From Neelides folsomi (lineage: Eukaryota > Arthropoda > Collembola > Neelipleona > Neelidae), in assembly GCA_034687125.1 (NCBI GenBank), contig JAQGBZ010000012.1:62001-126000 (forward strand): a DNA stretch of 64,000 nucleotides. The letters run 5' to 3'. Both the position numbers and the translations under genes were made by a program. Under the pieces are notes generated by a model. That model worked only from the letters and a program-made list of their open reading frames with translations. It ran no database searches and had not been told where the DNA came from. Of this stretch, positions 1-64,000 are shown one piece after another; within the stretch, counting starts at the first letter, position 1, and the number at the start of each line of letters is the position of its first letter.

Positions 1-2
1 TT

Positions 3-3000
3 CAATTTTTATTTCCCAAAGAGGAAGAAAGTGGTGATACAAATGAAAGAATTTTAGTATCTAATTTGGCAGAGTGTCTAACATGTATCCCATTTATCTG
101 CGAATCAATGACAACTTTTTTAATCTTTCGTCCCTTCGTTCCACACACACTTCTGGACTTGACAAGTTTTTCTCCAAAGAAATTGAGCTCCAATTCTCGA
201 CAACTTTTCATTCTTTACCAAATTCTGAAATTCCTTAATGATATGGAACTCCGAGGAATTCATCCGGGATCCCTCCGATTGATTGACTTCACTGTCGATG
301 AAGGACTTTATGTCTCTGCGTATCCGAGCTTCACTCAGATTCTCAAGGGTTTGCTCATTCCATGTAAAGAAAAAAGAAAAGAAGATGAGAGAATTAGTTT
401 TTTACTAAATGGGATTAGAGAAAAAGTGCGAGGTCGTGGAGTACCAATTACAATTGATGTTGCAGAGACTGAGTTAATCATTCGTCATTGGGTCGAAGGG
501 TTTATTTCTAATTATGATTACATCCTCTTTCTCAATTTCCTCGTTGGAAGATTCTCAGAAGGGAATCCAAATTATCAACCTGTTTTCCCTTGGGTCACTG
601 ACTTTTCTCAAAACGGAGGAGGTTGGAGAGATTTGTCAAAATCTAAATTCCGAATAAACAAAGGAGAGAGGCAACTTGACATGACATTCGAAGATTCTTC
701 AATTAGAAACGTAAAGTTGTAAATATTTATTTGAATTTTATCAATTCGCAATTCGCAATTCTCTTATCAAATTGAATCTTTTTATGGTTTAAAGGTTCCT
801 CATCATATTACTGACATTCTATCCGAAATTACATTTTATGTGTACAAAGCACGAAGAACTCCAAAAGAAGTTCTTTGCAAATTCGTGAGGCCAAAATGGG
901 TTCCAGCGGAATATCCTGTGTCAATTCAAAGAATGCAAGAATGGACCCCAGATGAATGCATACCTGAATTTTATGATGATGAATCTATTTTTAAAGTAAC
1001 ACATACCATATACCCTATAAATATATCATACATTAAAATATTTAAACTTTATCATGTTTTTAAAAGTAATTTATTTGAGTAGTCTATTCATGAAGACTTA
1101 CCTGACCTTCAAACCCCTTCATTTACAAAAGATCCAACCGAATTCATCAAATATCATCGTGAAACCCTTGAGAGCGATTTGATTTCATCTCGACTTCATC
1201 ACTGGATCGACATAGTTTTCGGATATAAGTTGAGCGGCAATGCGGCAGTCAAAGCAAAGAATGTTTATTTGTGCCAAGTGGATGGGCATACGAAACTTGA
1301 GAAAAACGGGATTGTCCAAGTGTTTCAAACGCCACATCCACCAAAGAAGTCTGCATTGAGAAATAAGAAAAATATTGTTACATATGAAGAACTTAAAGGT
1401 AGAAGACATTTCTAATTAATTACAAAGTAAATATTAAATTTTATCAATTAATTTTATAGAGCTTCGAGAAACAGAAAAATATGAAATCGACTCGGCAAAT
1501 CAACATTTAACTCTTCCGAAACACTATGAGCCACTTGGATTTTTAAACGATTTCGAAGTTTGTTTTAATTTTTTCCGAACTCATTTTCCACAATGTCGTG
1601 ATACGGACGATGGAGGTGTGAAACTCAAAGGATTAAAGGCCAAAAATGACATGTCGACACAAGTAAAACTCTTTTCTTGTCTTCTCCTTGAACTCATTCA
1701 AGGATCAAAATCTCGTCATATTTCTTCAATTAGCACTTTAGAAGAAAGATTTCTATTCCATTCGAGGAATTTGAACTTTTCTGAATTACCACTTTACGCC
1801 AAACGTCTCCTTCAAGTGACATTCACTCCGGAGAAGCTTGAATTTTCGATACCAATTGAAATGAGTTTGAGTTTTTTATTGGGAGGCGGCAAATTGTCCC
1901 CGCTTCCATTTCCTTCCTCATTTGAACAAATTTATAAAATTGTGAAAACTCTCCGCGGCCTTGACCTGGTCATTGAGAGCATGTCTGTTGAGGATGATGA
2001 ATCTCGTATGAGTCAATCCCATCTACAGGAATTAAAAGTTAAATCCTTTTCGAGAGATTTAATACAAATTTTGACTGGAGCTGGGGATTTGCTAGATGAG
2101 GAATGTTTGGATGTAATTCTCCCATTTGTCCTCGAACTTTTTACTCATCCTGCTACAAGAGTTTTGGCTGTTTGGAATCTATTTTGTCCTTTAGGAAGAG
2201 CTTTAGGAAGAGATAGTAAGTTATTTTTTAAATAATTTCCTATAATTCGTTCATTAAGCGCTTTAAAAAACAAATTGTAATTGTAATTTTAATTATTTAA
2301 TTTTACAGGAACAAAACAATATTTTCTTCATCCACTTATTCAAATCTACGAATCGGATTATAACTCGGACAAACATTTAAAATTATTCCATCGTTCTTTT
2401 TTTCTTCAATTAATGAGCTGTTTTGGACTTGAAACATTCCTGGATAATTTTGCTACTTTGATCATTGAAGCGACAGCAGCTTGGCCAAAAAATTTGAGTG
2501 AACAAAATGAGAATAAAAGGACTCATTTGAAGTCGAGCGAAATGCTCGAAGCAGCAATTCCTACAATGAGACCAAGTAGCAAAACGAAGCAATTGCTCAC
2601 ATTGCAAAAGAGTGAAACAGAAGGAGATATGCCAACTGCTGAGCCTGAGATGTTCCTTATGGAAGCCGATTGCTCGGACAATGAGTCAACTTCGAGTCAA
2701 TCAACAGGATCCCAAGCATTTGAGCCAGTTGAAGAAGAAGATAGAAGAGAGGAAACGCGGATCCGAGCAACTTGTCATGACATTTCTGAAATGTGCTGTG
2801 AAAGTCTCGTTTGGCTCGCACATCGACTTGGCCCGGTTTTAACTGCTAAATATCTCACAAGGAACTTGCTCCGAATGCTCACCATTTGCTATGGAGAAGA
2901 TCTTGGACTTTGTCAGAGGAAAGGGAGATTATCTTGTGAAGGGGATACATGTGCCAATGGAGTTTTTGATGCTCTTTTGGTCATTTCAGGTAATTATATA

Positions 3001-5563
3001 ATAATAATAACAGTTATATAATATATCTATTAGAAGATTTAATTAAAAATTATATAATTTTCCTTCTCTCTTATTTAGATTTGTATGGCGATCCTTTTGT
3101 AGAAAGACAATATGTACCGTATTGCATTGACGTTATAAGTTCAAGCCTTGTGAAAATGAATACAACACTTGAGGCCGCTTTACTTGGAGCTGCATCTCTT
3201 TTGGATCGTTTATTTCGTCACATGTCTGATACGCTCCTTGTCGCCTTGCTTAAAGATCCATTAATTAAAAGGGTTTTAACTCCTCTGATCAATATCGTTT
3301 GTTCTCCACATTTTATATTTCCATCTGGAAGTGATCCTCGGGCTCTTCTCGCTAGCAAAGTACAAACACTTAAATTCGTTTTTAAATACATTAGAATTAT
3401 TTACAATTATTTCATTTACAATCATATCTCAGATTTACAACTATAACATTAAGTTTAGAGTTTTATATATACTTTTAACTTATAATTATTACATTGTTTG
3501 ACTTTTTAAGTGTGTGGGGATGCTAAAGTCTATTAAGAAGAAACTTGGTCCAGATTTAACTATTTTGATGCTCAAGCCATTGGTTGACCAAATATGTTTC
3601 GTCTTTGAAGAAGTGAATTCTGGATCTATTGAGGTTATTTTGCTAAAAACATTAATTTCTATGATTGATTATAAATTATTTGTAATTTATTTAGAATGCT
3701 AAAAATCATTTTTGTTGTAGTCTAAAGACATTCGAACCGTTTTTGACTTTCAACTTGCACATCAAGTTTATTCAACATTCTGTGATTTAATTACTGGGTC
3801 CAAACATGAAGAGATTCTTAGAGATTTTTATTTGAGACATGGAGTTGATAACATCTCTATCATCAAAGGTAAAATCAACGTTATTTTTAACAGTTTTAGT
3901 GAATTTATTTACTTTATAGAAGCGAATCTATCCTATGAGAAGAACAGAGGAGATGCACCTGTTTTTGAGAGACAACAAAGCAGTTTTGGAAGTCGCAGTT
4001 TTGGGAATAGAATACAAATTACTGTAATTATACACTTTAACTTATTCGCAATTCACACAAGTTCATTTATAAATATTTATCGACGGTCATTTTTCATTAT
4101 ACAAAATGATTAACAGGAACCGGAAACATCACCTGAAAAACTTCCTAAAAGTACTGATAAAACTCGTCACTTGAAAGGAAATTGGCTTTTGTATTGGGAA
4201 CACGAGGTTGGTCGTTCTGAATCACAATTTAATTTCAAGCAAATTAAACTCCAAACATTTACTGGTCATACTGGAGCTGTTAGAGCTATTCACTTTTTAA
4301 ACAATGAAAACAGTTTTCTTTCCGCTTCAAAAGATAAAACAGTGAAAATTTATTCATTGAGAAATCAGGTTCGTAAAATTTACTCTTAATTCAATTTAAC
4401 TTTTATACAACTTGCGTTATTTATTCTTATTCTCTTTACTCACTAATTCGAATGTGTTGATTTATATTTAATATGATTTATTATGAAATTTTTAGGGAGA
4501 TGAAAATACTGTTACAACTTCTAATTGGACTTATAGCCATCATAAAAAACCTCTCTTTAGTGTAATTTTCCATGAACCACTTCACCTGGCGGCTTCTACA
4601 GATGGATCTATTCACATTTGGGATCCATTTGTTGGGAAAATTATAAGAATTCTTGATAGAAGTTCAAAGGCGATTTGCAGTCTTAAATTGGTCAACAATT
4701 CGAGTCATTTTGTTGGTGCATCGATGGATAATTTGATTCATGTTGTGGACGTGAGAAGTTCAAAAACATTTGAAATGAAGGTGAATTTTTTGGATTTGTT
4801 ACTTATTAGTATGTCATATTAGTATAGCTGAAAAATCTTTTATAAGGAGGACAGAGTGAAACGGTGAATTTACCTTCATTGTTAATATTATAATAAAATA
4901 TTTATTTTTTAGATCGGTATTGGACAAAATAATGGCCTTGTTCGTTGTATGACTGTTTCTAATAATGGGAATATTGTATCAGTCGGGAATTCAAGTGGAA
5001 TGCTTTCTGCCCTAGATCTAAGGAATGGATCACTTCTTGGATCATTAAAAGCACACGAAGGAGAAGTTCGTATTTAATCAATTATAATTAATTTTAACTA
5101 TTTTAGTGAATACTTTATTTGTTTTTTAATTATTTAGATCTGGAAGTTAATCTCATACAAAGACAAATACGTAATAAGCTCTTCGTATGACAATGTCATC
5201 TCACTTTGGAATATGGATGAAAATAAGCACATGTTTCAATTAGGGTAAATTCTTATTTATTACCAAACGCAATTAATAGTATAAAGTGCATTCCAATATA
5301 AGAATTTTCTAATATTGTTTTCTCTTTTCAGTGGACCAACCGAACCAGTGCATTCTTTGTCACTCTTCAATACGAATCTAATTTCATGCACTACATCTAA
5401 CAGAATTGGCGTTCATGTTGGAATTGAAGTCAATTCGGGCTTTTCTTCTACCCGATTAAGATCTGACAGCATCAAGGGAATTGTCACGACGATGTCGCTC
5501 CTTCCTCTCAACCAACTTCTACTCCTAGGCTCTGATTCTGGAAATATTTCTCTTTTATGCTAA
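3..5563 (+). CDS. WDR81: WDR81 (BEACH and WD40 repeat protein), 5' partial, 14 exons
   Basis: Coding exons are 3-710, 795-995, 1083-1398, 1460-2215, 2309-2989, 3079-3359, 3511-3633, 3721-3868, 3920-4023, 4117-4368, 4496-4780, 4913-5065, 5138-5244 and 5332-5563 (TAA). All have GT-AG borders and matching phases, giving about 1448 codons; human WDR81 is about 1940 residues, so the N-terminus lies before the window. The BEACH-like region is recognised from [22 protein letters not shown], the strongly conserved [11 protein letters not shown], and [16 protein letters not shown] helical middle section (about 1460-4020) ends in GNRIQI. The C-terminal WD40 propeller begins at [14 protein letters not shown], continues through [13 protein letters not shown] and [10 protein letters not shown], and ends in [14 protein letters not shown]. 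In animals WDR81 acts with WDR91 on endosomes, limiting PI3-kinase activity during maturation, and in aggrephagy. The exon 7 donor (GTTATT at 3634) is weak, so that boundary is the least certain. Confidence 0.93.
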
Positions 5564-5897
5564 TACATCCCATTTTAAGTAATTCTGGATCACTTTAACT
5601 AACTCAGGGTCAGAATATTCAGACAAAAGTTTAAATCTTAATACATTCAGGAAAAGCAGATTATCCTAAGAACTAAATTCATTTAGGTCATTTTAATACT
5701 CAAATTTAAAAAATTTCTATGACCTTTAATATTGTGATGTTCTTCATTCCTCGAAATTCTTTCCGATTTTAACGAATCAAACTTTTAACATTCCATTTTA
5801 ACAATAATTATTAATTTTTAAAGTTATTCAATAATAATGATAATGCAAATTAATTGTGTCAGTTTCAACATCTTTTTACTCTCTATAATTGTACGAT
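5564..5897. other. 3' flank of WDR81, no gene seen
   Basis: AT-rich sequence after the WDR81 stop. It probably contains the 3' UTR. I see no ORF with splice support and no RNA gene here. Confidence 0.5.
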
Positions 5898-6119
5898 ATA
5901 CTCTCTATGTCTGAGAGTTATGCCGATTTGATGAATCATCGCTCCTCCCCCTAAGTCAGTTTTTCATACAAAATTATACTATTTAATGGGGCATTATTTT
6001 ACATTCATATTCTTATATAGATAAATATATACCAAGTACAGTGGATTTGTTGTAAGGCTACCAAAGGTAAGCATTGATGACTTATAAAAATCGGCATAAC
6101 TCTCAGACATAGAGAGTAT
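5898..6119. repeat. MITE-like palindromic element with 32-bp perfect terminal inverted repeats
   Basis: The arms at 5898-5929 and 6088-6119 are exact reverse complements, starting ATACTCTCTATGTCTGAGAG. They enclose about 158 bp of non-coding sequence. A TA dinucleotide sits at 5899-5900 and again at 6117-6118, consistent with a TA target duplication around a 216-bp non-autonomous Tc1/mariner-type element. It lies about 30 bp upstream of the Tc1-like element and its ends do not match that element's ends. Confidence 0.8.
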
Positions 6120-6148
6120 GTATACTATTTATGTGTAATGTAAAAATG

Positions 6149-7830
6149 TACAGCAATGGACAAATTTGTGTCCACCCCTCTAAAACTAAATTTATTATTT
6201 AATTATCTCTTAAACTAATTAACTAAATTTGTCCATATTTATAATATACATTTATTGATATCTGTTTTAAAGTTTTACCAAATATAAACTCGGAATAATT
6301 AATGGTTTCCAAATTACAAAAGAAATTGTGGGGAAAATTGAGATTTAGAGTGGACATAATTGTGTCCACCCCATTTAAAAATACGAATTTTTCAGGGAAT
6401 AGACTCGTATTTTGAATATGCACAATGTATAGTTGTGAATAGAGTATGAATAATTATCCGGCGATGAATCAAATTTCTTTGTCAAAAAGAGCGGTTAAAA
6501 ATGACGAACAGAAAGAAAATTTTTATTTCGATTAAAAAGTTAAATTAATTATTAATTTGCGTGAAAGAGATCAAAGTTATTTAAAAATATCTAAAAGTGT
6601 GCTTTTACAAAAGTCAACAGTTGCCAAAATAGTTCAAAGATTCAAAAAAACAGGATTGCTTTCAAATATTAATGCTAGAGGTAGAAGAGGAAAACAACAG
6701 GCAGAGTGGATAGAGTTATTAAGAAGAAAGTGTCCATTAATCCTTTCACAATTCAAAGCAAGTAGCTGCAGAAATTCAATCTGAGTATAATGTTGGACTA
6801 ACGGACCGAACCATATGAAGACTTGTCCAAGCCAAACTTCGTTCACGCGTTGCCTTAGAAAGATCATGGATCTCCAAAGTAAACAAGAAAAAAAGGTACG
6901 ATTGGGCAAAGGCTCATCAACACTGGACATCCGAGCAATGGAAAACTGTATTGTGGTGAGATGAGTCCAAATTTTGTTTATTTAGTCATGGAGGACGTCA
7001 TCGTGTTTGGAGATAAGACGAAAATGCCTTGGCATCTAAAAACATCCCGACTACTATAAAGCATGGTGGAGCTAGCAACTTTTGTTACTTTTATCCTTTT
7101 TAACTTGGTATTTATTTATAGGATCTATCATGATTTGGGGCTCAATGGGGTACTACGTTGTCGGGACACTCCAATTGATTGAAGGAAAAATGAACCAAGA
7201 AAAATACATCGAGATTCTCAATCAAAATTTAAAACTGTCAAGGCGAATGGTAGGGTTAAGAAACGGTGTCTTTCAACAGGATAACGATCCAAAGCACACT
7301 GCCAAAGTTGTCACCAAATGGTTCAAAGACAACAAAGTTAACGTTCTCCCTTGGCCTCCTTAATCTCCTGACCTCAACCCAATTCAGCATTTATAGGCTA
7401 AAATGGAGTTACGTTTAAAATATCGTAAGCCCACAAACCAAAACAGTTGCTCGAAATCATTCAGGAAGAATGGGACAATTTGGACGAAGATACGACGAGA
7501 AATCTGGTCGACTCAATGCCTTAAAGAATTGCAGCCGTTATTAAAGCAAAAGGGGGAAATACAAATATTAAATTAATAATTTTATTATAAAAAAATAATT
7601 AATTTTATAAAGGTGGACACAATTATGCCCACTCAAAAATCTCATTTTTCCCACATTATATTTTTTAATTAGGAAACCTTTAATTATATCAAGTTGATAT
7701 TTATCAAAACTTAAAAACAGATTTCAATAAATGTGCATTATAAATGATGTCCAATTTAGTTAATTAGTTTAAGAGAAATTTTAATAAATTTAGTTTTGGA
7801 GGGGTGGACGGAAATTTGTCCATTCCTGTA
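6149..7830 (+). mobile_element. Tc1-like transposon with long IR/DR-type ends, degenerate
   Basis: The element proper is 6151-7828, starting CAGCAATGGACAAATTTG and ending in the near reverse complement, with TA on both sides (6149-6150 and 7829-7830). The inverted repeats extend about 220 bp. Each holds an outer and an inner copy of a TGGACA...GTCCACCCC motif: outer left 6158-6182, inner left 6351-6373, inner right 7612-7634, outer right about 7797-7822. This two-direct-repeats-per-end layout is the IR/DR architecture known from Sleeping Beauty-type Tc1 elements. The internal transposase is on the + strand and broken. Confidence 0.9.
6501..7560 (+). pseudogene. Tc1-like transposase pseudogene
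   Basis: The reading frame survives in pieces. An N-terminal helix-turn-helix part is at 6557-6784 (KSTVAKIVQRFKKTG). A middle part with VALERSWISKVNKKKRY and W-DESKF (first catalytic Asp, about 6962) contains several in-frame stops. A C-terminal part is at 7082-7363 with IMIWGSMGYYVVG and FQQDNDPKH (second Asp). The final motif reads SPDLNPIQHL, so the catalytic Glu of the DD34E triad is Gln, followed by a stop (TAG) in place of the usual Trp codon. A stretch of about 50 bp at about 7073-7121, ending in TTTATAG, splits KHGGA from GSIMIWG and looks like an intron or insertion. Stops, frameshifts and loss of the catalytic residue make it inactive. Confidence 0.85.
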
Positions 7831-7976
7831 CATTAATGAGATGATTTGATTTGACCTATCCTTTTATTATCCTTCTCAATTGACAATTTTAAGATATATT
7901 TATTTATAGTGAAGCAAAGAATTAATGCGAAGTAATAACATGTAACAAGAATATAAATTTACGGTCTAGACATTAT

Positions 7977-8945
7977 TCAATCTAAATATACTTGACGCGA
8001 AGGTTTATCAACATTAAAGAGGATCTGTGATTTACCAAGAAAAATTGATATTAATTCGAGCAAGCCGAGAGCAAATAACGATTTTCCAGGAAGAGCTTGT
8101 TTGTCGTAGAGGATGTAAGTGATTCCCCAAATTGAGAAGGAAATCAGAATAAAGGCAGAGAGGTTTTTCAAAACTTTCGTAGCTCCTGAAATTCCATTAA
8201 ATCTGCTTACTAGGATGGAAAATGGAGAAGATAACATTTTCCAAATCTCATTCCGCCTTCGAATCATTTTTTTCCTGTTTAGAAAAACTCAACTTCAATA
8301 ACTTAATTTATCCGATATCCACTTTATTTATCTTTTGGATAAAAATTTCAAATATTTAAGATGTGATATAACGAATTTAAGCCTTCTTTTTTATTACTTT
8401 TATTTTACCTGTACATTGATCTATTAAATAAGTCCAGTGTCGTATAAATCAATTTTCATTATTAATAAAAATATACTTTGTATTATATCTTAGGTTAACT
8501 GTATAACAATATGTACAATATGTAGTTTATCAACATAATAGATACATAGAACTGGAATTGTAAAGAATTCCGTGTTGGCCAAATTTTACATAATAAATAG
8601 TTAGAAAGCTAGAATTGAAGAAATGGATTTTTGGGCTTTATCATGAATAAGATTGATTCTTTTATTTAAAAAATACACAAGTCACGTCTATTGTAATATT
8701 TAACTGCTTTCGATAGTACTGCAGATATCACTATTTATAAAAAAATATAAACTACGAGATGACTATGAAACTTTTAAATAAAATATAAAAATTTATAGGA
8801 CTCACTCGCTTAGTTCCTTCTCATTTTTCTCTATAATTTTCTCAATTGGTTCTCCCCTTTCAAATCCCATATTTATATAAGCCATTCCAATTGTCTCGCT
8901 TTCTGCACCACTCTCTTCATTTTCTTTCACTATTGTTTCTTGCAT
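7977..8945 (-). CDS. Unrecognised two-exon membrane protein, 145 aa
   Basis: Exon 1 is 8945-8806: ATG with an in-frame TGA ten codons or fewer upstream, ending at a strong GTGAGT donor in phase 2. Exon 2 is 8274-7977: it starts after a TTTCTAAACAG acceptor and ends in TAA. The join keeps one open frame. The first 70 residues are charged, with an acidic start (MQETIVKENEESG) and a lysine/arginine cluster (KKMIRRRNEIW). Two hydrophobic segments follow, LSAFILISFSIWGITYILY (about residues 84-102) and SLFALGLLELISIFLG (about 111-126), consistent with a small two-pass membrane protein having a short polar tail. I cannot assign it to a family. It lies tail-to-tail with WDR81, with the Tc1 element between them. 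Confidence 0.7.
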
Positions 8946-9984
8946 GCTTCAAAAAAGACGAAAAAATTCTAAGAATTTGGCCTTATTTTATATTAAAATG
9001 TATTTTTGATCGGGTTAGTGTGTAACAGCACTTTTAGTAAATCACCTCTGTTTTGAATGGATAACTTTTTGTGTGAGATGTTTATAAAAATGGTCGTGGT
9101 TCAAAATACTTTTCATTATAAGTATCAATAGATGCTCTAATTTCACGAAATGAATTATTCAAGTATTTGGCTAATTAAATTGTTAGTCACGCGTTAAGAT
9201 AATTTGCATTTAAACTTTGCATTAACTCGTATGATTCAAAATAATTATAATAAAAGAATGCTTCAATCTGCACATTGACCAGACTCTTATTTAATATTTT
9301 AAAATGAACTTGAACGAAAGCAGATTTCTATATTTATGAATTGTGAATATAAATAACTAAATATTGAAGATGAGACCTGGGAACTAAGTGAGCATATCGA
9401 TATGTACTAATTAGAAAGTAAGAATCTAATTGTAGAAAGGTATTACAGGTAGGTTGTAAATACAGTAAAAATGCAGGTAAGATATACCTGTAGAGTAGGT
9501 TCATAAGTTTATTTATATTATGTATTATAGTAAAGTTAAATTTGTTAATTGCAAAAGTTAAAGCATAATCCTTCTTCACTTTATTTCATATAATTATTTG
9601 TTATTTTATGTGTTCAGTGATAAAGATAGGGAATTATCTACTAGAAAGCACGAGTTTCATAAGCTTGCTTGAAAATAGACAATGACAAAATTATAAGTCA
9701 TGTATAAAGCATGTTAACGAGTTTATTGTTTGAGATATTACTTTAATTGGTTATTTTAGTTAAAGAAGCACAATCTACTAAAATGGTAATATGGTACTAT
9801 CTCTATAAGTGTACAAAAATGCATAATAAATCACTATAACATTCAATATAATATAAGGAAAGTATTGAAAATAATGCAATTTATGATGTTCGAAATTGAC
9901 TTTAATTTGAAATAAATTAAAAACGTAATATTTTACTACATGTATCTTATATAATATTGTAACATATAAAGTTAGTTACATAAA
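8946..9984. other. Intergenic region between divergent genes
   Basis: About 1 kb of AT-rich sequence between the 5' ends of the small membrane-protein gene (-) and the FABP gene (+). It should hold both promoters. I see no clear coding exon or RNA gene. A minus-strand ORF at 9334-9579 is low-complexity and has no splice or homology support. Confidence 0.5.
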
Positions 9985-10848
9985 ATGGATAAAATGGAGC
10001 CAATGACTGGAATTTATAAATTAGAAAGATCGGACAATGTTGAAGAATACTTGAAAGTATTAGGTTGGTTTACCTGTAATTTAGTAAATTACTTGCTATA
10101 CTCAATTCCATTTGAGAAGATTATTGAGAATTGAATCATGTTACTTGACAAGTCATTAGAAATTCAAATAAACCGATATTATTTCCTCTACAAATTATTT
10201 GCGGGTGACATCATATTCGATTGCCCGGTCAAGTAATATAATTCAATTCTCAATAATCTTCTCAAATGGAATAGAGTATAATGACATTAGCATTAATATG
10301 ATCCTGCTGAATATCTTTAATGACTACGTGATGATACGTCGTGTACTTAGCATCTAAGGTGCTGAATCAATTAATTGACTAAACTTTGACTATATACAGG
10401 CGTTGGAGCAGTTTTGCGCAAAGTACACACACTTGAAAAACCAATTATTGAAGTAAATCACGACAATTCAAACAAAAAGTGGTCAATTAAAACACGATCA
10501 CTTTTCAAAGAAGCCGAAATTGAATTTCACATTGGTCAAAAGTTTACAGATGAAACCTTCGACGCGAGAAACTCAATCGTATGACTTGAGCTCATAGCTC
10601 ATCAAGAATTCTCAAAACCCTGACTTTCTAATCTTAAATATCATTGATAAGCATCTTTGTTTTAATTATCATTTAAAACTTTCTAATAGTCGTATGCTGT
10701 CATTGAGAGGGACAACTTGGTAATAAATCAGTTCTGCAACGAAGGTCCTCCCATCAAGGTCACAATTACAAAGTCTGTGTCAGGGCTCCGAATAACAAGA
10801 GAGTCCAATGAAGCGAATAAATGTGTTCAAATCTATATGAAAATTTAG
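9985..10848 (+). CDS. Fatty-acid-binding protein (FABP/CRABP family), 138 aa
   Basis: Exons are 9985-10063, 10400-10578 and 10690-10848 (TAG), with phases 1 and 0 at the joins, giving 138 residues, close to the usual 130-140. The order is typical of the family: GIYKLERSDNVEEYLKVLGV at the N-terminus (like the W-L-S-ENFDEYMKALGVG signature), then GAVLRKV, KKWSIKTRSLF (like ITIRTESTFKNTEI), EIEFHIGQKF (like FKLGQEFDE), and a late strand with ITRESNEANKCVQIY (like C-R-Y). Family members are cytosolic 10-strand barrels that carry fatty acids, retinoids or related lipids; the ligand here cannot be told. Intron 1 contains a 184-bp palindromic insertion. The ATG at 9985 puts the first conserved motif at the expected distance. 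Confidence 0.82.
10097..10280. repeat. MITE-like palindrome in FABP intron 1
   Basis: The arms at 10097-10149 and 10228-10280 are inverted copies of each other, 53 bp with 3 mismatches, starting TATACTC and containing GAGAAGATTATTGAGAATTG. The loop is 78 bp. The TATA ends fit a TA-targeting element. Transcribed with the FABP pre-mRNA it would fold into a long hairpin. Confidence 0.82.
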
Positions 10849-11259
10849 AACCCGAACTTCGCACTTTCAAATTTATCTTGCAGATAATGACCACAAGAAT
10901 TTTTAACACATGCCTAATTGTTTAACCTAAATATCTATGTTATACATTTAATTCAAATTACAAAATCACACGAGTTAAACAAGAATTTATAATTTATGTT
11001 TATTTATGTCCCTGAATAAAACTGCCGAAAATGGCAAAATAATAAAACAAATTGGCATTGTTGATTTAATGTGAAATATATATTGGGTCGGGTTGATTTA
11101 TTCCAGAGTAATTCAGGTACAATTTTTGTTTTAATTGATAATTTAACTATTAATATTAAGACAATTCAGACAATTTTTTCTGTTGCTTATTGGTATAGCT
11201 TAATGATAAAAGTAATACCTATAATTTGCTAAAATATTTTCATAATTAATTTCTGTTGG
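10849..11259. other. Convergent 3' regions of FABP and COQ10
   Basis: About 410 bp of AT-rich sequence between the stop codons of FABP (+) and COQ10 (-). AATAAA-type motifs are present (for example near 11017). No other feature is visible. Confidence 0.5.
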
Positions 11260-12218
11260 TTAATCTTTTCTAGCACTAACAACTGTGATCTTTCGACTAG
11301 GTATGGACTCTTTACCATATCTGTTTTTAGCTTCTTTAAAAAAGGCTTCTGCCATAACGTTTACAAGTTCGTTAAAAAACACATTTGCCAAATGCGACTG
11401 AAAGGAGGAGCGAAATTCGAAAGCGACATAAAAGTCAATAATACAACTCTGAGGATTTGATTTGAGTCCAGGACTAAATTTCCATAAAGTGACCAAATGG
11501 CTGAACAGTTTCCCTTGGGTCGATTCCGCCCTGATAAAATGTGGCCTTGTTATTGTCACAGAACTTGTGTAAGACTCGAGGATCGGACTAACGCCAATTT
11601 CCATATCAGCCACGATGAATCCTTTTCGCTTGCTCTTCACTATAGACGATTGACACCAAGGAAGGAAATCTGAGTATCTTAACAAATAAAACTTTGTTAA
11701 TTGATAAATTGTTATTAATGAAGATTAATATACATTATGTAATAATTAAAATAAAATGTACTTTTCAACATCAGCTACGACATCAAATATTTGTTCCATT
11801 GAGTACCTAAAACAAATTTCTTTTTAAAACATTAAATTGATAAATTCATTATCTTTAAAATTTTGTGTAAATTATTAAAATAATTATATAATGTTTACCC
11901 TAAAATTCTCCGTTCGGAAAATTCTTTCTTTTTGGGTGGCGGTATGGGAGATGTTATGAAGCTTGAAGTTTGACAGTTCAATTCTTTCCCCAATTTTATA
12001 CATCCTAATGGACGATGTTTTTTACATTTTAGAATCGAGAAGTTAGATAATTTGTTTGAAATTGTCCCTGAATTCCCGTGTTTTAACAATCTACAATTTA
12101 AAATATTTTTACTTGGACGATCGAACAGATTAAAAATTGATCTTTTATGTATTCTAAAAATTAAATAATCATTTTCTAATAAATTCAATAAATTTAATTC
12201 CAATTTTCTCAAAATCAT
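11260..12218 (-). CDS. COQ10: Coenzyme Q-binding protein COQ10 (START domain), mitochondrial
   Basis: Exons are 12218-11899, 11806-11762 and 11677-11260 (TAA), with phase 2 at both joins, giving 260 residues. The conserved START/polyketide-cyclase core begins in exon 1 with ERRILG, runs through the 45-bp middle exon (YSMEQIFDVVADVE) and into YSDFLPWCQSS in exon 3. It continues with VKSKRKGFIVADMEIG, the VTITRPHFIRAES strand and the C-terminal helix HLANVFFNELVNVMAEAF. COQ10 binds ubiquinone in mitochondria and supports its delivery for respiration and biosynthesis. The roughly 100-residue N-terminus (start MILRKLELNLLNLLEN) is weakly conserved, as expected for a mitochondrial import leader. 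The exact start is chosen as the first ATG in the open frame and could be a later Met. Confidence 0.9.
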
Positions 12219-13426
12219 TTATATTTGATAATTTTTTTAAATGCCAATTGGTAATTTAAAAGTGATATAAAGTTAAATAATAAAGTTTAACCTAATTTAA
12301 TACATGGAATTTATTTAATTTTCCGCTTTACAGTTCAAGATTTAGCACAATGACAAATGTTGTGCTACATGATAAATTTCAATGGGTATTATGAGAAAAA
12401 ATTATAAAAATAAAAATCTTGTAAAATCAGAAAAAAATTCATTGTAATAAATATTAGGTAAAAACATCTGATCCATGAAATATCAATTTAGTTATCTATC
12501 AATAATGATCTAATCAAATAAGCTAAATATATAAGTACTTGTACATCATGTCCAATGGTAATGGCTATATGAAATTCCTAAATTAAGTCTGCATAAGAAA
12601 AATCGGCGTTTTAACATTACATTTATTAATTTTATTGATAATAAAACACTTATTATACAAAACAAGTATATTTATGAGTAGACAATTAAGTAGGATTATA
12701 TGTAGGATCAAAAACCAATACATAATTAATGACATTGACAGTTTGCATATATTAATTGAGAGGAATAATTTTCGTTCGTTGAAAGCATTTTCTAGAAATT
12801 AAACAATTTTTAATAATTAAAACATATTGTTATTGAATGAACCTTCAAATGGATATAAGGTATATTAACTCCTTGTTATTTGCATCATATTATATACAGC
12901 AAGATTGTATAATTAATATTTGCACAAATATTATTTTGTAATATATATTTATGAAATTATGTCTAAAGATGTAATTTTTGGTTAAATAAATATAAATTAT
13001 ACAATTCTAATATAAAAAGTTAATAACTTTACACAATGTTTGTTGTTTAATTTTTGTACCTAAATGTTAATATTATTTCATTTACACAAATTATAAAATC
13101 TGTAATTGGGTAAATTCCATTTAAGAAAACTTGAACAAGAATACATTTTGATTTCATTTATGTAATCTTTATCAAAAATTTTAAAGGTAATAAAAGTATA
13201 ATTAAATACAAATATTTACTTGTGATTAAAGATGAGTTGAAATCGGTATTAATTAGCAAATGACGAATTTTATATGAAAAGACTATAATAATTCGTCTAA
13301 TTATTACAATTCATGCAGTGCTAACGATAAATGAATATATGAGAATTGTTGTTGCGGCTTAATAATAAATATATGTATAGTATACTAACAATAAATGTAA
13401 GTAATTTGATAAAATTCATATAACCA
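12219..13426. other. Intergenic, COQ10 promoter side and MOB4 3' flank
   Basis: About 1.2 kb of very AT-rich sequence with no supported exon, RNA gene or inverted repeat that I could find. Confidence 0.5.
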
Positions 13427-14540
13427 TTAAGCGTCCGACTCACTAGGACTATTCAAACTAATGTTATTTTGTCCAATCTCTGTAGATTCGACTCCATCAT
13501 CCATGTTGGGAACAATCAAATTATCTTTTGACATTAAGTTGTATTTGATCACGAAGCAAGTGAATCTCTTACAGAGATACGTTTTTCCTTCAAACGCATC
13601 AAAGAGGACTTTATGATGAAAGTAGGCGTGAGAAAAAATTCGATACACTCTTCTGCATACCGATCCCAGCTTTCCAAGAGAAGATTCTCTAATTGAAACT
13701 CTGAAATTAAATATTTCAATAAATTATTCACTTATAATGTTGTGAGTTCTTACCATTATTTTATAAAATTAAAAATCTATTGTCTATTAATTTGTTCTAT
13801 AAAAATACCTTAAAAATATATAAAATTATATATCAGCATTGCGAATCTCACCTGCTTGGGAAATATTTATTGCTGTTTAATAAACATGATGCTCCATCGA
13901 GTGTGTGTCTTGTGTAGTCAATAGCTGGACACTCTTTTGGTGACTTGTGGGCCGCACAGAGGAAGATCCATTGTTCAGTTGCTGTCATTTGATTACAAGT
14001 TTCAGGAAAACACTCGGCTTGAAGTTTCACAGCCAAGCCATTGAGCTCCATGCAGAATTGCCGAAGATGTTCATATTTCCATACTTCTTCGTCCTGAGTT
14101 TCAGGTGGAGTTAAAATAGCATTGATGTTTGCAGCATCTCGATTAATCGTTTGCTGAATCCATTGTTGAACAGCTAAGGTGCTGTCCATTTCTTCGAATG
14201 GTTCATCGGGCCATTTACAAAACTCCTAAAAGCAACATGAATTTTATAATTTCCATATTGAGGTAGAAAACCATCGTAAAAATTATCAGGTGAGTGTGAA
14301 TTAAAACGAATGCAAGGCATTTCGTAAGATTAATTCTTATTATATCAAAGTTGAATAAATATAAAACTAATTAAAATAAGATAAAATAGATTAATCGTCA
14401 TATCCGAGATTGTGAATTTGGGAGGATGTGTAAATAGATAAACAATTTGTTATTTTATAAAAGTAAATAAATATGGTCCAACTTACATCTGTTTTTGTTC
14501 CAGGTCGATTTCTCCTTATTACAGTCTTCACATCGCCCAT
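13427..14540 (-). CDS. MOB4: MOB kinase activator-like 4 (phocein/MOB4)
   Basis: Exons are 14540-14487, 14225-13852 and 13700-13427 (TAA), giving 233 residues; family members are about 225. Matches include [13 protein letters not shown] in exon 1 and [53 protein letters not shown] and [19 protein letters not shown] in exon 2. Exon 3 has [16 protein letters not shown] and [15 protein letters not shown]. The zinc-site Cys and His residues typical of MOB proteins are present. MOB4 is a subunit of the striatin-PP2A (STRIPAK) complex and acts in Hippo signalling, trafficking and spindle/synapse organisation. The C-terminal tail after IVP is longer and unlike vertebrate MOB4, being acidic and serine/asparagine-rich and ending SESDA. 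Confidence 0.96.
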
Positions 14541-16187
14541 TTCTGGGCCGGGGTTAGCAATTTTGTCTAGAATTTTGTGACTTTAAAAGCTTAACTTTAT
14601 TAAGAAAATTGAATCAGAATTTTAAGATCGAGTTATAAACCGAATAGATAAATACTGAGATCTTCCCGAATCCCCTCACATTGATTCCGAAGATTTATTT
14701 TAATTGAAAAAGGGATTCCAGATCCCATCCATAAACTTAATTATTTGAGACACAAGATGTTATCCCCAGCATTAATTAAATAGATAAGACTTTTAAGGTA
14801 AAGCGCAGATGATCTCTCAAATGGAATCGAGCCGAAGTGTCATTTACTTTGTTGGTTGGAACAAGATGGCTCGGCATGAGCTCTATGAGAAAAGCGGCTA
14901 GTATCAATGGATAAGGATAGGCCATGGGTGCGGGTATAGGGAGAGATACACCTGGCCTGTGCTGCCCGGACAAACATCTTCCAGGCTACCCGAACTCCCT
15001 CATCCTTCGTCTCTATTAACTTCACATCCTTCCCGTTTCTTTGTTTTATTTAAGAAAAGTCATCAACCAATGCCATACTTTCATTATCACCATTTTGATT
15101 CCAATTTATAAAGTATATAATGAACCAAAGATGTAAGAGTGGCTAATCCATTGAATTAGATTTATTCTTTCCAATACTTTTCCTTGTTATATTGATGATT
15201 ATTTGTATTGAATACGGCTAAAGAAAATAGAAAAGTCTAATAAAGATCGGTGAACTTTGCCTATTTCTTCGTTGTTTAAATTGTTATTGTACTTAAATTT
15301 TTATTAAGGTTTGGTTAGGCGATCAAAACCTTTTTGGATATTCGCATGTTACAAAAGGTAGATAAATGCATATTCATTAAGATATTAATACCTATATTTG
15401 ATATTTGGAATCAACACCCAAGACCCAAAGTTTCAAAGTACATATTCTTAATTCTCAGATAAGAATGCTCATAATTCAGGAGAATGCAAAAAGAATAAAA
15501 AAAAAGCCATATTGTGCACTCCAAAGTTCTAATTATGGAATTGCGAGATTAAATAAAGTACTGCAGAGCCACGCACACGCACGTTTAAGCTTCAAGTTTA
15601 AAGATTGAATGGGTAACGCCAATCCAATATACCATTCCTGTAGTTGAGTAGATTATGGGAGAGGAAAAAATGCTATTATTCTAGTGGGAATTACTAAAAA
15701 CTTGGAATATTTTACAAAAACTGGGCGTATTATTATATAATAATTCATCATTTCCTGTAAAAGGATTATTTATTTTGAAATAAGATAGGAAATAAAGATA
15801 TGATATGATTTAACTGTGCCCAATATTATTAACGAAATGGACTGACGAATCAAATATTCATTAAACAATCAATTCTGATAACATTTTAATCATTTTTATC
15901 TTGAATCCTAATGTTGCGCAGATGAGTAATTGGGTATTTAAGTAGTAGCATTAGATTAGAAGCCATTTTTAAACGGTGAAATTAATCCGGAGATTGAACT
16001 TATCTTGTCGCCTTGCTCTCTATTATTGACCCAAATTAAGAATGTTCAATTGCACATGCTAACTAGCCGTTTTCGTGAAACTCCCGAGTTCTTTTCTCTT
16101 TTGTTGACAACTTGGTCTCCGGATGTGAATTTGTTGTTTGTTTGCTGAACGAATCGAATACCTGTAAAGATTTGTCCCTGTTCGACC
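14541..16187. other. Upstream region of MOB4; no supported gene
   Basis: About 1.6 kb. The stretch 14541-14580 is probably MOB4 5' UTR. A block at about 14840-15025 is less AT-rich and has an open minus-strand frame (KLIETKDEGVRVAWKMF) followed by a possible GTGTAT donor near 14952. It could be an unmodelled exon but I cannot link it to anything. The rest is AT-rich with no clear feature. Confidence 0.4.
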
Positions 16188-16618
16188 ATGTCCACTGCCA
16201 TTGTTGTGTAAGTTCATTTAATCAATCAATCAATATTTGATTTTAAGTTTTTTCTCATATATTAATTAGGCGAAGGTACAAATGTTGGGACGAACAGCAA
16301 CTGAGAAAAACTTTATTTCATGAAGGAATTCTCCAAATTTCCGGACCTCCCGACTCTGAAATGCTCTATCTCTCAAGTAAAATAACTCCGCTGGGGTATA
16401 AATTAACGTGTAATTGTGGTTTGTGCCTTTCATTCCGCGAAGAGTTGAGAACAGAGACAATAACAATTGAACCTCTCACAAAAGGAATGTCAATTACCTT
16501 TAACATTCTTTCCAAGCTGAACTATGAATTGAAAACAGCGACAAGTGTACAAAATATGGACGGCTCCAATTCAACTACGTATGTTTTCTTTAAAAGATCA
16601 AAAGTAAGCAGTATATGA
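16188..16618 (+). CDS. Unrecognised two-exon ORF, about 122 aa
   Basis: Exon 1 is 16188-16207 (MSTAIVV, ending at a GTAAGT donor in phase 2). Exon 2 is 16270-16618, after a TTAATTAG acceptor, ending in TGA. The joined frame is open for 122 residues and reads like protein, with alternating strand-like segments (KITPLGYKLTCNCG, TETITIEPLT, KLNYELKTATSV). I do not recognise a family. A good donor (GTAAGC) follows AGATCAAAA near 16602 in phase 0, so the gene may continue into further 3' exons that I could not identify, and the TGA at 16618 may be intronic. Confidence 0.5.
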
Positions 16619-17292
16619 TTTGTTATCAGTTAAATGTCAAATAAAAATACCAAAGAAAGCAATCTCAAAAATATGATGTAGGAAAAGTGAAAGCAAATGT
16701 TAATTCGAAAGATTCAATAAATATTGCAAATGCTAGCCAATATGCCATGTATACTCTAGATTTTGCATTATGTAATATATTTATTTATCTATTTTACATG
16801 AGTACTAACAATAAGATAGGTTATGGAGTAGATCATATTGAATATAATATTTAAATAAGAACATAATAATACATGCTATAGTTGAAGTAGACACTACTTG
16901 AAGTATTTATTCACTTTTTACTTTTGTACTGCAACTGCGAATGAAATGCGCATTTCTACTGACTTATAAATAGTTATCGATCAACTAATAAAATATAGTT
17001 GTTTTAAAATTTCACTATATAAAATATCAATTTAAGATCTTGCATAAAAAATGAGATCGTAATAAATTTTCATGGATGTTTCTTCCAAATATCAGAAAAA
17101 CATGATCTTAAACAATTAAATAACAATAAGTAAATTTTTAATAGTAAAATTATCTATATATATTATAATTATAATAAATATTAATAATAATGATAAGTTA
17201 TGTAATTTATATATGTAAAATTGAAATTGATAATATTACTTAATATAATAAAGTAATTATGTATTAGTGTTTGTAAAGTAATTAAAAGCTAT
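16619..17292. other. AT-rich intergenic region
   Basis: 3' flank of the first DEG/ENaC gene and of the unrecognised ORF, which converge here. Very AT-rich with no supported feature. Confidence 0.5.
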
Positions 17293-20200
17293 TCAGAAAT
17301 TAAACGACTTTTTAGTAATAATATTTTCTACGGTTGATTTCGTTCTTCGAAATCTTCTTATATCCATAAGGAACCTCATAGTGAAGAAATAGATGACTTC
17401 AACGAGGCTCAATAAACTGAATCCAAGGCACAATCCCATCACTCCTCCGATGTTAGCTGGCAAAAAATAATTAATGTTTTTAGAGGACGTCTATTCCAAA
17501 TTCTTGTTAAATTCGCACTCACAAACAAAGTTTTCCCAAGTGAAAAGTTCATCTCGCTTGTATTGCATTATTGATGAGTCCCGAAAGAACACCCGGAGTA
17601 CGCTAATACTCGCACTATGTATGTCGTTATATCAAAACATTAATTAATCAGCATTTAGGACCAAATTGAGGAAAACCTTTCATTTGCTGCAAAAGTCAAA
17701 GTCTAGACATTTTGGATAATGTACATATAATACATGCTGATATACCCATGTCTATGTACGAATATTATGTATGTAAATATTTATTAATAGTTACAATCGT
17801 TCACTCAAGAATTTATTGGTACTTTTTATATTCATCGAATTCCCATGATAAGAATTTTATATCATAAAATAAACTCAAGTTTCCCTACTACTGAATGAGT
17901 ATTTGTATAATTAGAGTACGCATGCATAAGTTTTAATAATCTAAACAAAACAAAAATCCGAAGACCACAATTATTAGCCATTTATAATTCGTGACCCAAA
18001 TACAGAACACCGAAATATCTCTTTTTATTAAAATAGTAGTCTCCTTATCATTAACCTGCATTTGGAGAATCTGAACTACGATAAAACATACATGTTATAA
18101 TGTTATATAATGTTACCTGCTTGACATTTGAGTTTGAGCTAAACTGATTAAATAATATTTAACTACTAAAATTGAGTAGCTGAAATCTGAAATAAATGGG
18201 GAAGATTGGGTATTTTGTAAGATTCTACAGTTTCTACATATAAAATATCTATGATAATTAAAATTTTTTAATATAGATACATTTAGATATGTAGTACTAA
18301 TATGATACATGCGAATAATAATCTATCTGTGGTGCTTCTTTCTTACACGAATTAATCGAAGAAATCGTTTCCAATTTGCATATACCTACAGTCCTCCAAG
18401 AAACCAAAAAGACAAAATTTTCTTAAATATCTTTAGAACCCTTTGTGATAATCTTATGAAATTTTAACACGAAATCATTTTTGTAGTTATACGTTTAATA
18501 GATCTTCAATAATTCACAATGATTAACAAAAACACATTTAAATAATTCATAATCTAAAAGTACGCAAAAATTCAATTATCCATAAAGACACCACATTTTT
18601 CTTCTATTTGAATGAGCTTAAAGCTTAAAATAATTGAAATAAACATAACTAATAATTAGTTGGTTCTCCACCACGGATGTGAACTTCACCAATCCTTCTT
18701 GGCATTGAGTGGTACATCGCTTGTATCTTCTCTATTGGAATTGAATACCAAGCCTCTTCAATTGCCACTCTTAATTTTTCTAAATTGATAAATTGTCGTC
18801 CGTTTGCGTAAACCATTTGAACGAGAAGACCCCATACATTTTTCATCGGGTTCAAGTCAGGTGAACATGCTGGCCAAGGAAGCAAGTTGATGTTTTGATC
18901 TGCAAACCAATTTCTTGTAGTTGCTGAGACATGTGGAGAAGCATTATCCTGTTAGTAAATGAGGTCCGATCCGCCCATAACTTCACGAAATTGTAAGAAA
19001 TTTGCCTCCAAGATGTTTGTGTATTCGAGTCAATTTTGGTTGTTGCAATGCCGAAGGAAGTCGTACCATTGAATGAAATTCCACCCCATACCATAATCCC
19101 GCCACCACCGGAGTGTCCTTTTGAGAAGACTTTCTCAGCTTTCCTCAAATCGTGCCAATGATGAGAAAAACCGTCTGGGCCATTTAATCGGAACTTTTTT
19201 TCATCTGTGAAGACAACACGAAGCCATTCTTCGTTCCACCCGACTCTGTCCAATGCCCACTGAATCCGTTCCGTTTTGTAACGTGGGTTCAGGAAGACTT
19301 TTTTCATTTTACGAAAAACTAAATTGGGGCTATTTTTGATAACTTTCCTTACGGTTTCTCTTGAGATGTTAAGGTTTAATTCGTTGAGGATCCTTTGACA
19401 CCAGACGATGTTGTTGCTGTCTTGGTTGGATATTAGTCGTTTTGTTCTCAATGATACACTTTCAGGACGACCGTGATGTCTTCGTTCCCCATAATTGTCA
19501 CGTTCATTGAGATACCTTAAAACGACGTCTTTTGATCTTTCAATTCGGCGTCCAATCTCTCATGCCGAACACCCCTCATCATACAAAGAAGCAATTTGAC
19601 CCTTCTAATATTCGCTCAATAAATTCCCCCTCGGTATTTGTGATTATCTACATAATTTCAATTTTAATCTTAGAGAAAGAATGATAAGTATAAAGAGTCA
19701 TTAAATTATTATATAATTAAATAAATTTACTTTTAAAGACTCTTGAAATTAAGAAAATCAGTCCTGGCTTTATGATTTTCAAATTGTTCATTTGAGAAAT
19801 ATTTTTTTAAATGCTTATGGTTAATCATTAAGTCTTGTTTATTATTTATAATCACTACATCCATTAGTAACATAATGAGGGTTAAAAATGGTTAAATTCG
19901 ATTAAGCAGGTTTAAAGATATTTAAAAAAATCTGTCTTTTTGGTTCCTTGGAGGACTGTATATTATACTTTACTTCATATACTTAATTCATAGTTAATTT
20001 CCGTACCTGACATATTTGATGTCATCTAAGAAATGGTGTTGCTCGTTTATTAACTCCCTCAGAATCTTCGTTTTATTGGGAATTACTTGATTGGGGAATA
20101 TGGCAGCTGTGACCTACAATAAAGATGAGATTATTTGAATGAATTTTATATGCTGAGCTGATTAACCATGGCATGATAAAAGGTCTCGTTACAGGCCGGA

Positions 20201-23200
20201 AGACAGAAGTCAGTACATGTCTGAACAAAAATCAATTAGAAATAACTAGATTTAAGGAATATTAACCATAAAATATTCAACACGTATTTATCAATGAAGC
20301 ACAGATTCATCCATTTGATTTCTCCTAACTTTTTTCATAGTCATTTCTCATTATTAAATGATTAAATTAAATACTTGCCTTGTCTTCGTCAATTTCTGTT
20401 CTTGATTTGAATTTAAATGGACTCCCTTCCTCTTAAAAACAGAAAATATATAATTGGATTTACATGAAATAGTTTAATTAACATTTGCTAGAACCACAAT
20501 ACAAGAAAATCAATATAAATATCAATTCACTATTTAAGGAAATATTAATATTTATTGTAAATATGCTTACCCTTTGTATTGTTAGTTCTATTTGGAATGT
20601 TTTTTTTTTGGATCAAATCTGAAAACATTATATTAATAACAAATAAACATTGTAATTGGACTCTGCACAATATATAGGTAATAATTTTCTTACCGATGGC
20701 ATTTTTTACACAAGACTTGATTTTATCAACTGAACAAATTGAATAGTTTCCTAAATAATTTTACAAGTAAAAATTGATATTTTATAAAAATTGCTAAAAA
20801 AATAATTATTTTTATGAAATAAAATATTAAATTGCTCACCAGAAGAATAATACGGCACACATTGGCATTCCTTAAAATATAAAAAATTTATGTAACATAC
20901 CGACAAGATATAATATAGAGTATATACGAGTATTTTAATATGTAGTAGAGTATGTAGTGTAAAAAACACAGACAAGATAAGGAAGAAGATGCTCAGAAAT
21001 ATGACAAATATGTCATGTCATTAAAGGTGGCAATTTATGAACAATTATGAGATTATGACAATGACAATAAATTAGTAATTTACTTGATAAATAAATTCGT
21101 TTTCGCATTCAACGACACAGCTCGATCTGGAGTAGTCATTATAGTGTTTCAACGTGAATTCATCAGAGAAGTAACATCCTCTTCTCGATGGGGAGAAAGC
21201 ACGAAGAACGTCAACACTAAACGTGTCTGTTGCTGATACTCCTACTTGAGTTTCCATTCCTGGCCCTGAGGAGGACGAACATGGTTAAATACCCTTTGCT
21301 CAAATTAGGGACTTATCAATCTCAAGGTAAGCTCACCAACTATGAACCCTTTTTCAGATACGCTAGGAAATTCATCGGGCTGATGGATGAATACCTTTGA
21401 TATAAAATATAATAATTTTGATGTTTAAGGAATTTAATAAAATTACAATCTATTGCATAAATTAAAGTATTTTACATATGATTTCATGAAATATGATACA
21501 TTACTCTTAGCCCTTTGAAGCTGTCAGTTGGAACGATTCCGCATCCTAAATGTTTATATAATGTATATATTTGCATTATTTAAATATGTACATAAGTATA
21601 AATCCCTGGCATATGAGGGATTGGAATTTAATTAAGTAAGTTTTAATGACTGAGTGTATCCAGCATGAGAGTGAGTCCGCGACTTCTTCCAGCACCGCTG
21701 GCTTTCAATGGGAACTCGATGAATTTGAGCTTCTCGGCAGCAGACATCGTGGTTGGGGATGAAGAGAGCAGAGTCTCGTAGCCATTTAAGCTGCTGGCTG
21801 ACGGGGAAGGTGCGTCCATGGTTAAATTGCAGGATTTCGGGTTCCTTCGGCATTTATTGATATGGTAACAGATTTTGGGAAACCTGAGGGAATTCATTGA
21901 CTCTCGGAGTTAATGGAACCTATTGGTCTTAATGCACAGAGGACTTACATGGAATCGTCGTAAACTCGAGGGCAGGCTTCGGAATCGAGTGTGGAGTTCA
22001 TGGCGCCTTCTTCGGGATGAGTGAATTTCTCTCTATACAGGTCATGGTAGTTCCAAACAGCCTTTTGTAAGTAGTCATATTCGCGTTCCTGCTCAATCAC
22101 TTCCGCATCACTGGTTCTTTGCATACAAATGGCTCAGTGTGAGAAATCGTTCAATCAAAAAACCCTTTGAAATCAATCGTCTCTTCGACCCACTTTGAAA
22201 CTTTAAAAGCTCGAAGCATGATGATATGTATGAATTCACAGAACCCAGCATTCTTTTTATGTTTGGAAATATTTTAATTTCCATTCAAATCCTTTCAAAA
22301 ATAACTTTGTAGTCACTTATACCAATATATCTACATAAATATGTAAATACCCTAATGTATATTGAAGTAAATTACTAAATTACTTGAATCTATATTATAC
22401 ATTCCTATGTGTTCAGGTAAATGCAATAATTTAATTATTGCTAATTGCTATTATTAATTGGATTATGCGGGCTGGGAAAGCGTATTTATGTACGAACATG
22501 ATCCCATGTTATGATATGGATGGGAAAACAAAGTGAAAGTCTAGAAATACGTAAATAGTATGCTTAAAGTTAAATAGATAGTAAAAGTTAATGAGAAGTG
22601 AAAGCAAATATATTTTGTAAACTCACCTGCCCTCGGTATTGTGTTTGGTTTGAATTGAATTGAAGCTACAGCAGTAGCCAGTGTCAGTTAAGACCAATTT
22701 GAATAAATAGGAACACGGAGCTTTGATTCGGTTCCACTGGCAATATAGGAGATAATCCTCGCATTTGGGCGTAACGAGTCGCAATAGTTTTACTGCCATC
22801 TCGGGTTTAACTTTTATTTGTCCTTTCTGTTCGTCGTTGATATCGTTGTTTTTACCTTTTAAAATGTCAACAATATTAGTCGAAATGCTATAAAATAAAA
22901 TTATTTACCGTCAGGATCCACCAATTCCCCAATTATGTAATTCATTTGTGAAAATGTGTAACTGAAAATAATAAGGATTTGAAACACTTTAATAATATTT
23001 ATGTAATCGTATTAATTTTTAAGGATCCTTTTGATTACTTGAATCGGCACCCCTGAAATATTATAAAAAATCTTATGTAATTTGCAAATAAAATGATGTA
23101 TTGATTTGCTTTAAAATACTCTAATTTACCTGAATGACCATTTTTTCATTTATTGCTTTATTCACAGTGCCTATATTCACATTAGTAATTAAATATACTC

Positions 23201-24138
23201 GTAATGTATGGTGCGCATAGAAGAAAATTATAAAAGAGACTTCAATACTTCAATTATATTACATGACATTATTAAAAGAACTTACAAATGGTAACAGATG
23301 GAAAATAAAGGTTCGTTACTGGATAATTTGTAGATTGAACTAAAAAAGTAAAACGATATTATACATTGTTCGTAAATATTTCTTAATATAAGTACATTTA
23401 CATTATGCATACTTATCCTATTTCTCATGTTATGTATTTTTTATTACTTACTATACATTATACTACTATACTCCATTTTCATTTTTATAAATAACATGGA
23501 AAATGCTTAAACTTAAACTAAAACCATTAAGCCTATCAATACTGCATTTTCCATGAAAAGATTCAATTTTATAGGATGAAATGAAATTGAAATAGGAAAT
23601 GAATATAAAAATTTGCCTGAAGTAATGACTGGATTGCTGTTCCATCGGTGGAATACTTTCCCCATTAGGTAAATTGCTGCCCCAATTCCAAATATACACC
23701 AACAAATCCAAAAGATTCTGCATAAAATACAAGAATTTTTCTTTAGCCCTTTCGTCATTTCACCATTAAAGATATAAAAAGTAATTCTTTTAAAATCTTA
23801 ACATGCGTCTAGTGGTACACTAAAGTGACATACCTTTCAATAAAACTTCTCTTCCTTTCCGTAATGTAATGAAAGCAATGCATGGAGGTTAAACGACAAT
23901 AGTGTTTAAACTGGTTTGTACAACTTGGATAGGACTCTGTCATTTTTTCCATTTGGAAATCCAATTTCTCGCTCAGGTCATCGATGCTCTTTGACCTGTT
24001 CATTTCAAAAAGACGACCTGTGAGTCTTACTGAAGTCCAAGGCTTTTTCTCTTTCTCTTGATCAATTACTCTCTTCTTAATCAATGAGGATGTGAGAGAT
24101 TGAAGTGCATTTCGACCTTTCACCAAAGAACCTTTCAT
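17293..24138 (-). CDS. DEG/ENaC (pickpocket-like) sodium channel, gene 1, 20 exons
   Basis: Exons (- strand): 24138-23834, 23717-23617, 23339-23286, 23170-23130, 23052-23039, 22961-22909, 22855-22627, 22116-21949, 21883-21651, 21545-21505, 21394-21337, 21265-21084, 20870-20840, 20750-20694, 20618-20571, 20431-20379, 20220-20167, 20113-20007, 17614-17523 and 17456-17293. All phases agree, giving 694 residues. Family features in order: cytosolic N-terminus with HYCRLTSMHCFHYI; TM1 (IFWICWCIFGIGAAIYLMG) then NYPVTNLYFPSVTIC; a large extracellular part with CSYLFKLVLTDTGYCCSFN, SGAGRSRGLTLML and RRGCYFSDEF, then cysteine-rich CVVECENEF and CQCVPYYSSG; and TM2 VSNIGGVMGLCLGFSLLSLV with the G-x-S filter and EVIYFF. 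It should form trimeric amiloride-type cation channels. Oddities: the HG gating motif reads HC; two introns have GC donors (after 23617 and 20379); one exon has 14 nt. A dead transposon sits in the last long intron. Confidence 0.93.
18387..19960 (-). mobile_element. Tc1/Tc3-like transposon in an intron of DEG/ENaC gene 1
   Basis: The element is 18389-19958 (1570 bp) with TA on each side (18387-18388 and 19959-19960). The terminal inverted repeats are about 50 bp and imperfect, both beginning CAGTCCTCCAAG and running through ACCAAAAAGACA and AAATATCTTTA. The transposase is on the minus strand, the same as the host gene. The insertion is wholly within the intron between exons 18 (20113-20007) and 19 (17614-17523). 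Confidence 0.92.
18649..19640 (-). pseudogene. Tc1/Tc3-like transposase pseudogene
   Basis: From the N-terminus: KDVVLRYLNERDNYGERRHH (HTH region, with stops near 19560 and 19605), then 19451-19025 with RKMKKVFLNPRYKTERIQWA, VVFTDEKKF (first catalytic Asp) and GGIMVWGGISFNGTTSFG. A frameshift near 19010-19030 and a TAA (18953-18955 region) precede QDNASPH (second Asp). The C-terminal part, 18885-18649, has LLPWPACSPDLNPMKNVWG, where the usual PIEN catalytic Glu is Lys, and ends in a natural-looking stop. Frameshift, stops and the Glu-to-Lys change indicate an inactive copy. Confidence 0.88.
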
Positions 24139-24493
24139 TTTTACTTGTTTTTATTTCGAATCGATAAAATTTTTGATTTTTTAAGAAGGATTGCTCAATA
24201 TAAACTTTATGTGTATTTTTTAAATATGAATGACTGCTAGAATTGAAATGAAAATTCTTATACTTTTATATATTGAATGAATTTGCGTTTTATTATTTAA
24301 TTGCGAGTGCAGAATTGGGAATCACGATAATGCGCCCTTCATTGATGAAGAGATAATCAAGAGCTATTAATGTAATCCAACTCATCGGATAATTGAAACT
24401 GTAAATAATGTAATGGAAATACGATATAACATCTTTTCTATATAAATATGTATACATATGTAGACTGCACAATGTACATGTAAAATAACATAA
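24139..24493. other. Upstream region of DEG/ENaC gene 1
   Basis: AT-rich 5' flank between the start codon of gene 1 and the MITE-like element. No further feature is visible. Confidence 0.45.
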
Positions 24494-24925
24494 GGGACTG
24501 TCCAAAAATGATCTCACACTTTTTTCTCGATTTTTTGACTCCTACCCCCCATGTCACACTTTGTAACACTTTAGCCTACCTAAATAAGCTCAGCTCAGTG
24601 TAGAAAATAAGCAAATTTTGATTATATTAAATTTCCAATAATTTCCGGATATGCAAAGTATAAACAATTCATCACTTTGATTAGAGACAATTGTTGGAAA
24701 ATGCTTAGAACACCTGGAGCTTTTCTTAAATTTTAATTTTTCAGTTAGGAAGATAAAAATTTAATTTTTAATAGCTTTTAAATTAAAAAGTATAGAAATT
24801 TTGTAGATTTTGACCATTTTACAAATGTGAGCTCACACTTTGGCTAACCCCCACCCACCCTATTGTAACACTTTGTCCTACCCCCACCCCCTCTCTTAAG
24901 AGTGAGCTTATTTATGGACAGTCCC
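24494..24925. repeat. Non-autonomous element with GGGACTGTCC terminal inverted repeats
   Basis: The left end GGGACTGTCCAAAAATGATC and the right end, read in reverse complement, GGGACTGTCCATAAATAAGC, match over the first 10 bases and partly beyond. TAA follows or precedes both ends. The two halves also share direct repeats: TCTCACACTTTTTT / GCTCACACTTTGGC and TGTAACACTTTAGCCTACC / TGTAACACTTTGTCCTACC, each next to a C-rich CCTACCCCC run. There is no ORF. It separates the two tandem DEG/ENaC genes. Confidence 0.7.
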
Positions 24926-25297
24926 TAACTACATACTAATATAACTCTTTGTTATGTTCTTTGATATTTTACTTATAAAATAAATGAAATGTTATTCAAT
25001 GAAATATGCTAAATTATGATTTTGACGATGATAAGCGAAAGATAAGAAAACTATCTTGAAATGAACGATTTAATACATTAATAGTAACGATCAATGTAAT
25101 TAAATACAATACATTAAGTAAAAACCTAAAAACATGAAAGTATGAAATGTTTGATTAATATGGTGAGTAAATTGATTAAAGCTTTTTTATTAAGTAAAAG
25201 TTTACAAATAATGTAGTTATTTTTATCTATATTTTGTATACACAATAATGATAATGATAATAATGAATGGTTTGAAAACTATCAGTGATTTCTTTCG
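24926..25297. other. 3' flank of DEG/ENaC gene 2
   Basis: AT-rich sequence between the element and the stop codon of gene 2. Likely 3' UTR, with AATAA/ATTAAA-like motifs on the minus strand. Confidence 0.45.
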
Positions 25298-28200
25298 CTA
25301 AAACTTTCCAGAGACAATTCTATTAACCGCTGAGGTAGATTCGCGAAACCGTTTTTTGTCAATGAAAAAACGAATAGTAAAAAAGTAAATAAGCTCCAAT
25401 ACGCTCAAAAGGCTAAAATTTTCAAAAGCATTCTTTTTAGATAATATTCATCGAATAATTTAGTGCTTTTTACACCATAATTCAAAATACATGTATGTAC
25501 AGGTATATTTATTTAAAGAATATGTCGAAGAAAAGATCGTACCTGAATCCCATACACAACCCCATAATTCCGCCAAGATTGGCTACAAATTAGAAATATT
25601 TTAATATTAGAAATTTATCAAAGGTTAAAAATTAAATTAAATAGTGTCTTACAAACGAAATCTTCCCATGTAAAAAGCTCATCTCTTTTGTATCTCATAA
25701 TTGATGTTTCGCGAAAAAATATTCTCATCACACTAATGCTCCCACTATGTATTAAAATGAACACAATATTATTGAACTTTTGAATTATCTTAATATAATA
25801 AACTATTTGAGTAATTGGTTATAGCTGAGCATATACATACCTGATATAACTAATATCGCTTAAAAATGGTCGTTTGTCTGAAATGGATTCTCTTATAAGT
25901 TTGGTTTGATTTGGTTCCGGCTGGAAAGTTATAATGAAGAAATAGGCATAAGCTAAAAAATATTACTCATTTTGCAAATTATTTAGTTTTTAGTAGTAAG
26001 GACATACAATAAAATATTTAATATGCAAAATGATTATTAGGTAAACCTGATTTGGAAATGGAGCATTTGTTACAACAACTGTGTAAAACGTTTCTGCACA
26101 AGATGGAAGGCCTATGATAGAAATAATAGTGAATAAATGAATAAAAATTATTTGATTAATTATTCGAATTTGTACTTACAAAATTCAGTACAACTTTTGT
26201 CTTGTTGCATTTCTTCTCGACTTTTGAATTTAAACAATTTCTTTCCATCTACGTGAATAATTTAATCAATTTTAAATTTAATAATTTTCAAAACACAGGA
26301 TGTAAGTACTTATCGTTTGTTAGGAATTTGGGAATACTGATTTTAAACACATATAATTGATGATTCTTACCGTTTGAGGACTTTTTCAAGAGGGTGCGTT
26401 TTTGAATCACATCTAATAATTAGATATAAGGATCAATTTTTGAGATATTTCAATAAAAATTGTAGAATTGCTTAAATTAAAAGATTGGTTTCTATTCTTG
26501 TTATATTTTACCTATAGCTTTTTTAACACACCCTAAGAATTTATTTACTCCACAAATCGAGTAATTCCCTAAAGTTTAAATTCATTCATTCAATTAAAAG
26601 CTTGTTTAAAAATAATATTTAGGTATGTGAAATAAAATTCAATATTTTTTTTCAATTTTATTATTCAATTACCTGGCGAGTAGAAAGGAACGCATTCACA
26701 TTCTCGATATATAAATTCATTTTCCTACAAAAAGCGAACAAATTAATTTGAGATAATATGGTTAAAGCTTTGTTAAGTAAATTAAACCATTACGCATTCA
26801 ATGACGCAGCTGCTCCTCGAATACTCTTAAAATTTACATAAACATTGAATAAATTAATTATTAATTCCTTAAAATTGAAGTGAATTTTCCATGAAAGGAA
26901 ATTTATTATTTATTTTCAACCTTTGTAATACTGTAAAGGAAATTCTTCCGTGAAGAAACAACCACGCCGGAATGGATGAAAAGTTCTTAGCACTGGGGTG
27001 CTATAAATGTCAGTTGCGGAAACTCCTATATTGTTCTCCTGTCCCGGTGCTATTACAAATCCTCGTTCCCCAACATTCTATCAATTTTCAATCCCCATTA
27101 TTTAATTTACATAAAAGCTTTAAATAATTTCTAATTTTTTAGCTTGTCTTTCATTGAAATTTGTATATTTTTGCATATGGGACGTGCAGTAATAACTACA
27201 GCTATTGTACAAATAGTTATTATAGTTAAAAAATTACCGGAAACTCTTCAGGATGATGAATATAAACCTTTCAAAAAAGTTAATACCGATAGTTAAGAAA
27301 ATATTATTTTTGTAGAATTTAATTAAGGTTTTAAGTAATTATTATTATAGTTGGAAATTAAAATATATTTACCCGCAGGCCTTTGAAACTTCCAGTTGGA
27401 ACTGAGTCGCAACGCAATGTATCCTATTACAAATTATTTCATAAAATTACATAAGTACGTAAGTATAAGATATTTTACCATTAGTACTAAAATATCAAAT
27501 CTTTGTTTAATTCACCGTCATGATTGTAAGCCCGCGACTTCTTCCTGCACCACTTGCCTTTAATGGGAAATCATCAGAGAATTTTTTCTTGGGTTCAGGC
27601 GTTGGATCGCTTGGACTCAAATTGCAAGTAAGTGGATCTGGAAATTACAATACATTTTATAATATAATTGCATAAAACTAAGATTTAAAAAATCAATGTT
27701 TTAAATCATACTTACTATTTCGACAAGTATTGATGTATTTGCAAATTCCCTTTGATGGAAAGTTTTAAAATTCATTATTTTTCAACATAATAGAAAAATA
27801 TGTATAAAGTGACATATTACAAGTAGAAGAGCATTCTCTTTATCTTACTGGAAACAAATCGTCGTCATAAATTCGAGAGCATGTGAAAGAATCGACCGAA
27901 GGCGTTGAATTAGAAGCAGTTTCTGTATCTGGGACACCATTTTTCTCCCTGAATCGATCCGTATAAGTCCTAAACACGTAATAAGTTGTTTCCATTTTTG
28001 TGAATTCAAGAATTTTACAAAGTCTACTAATTTTTATACAAAGAGTTTTTAAAGTACGGACAAATAGGAATAGTGCAGTTACTATAAGAATGACAATTTA
28101 AACAATATAGATGATTTTTTATTACAACAAATGTTCAAATTGCCCTGCATTAACTTCTAAACAATAGTACATTCGACGTTCAAAGCTGGTCCTAATAATG

Positions 28201-31200
28201 TCATATCGCTCAATGGGAATATTTTGACAAGCTGTAATTATTCTTTGTCGAAGAACTTCCAGTGAAGGGCACTCTGTCCAGTAAACGATTCTTGTGAGAT
28301 TTCCCCAGAAATGGAAGTCCAGTGGGTTCAAGTCAGGACTCCTCGCTGGCCAGTGGATCCCTCCTCCTCGTCCCATCCAAATCCCGAAAGTTTCATTAAG
28401 AAATTGTCTCACATCAGCTCGGAAATGAGTCGGAGCATCAATTCACAAAAATCAATTCTCATATGAAAGTCTTCATGTATGGGATGAATTTTGAAACCTT
28501 TGTAGTGATTTTTCTTGAGGATGTTCCAAATTGAAGATTTTGAAAATCCAGTCAATTCTGCTAGTTCAGACAAGGATCAAAGCGTGTTGATTTCAAGAAA
28601 AGCCATTACGACAATCGCATTATTGTCATTGTTTACGGATCTTGGTCTTCCCGACTTTGGCTTGTTTTTGAGACTGGCGGTTTCATTGAATTTATCAACG
28701 ATTTTACTCAATCCGGATGGTGTCGGATTTAAATGTGGATGCCTTTTGTTAAAAACCCTACATGTTTCACTTAGACTTATCCTCTCTGAAAAGTACAGTT
28801 TCACCATTTCAAGTCTTTCTTGATCAGTATACCTATAGTCGATTCGGAAAAAAATATGATAATGACCTTGAGGAGCCCTGTCAACTGCATTATTAAAATA
28901 TGCAAATAAAAATTAATATTTTTATTGAGAATTTTTAATAATGCAGTTGACAGGGCAGCTCAAGGTCATTATATTTTTTCCGAATCGACTATAACAGTTC
29001 TTTATCTTTACATTTTAAAAGATATGGAAAATGAATCCATTTTTGTAATATTGTTTAAGAAAAAGTTAATATAATTTTATTTAATTTTCATAGATACTAT
29101 TTTTTAGGCCCTAATTGCCAGTACTTTAAAAACTCTCTGTATATATTATGTATAGTGTAATATAATATAATTGTACAAACGTGCATGCTAACTATAAATT
29201 GTAAAATAAGGTTTATATTTTAATTTTAAAATACCAGACAGCTTGTTGTAAATATTCGAATTCTATCTCTTGCATTTTAACTTCCTCGTCGCTGTCTCTA
29301 ATTAAAGGTAATTATGTTTTATTTAATTGGACATTCTCGGGGAATCTTATTTCATAATGTTTTATTATTATACTTAAAGTAGTAGTAGACTAAATTTTGT
29401 TAACAAATTGTTTAAAAGTTACTTGTCTTTTCTATCGTAGTTTTTATCAATATAATTAAATGTACAACAGTATCCAGTGTCAGTTAGGGTTAGTGTAAAG
29501 ATCTCATTACACCGAATTCCAATGCTAGAAACATAAAAATCGCCAATAAAAAGATTTTTTACTAACTACTAATTTCTTTACATTGTGGTATATGAAATTT
29601 TAAATGAAAATGTGTAGCCTTTGTGCTTTCTTGCTATTGATTTCACCTTATACAGATACAAATTAACCTAGAGTACAGAAATACCATTCCAACAATAAAA
29701 TTTTACCTATTCCATCTGCATGTTATTAAATAGTCGTCACATTTGGGCTAAAAGTGAAAAAAAACTTATTTACCCATGCATGTATTGTAGTTTAAATTGG
29801 TAAAATAATTTTAAATCCATAAAAATCTCAAACTTACAGCAACAAGTCTGAGAAATCTTAATGCTGATTTCCCATCAATTATAATTGGATTCCCTTGTAA
29901 GACATTGTCATTGTTTCTTGCTGTAATATTAAGGAATTGGTTCTATTAAGGTCTTACAAATAGTGCTTTAGTTATTGAAAAAGATTTAATTAATAATACC
30001 TTCTGGATCCACAAGATTTGAGATTACAAATTTCATTTGGGACAATGTTAAACTGAAAATCAGTTAAATGTTAAATTAATATGCTATTTTATGTTCCATT
30101 TAATTTTTTATCAATATGGTTAAATTTAAATTATTCTCTCAAATTATGAATATTATAACTTATAATTATAAAGCTATTATACATTATATTGTGATAAAAT
30201 GACTATAACCCTTTATTTACTATTCTATTTTATGTATCATAATGATATAGTGTAATTAGTATTTATTTATAATTATTAACTTACTTATATCTGCAAGCCT
30301 TTAAAAACATGTTGCTATTAAACAATCAACAATTATTTGCAATATCATATCTCATGAATTTAATAATGATCACCTGAATGATGAGCTGAAAATTAAAGAT
30401 ACAAATAAATATTAAAAATTCTCATATTCAATGAATGATTAAGCGTTTATCGTATTTAATGTCACACGAAAAAATGATTATTGTAAAAAAAGTTATATTC
30501 ATACCTTTTCTGTGACCGCTTTGTTCACTCTATTGTTAAAATAAAAATAAAATTTTGATCAATTCCTTTATTTCACATTATTATGCGATAATTTATAATA
30601 TTATAGATTTTTTGTAAAAACCATAAATTAACTATGATAAATAAATAATTGGGAATATAAAGTAATTATATTTTAAACGAGTGATTTTCGTAATTCACTT
30701 ACGTGCAAATTGTAACTGCTGGAAAGATGATTCCACTAGAAATAATTTTCACTATAAAAATATCCCAATACTTTATATTTTAAAGCATATTATACCTAAT
30801 TGGGTAATTTGTGCTTGATACTGAAGTCAAAACTGGATTTTCTTCCCATCTTGTCCAAATCTTTGTCATCATATATGCCGCTGCTACAATTCCGAAAAGA
30901 CACCAGCATAACCACATAATCCTAAATTACGAAAGATTTTTAATATTATTTAAATACCTACTTTATTTATTACTAAAAGTACTGAACAAGATTTACAAAA
31001 TATATTATGCTCTAGATGCTGTAAATGGTTTGTAAGATTTTTTATATAAAATTATTATGCTTGCAAATGACATAATGATATTGAATAACGTCAATACACT
31101 ACAATATATTGTATACTATTATGTGGTTTGAACCTTTCGCAAGGATTCCTTTTGGCTTCTGTAATATATTTGAATCCATGAAGAGATGTGCTTTCACAAT

Positions 31201-31480
31201 AAAACTTCACTTGGTTATTACAATTCGGATATTTTTCTGCATTTATTTCAAGTTCCTCTTCGAGTCTTGTGTTAAGGTCGTTTACGGTGTTTTGGCGTCT
31301 AAATTTAAATTTGCCAGTTAACCTAGCAGGAATCCAAGATCTTCTTTTGGCTACTGTTGGTTTGACCGAATTCCAAGGAAGATCAGAAGGCTTTCTCGCC
31401 CAGGGAGAATTCTTAGGGACAAAATCAAACATTTTCTTCCGAGCTTTCTCTACCATTGAATTGGTTCGATTCTCGTTCAT
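25298..31480 (-). CDS. DEG/ENaC (pickpocket-like) sodium channel, gene 2, 27 exons
   Basis: Exons (- strand): 31480-31134, 30921-30796, 30735-30703, 30529-30505, 30385-30374, 30298-30285, 30052-30000, 29920-29838, 29747-29707, 29524-29423, 29297-29235, 27969-27849, 27749-27716, 27637-27516, 27423-27373, 27267-27238, 27077-26921, 26825-26794, 26724-26673, 26568-26512, 26412-26371, 26248-26180, 26111-26047, 25920-25841, 25744-25653, 25582-25543 and 25412-25298. All phases agree, giving 685 residues. The order matches gene 1: YCESTSLHGFKYI with the intact HG gating motif, TM1 IMWLCWCLFGIVAAAYMM, GIIFPAVTIC, LTLTDTGYCCTFN, SGAGRSRGLTIM, YIHHPEEFP, RRGCFFTEEF, CVIECENEF, CECVPFYSPG, SNLGGIMGLCMGFSLLSVLE and IYFF. 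Two exons are only 12 and 14 nt. More introns interrupt it than gene 1, and a dead transposon sits between exons 11 and 12. Confidence 0.93.
28122..28830 (-). pseudogene. DDE transposase remnant with central deletion
   Basis: The N-terminal helix-turn-helix region is at about 28830-28577 (YTDQERLEMVKLYFSERISL, GRPRSVNNDNNAIVV), continuing to KSSIWNILKKNHYKGFKIHP near 28480. Then a jump occurs: the frame resumes near 28443 at DAPTHFRADVRQFLNETFG and goes on to WPARSPDLNPLDFHFWG at 28412-28122. The segment that should carry the first catalytic Asp and most of the core is absent, so this is an internal deletion derivative. The SPDLNPLDF form, with Asp as the third acidic residue, is the widespread arthropod DDD/mariner-like class rather than the DD34E Tc1 class. 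Confidence 0.82.
28834..28993. repeat. Palindromic MITE nested inside the third transposon
   Basis: The arms at about 28836-28898 and 28930-28991 are near-perfect inverted copies: TAGTCGATTCGG at the outside, AATGACCTTGAG and CCCTGTCAACTGCATTATTA inside. The central spacer is about 30 bp and TA duplications sit at 28834-28835 and 28992-28993. It lies between the transposase start and that transposon's right terminal repeat, so it inserted after the host transposon. Confidence 0.85.
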
Positions 31481-33279
31481 TAAAGAACTTCAAGTGAAAT
31501 CAAAAATGACCCAAAACCGACTTGTTGAAGGTAAATAGAACAGCTATGAATCTTTTAAAACTTCACTTTTGATTTATTCCAAGGTTAAAACGATATTGAT
31601 AGATACATAGTAGTACATAGGTATATGTGAGTTATTTTTTAAACATGAACAGGAGTTCCTCTAAATTACAATTTAATACAAGAATTGCCGCATTCTCATA
31701 AATTAAATATGAATCTTACTTATACCTACCATATGCACATATAAATTCCAACACACTATTATGATGTAGAAGCCCTATACAATCTATGTAATCTACAATA
31801 ATATATTAGCTAGATAGTTAATTTCGCTATTCTTAATAACACAAGGAAAATGCTTTGACGTTTAAGACTTTTCGTTATGTTTTTGACCTACTGATCCATT
31901 GACCAAAGGAAGTGGAAATTTTTCACAGACCTTTATTTTGAAGAAAATCATTTAATAATTAACTGAATGTTAACTGAACTAACTAAATGTACTCAGGTAA
32001 GTATACATACAAATTATATTTATTAAAATCGGTGATCGGTGCATGGAGTCCGCTCCAGGAAATGCGTTTTGATTTTAATTTCGAAACATTTATTTAATGT
32101 TAAAATAATTTTAAAATTATGCTTCAAGAGTATTTTTTAATTTATTTCGGAAATTGATAGAAGTGAAAATTGCGTTACAATGAATGAATACACAAATTCA
32201 TATAATTATGAATATTATATATACTATGGTATGGTAGGTAGTAGTTAATATTAAAGATTGAGTTACATAATACCTAATGTTGTAAAGTAATTTACATTAT
32301 TTAGACATATCGGCTATTAGATATTTATTTATTAACTGAATGATTTATACAATATATTTTATGCATTGTGTCATTTTTTCGCTTTCAACAAAAAGTAATA
32401 ATAACTCAATAAAAACAATTTTAATCTTTTTAGATTGTACTTTAATGCTTAATTATTAAGTTGGTATAAACCCTCATTTGGTACACGATTACATATTAAA
32501 TTCAATTACAAGCACATCGATGTAAAACCTTAGCTTAAAATTATGATATTAAGTAATATGTATTATTTTCCAATCTTGTAGGTGTCATTGCTTAATTAAG
32601 GATTTTTGGACAAATTGACAGCAAAACAAATAATCCGTAATTTCATTATTTTATGGTACTCTAACTAAATCTGAATAAATCAATCATTCAATTCAAAAAA
32701 AATTTCATTATATTTTAAAAAAAGGTTTTATTACATGATTCATGCATTGTACACTAGATAAGTTTCGATAATTTTTTTCGCATTTTTAAATAATAAAACA
32801 TATGTTCTGACTTGATTATTATTCAATTTTAACAATACTTTCTATTATTAAATAGTTTTATTTTACTAGCAGGTAAGTTTCGCTAAAGGATTTTCATTGC
32901 GAATAATTACTACCATCAAACTATCTGTACATAATTTTCTAATATTTTGTTCACTTTAGTGCAGCTCAACATTTAATAGAATTTTAGAAGGTGATTAATG
33001 CGATTTGTCACGAACTATTAGTACATTTAATACTTGTATGAACATCGTTAGCAATGTTTTATTTTTATGCCAAATTGAACGAACTACTTATTAGTATATA
33101 GTATACATATAAATATTTGGATGTTAAAGGTAATTTAACAAAAATTCAACTGACAGTGAGATTTGTATAAAGAAAATATATTAACGATCTAAAGGTAAAC
33201 AGTCACAGTACAGTTTATCAAAAGGACTTTTCACTCTGAAAATGAAATATTGCATTCTGGAACTTTAATTCTCAATAAG
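31481..33279. other. Intergenic region between Epac 3' end and DEG/ENaC gene 2 promoter
   Basis: About 1.8 kb of AT-rich sequence. It includes the 5' flank of DEG/ENaC gene 2 and the probable Epac 3' UTR (close to 33.2 kb). I found no coding exon, RNA gene or clear repeat. Confidence 0.5.
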
Positions 33280-36200
33280 TCAACTCCGTCTTGGTTCGAC
33301 CTTTTGAGAATGTTGGTTGAGGACTTTCTGGTTGTCGATGCATCTGAGGCAGCGGATGTAGGCTCGTATTTCTGTTTCATTTCTTGGGGTTGGCGGAGGA
33401 ATCACGGCTAAATTGCACGAAGAGATGAATCAAGATTAATTGAGCTTATTTTAGAGGTTATTTGGGGTAGACTTACAAATTGGTCGGCTCCGGCAGTGAT
33501 TCATCATCCGGATGGTTTGAGCGAACATGTGCATCTTGTCAAAGTTGACAAGTCCGTCGGAATAGGTTTTATTCCCGTCATTCGTGAAAGTCAGGTCTTT
33601 GAGAATGAGAGGCATGAAAGGGATGGTGGGTGGATTCATTTTGTTCAGGGCTATTCGGTATGCTCGATGATTTCTTGAAGGCTCAATGAAGGCCTCGAAT
33701 TCTGCAAACGTTTTCCGGGCCTTTGAAGGAAGACGTTCCCAGGTTTGGGCCATTCGGGACACGGCAGTGTTCGAGAGGCCCATAACGATGGCAAAAAATG
33801 CATTTACATTCTGATACTCCTTACAACTGAAATTGGTCAAAGAAAGGAATTTGAAGCATTTAACTAGGTATTTACATATTAAATCAGTATATATTTACAT
33901 ATTAAATCAGTATAATTGGGAATAATGGTAATTGGGCTTTTAATAAACACAAATGGAACATACTATGTTGCGAGTTTGAGAAATTTCCTGATGAGCGTCA
34001 CACGCTTGCTTGCCGTTGGCGTGAGGCAGATTACAGTCACTACCCAAAATTGAACTTCGTTGAATCTCCGAAGAAAGACGTCGAGATTTGACGTAATTTG
34101 ACGAAATTGAGATCGGCCCAGTGTGTGGTATATCAATTCGTACTGCACAGAGATCACGCATGGAAATAAATCAAAGAGAATTCGCGTTAATTTTCATTTA
34201 ATTAAAATTAAATTTAGAACAAGAGACTTACAGAATTGAAGCTACTAAAAGCTACAAATAATCGAAAATCAATTCTAGGGACTAAAACAAAATTCCCTTT
34301 TAAATTTTTATTATGGAAAATGTAAAATAGCTAATTTTGGTTATATCTACGCGAGAAAAGTTTGGAAAGAACTCTTTAACTTTTTTTACATCAATGTTAA
34401 TAAATAATGATCGGTTTTTATCAGAACTCAGAAAGATGGAAGAAAGGGAATACAAAAGCTAGGTGTTTTGGAATGGAAGAATGATGAAATGAATTTAGAT
34501 AACTATAAATTTAATACTTTCTCTTTGGCGCTTGAAAATAATTTGAATGACAAAGAGGAGGTAAAGTTGTGAAGTGTAATAAGTATAAGCTTCACTGACC
34601 TCAGGAACACATTTGAATAAGCTCCAATCCAACAAGGTCATATGGTAGGCGAGTTCACGGGTGCTGAACATCTCAAGGTCTGAATCCATTCCTTCTGTTG
34701 GTCTCTCTTGCTCCGGTAAACACGTCTAAAAAGAATTCAGTTCAATAAGTCACAAAATACATTTTTCTCATTTCGCTTCAATTTCCGATACCCTCGAAGG
34801 TTCAAGTACTTTGATTTTCCTCAAAAACTTTTTACAAGTTTATTCAAGCCGAATCTCAACATATAAGAAAAGCAGCAAATTATTACTATAACATATAAAA
34901 ATCATTTCTAGGATGAAAACAAAAGTCTTATAAAATAAAATACTTTAGAGTTTCTTCTTAAGAAAGTGTAACAAGAAGGTAAATAGGACCAAAAATTACC
35001 TTAATTTTATAGAATAGAGTACAAGTTCATACAATAATAATACAAAACATTAAAAAGTAAATTAACAGGAACACAATATATTACATATTATAATAGGTAC
35101 AGACATAAAACTACATGCTTAGATATATCTATATTAGATTTACCTATGTAGTTCGACATTTTATAAATGCCAACTTTGGACTATTTTGATACATAGGTAA
35201 GTAGTCTATTACTCAATTCTTCTTCATTAAATGTTTCACGAACTTAAATCTTTTTCGTAAGAACTCCGCATTTAGAAAGGAAGTAATATCGGGATTACAT
35301 GGTAAAAGTTGTCCACAAAAATAAAGAAATTTAACAAATTAATTCTCATCCCCTGAGGAAGGATCAATATTTGGCAAGAGAGAGAATAAGAGTTTTAAAA
35401 CTTATTTTGTATTCTGCTTAAACTAAGAGAAAATGAAGACGCTCCTGCCTACGGCCATAAGTCGACCTTAACCTTAATCAAATGTAGGCAAATGTAACAT
35501 TTGAAAACGGTATATAAAGATATGCTCCTCTACTTACTAAATGAGAATTTAAATGATTATTGTTAAATTGTTTGTTAATCAACCGTATGCATATACATAT
35601 ATGTTAATATATCAATGTACAATTATGTATCACACCTATGTATCCTATCTAAGGATATACAATGTGTGAACTATGATAAACAAGCCATCCACTGCACTTG
35701 TACGTAGTAACAAACAGGAGTACCTGTATTAAGTAAGTACTTGCACATTTATTTATATAAAATATGTAATATATAAAAATGACCAATTTTAAGATAACTT
35801 TTATATTACTTAAATAAGTTTAAACCCAAAAGATATGCTCGAACGGATTAAGCACGGAGAGCAAATAAATGCCCTTCGTTGAGAAGTCAAAGTTGTTCAA
35901 AAGAGAAAGTTTGAGACAAGAGTTGGGCTGAGAACGAAGGAGAAAGCGGATGAGAATTTTTAATTACCAAAGCGTCCAAATGATCCTTGATGGAAACGAA
36001 TATCCTCCCATTGAGACTGAGTGACGTCGGGACACTTACATCGCTGTCTTGGAAAATTACTTTCTCACCTATTGAGACAAAACAAATTATTCACCTTTCA
36101 TTCTCAGAAATACATAGTTATCCCTAATATTTATATAATACCTAGATGCATACTTCGTAGTTTGTATATTTAACCACCCTTCATATACAGATACTAGCGG

Positions 36201-39200
36201 GTCCGTCGTCCCGACGGTATCCCACGAAACCATAGGTCAATAGAAACCCGGTATCCCATCAAGTACCGTTATCTCTTGGGATCGTGGGTGCAAGATATTC
36301 TTATCGTTACAATCTTTGACAGTATCCCTATAGTCCCCTTCTAATTCCCCTTCCGTCATATTTCTGTCCCCCTATAATTCCCCCTCCGTCAAGCTTCTGT
36401 CCCACCTTAAATTCCCCTTCCGTCCCACTTCTGTTCCCTTCTAATTTTTCCCCTCCGTCTAAAGTTGCCCAATAATCCGTCAAATATCCCGATCGGTCAT
36501 TTTTATACAGATAAGATACCCTGAGTTGACAATTGTTGCAGTTTTTTGTGTTTCATCCGTAGGTCTCAGAATTCATTAATATCCTTTAAAGGCTGGTATC
36601 TCACTAATAGTGCTATCAGTGCTATCCATAGATCAGAGATTTAGTCACGGATCCGTTATAACATAATGATAAATAGTAAATCCTTTCCAGAAATGTACTT
36701 TCTGTTCAATTACCCGATAAAAAGGTAACCAAATGATATACTAAATCTGTGTCATAAAAGTGATTATGAATCATCCGTTTGTATGAATCCGCTGCGAAAC
36801 CCGATTTCCCTAAATAATTGGGCTTAATCCAAAAGAAAGAAGCTCAAAGAAGCCGAAGATTCAATTAAATATGATATTTAACTTTTGAGATAATTAATTT
36901 TATAAAATTAAATTAAATAAACGACTTTATTGATTTTTCAAATCACCAAGTGAAATCTGTTCATTTTAATTAATTTTACTGAAAATGTTCAATGAAAAGC
37001 ATTAAATTGCTCTTGGAGATTTAAAAAATAAATAAAGTTGATTGATATTTAAAAAATTTTCTCAAAAGTAAGAAAAAAATTTCGAATCCTCAGGGTGTTT
37101 ATCAAGTTAGAGTCTCCGAAGAAGTGCAGGATGAATAGTGTCTCTATTTTTTATGTGCAAACGTACCAATTAAGGGCATTGTGAAACAATGATCTATTAA
37201 ATAATTCTAATTCTCGCCTCTTTCCCGCATCTCGTTCGCCTTGCCGATAACATTGAGAATATGTGTATGTAAAGTGTGTAATATAGTAGTATATTCAAAT
37301 CATATCCAACTACTATTATCGTACTTTGGTGCAAATTGACATTATAAGAAATCGCACTATAAGTTATAGTACATATTTACTGATACATTTAGTCTATCTC
37401 CTTCCTAAGCAGTTATGGACACATTGAAGGTTTGAAAGGAACGAGAAAGTATAAAGGAGTTTCCATCACACAACACCACTTTTATCGATTAACAAGAAAC
37501 GTAAATTCATTGGCCAAGTCCCCACACTCTTCAATTTACCTAAAATCTAGAAAGGCCAATCCTTTTGGATTCAAATATCTCCTCTACTCCTCCTTAATCT
37601 TTCAAGATGAGGAATGAAAATGATTTTGAATACTAAAGGCCTTTTAAACACCATTCAAAAATACACTTTAGAATTTTCAATTTTATGAAAAATTCACATC
37701 TCCCCATTATGTCTCATATTCTCACATACACATGGAAGACAACGCCCTTGGATTATCAAATTTACACATCAATTTTGAAAGAAAAATTTATTACAAGCTC
37801 GATATTAAGCTCCTCAAATTGAGTTTCCTCACGAAAGGTTAAAGAAAATGTATTCCCCTCGTTTTTGAATTGCCTCTTACTTCCCAATTTCTTCTCATAC
37901 ATACAAGAAATATTGGCCCAAGACCCCGACTTCTAATGATTTATGAACTCTGATGTTTGGAGATAATTGGTATTTAAAATAGACTCACCTGAAGATTTGA
38001 GTTCGACAAGAACGAGGTCATCGTGCTTAAGGCCCAATTTATCCGCTGCAACGTGTTTAAGTGCTTCCACCGATGTGTTCAATGGAAACCTCAGAGTGCA
38101 GTATGTGTGATCGTAAGTATAAACACGGAAAATGACTGTTAATTGAAAAATCAACCTTTAGACTTTTGATTATATGTCAAACAAAACTCATTTGTCATTT
38201 TTGAAATGTTAAGACTACTTTAAAATCAATTAGGTTGACTTTATCTTTAAGACCTCTGGGGCAGTATTAAATGAATCAGGATTGGAGGCTCCATCATTTG
38301 ACCTTTTATATTTTATCTTTAAAATATTTTATGTAAAATGTTGAAGAATAAGGATTTGGGGGTGGAGGTTAACATTACGGTAGGATCCACAAACAATCTA
38401 AATATAACCTTGTTGAATGAATCTTAGGTTTGCAGTTTGCATCATATTACGTAAGTATGAACCGGATCTATGGGGGTGTCTGGGTTCTTTCCCGCCCATT
38501 GATAAATAAATATAGTTATAAGACGTGTGGGAGGATGAATTGAACTTCAAGTTTACGTGGGAGTACATTAAATGGAAAATGCTTGGAATTAACTTCCGGA
38601 GCTTCACTCCCTCATAAAAAGCACGACTGAAATTGGGGCTTATTTCATCTTCATTTTGAAAGTTTGAGCAGTTTTATTTTCACACAATTTTTCTCATAAA
38701 AGTCTTCACAAATGTGAAAGTGAAGCGTGACATAACATAAGTAAGTCTATGTAATTAAATTGCTGATAAATACACTTTAATTATTTAATATATGTGCTAA
38801 ATATCTAAAAAAAATGCATTAACGCAAATTTTTTAATTAAAAATTGTTTTATGTGATTGATCGCAGAAACTGGTAAATTGATTTGATTGTTTAAACAATA
38901 GTTTATAATAGAGAAATAAGCAGATTTTTATGTAAATCATACATGATTTGTATATTTATTAGCATACAGCATAAATAAGCATGATAATGATTAATTAAAT
39001 GATTAAATAATATAAAATAATTAAATGATTTTCTATTTATAAACCTTCATTAAAAGATTGCCTACAATAGGATTATACCTACGTTTAAATCAGCTTTTAT
39101 CTTTTGGGGTTTTAATCAAGAGGAGTGATTGGGTCTTGATATCAAACAACTCGTGCGTTTATTATCCTCTTTTTTGCATTTCGCATGCTCGTTTCATAAA

Positions 39201-42200
39201 CAGAGTGAATCTCGTAGAGTTGTAACCCAAGTCTCTTCCGCACAACTCATCCTTTCCCCAACACTCAACGAGGATCATTAGGAGATAAAGACAATCTGGT
39301 CGTTTTGATATACACATCATTATAAATATACAATATACACAATCTTTCCATTCTATTATAATCAAAAGCTATATAGAATTTTGTATTTTATGGTCGAGTT
39401 CATCCTACCTGCACCTTTGGAGATAAAGAAGAAAAGACTTTCTCCTTGGAATCAACTAAAGGGAATTTGAAGGCCAGTGGAGATTGGGAAGAAGTGGGCT
39501 ATTGTGAGAGAGACTTTCTGATATAGAAAAAGTATATGTATTTTCTTACTGTCGTCAGATGGTCTCATCACACAGCGTTTCTCCAGGGCTTGCTCATTAT
39601 TTTCGTCTGAATGTCCGGACGCCGGGGCTCCGAATAAAGTCACTGGTTGTCCGGAGGGAGGAAGCTTCCACTTTTGTCCAGCCGCTGCTGTTCTTTCATC
39701 TTCGTACACTCGAATCAAGTCAATGACTTGTTGGATGAGACTGACCTCCTCTCTCAGAGTTCCGTATGCAGTTTGTTCCAACTTCACGTCTTCATACAAA
39801 CTCTACAAAAAAATTCCAAGTTTTACATTTATGTATGTATTTAGGTAACACATAAACTGTATGTAAGGTACATACCTACCTGTATATTAAATTGAGCTCA
39901 GTTTTTACAATCCATTATTTAATTTAAATTTTGAAAATTGAAGTATTGGAATCTTCAATAAGTCATAATCAATGCCGATTACAATTTTTATTTTTTCGAA
40001 TTTGTAATAATTGATCATGACTTATTGAAGATTCCATTAGTTAAATTACAATTATGTTAATTTTTAAAAGGTTTGACAAGGAGCTTTAATTAATTCATAT
40101 TCTAGCTCTTTACTGCAATAATAACTCCCCTGAACTCATATTTTAAGCAAAACAAATAGAGAAACTTGTCCTTTACCTGCATGCTATGAAAGATTACATA
40201 AGTTTTAGGAGAGCATAAAAGGGCTGAAGTACTCGAGGTAGCCAATTTGAAAATTTTCATTATCTTTTCTTTCTTGTTATAAAATTCCCCTCAGGGGAAT
40301 GGAGAAAAAATATAAAATTCACGAGTCTGTGAGAGCGGAGACAACTCAAGGGTTCTTTCCATTTGCTCTCTTGGAGGGCGTAAAAGTCATGGTGGGTTGA
40401 AAAGATGAGTAAATTTGAAAAAGAGAATTTTATTACCTTGAGGAAGGAGATGGTGGCCGGCTCTTCAAAGACTGGATCTCCAATCGTTGTAATCCATCGA
40501 TGAACAAATTGAACGACTCTTCTTTTACAAGCGAGGAGGAATTCTTTATCGTGACAACTGTCATCAACCCTACAAGTGATTCTATGGTTAAGGAAAACTT
40601 TGTTTTTCTCTTTTTATTGGAACTCATTCCTACAGACGAATACTACAAATGCTATATTGTTATGTAAGTACCTAAATGTGTAAATTAACATACCTACATG
40701 GTAGAATTTAACTAGCAATACAATATTATGCTTGTTCATTGCGAAAATAAAATATAAAACCATTAAAATACATGTTTAAACCTAAGATTAACCTTCAAAG
40801 ATTTTTTTATAATTATTACATGTTGAAAGTGATGAAGTAAAAGTGAATGTCAGAAGTTGTTTTAAAATTTAATCTTTAATTTTGGAGTTTGGAACTACTG
40901 AGTTTTTAAAAATTTATGACTCGAGACTTTTAAAAAGTGGAGAGTTTCTTCTTTGTTTGCCAAGGCCTGAGAGATAATAATTAACTTTAATGAAACAATA
41001 AAAACGTTTGAGTTCAAGAAAGGTTTGAGTGTTCATATTAAATATTAAAAACACTTCCCATTGAAGAAAGTTTAAAGATTCTCACACATTGAAGAAGTTT
41101 GATAAACCCTAACGACTTTCCGCAGTCTCAATTCAAATCAAAAATTCTTTATGTAACTAGTTACATAACTATATTTTGAGAAACAACTTCTGATTTACTT
41201 TGTTGTTCTCCAACCAAAAGATAAATTATTGTAATATTACTTATTCTATGCTAATGTGTACGTTTGAAAAGGATATTGTCTCGAGAGCTCTGCGATGAGC
41301 TGAAGAACCGGCATGAAGATGATATGAGTAAGGAGAAAGTCATCAAGAAAGAGGTCGGTGCTTCCTCCGGATGAAGGTCTCCGATTCGCCCCGTCTCCAG
41401 ATCGATCTCGCCCGTCCAACCGAGTTTCAAGTAAATGTTCAAGCATTTTCCCCGGGCTTCCGCTCATTACCGAATACCTTATTGAATCCAAAACATCGTA
41501 TTCCGTTAGGTGGGAACCTGGCGATTCCTGAGTGGTGAATCCACTTCTTCATTCAATTACACCAATCAACTAACTAATAAGCTTGATTTTACCCTAAATT
41601 TCAACTCTCAAAATGATAAATACATAGTATACGGAAGCAGGCATACTTGTATACAATATTTCAATTAAGCAGCATTAAGCTAAATTAAGTCGGCAATATA
41701 CTTTAGATACATAGCACTACATACACATCAACTCAATCATCGTAACATGCTACTCTCATAATCAAAAAACCAGGTCATAAAATTAAATAAAGTTGTTATT
41801 TTGGCATTATTTTGTAAGATTCAAAGATTATCTGAGATATTATAGTAATTAACCGATTATTATCAAATAATGTCACAATGTATACAAGTTTATAAAGGTA
41901 TAATATTTAAATATTACTTGGGGTTTTTTCATTATTAGATTTTATATCAAATAAGCAATAATTGTGGTGGAATTTGAGTAAATTGAAACTAGAAGCAAGC
42001 TAAGTATAAACAATAACAATTCGAGTGAATATAGTAAAAATAACAAGCTCCTATTTTGCCCACAAGTTTCATAATAAGAATACACGAAATAGAGTACAAA
42101 TACACGATTGGTAAAGGCAAGCGAAGGAAATTGGATTCCAACCATAATATAACTAACCCACTTTTGCTTTCCATTTCAAAGTGAAAAAAGGTAAAATAAG

Positions 42201-45200
42201 AAATTCAAGAACCGAATTGGAGGCATAAATATTTGTATATATAAGCAGACGGGAGGGAAACAGAGAAATCTAAAAGTATAAAATAGAGTAAAAGAGTGAG
42301 GAGGTAATTTCTATAGGGTTGGAAGTGATCGATGAAGATTCGGGACGGTCCGGGAGACCAGGAATCGAATATAAGTGAAAGTGGACGAGGAATTCGGAGA
42401 TAAAGGTTCTTCAAATGAAAGGAAGTGGGGAGATGAGGAACGTATTGGCCGAATTAAAGAGAAAAAGTGAGTGTGAGAAAAGGTCTTTTCCTTACTTGAA
42501 GTGTGAAAAAGGGCTGGCATTGTTTGCCGAGATTTTTTCCAAGACTAAGACATCCTGCCCGTGCTCTTTGAGGCGAACTGTGTTAGCCTCCACGTCTCGT
42601 AGTATCCTATTGAAATCGTCTTTATCGACTCTGAGGAAATGACAGTTATCCTCGCGGAGAATGATAGTGGCCGCTCTGAAAATGAAAAAATTCCGTCATT
42701 ATGTCCGTTCTCAAGAGCCCTTCTCCTGAAGGGAAAGGAAAACGAGCGGATAAGGCATTAATTTTCATTCCCAACTACTTCCACAACCATCCAATTCAAT
42801 TACACATTCTCCCAAATGCCATTTTGAGGCAGAGGGGAAAAAGTCCTGTCGCTTTCAGATGTCAAGTCCAGGACCTGGCGGAGATCCGATATGTAATAAA
42901 CCCCTCCCGATATTGAGAATATGTAATATTTAGTATTCAACTGGAAAATCACATGGGCCGTTGGGTCTCATTCCAACTGAACAAGGACTACGACAACCAC
43001 AGATTCCCAAGAATCTCATTCTACTACTTTCTTCAATTCGTCTTCAATTCATTCTCATATCAATTCCAATTTTCTTTCTTCTCATCCAATCTTGCATTGG
43101 TAGAGACATAATATAATAGATATCCTGCCTATTACATTAAATTCATGTTATGCTTAAAGAGGGAACAGTTTTTGAACTCTCCTTAAACTTCAACAGTTCA
43201 TTAAAGGAGAAAGTAAGTCTAAATAAACTGAGAGAAATTGAGGAATCGAACTCAAGTTCTCTCATCGTATCGAGCTAAAAGAATGGCATGGGGAAATGTA
43301 AATGAGATTTCTCTGTCTGTGTACTTTCACGCTTCTTTGATCAAGACTTCAATCAAAAGGTTTTTACATCTTCCTATACTATATACTTTTACTCTTTCGA
43401 CTTCTACTCTTTCGTCATTTCTTCCCCGCTCTCATCCTCATCAATTGTTCTAAGGCGATTCATGTTGAATACTCCCATATTTAGAACATGTACTAGTATA
43501 AGTGTAAATAGTTTATTTTCATTGTAATTTAAATATTAGACTATTCAAATGCTCTATTTAAAATTCTCTACATTTTCATTCTAAAAAGAATCAATGAAAA
43601 CATTGTTTCATTCAAGGTTTTCATGAAGGAATTTTAAGCCTCTTTATATTTTTTAGGTATTTGCATAACGAATGAACTAGAATAAATCCCTATACAATCT
43701 CAATTGACTTGCATTTTTATGTTTTAAATATATTAATGAGTGGGTTTTCCAGTTTGAAAAGTTGATTTAAGTAGGTGCTTACATAATATGGTAAAATAGC
43801 GCTTTGTTTTTTCTTGAAATGACAGTGGATAATTGAAATTATAAATATAATCTGATGTGTTCGCACATTGTGCGAATAAATGAGATGTTACGATTAATCC
43901 TGTAAGTTACAATTAGAGTACATTATGCAAACTAGAAAATACCATTAAATATCTATCTACCTTGTACGTACGAAGTACGAAGCACGGAGTTAAATGTACT
44001 CACATAATATAGGTGGTAAGCAAAGTTCTAATACTGATAGTTAAGTATAACTATCTGTAAATCCCTATAAGATAATTGAAACTTGTTAGATTACTCGATC
44101 ATCATACTGTGATAACATGAAAGTAATTGGACTGATGAGTGATGAGTTGATCAGCGAGAGTAACGATCATTGAATTTTTTTGGAACTGGCATTTGAAAGT
44201 TGTTTACAAATTGATTCTCGTTTGCATTGGACTTATTTTAATTAGGAAAGTTTAGGCTAACAATAAGTACTTGCCTCATTTCAATTTTTCAAAGAATTCA
44301 TTAAATTTAAAAATGAAGATTAAGCATAATTTTATTCTTTTACCTGGGAGCATCGTTGATGAGAGCCAATTTCCCGAAATCATCACCTTCGAATAAAGAT
44401 GTTACGTTTCCTTTGCCATGAATCACAACGTTGACAGAGCCCTTGAGGATAATGTACCAACTCTTCCCTTCATCTCCTTGATGGAACACTAGAAATTGAA
44501 GAAGGACATTTTGAATATGCCATAGGACAAAATAAGCTTTTAAATTAAATCATCAATAGGAGTATATTTACAAAATGGGAATTGGAGTTGAGGAAATTGG
44601 CTATTTGACTTGCACTTGTCAATGCCTAAATAACTCTCCTAATGAAACTAATGATTCTGTTTACGTAAACCCCCTTTGTTCCTCTCGGACCAAACGTAAA
44701 TGAAGAGATTGTGATTAAAATAGACAATAAATGACATCGCGGGGTCTCCAAAGTGGGAATCATTTTGTTCACAAAATTTCTAACAAGAGACTCCAAATTG
44801 TAAATCATCTCGTGCTCAAGTTCCATTTATGTGTAAGTATTACTATAACATGATGTTCAACTTTATCGATTTGGAGTGATGAAGTGAAATTAATTTTGAT
44901 AGAGCGGGGCTTACAGACAGTGTTGGCACTTGGATGAGCTTCAAAGACAATGACTCCAGCCAACTCTTTCTTGACAGAGTTTGAGAGATGAGCGAGGGCT
45001 TTGATATGTAGGAGTTCCTCGTAGATCATTTCCAGGTCATCGGCAGTCCGCTCAAAGGAAGGCTTCCTCAGGACAAGTCGCATAATTGCATCGGGGGCCC
45101 GCTGAGCCAAATATGCTAAAACTTCTGAACACTTCATGTCCGCCTCCCGCTCATCATCGGGGCTGGGAAGGCCACGACTCCAGCTTCGACTTGTGTGTTC

Positions 45201-48200
45201 CGACTCCGCATCGATGGTGAAACGGTAGAAGATGTACTTGTCTCGAAACGGGTGCTCATGAGAAACTAGTTCCAAGAAAAAGAAAAAAATTCCATTCAAT
45301 CCCCCAATAATATTCCGCCAAGAGGCTTCCACTTCCGCAGTCCGAGGAGAAGCAAAAGATTCTCAGTGTGGAATTTTATCAACCTCATCATCACCGCATA
45401 GTGCCTTCTTTTTTGTATTAATCAATAATGGTGATGATCGCATGAGAAAACCAGAATTGACCCTCCGTTAAATCCCATCCAACAAATGGTAATATAATAA
45501 TTATTAACCCTTCTTGGGAAGAATTTATGACAAGGTTATCAATTGATCAATAATGGGCTTTTTTGACAATCCACCTTTGAATTCCAATCTTCCGCCTCCT
45601 CTGCGTTTAAGTTCAAAAATGGGAAAAATAATATGTACAAGTTTAAATGGCATAGCTCAGATTCATTTCATTTAATTTAATTAGAGGCCATTCGAGACGT
45701 CAGCAATGAATTAAGATTTACATGTAATAAATATGAGTGTTTTCAATCTTTTCTCCCTTTTCCTTTCTGTTTTATATGATTGTCTATCAAATGGAGTCAA
45801 ACATGCCTAGTAAGATTATTAAAAGTCTTATCTAGATCTCAGCAACTTTCAGGTTGAGTAATTCGGCCAGGTTTACAGTCGAGGGACATTGGTGAAGGTG
45901 AGTGAGGATTATTGCTATTCCCTTCTTCATTAGTTCAATCAACCTGCGTTAATGACGAGTCTTGTCCCTGTGATTGGCCCATGTGGAATCAATCTCGAGC
46001 TTCAATTAACTCATTTAATTATTGCTTATACATTTCAGTTGGAAATTATATTTCATGGGAGTTGGCTCTCGTTTATTGAATTAAAACCCGTTTGGAGGAG
46101 GAGGAATGAAAAAACGAGGTTTTCAAATATATGTAGTCAAAGGGCATTAAATGAGAATAATGATCAAATTCTCAGATTCTTCCAATTACTCCCCAGGATC
46201 ATATATTATAGAAGAAAAGAGAAAATGATGATTAAGGCTTTGTAGGTTTATAGAGCAATTATGTGATGAGTAGTAACTGTTATCATAAAGTAATGAACCG
46301 GAGAGTCTCTTTTATTCACACAGCCTCATCACTCCTTCCTCCACCCTCCCCCTAAAGAAAAGGAAGATTAAAAGAAGTCTCAGGAAGTAGATCTCTCATC
46401 TAAATTAAACTTTATCAAGCTTCGCTTAATGAGGAAAAATCTAAAGTTCAAGAAGTTATTGATCTTCCTCTAAAAAGCTTAATTGACATTGAGGCGTTTC
46501 TCTCCAAGCGAACTTAAACCCACTCACCAATTCTTCCCCAACCATGATATTCTATCCTTAAAACTCCTTCCATTCGAGACTCGAATTCAAATATGTATCT
46601 AACAAATACGAGACTCGCAATGTGTCAGTTATAGCAATTAGTCTTCCTATCACTCACGAGATCCAAGACACATAAAAGGATATTCCAATAGATACTTTTG
46701 TGTCTGAACAATTTTAAAGGAATATTATATGAAGAAGTTAATCTAGGCTTTAGATCCGCTTTATATCACATTACGATTCCCTACACCCGTACATGCGAAT
46801 TCTCTAATTTTCATTCTGAGCTGAAAATTACGAAACGAGTTTTGGATTCAAAGAGGACAATTGTGTAGCAATCGCACTTTGCACGTGAAACACAAGGAAT
46901 GAGTACAAATTGTAACGTGTAACATAATTTGAGTATCAGACCTAATGAGCCGGATCAACATGTTGGCAACATTTTTCAAAATTCAGAGCGCATTACCATC
47001 TTATATGTTTTTTACCATTCAGAACATGCACATGTGCTTTGTTTTATAAATTATGTTGTAACTTTCCGCATCATATTCATCTAATTCCAAACTAGTCAGA
47101 GGGATCCTGCACTTATTGACTTACCATACAATTAGTAAATACTCACATTGTTACATTAAAATATTCTTTTCATGTTTCACTAATTTGCTCACACAATAAA
47201 ACCATATAGGATAAAAGGATAAAACTAATAATCTGTAATATATAACGGTTTGAATTCTGACTTTAATGACATTATGTACCTAAATACATAATATTGTACT
47301 TATTTATTGTATTTGTATTATAATACAAATAGTATGTACTACCCAACAACGAAAAGGTTTGCTCCTTTGTTGATGTCAAACTGAGGGACGGCGCAGATAT
47401 AATCTATATATTTAATATAATCTATATAAATATAATCTATATAATATACGGACGTAGATATAATCTATATATTAAACACGTGATGACGGTTTTCTTACAT
47501 TTTCCTATTTATTATTAGCAAAATTTATATACATTGTATGGAGTATGCATTCAAGGAATATTTGTTCTGTATTAATAACGCATTTTATCTAACCATGTTT
47601 GACCTAAAGGCATATCTCTCTGTAATTGAACTTTATTCTGCCTAAAACTCTGAAAATTAAATATCTGCATAATATGAATCTCTCGATTCCAATTTCATAG
47701 ATCTTATGCAAAGATATAAAATTACTAATTAACTCATAAAATTGTAGGGTAAAATATTAAATTACTTCTTATCCTATTTGGCTAAACAATTTACTGAGTC
47801 TCAGCTGGTTTCATATTTAGGAAAAGAGGGGAATGTTATTTGGAGATAGAATTTCATATCATATCTTGGAATACTCATGGGAAAATAGGAAAAGTAAATT
47901 AAAGTAGACACGAGAAGTTGTGCGGACTAACTAGTGGAGAAATAGAGATAGAAAACCCCTGTGCTAAGAGTACCGGACTCTTCGGTGATTCTGAAGAATG
48001 GATCAAAAGTAATTTTCCTTCTATTCGCAACTGCATTTAAGGCAAGTTGACAAACTAAATTTTTCATCAAAGGATTCCTCTCCAACTCTTCATTCCAACT
48101 TCTAACCAACTGTGAGAAAGTAAACATCCTCCTTCATTTATCTTACAGGAATGAGTCGAGTGCTACACTCAACAGTTGAGTGCGTTTATCCGGGTGGCAG

Positions 48201-48277
48201 TTTTATACACTATACCTCTGTTTTTATTTTCCAAGTGCATATACTATACACTACGTATTACTGTATAATTTAGATAA

Positions 48278-48314
<37 letters not shown>

Positions 48315-51300
48315 TATAAGGCTGAATAAAACCTGTATAAAAGAATTCAATTTCAAATTGGTGGATGAATTACGACCCTGTGCTCTTTTTTGTAAAAAGT
48401 GCATGTGTCATAAGCTTCGAGAATAAACCCTACTTTACTAGACTTGTATATTATCAAAGGGAAATAAGATGGTCACATTTAGTTTAAAACCCAGCATGGA
48501 GTCTTTTAAAATTTCCATAAATATTGAAGACGGAATGGAAAAGGGTGATTTTACCATTTTGGATGATTCCTTCTTCGAGAAGTGCCTGCCACATGCCTGT
48601 CGCTTGGTGCCTTGATTTCACAATTCCACTGGCACTTCCAATCGCCAAGAGCCAGTCGACCATTTCTGCCCCCACCAGACATCTCCTGAACGTTCTGGCC
48701 TGTTGCCGTCGATCTCGGACAAGGCCAGGTGAACGGGTGAGGATGAGAGTTCGGAGAATTCGCCCAGCTCGAGCAATCTCGGGTGTTGAGCACTGGAAAG
48801 AAAACTTTGTAATCAATTTCGAGTTGCTCGTCAATCTCCGACCCATTCGGGAGTGTAAAAGAATGTTTGAAGCTCGCTAAAAGAAAATCTCACTCAGGGA
48901 TGGTTGAATAATTTAACTGATCGGTCCATCGTGGAGTTTAAGTGCCTTCGTCTGCAACTACCCGCGGGATTTATTATAAAGTAATAAATATTAAATAAAA
49001 TGGACATTTTCTCTCCCGGAGATTTAACTTAAGCCCTCGATACATGAGATTTTACACTCGAGTTGATTCTACAATTTATCTACTTTATTTCCACTTTTAT
49101 TTTCATTCTTCCATTTATAAAATCTACACGCATTTCTATTAATTCCATTTCTCTTCTTATAAAAATAATTTATATACCTACATTATATGTACAATTCATT
49201 AAATACATGGAGGGATAAAATTTATAGTTTCATTCTGTGGAGAATCTCAACTAGTGGTCGAGATTGGATTTTACTGAGGATCCGAATTTGTTCTGAATTT
49301 GGTAAGAACAAAGGGAAATGAATGATTGATATCATTCGGAGGGAAAGTGGAGGTGGTGGGGCCAAGGAAAGACTCCTGAGGTTGTTCCAGTCGACTCATG
49401 ACCAGATGTGAGAAAAGGAAAGCAATTTCCTTCAAGAGCTTCCCCTTCTCATGAAATAGTAAAAACGGTAATGCAGGGAGTTCCGACTTGGGAGAGTCCT
49501 AAAGTATCCCTTTTCACTTTGTGACTTGATGTGGAAAACCTATTACTCACAAAAAATTCTTGGCTTCACATGTTTTTAAACCGTTTTTTCCAACACATCC
49601 ATTCCTGTAAGGAACTCCCTATAGATCCCATCGACTAACCTCCGTCTTTAATTCCAGGAAATGAAAACTGGAGTCAAATGTGCTTTTCTTTCCCCAATTT
49701 CCAAATTCACAAGAACACACCTTGAAAATGGGAAATTGAGGATGGGGAAATAATAAAAGGTAATTTGATCCCGCTTTCTCACCATTGCAATTGGAAGTGA
49801 TGGATTGGGGATGTCCACTTGGTTCTTTGGAGGGCGGCCGGGATCGAACACATTTTTTAAATTACTTCGGCTCCTCTGGCTCTCGAGAGCTGGAATTAAT
49901 TAAATATTTCATTAAACCTTCTATTATCCCCCATTAAGCTCCCCGAGTTGTTTCAAATGATTGCGGAGTAAAATCTGCTGGAAAGTTGGAAGAGAAAGCT
50001 GTCAGAAAAACAAAAGTTCTTTCAACTGCAACCAAACAAAATGTTGGTCGGTTTACAAAGAGCTGGAAGGAAAAGTGAAGTAATCATCCCACTGCGGTAA
50101 TGCGGTTCAGTTTGTTTCGCTCTTTATTTATTTTACTTAATAAATGAAAGGCATAAATAAATACACATCACTCCATTACACAGCCGCTGGAACAACCAAC
50201 ATCTACATACATAATACAAAACGATTTTTCTTTTGTATCATTTCCCATTTTTGTATTATAATTTTCTTTTAAAACAATCATTTACAATATTCATGAAAGA
50301 ATTAAACAAACACACTATATTACATGTATTTACATAATACATACTATACATGCATAATATTATACTCTAGTAAATAGAAGCACTTAAAAGCATAATAAAA
50401 TACAAATAGGCGTTTTCTGTATTAAAGATAATTTTCCACATAATAGGTATGTTATATACATAGTACATTACTATGTATTGCATAGTTTACAGTCTGTACA
50501 GTTAAAGAGAACCCGAATCTCTCACTCGTTATTTCGCTTATCTCATTATACCATGAATTTAAATGAAATCTCTTTAATCCTCTTCAGAGGAAGGGGAAAA
50601 TTGTTGAGAATGAATCCAACACCTCAATTAAGTGAGAAGCTCTAAGCTATTTAGCACTCTATACCTCCGGATACCTTGCGTAGATAAAGGATCTTTTGAG
50701 TCAGGGCTAAGTGGATCAGATTCGCGGCATTCACCACTAAAGAAAACAAACAAGAGGAAAGTTTTCTCACAGTTCAATGCGAGCTCACATGTGTTGGTAA
50801 GGAACCTGGTTTCCGATTGGCTTCGTTGAGACGGTGGTAAGAATTCTCTAATTTCTCGTTACTTCATAATCAACGTGTCGATGTGTGTGAGAGAGTTTTT
50901 CATCCTTTCATTCATCAGGGATCATTGAAGAAGTAATCGCTGGGTTGGGTCCAGAATTTCCATCAGCTTTATCCTTTTTTGCTCATTTCGCATATGAATG
51001 AAAATATCATGTTCAACTCGCATTGTGAGTGAGCATTAAATTGAGTAGAGGTTATAAAGTCAAGTTGGCATCTGCTGCTATATGAGCACTTGACTCCTTG
51101 TCACACCCTCTTCCGCAATATGGTTTTATGGCAGTAGGTAAAATTTGAAACTTGCTCCTCCCATGCTGTAAATTGGTTGAGAATCGAGCGAAATTGAGAT
51201 ATGAGACACAGATTGAAGAATGTAGGGCAGTGTGAACTTCCTCAAAACTATGTTTGAATACAAATCACAGCACCGTTTTGCAACTTCATTCCTTTATTGT

Positions 51301-54300
51301 ATATTGTTTCAAAGCTTCTAAATTTATTAATTGATTATCTTTCCTCGATTTATTGACCAGATCTTTTGCCTAGTTAAAGCTAATAAACGAATGACCTATT
51401 CAAAATGAAATGTATGCAGTATTATTCAAACCAAGATGTATTTTTTGGAATTTATAACTTGTCTTGTAAACATTCTTTAAAACATTGTAATATATAACAC
51501 GTATGTTTAAACTGTGATTGTGCCTGAAAAAATGCACAATTTCGAATGAATTTTGTTTACAAATGAGAAGTAAAGACAATGCTTTGATTTGTATTGCTAA
51601 TATGTATTAAATAGAGTGCATTTAATCAAATTTATAACAATAAAGATTAAAACATTAAGTAAAATCATTAAGGGTTGAACTTTGAAGCCAATAACAATTA
51701 TTCACGGACTAAATTATCACAAGGGGTGAAGTTGGTATTAAGACTTTATGAGTATCACTGTTGAGAGAGATCATTTAAAGTAGCCACTTTATCTAACGGG
51801 ATGCAATTGGTGTAAAAGTATTCAGAGTAATGAGCCTTTAATCTTTTTTATTGCTTCATTCACGAACTCAATGAGCTTTATAGTCCTGACTCATTAAAAG
51901 CATTTTCAGTCTGCACCACCATTAAATGGGAAGGGAATTATTAGATGAATTCTTACATCCTCGTTCACTTTTTTCTCCATTACGTAAGCACACGGCCACT
52001 TTAGATAATATAGGAAATACATATTTGAGTTGGGAAAGTGAGTTAGTAAACAAAAGGAGCTTCAAAGTCAAACAGTGCATCTGATGGATCAGTCAGAGTC
52101 AGAACTTTAAATGCACTTACACAAATCTGGCAAAGTTGAAGGGAAGTAGGGAAAGGCTCGAGGCTCAGCGAGGGATTTAAAGCAGATATGACTTTCCTAT
52201 TCAAATTGATTGAAGATACCAAAGTGGGCGATTCTTAATTGAAGTGAAAAGAATGTTTAATATCCAAACTTCCCCATGCTTTCCCATAAACACTCTAAAC
52301 TGACATATTGCCATAAAGCTGAAGGCAAAAGCAGAGGAGTAAAAATAATAATCCTTGTTCACAAAGCCTTTCTCATCTAATATTCTTCGCCTTTTTTACA
52401 TTAATCTTGGTGAACAGATTATTATTAGTAATGGATTTAATATTCATTACTTTCATTCCATAGAACCATTATTTTGGTGTAATGCCTTCTTATACCAAAA
52501 TCTTTACACAAGAGAGCAACGCAATTTGAATTGGAGCACATAAAAAGCATTATAATATTATAGATAGTTTATTTATTATATTTAATACGAATTCTAAAGG
52601 GCAACTTTGTAATATCAACTATAGTAGTTTGTTGATTGAATAGCTCTGTTACATTAATCTTAAATTCTTGGTGAATAGACCTACAATATAGGCTACAGCT
52701 TTTCGGAATGAATGTCGCAAATAAAAATTGAATTTCTTTTGAATTGTGCCTTTATAGAACCAATCGCAATTTCATTTCTATTTCTACCTTTAAAGAATCT
52801 ATAGCCAGGATTCGGAAATAAGAAGATAACTACAAGTATAGAACTTAAACTTTTCAAGTGGAAAAGAGTGAAAGAAGCGATGAACGAGTTGAACCAAACG
52901 TGAAATCCGATGAGTAGTGAGGGACAGATGTGGGCCTGGACGTATCTCTCGACATTGCTTGTTTAGTGTCATGTCATGGCCTACTAAATTATATATGAAT
53001 TATATCTGAATTCTAAAAGATAGCACTTCGCTTCCAATTCGTCACCTCGCACAAAATTGTTTTTCTTGCACTTTTCAAATTTTAACTTTGCATACTATTA
53101 TCTTTAGAACTAATATATAACGTAAACTAGATTATTTATTATTATTATAATACTACTCGCAAAACGGAATTTAATAATATTTACAATTCTCAACACATAA
53201 AAATAAACATTAAAATGGTGAAAAATTCAATTATTTCTTTCTTACATGCTTAACTTACTTACTTACTTAACATGGCAAATTATTTAAGTACAAGAAACGA
53301 ATTATTTAAGTACAATTGAATATTGTAAACAAATTACATATTATATCTTTGATATAATGTATCCGATATGTCATCTTGGAATGCTAAATCCTTGTGTAAG
53401 CAAATAAGTATTTGACGAAATCATGAATGAATCTAAACCAACATTTGCTTTTCAAATTTGAATGGAATCATTGGCATCAAACATGTTGCATTTAGGTTGA
53501 AGAAGAACCATAATATGGTATTTGTGCTCAAAACTATTACGCATCGGATTCGACATGGAGAAGAATTGTTTTCAAATTCCTTTAATTAAAAAGTTTGAAT
53601 GGATTTATTAGAGTGTGCCGTATAACAAAAAGAGACGATGACTCTTTTGTGTGTTTTTGCGGTATCAACATGTTGTTCCAAACCCGCGATTGAGTCAATG
53701 GAACTTGAAGTTGGCCAAACCTCTGGAAGTGAGAAATTTTGAAGCCCCATGTCGTGTTTTCTTATTTAGGAAAATCAATATTTCCTTATTCTGGGCTCAT
53801 GTCTGTATTAACATCCTCTCTCTCAGGCCTTAAAGGAACAATAGGGAGAATTGAACTTTGAAAACAGTGTTTTGGTGGCCCAAAGTGAATTTCCTTTTCT
53901 CCAACAAGAGCACGTTAAAAACGCCCTTAACTTCCCTTTTCCAAGTCCTAAGTTGAAAAATGAACAAAGTTCTCGTTTCTTTAATACAAACATAGCACTA
54001 AAGTTCCGGATTTCTTCTCTCATTCGGATCTACCATTTGGTATATTAATAATGAATTTTAAATTTCCAACTTTTTTCTCTGCTGGCATTTATTAAAGGGA
54101 GCACAAAATAATTTAAAAGAGAATTTTTAAAGTTTCGGATAAAAGTTTAACTTCATAAAATATGTAAAAAGGGCTCTTTTGAGGGTTAGGAAATGATAAT
54201 TTTATGGCGAAACTCTCAATTCCAAAATGCAGATTGCATTTATAATTTAATTAGCATTTCAAAATCCAGCGGCAGAACTAAACTACTAAACAATGTCAAA

Positions 54301-57300
54301 AGTCGCGAGATTAGTTTTAATAAAATAATAACAAACAATAATGGTCTTCCATGTGAAGGATAATTGCATTTGGAAGAAAGAGCTATAAAAAACGAAACGT
54401 CCTAAAGCCTCATTTTACTCATTTAATTAAAAAGCAAAAAGCAGTTTATTATAAAAATACACCCTAAGACAAAGAAGCTCATTTTAAAAGATGGGTGAAG
54501 AAAGATAAATTTTATTAAACTTACTGTGTCGGAGTTTAGTATGGCCCAGCATATCCTCCATTAAGTCTTTATTCTTCTGCAAAGAATACACGAAGACATG
54601 TTTATTGTCATTGATTTGAAGCTCATAACAGGGGTAACCAATGCATATTTCATAACGCTCTCTCTTCCGTCTCCCCCTCGTTATTTTCCCAGGAGCTCTC
54701 CCGGGTCCAGGGAGTTTCTCAAAAGAGCTCTCGCGGGTTTCCGAGTTCTTTATGTTCCCCATCTTCCTATTCACTAATTGACACTTTTCCCGAATCACAT
54801 TATCACCCAAATTGGCAGTAAAATGTTCTGGGACGAACGGAAGGGCCGCGATGCTCGACGGATCTTCATTCTCATAGAAAACGTCCGTGGAGGGATTTGG
54901 CAAATGTTCGGCGAAGGAGTCGAAAGATGAGGACGACGACGCGACGTTGCTGATTCCCGAATCTTCCGAGTCGGAAAGGCTCCGTTTCTCATTTTCGAGC
55001 CCTGGGCTCTCCTCTTCTGCTATCATCATTAGAACAACTCTCCTTTAATTATCCCTCCGGAACTCATTAATCGAGGAGCCACAGAAAAATTACGACCCAC
55101 TCCGTCTCTTCACAACGGCTCTTCAGCCTCACAAATGAACACGTCCAGGGAATATGTACATATATAAAGGGTCGGTAAAACTTCGCATTTTCACCGCCCT
55201 TTGTCTGTAATTTGCTAATGGGAGGAATTAGGAAGAATGTGATCTCAAACTTGTCTCAAACTGGGATGAAATAATTGAGTTCACGAGAGCGGACGCCGAA
55301 CTTCACTCTTTCGTTCCTTTGAAGAGAGTGAACAGGATTCAGATCTTTAAGGAGGGTGTCAAGAGATGAAAATCCTCCCCATTTTACTCAGAGAATCTCT
55401 TGGATGTGGATGGGTGCTACTGGTGTAATATGAGGAGTCACTCTCTCTCACCCTACACCGCATTCTGTTCAAGGAAGGAGATCCTCCACTAGTTAGTTAT
55501 TACAACTGTAAGTGTATAGCAAGTGCAACCACAGCGGATTCAACCATAAATACATAGGAGGGAGAGAGAATTCTTTACTATATATTATATTAGTGTTCTC
55601 ATACACATTGATGTTCCAATGCTACTCGCACAAAACTTCCCCATTCAATTAACTTTTTATGATAGATTCAATGAATTTGCAAAAAGATTTATTGAGATTT
55701 TATGAGAAAATAGTGTTAGTTGTAACACTCTGGGAATAAATATATCACGACTCTGAAGCGATTAAATCCTCTGAAATACTCACACTCTTCGAACTTGAAC
55801 GTAACTTACATAAAAAAGGTTGCGTAGCAGCATACAAACATAGCCTTCAAATGTAATATGAATGTAGAGTATATCATACTGCGTTGCAAATATTAATAAT
55901 CGTTCACATAATTAATAAAATTTGACATTTATACTTTCAATGCAGAATTTTATGATTCCACCAGGCAATATTTAATAAAAGAAGGAATGGAATGGTGAAG
56001 GAGGAATTCGAATAAAGAATTGCAAAGTTGTTTTTTTGATTGGTTGATTATTGAATTATTTAAAACATTTTGGATCGATTCTTGAATTCAATTGCTTTCC
56101 AATTTGTTTCTTTTGAACTACTTAAATTGAGGTGAAGAAATAAACTTTACAATGACCATCAGCGTCAACGGAGTCAAAGTGCGATTCTTATTACGCATAC
56201 TCGTGAATACCTTGATAAATGTACCTGTAGTTATTTTAAATATTCAGGGTACTTAATTGTAAGTTTTAAATAAATGTAATATAATTTTGAAATGTGCTTT
56301 CAATGGCTGGTTTTCTTCTATAAAGTATTTATGTATTTACCAACTTCTGCTTTATGACTTTTAGATTTAATAATACAGGAAGGTTCAACATTTACTTAAA
56401 TAATTACCCAATTTTGCTCCGTTAAATCTGCCCAAATCGCATCAAACCATCTCTTATCTTATTAATCATTAAATTATGGGTTTGGGGAAATAATTGAGGG
56501 TGACCGACGTGGAATCACGGCATTCCAAAATGAAATTGAACTTAAGGAAAATATCCGCACTCGAATAATTGCACAGGTAGTTGATATATGTAATGACAAG
56601 TTAATATTCTCATTCATGGAGAGGCCAGAAGGAAAATTTGAATTGCATTGATGGTTGATCGAAGATTAATTGTCGTATATTGCTGTTGATTACCACTTTA
56701 AAAAATAAATTAAGACTTGCGTTTCCTCCATCAACTTTCCTTTAAAATTCCTGGTCTTGGTGACTTACGGGAGGGAGGTGAGTTGGGGAGTTTTTATGGC
56801 TTTAGATGAGTGAGATCGAGTCAAGACCTTGGCATCTGCAAAATATGTATGCACTTCGTTCCTTCTCTCCCTTCCCGTCAAATGGGTTTCCCGTTTTTCA
56901 ATGTCGTGTCTCTCCCCTCTTCAAGACGAAGAAATCTCCCATGCTTTAACTACATCTTACAACCAATATATTTAAAATACAATACATTCCACTTCAACAT
57001 TCTCACTCAAATATAGAAAATACAAACATAATATTATGAATATATAGCACTGACATTTCACAGCACGTATGTAATACTCTTATGTACTGTAGTAGTAATA
57101 TTTACAAAATTTTTACAAAGATCTTCATTATATCCAATATATTTGAATATTTTGAATACAAACATTTCCATATAAGGAATAGATTGTACATTAGCTAAAT
57201 TTTGTCGGGACTTTACAATTACTGAACAATAATATAGTAGAAATTCCAACATAACATGCACATACATAATGTAGTACAAAGAGAGCGAGTCTTCTCACTT

Positions 57301-60300
57301 TGGAACATAATAAAACCTCCCAAACATGTTCTCTCTCCGGCCCTTCAAATGTGGTGTGAGAGAAGCTCAAAATGTCACTCTCTCTCAGAATCAGTCTGAA
57401 TTAGAATGATGGGCATTGGAAGGAAATGATGATGAAGAACTTCCGACCAAGAACATCTCGGAAGGCCTACACAAGAAGACATTTCCAAGACGAGTTTTTG
57501 AACCGTGGGAAAGAACAAATTCTTAAGTAGAGTGAACTAATTCATTTTCCAATAAAAAGAATTTACCGAGTCAAGTACTTTGTTCGATAAGAACCAATAA
57601 AGAAGATCCAACAATTGGGTTTGAATTCCACAACAATTTCCACCTCATACTAATTATCATTAACCATTATCTGAAAATCTTTAACGACCCTTCCAAGTGC
57701 CGGTGGATCTTCGAGTCGGCTTTGCAAACAGTTGCTGAACAGACTTTGCCAACTGGGACGCTAAATTATGTATAAGTAGGTATACCCATTTGCCACATTG
57801 TTCACCCATTATGCACGAAATGTCGATCTCTCGTCAGCTCTTTCGCTTGGAGTGAGGCGGGTCAAGCTAAGCGCGTGGAAAAACATGAGAGACCTTTTGG
57901 CATTTTCGCTAAACTGAAGGAAATGCTTAATCACCTATTTTCCCTCGGATCATTAAAATACTAGCTTCCCAATTTCCGCATTTTCTAAAGGGCTGAAAGA
58001 GCTTGTTAATGATCATTAGCAAAGGTTGCAGAAAATTTTAATAAGGATTGCAAAAATATTGCGTTTTATTATAAAAATTATTATTTTAATAATTTTACAA
58101 GTTTATGCTTCAAGAGATTTTTTGAATTAATAAATAATAAAAACACTCATTATGTTCTGTTAAGATTAAATTATGTTTACTAGAATTGATGACAAGAAGG
58201 ATAAAGGAGAATATTAGAAAATATGAATTAAAAATTAGACAGAAGTTTGAAGGAAAAAGATAGGAAAATGGTTCTTATCATGCTGAGCCTCATTAATTAT
58301 TTATGTAAAAATTAATATTCAAGAGGATTTTGGAAATAGACATGGACCAGTTTGCCTATTTATTTAATGATGAGAACATGAAAAGCTCATGCTTATGGCT
58401 ACTGAACCGGCCACTTTTCATGTCACCAAAACAGCATGGGAGAAACTTCAAAGATTCATGAAGATTTCATCATTGTAAGATCTTTCATATGGCCATTAGG
58501 GGAAGCCAACCACTCCTTTGCATCTTACATTACAACAAGAGAGAGCTTCAGAACTTATGATAAATTAATGTTTGATACTTACACTTACTAACCTAAGTTA
58601 GTGAGTGAGAATATGAGGAAGGCTTTAACTGCATATTGCCCAAATCACGAATTTACAAAGGACCCATTCCCCACATTAGCCCTTTGGATTCGCATTGAGG
58701 TTCTCGAGTGAATTGGGAATTCATTCCATAATGCAAACAGCTTTGAAAAGTTTTCATTATGTTGGAATTCAATATTTTGTTTAGTGACAGGGGGGCCTAT
58801 TTCTTTACTTGAGAAGGATTGATAATGCGGATAATGCTAAATGTCTCGTGCATGGGTTGGATAGAAAAACACGCAATGAACACCATTCATATTTTTGTCA
58901 TTGTTTAGATCTTTCAGGACTTTCTCTATGCTGTCTCTATCAGGTCACAGAAAAATGGGAATGTGACTTGGTTTTTAATTTTTTCGATTTCATTCGCAAG
59001 TGTGAAAACACATTAAAATGTCTTGTTAGACTACAAAAACCAGTGGAGGGTAAAGGACATTTGACAATGATGACCAATATTTTATTAATTAAGGAACAAG
59101 AGAGAAGGGATTTCTTAATTGAGAAATCTTGTACAAAATGCTTTTGTTGGTCATGGGTTGTTAACAATTTTTATAGATTTAAATTGAGCCATTCAAGTCA
59201 TAGTCATTGGCCTTCATGGGTTCACCAAAAGGTAAACTTGTATGGTGAATAGAGGTTTTGTTTTTGTTGCGAGTTCGTTAGCTCTAGCGTTAAATTCCGA
59301 CTTCTTGAATAGAAATTTATCAGTCACTTTTAATGGAATTAAGCCGGAAAATCTTATTTTGATGGATTGAATGGTTGGGTGAATAAAACGCTAATCAAAA
59401 CTTGAATATTGTGGTTAAATTATTGATTGAGGTGAAAGGTGGTTTTTCGGATTAGCTTACACAGATTCTTATAATTAGTAAAGCAAATATTTTTACTTGC
59501 GTTATTAAATAGTATTAGGTACATAGTATTAATAATATTGTTTATTTCTGCTAAGCTTGAATAATCCAATTACCTTTACATAATTATTATACTCATATAT
59601 GTATGGTACACACTCTACGTAGCTATTAAATAAAGAAAGAAGACTTACTGAATGTGAGAAGTTTTACTTGTCTAATAATCATTTTTTAAATATATTATAA
59701 ATTATAAATGAATAGAAAATGGGACAAAAAGATAAAACTTGGATCATTTTCAATTAACCTCAAGTGGGATTAAAATAAAACACGCTTCAACATTGCAAAC
59801 TCGAGAAATGTGTTTAATATGATCAAAAAATCCACCCAGTTTCGACGATTGCAATAATGTTTATTTAATATGATTTTAATTTTGAATAAATTGGATTTGA
59901 AGTATGTGGAGTGAAAAGGAATTTATTAAAGTGTCTCCAAAGACTGTCTTTGTTCTCTTCTGTTGAAATGTAGTGAGTCGAATATAAATGAAGCATATGC
60001 TGAAAGTAGAGATATATTTATTTATTACATTAATAAGGGCCTTATTCGAACAATTAAGATAGCTTTGAACAAGATGAATATAGGCTCATTAATACAACAG
60101 AACTGATTTCTCTCAAAGGCCTTTATAGGACAAAGGGTTCATTAAAAGGGTGAGACTTTTCATAAATCTCCCGACCATATTTTAAATTCAAAAAATGTTA
60201 AGGCTCCTCGACTGCTTGAGATTTAATTACTCCAACCGTTCCTTTCTCAAAGGAGTAAACTCGGATTTTGGAAATTTCTGAACTTTCTTATCTTTAACTT

Positions 60301-62667
60301 TCGTTAAATCATATGAGGACAACTCACTGTGACCTAAGCTTATACCAATAGTCAAGTTCTACATACGTATAACATATTTCTAAAGCTCTTCTTTTATAAT
60401 CTCTTCGTTCGAATGAAGACGTGACCTTAATTCCATAAATATTCGACTCAATTCATAATGATTCAAGCTTGGCTTTCAAACTTGTATGTCTGAAAAAGTA
60501 AAAAACCGAAGTAAAGCAAATTCGTTTAGAAAGTTATAACTTACACGGTATAAAAAATGTACTTATTTATTTAGCTTAAACAGTGCAGTGGATGAATAAT
60601 AATCTTTACATACAAACATACTTGGTATATCGCCAAAGTTTAATTCACTGAACTACATATTGGTATATGTAAATATACTTTTGTGCGTCTCGTATTATAT
60701 GTAGTAGGTAGTACAGATACATATTAGCTATGTTATAAGATACGTATATGGAGAATTTTCTTTAAAATGGGTAACCTTATATCAAGTCTTTATGAGAATT
60801 AAGGAAAAATAGGCTGTGTGTTTATAATTTTATTAGGACAGCGCTTGGGAATTAAGAGCGGAGGATAAAGTTGAGAAAGTCTTAGAGAGCAATTAAAAAA
60901 TGTCTTTTCGAGCAAAGCTATCTTTTATAACTAAATAGGCTTAAAAATAAAAAAACAAAACTTTTTTATCCATGTATAGTTTATAACATCATAAGATACA
61001 TATTATGTATTTAATTTATATTTACCTACAATACAATACTCTATATTAGTTAATTAAACTTAAAACGCGTGTCCTCCAAGAATTTTTTTAAAACACATTC
61101 AATGTCAGTCGCATATTGAATGTTATGTATGTATATTTAAAAATACAAAATATTTAGTATAGGTAGTAGTAGAGCAGTATAATAGGTTTTGAGGTTTTAC
61201 AGGATCAATATAAAATGACTCGTGAACATTTAATTATCACAATTTCATAACGTATTCTATATAACTAAACCCGAAGTATTTTGGCAATCAGACTTGTTAA
61301 TTTATTAGAAACTAAAGTTTACCTTGTAAATTTGTCTTTCAAGTCATGAGGATGTAATCGAGAAAAAATAGTGTATTTTTAAACAGACAAACTACCACAG
61401 GTGTGGATCGAATAATAGGATTTCCTTGGTATGGGAGCCGTTCAAGTTGGAATAACCATCAAGCAATAATCCTAAATGAGCTTTTTGAAATGAAAGTGGG
61501 ATGAAGAAGACAGATACTCCCCGGATGTCCATTAGGACTGAAATCGAATCGATGCTTTTCCGTCATATACTTTTACTCACTCGTTTCTCCCTTCCAATTT
61601 GGTCTTAAAAGGATTTCAACTCAAATTAATTTTTTGTCTCAACTCCCATTTGTACACTCTCTTTTTCATATTCGTCTTTCTTCTCGCAACTTTTCCCGTT
61701 TCCTTCTCCAAATAAATACGTAAGCACGAATGGAGTATTCATTTACAAATTTAACGATTGATTTATTAAATGCTTTTTATTTCTTTCGTGTTATTTAATT
61801 ACTTTTTGAATGTGTTCCGTTAATTCTTTGGTATGGGTATTTTCCTATCTTTATTGGATAACTGTGCTACATGCAACAGTTCAAACAATAAAACTAGGTG
61901 TTAAATTGAACACTTTTCACCTCTCGGCCATAAATTCTGCTTTCGTTCCCATCAATCTTTCATTCATTGGTTCGACTATCACCTTACATTCATCCATTTC
62001 TTTTTAGATCGATTTTGTCCATTTTATCCAAAATGACCTCTTCTTTTTTCCGATTCTTCCAAATATTTGATCATTTTTATTTATTTATTTTCAATAATTA
62101 ATTATATGCTGTTTTATAGAACAGTAACAGTCGCTGCAAATTCTTACAATTTAAATAAAAAATAATTTTGTGTTCTTAACCACAAATCATATTATCAATA
62201 TAATTAATGAGTAATTAATTAATTTTCGAAGAGAGAGCGAAGAAATGTGCATTTGGGTTGAGTCACTATAAGTAGAATGGTAAAAAGTAGGGTGCGAATA
62301 CTCACCTGCCAGAGTAGACGAAAGTCTCTTTGCTCGATCCTTAGGAGTTGACATGGTTCTCGCGTAACGATCGTATTTTCTCTAGGCGAATCGTCCAATA
62401 TGGACTCGCCGAAAAAGGAACCCATCCCGAGACTCCGTGAAACCGCGTGCATGTCCTATTTATCAAGTGTAAAATCGGGAAGTTTTATTCGGGGTTCCTC
62501 CGGAAAGGAATTTGAAATTCCAATCCGCCCGACTACGTCAAATGGGTATAAAGTCGTAAGGGCGAGTGAGTTCTTTACCTCAACTATTCCCGTTTTGGAA
62601 ACATGAACATCAAGGGTTCCAATGAGGACGGCGTACCAACTCGTTCCCCTGTCCCCTTGGCGGTACA
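33280..62667 (-). CDS. RAPGEF4: Epac / Rap guanine nucleotide exchange factor (RAPGEF3/4 type), 5' partial, 17 exons seen
   Basis: Exons (- strand): 62667-62579, 62455-62306, [54525-55029 possible alternative first exon], 49889-49783, 48792-48555, 45265-44915, 44488-44344, 42675-42496, 41477-41262, 40569-40437, 39802-39550, 38135-37989, 36068-35968, 34725-34600, 34142-33964, 33826-33477 and 33407-33280 (TGA). Domains: first cAMP domain ([26 protein letters not shown]); DEP ([23 protein letters not shown]); second cAMP domain ([32 protein letters not shown]); REM ([26 protein letters not shown]); RA ([18 protein letters not shown]); CDC25 GEF ([67 protein letters not shown]). cAMP binding frees the GEF domain to load Rap with GTP. 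The two cAMP domains favour an Epac2-like form. The start is upstream of the window, and an exon completing the first cAMP domain after LLWQ (phase 0) is not found. Confidence 0.94.
36184..36500. repeat. C-rich imperfect tandem repeat in an Epac intron
   Basis: Between exons 36068-35968 and 38135-37989. From about 36340 to 36465 a unit of roughly 38-40 bp, with core AATTCCCCTTCCGTC and CTTCTGTCCC, recurs about four times with small changes. It is preceded at 36192-36230 by ACTAGCGGGTCCGTCGTCCC and two copies of a GGTATCCCA motif. The base composition is strikingly unlike the surrounding AT-rich intron, suggesting the end of a dispersed repeat. Confidence 0.65.
39947..40036. repeat. Short inverted repeat (about 90 bp) in an Epac intron
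   Basis: The arm TGGAATCTTCAATAAGTCAT at 39947 is matched in reverse complement at 40017-40036, and the pairing continues inward with small bulges (AATCAAT, TTACAA). The whole unit would fold as one hairpin of about 35 bp with a short loop. It lies just upstream (in transcription order) of the exon at 39802-39550. Confidence 0.7.
47398..47476. repeat. Imperfect AT-rich repeat (TATAATCTATATA units)
   Basis: TATAATCTATATA occurs four times within about 80 bp (near 47398, 47415, 47431 and 47458), in an Epac intron. It is a local satellite-like expansion with no evidence of function. Confidence 0.6.
48281..48309. repeat. (TA)n microsatellite
   Basis: About 14 uninterrupted TA units in the intron after the DEP exon. 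Likely polymorphic. Confidence 0.9.
49890..54524. other. Large Epac intron
   Basis: About 4.6 kb of AT-rich sequence on the non-coding side of both flanking exons. Short ORFs here have no splice-site or homology support. No transposon ends were recognised. A short TTAC tetranucleotide run lies near 53254-53270. Confidence 0.5.
54525..55029 (-). CDS. Likely alternative first coding exon of the Epac gene, about 168 codons
   Basis: An ATG-ATG start at 55029 with an in-frame TAA five codons upstream opens a frame to a strong GTAAGT donor at 54524 (phase 1). Joined in phase to the exon 49889-49783 (phase 1 acceptor, phase 0 donor) and then to the DEP exon at 48792 (phase 0), the frame stays open to the Epac stop, giving a 1052-residue protein without the first cAMP domain. 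The peptide starts acidic and serine-rich ([19 protein letters not shown]), then has a basic [14 protein letters not shown] stretch and [20 protein letters not shown] recognise no domain. No phase-0 acceptor at its 5' side would link it to the 62455-62306 exon, which favours a separate promoter. A minor alternative is an unrelated nested gene. Confidence 0.6.
55030..62305. other. Large Epac intron and possible internal promoter region
   Basis: About 7.3 kb. The 500 bp upstream of 55029 would hold the promoter of the putative short isoform. An exon completing the first cAMP domain (a phase-0 to phase-0 exon after LLWQ) is expected here but I could not identify it. A plus-strand ORF at 58809-59252 (147 codons) has no supporting evidence. 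No repeats with clear ends were seen. Confidence 0.45.
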
Positions 62668-64000
62668 CTAAATAAATGTAGAGTAGATTGAAACTTCCCG
62701 AATTCCCAAACTCTTTTATTGCCGGGCCTTTGTGGAGGAAAGAATACTGCGAGTTAAGGTTCAAAAGAAGTCGGAATAACTCTTTCCTCCCACTCTCCCT
62801 CACGTCGGACCTATGTGGGAGAATTGGGGAAATGAATATGAAATATTTCTATTATCTCATGACATGAGCCAACATGCCTCGCATAATATAACATTTTGAT
62901 GCTTTGACTGCCTGGGTGAGTGAGTCGTGACCCTGATTCATTTATAGATGAATTTCCTAACCACCCATTTGAATGGAATAATAAATTGTATAGATGGGAT
63001 CCTCCGTTGAGACTCATGAGAGTTTTTCCTCTCGAGTCAATATATTCGTCCCCACTTCAAAGCAAATCACTAAGGAATACATACACATCTTCCCAATTCC
63101 CGTCTTTTCAGTCCTCAGAGGATATTGCTATTATTGAAATTACTTTTCCTTTAAAATTCTAGTTTGTAATTCAGAACCATTCAGAACTAGGATCTATGGA
63201 TTATTTTACAATAAAAATTGAGGAAAAATTTTCCTTTGAACCACCCAACTTTTACTGACGAAGACCAAGTACGTTATCCAAACTCATAAATACTATTTAC
63301 TTTCATATGTAATGCATGTTTTATCATTTAGCATTGTTTAATGTATTCACCGACCTTCAACTCTAAATAAAAGAGAATTTGATTTAAATATTTATCCCAC
63401 TGCCAACCTCATTCTTCTGTGACTCTTCGTGTGTGCTAAAATAAACAAACTTCCTTTGTAACTACATACATATTCCAAACAAATATGTGGCATGAGGAAT
63501 GGCAATGAAAATAAAAGTGATGAAACAAATGAAGATTCCCACATCCTCCGGACAATCAAAATATATAATTTACGTAATACTAAAGCGATCCGATGGTTAT
63601 CTGACCATCGATATAAGTATTTACTTACATCGATCAACTGATATAAGATTTACCATAATATACTATCTGTAAATTAAATGTTTTCACTAAATGTATGTGA
63701 CTAATGGAAAAATCATTTCAAGTTCACATTTATTTGTATATAGGGAAAAACAATTTAGAGCAAAATACAGAATCCTTCAACATAAAATTAAAATAAACAA
63801 TATGTATAGATTGACTCTTCAATTCCCACCTCAATATGTATGTATCAAATCAAAGGGAATTCTATTGATGTTAATTTATTTTTTAATGAAATATGATCTA
63901 AGGGTACTTTCACTTTGTAATTCTATTTTATACTGTTTGCTATATCCTTAAGCTGAATTTGCATTCACTTAAAATGTTGAAATACGCTCAATGTAAAGAG
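62668..64000. other. Upstream Epac intron, no exon recognised
   Basis: The exon at 62667 begins in phase 1 after a TTATTTAG acceptor, so earlier coding exons (the start of the first cAMP domain) must lie upstream. None is recognisable between 62668 and the window end; they are probably outside. Confidence 0.5.

Follow-up and report, generated by a model that had tools for sequence, protein, structure and literature searches.

A predicted hybrid first and internal exon in the Epac gene of the collembolan Neelides folsomi

Does the Epac gene of the collembolan Neelides folsomi give rise, alongside its long form, to a short form that starts from an internal promoter and lacks the first cAMP domain (cAMP-A)? 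The question is raised by a 505-nt open exon on the minus strand, which a first-pass annotation took to be the first exon of such a form and to be out of reach of the cAMP-A exon upstream. We analysed the whole 64,000-nt stretch that contains this exon (C12:62001-126000, hereafter the window, in whose own numbering all positions are given), which comes from a 75.1-Mb genome of 840 contigs. In our own reading, the mitochondrial gene order and COI of this genome appear to be of arthropod type. As judged from the sequence, use of the exon as an internal exon is strongly predicted, and its use as a first exon moderately so.

The Epac gene and its probable long-form junction

The minus strand of the window carries a gene of the Epac (RAPGEF3/4) type, whose 3' end lies at 33280. 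Its domains follow one another in the order that marks a RAPGEF3/4 gene, that is, cNMP, DEP, cNMP, REM, RA and RasGEF, as mapped by tblastn with a mouse probe. REM and RA were placed by tblastn only, and one RA exon gave no Pfam match above the cut-off. Exons of cAMP-A, DEP, cAMP-B and RasGEF are recognisable, and a phmmer search with the N-terminal half, once joined, gave mouse Epac2 structures at E 1.4e-124. The parts of the gene outside the 505-nt exon are these, with splice junctions marked by a slash here and below:

62579-62667, minus strand: first cAMP-A core exon, part of the joined open frame and of the mouse Epac2 structure alignment
62306-62455, minus strand: second cAMP-A exon, ending in the phase-0 donor CAG/GTGAGT
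49783-49889, minus strand: likely linker exon of 107 nt (the 49.8-kb exon), phase 1 in and phase 0 out
48555-48792, minus strand: DEP exon (Pfam PF00610, E 1.7e-11), with its acceptor at 48792
44344-45265, minus strand: pre-cAMP-B stretch and cAMP-B exons (44915-45265 and 44344-44488), in a joined open frame
33280-42675, minus strand: remaining gene, comprising the end of cAMP-B, REM, RA, RasGEF and the stop codon TGA at 33282-33280

The first recognised exons of the long form are found a little beyond the window edge, at 64.65-64.93 kb on the window's scale (locus L016). The first of these exons begins with an in-frame ATG (MYDRPGERS), a candidate start, and a pattern search of 64.9-104 kb gave no candidate for a long-form first exon still further upstream. 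The large Epac intron also holds a stop-free frame of 154 codons on the opposite strand (58788-59252, plus strand). Elsewhere in the window we found an exon of the Mob1/phocein family (13851-14225, minus strand; Pfam PF03637, E 7.9e-22) and two exons of the ASC type (amiloride-sensitive sodium channel, PF00858), one at 21075-21284 (minus strand, E 3.3e-10) and one at 26919-27077 (minus strand, E 1.9e-4, just under the cut-off), which possibly belong to two adjacent channel genes. Transposase remnants lie at 18855-19559 and 28125-28442, both on the minus strand; their matches are to a Tc3-type helix-turn-helix (E 5.6e-7, just under the cut-off) and, weakly, to DDE_3 (E 0.071). An Rfam scan of the window gave no match.

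According to the first-pass annotation, the 505-nt exon has no phase-0 acceptor and cannot be joined to the cAMP-A exon; on both counts it was wrong. Inside the exon, at 54576, lies a phase-0 acceptor, TTCTTTGCAG/AAG, which in its longer context, tcttcgtgtattctttgcag/AAGAAT, scores 11.2 with a matrix built from 14 other acceptors of the same Epac gene. Among all 1734 AGs from 33 to 65 kb it ranks 5, with no better one outside the training set: the four AGs above it (44488, 34142, 42675 and 64745) are all training sites. Its phase is that of the cAMP-A donor at 62305, whose CAG/GTGAGT is the top of 1546 GT donors and is itself a training site.

Another check on this junction, independent of the acceptor score, is homology alone. 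Between 62284 and 48793 there are 729 AGs, of which 368 open a frame for 11 codons; these were compared with KYRQYMAGLLA, the residues that follow ALWE in mouse. The 11-residue peptide opened at 54576 scored 13, the best of the 368, and the next scored 8. When the 52 nt downstream of this acceptor and the 107-nt exon are both included, the alignment to mouse Epac2 structures runs unbroken over 1-426, across LLWQ/KNKDLM; without these two linker exons, the mouse structure is matched in two main pieces. The one-stretch query also contained two added upstream exons, and its bit scores are not cleanly comparable with those of the two-piece query. The codon score of the 52-nt exon is 0.266, coding-like and the best of six frames over only 17 codons. 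Three patterns for the mammalian linker helix motif gave no match; the diverged peptide surfaced from the scan of every AG.

Because the acceptor is strong and its peptide is the best homologue, the cAMP-A exon most likely splices into the 505-nt exon, and we hold it very probable that the long form contains the junction from 62306 to 54576. The last 52 nt would then most likely be an ordinary internal Epac exon. If the cAMP-A exon is spliced to 54576, only the first 151 codons are specific to a short form. We predict that long-form transcripts carry the 62.3-kb exon spliced to this one, and such transcripts would be compatible with an internal promoter. The Epac gene model is corrected irrespective of any short form: without the last 52 nt of this exon, the long form's cAMP-A domain would be incomplete.

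The acceptor of the 49.8-kb exon at 49889 is middling (rank 141 of 1734), and the exon's codon score is weak. A second acceptor, 14 nt inside this exon at 49875, outscores it (6.0 vs 4.1). Coming from 54525, use of 49875 would break the frame. Its phase fits the cAMP-A donor (phase 0), and the exon would then keep 93 nt with 31 open codons; a long form that skips the 52-nt exon could arise in this way. We also considered, and rejected, a splice straight from the cAMP-A exon to the DEP exon, which keeps the frame (phase 0 to phase 0, with no stop) but loses the helix.

Open frame and promoter motifs upstream of the junction

The candidate short form would begin in the following features, again all on the minus strand:

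55159-55166, minus strand: TATA-like box TATATATG, which fits TATAWAWR
55133-55138, minus strand: initiator-like TCATTT, which fits TCAKTY, with a predicted transcription start at A 55136
54525-55136, minus strand: predicted short-form alternative first exon, in which 168 codons and 1 nt follow the 5' UTR, a unit put together from the open frame, the donor and the promoter motifs
55029-55067, minus strand: 12-codon upstream open reading frame; its TAA stop shares the A of the main ATG
54577-55029, minus strand: the 151 codons specific to the predicted short form, putatively coding by the open-frame test and intron-like in codon usage
54525-54576, minus strand: shared exon of 52 nt and 17 residues, predicted to complete the cAMP-A domain in the long form

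Much of what the first-pass annotation had reported here was borne out. From ATG 55029 to 54525 the minus strand is open for 505 nt, that is, 168 codons and 1 nt, and an in-frame TAA stands directly before the ATG. The donor ACA/GTAAGT at 54524 is in phase 1 (rank 23 of 1546 GTs) and fits the acceptor at 49889, from which the frame passes in phase 0 to the DEP acceptor at 48792. Both joined frames, that of the long form and that of the short form, are open.

The open frame of this exon is more than chance is likely to give. Among 2000 dinucleotide shuffles of the 505 nt, none kept the 151 codons open in frame 0, while 46 had 151 or more open codons in a row in one or another of the six frames. 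In 1000 shuffles of a 1119-nt region, 186 codons were reached in 6 and 151 codons in 22. The GC content of the 151 codons is 0.48, a value reached by 32 of 2071 stretches of equal length, known exons among them; that of the window is 0.32. Upstream, GC stays at 0.40-0.46 per 100 nt to about 55530, and beyond, on both sides, it is 0.25-0.37. The peptide is acidic and Ser-rich over residues 1-60, after which comes a basic stretch, TRGRRKRER.

Codon usage gives a different picture. We trained a codon model on 14 Epac exons and on genomic pieces from 40 of 41 loci, dropping locus L007 (under 50 open codons). Tested on left-out coding pieces, it picked the right one of three frames in 52 of 54. The 151 codons score -0.007, against a coding mean of 0.166 and -0.046 for intron ORFs; only 2 of the 54 coding pieces do no better than this, and 9 of the 36 intron ORFs do at least as well. 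Over the full 151 codons frame 0 comes first among the three forward frames, but it does so in only 2 of 5 slices of 50 codons, and one reverse-strand frame over the same codons scores 0.101. Adding the reverse strand to the null brings the score to -0.046; 2 of 54 coding pieces are then at or below it, 15 of 36 intron ORFs are at or above it, and frame 0 leads in 1 of 5 slices. By synonymous choice alone, a weak test in which the true frame was best in 37 of 54, the 151 codons fall below all 54 coding pieces and are equalled or exceeded by 15 of the 36 intron ORFs. Since kinase and cyclic-nucleotide domains made up most of its training set, the model may mark down a Ser-/Glu-rich disordered tail; the likely linker exon at 49.8 kb likewise scores low (-0.061). 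Overall, the codon usage of the 151 codons looks closer to intron than to exon. The 151-residue peptide had no match in Pfam and no convincing match in PDB (best E 0.95), no second copy elsewhere in the 75.1-Mb genome, and no relatives in viral contigs.

The two promoter motifs fit consensus sequences given in PMC6483594, the Drosophila TCAKTY for the initiator and TATAWAWR for the TATA box. From T 55166 of TATATATG to A 55136 of TCATTT is exactly 30 nt, and the initiator lies 107 nt upstream of ATG 55029. In 4000 shuffles of the 500 nt before the ATG, a strict TATAWAWR-TCAKTY pair never occurred, a relaxed one occurred in 6 and a loose one in 27. Across 104 kb, the pair before ATG 55029 is the only strict one on the minus strand, and the plus strand has three, located at two sites; by simple arithmetic, about 1 in 100 stretches of 500 nt would carry one at such a density. 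We give the motifs moderate weight, because the pair was spotted by eye before any test and because another strict pair exists at 54450. That second pair (54450-54481, plus strand) lies just downstream of the exon and points antisense through it; it is either chance or an antisense start. The internal promoter that the first-pass annotation had suggested is partly supported by a TATA-initiator pair at canonical spacing before the ATG and by a significantly open frame, and is itself a prediction from motifs.

A possible hybrid exon and the alternatives

Gene order, phases, acceptor strength, homology of the 52-nt exon, the open frame and the promoter motifs were all read directly from the DNA. 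They can be accommodated by a hybrid first/internal exon, with a short Epac made from an internal promoter alongside the long form, a complete statement that we consider about equally likely to be true or false. From the upstream promoter, the cAMP-A exon would be joined through its donor at 62305 to acceptor 54576, and the 52-nt tail would supply the last helix of the cAMP-A domain, followed by the 49.8-kb linker and the DEP exons. The internal TATA/initiator promoter would start transcription near 55136, and acceptor 54576 would stay silent in that transcript because it has no upstream donor. Read from ATG 55029, the short form would carry 151 extra codons fused to the shared 17, and its product would lack cAMP-A, keep DEP, cAMP-B, REM, RA and RasGEF, and begin with an acidic, Ser-rich N-terminus. 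The lower score of acceptor 49889 than of 49875 and the 12-codon reading frame before ATG 55029 weigh against this proposal; the reading frame could tune translation. By analogy with the mammalian forms, we expect the short form to keep its response to cAMP, mediated by cAMP-B, and to have a different place in the cell; the stretch TRGRRKRER could, in our own reading, be a nuclear signal. What we infer in this proposal is use of both promoters, the position of the start, a translated 151-codon extension and a changed location.

The main rival to the short-form reading is that only the last 52 nt are exonic, the 151 codons being GC-rich intron that is open by chance, the TATA-initiator pair likewise a chance occurrence, and the long form the only product. 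We regard this as a real possibility that stops short of being probable. Acceptor 54576 and the homology of the 52-nt exon would alone explain an exon at this place, and the searches of Pfam, PDB, viral contigs and the genome itself found no domain or relative for the 151 codons. An equally long run does arise in some frame in the shuffles (46 of 2000), but the frame that is open here is the one that continues into the shared exon, which no shuffle reproduced. The intron-like codon usage also fits this account, but the model comes from structured domains and gives the 49.8-kb linker a low score too, so that a disordered tail could be mis-scored. The GC content of 0.48 within a window of 0.32, the ATG immediately after an in-frame stop and the canonical spacing of the TATA-initiator pair all speak against chance.

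Alternatively, the short form may be real but begin with a non-coding first exon further upstream, spliced to an acceptor before the ATG, for example 55127 or 55120. These acceptors are moderate (4.8 and 3.9, where known left-out ones range from -2.2 to 8.9), and the raised GC extends to about 55530. No upstream exon was identified, however, the TATA-initiator pair offers a simpler start, and the intron-like usage of the 151 codons weighs against this version as well; we consider it improbable. The version of the first-pass annotation, purely a first exon without an acceptor that the long form skips, is more improbable still, and we give it very little credence. Both direct joining of cAMP-A to DEP and joining to 49875 would keep the frame, the former without a stop, and 49875 does outscore 49889; but such skipping deletes the helix after ALW[EQ] and leaves idle a phase-0 acceptor at 54576 that is among the best in 32 kb.

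Comparison with known isoforms and exon classes

At acceptor 54576 the boundary of the predicted short form falls directly after the cAMP-A core (mouse ALWE/K), which is where an Epac2B-type form would divide. Mouse Epac2B (Rapgef4) is transcribed from exon 1b by an internal promoter and lacks cAMP-A; at 867 aa it is 144 residues shorter than Epac2A (1011), and dissimilarity is noted at 145/147 (PMC3701594). The predicted short form would resemble it in its internal promoter, itself a prediction here, in lacking cAMP-A, in keeping DEP, cAMP-B and the catalytic part, and in its boundary, LLWQ/K, which lies within about two residues of the mouse one (PMC3701594). The form without cAMP-A that the first-pass annotation proposed is partly supported by this boundary, while the codon usage speaks against translation of its extension.

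The two differ in what the alternative exon contributes. Our own reading of 867 vs 1011 aa is that mouse exon 1b adds only a few residues, and a published exon 1b primer contains ATGTCTGAGAA (PMC3701594), which we read as M-S-E before the shared K. Here, by contrast, the first exon would run directly into the shared one and contribute 151 residues. For the promoter of mouse Epac2B, Inr and M3 elements are described (PMC3701594), whereas here we found TATA- and Inr-like motifs.

In mammals, the cAMP-A domain has a weak affinity for cAMP and is not considered important in activation; it seems to position Epac2A close to the plasma membrane, and Epac2B has been observed in Golgi and nucleus (PMC4904129, PMC3701594). 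Among the open-access matches listed, no title or abstract opening mentioned an internal Epac promoter outside mammals. If true, a short form at the same boundary in so distant an animal would make an optional first cAMP sensor a recurring or ancient feature of Epac, and it would offer a simple model for testing what the first cAMP domain does. We can go further only as a speculation that we think unlikely: that the Epac2B-like promoter predates the vertebrate-protostome split or arose twice, and that its first exon became, here, a 151-residue extension giving the protein its own regulated, possibly nuclear, location.

Epac1 (RAPGEF3), described as similar to Epac2B (PMC4904129), has one cAMP domain, DEP and the catalytic region, the same set of domains as the predicted short form; in mammals, however, it is a separate gene, while here both cAMP domains belong to one gene. 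As for the exon itself, hybrid first-internal exons are a described class, terminal in some transcripts and internal in others (PMC10256964). That class, as described there, was drawn from human transcript data, whereas the case presented here is a prediction from sequence of one exon with two 5' boundaries.
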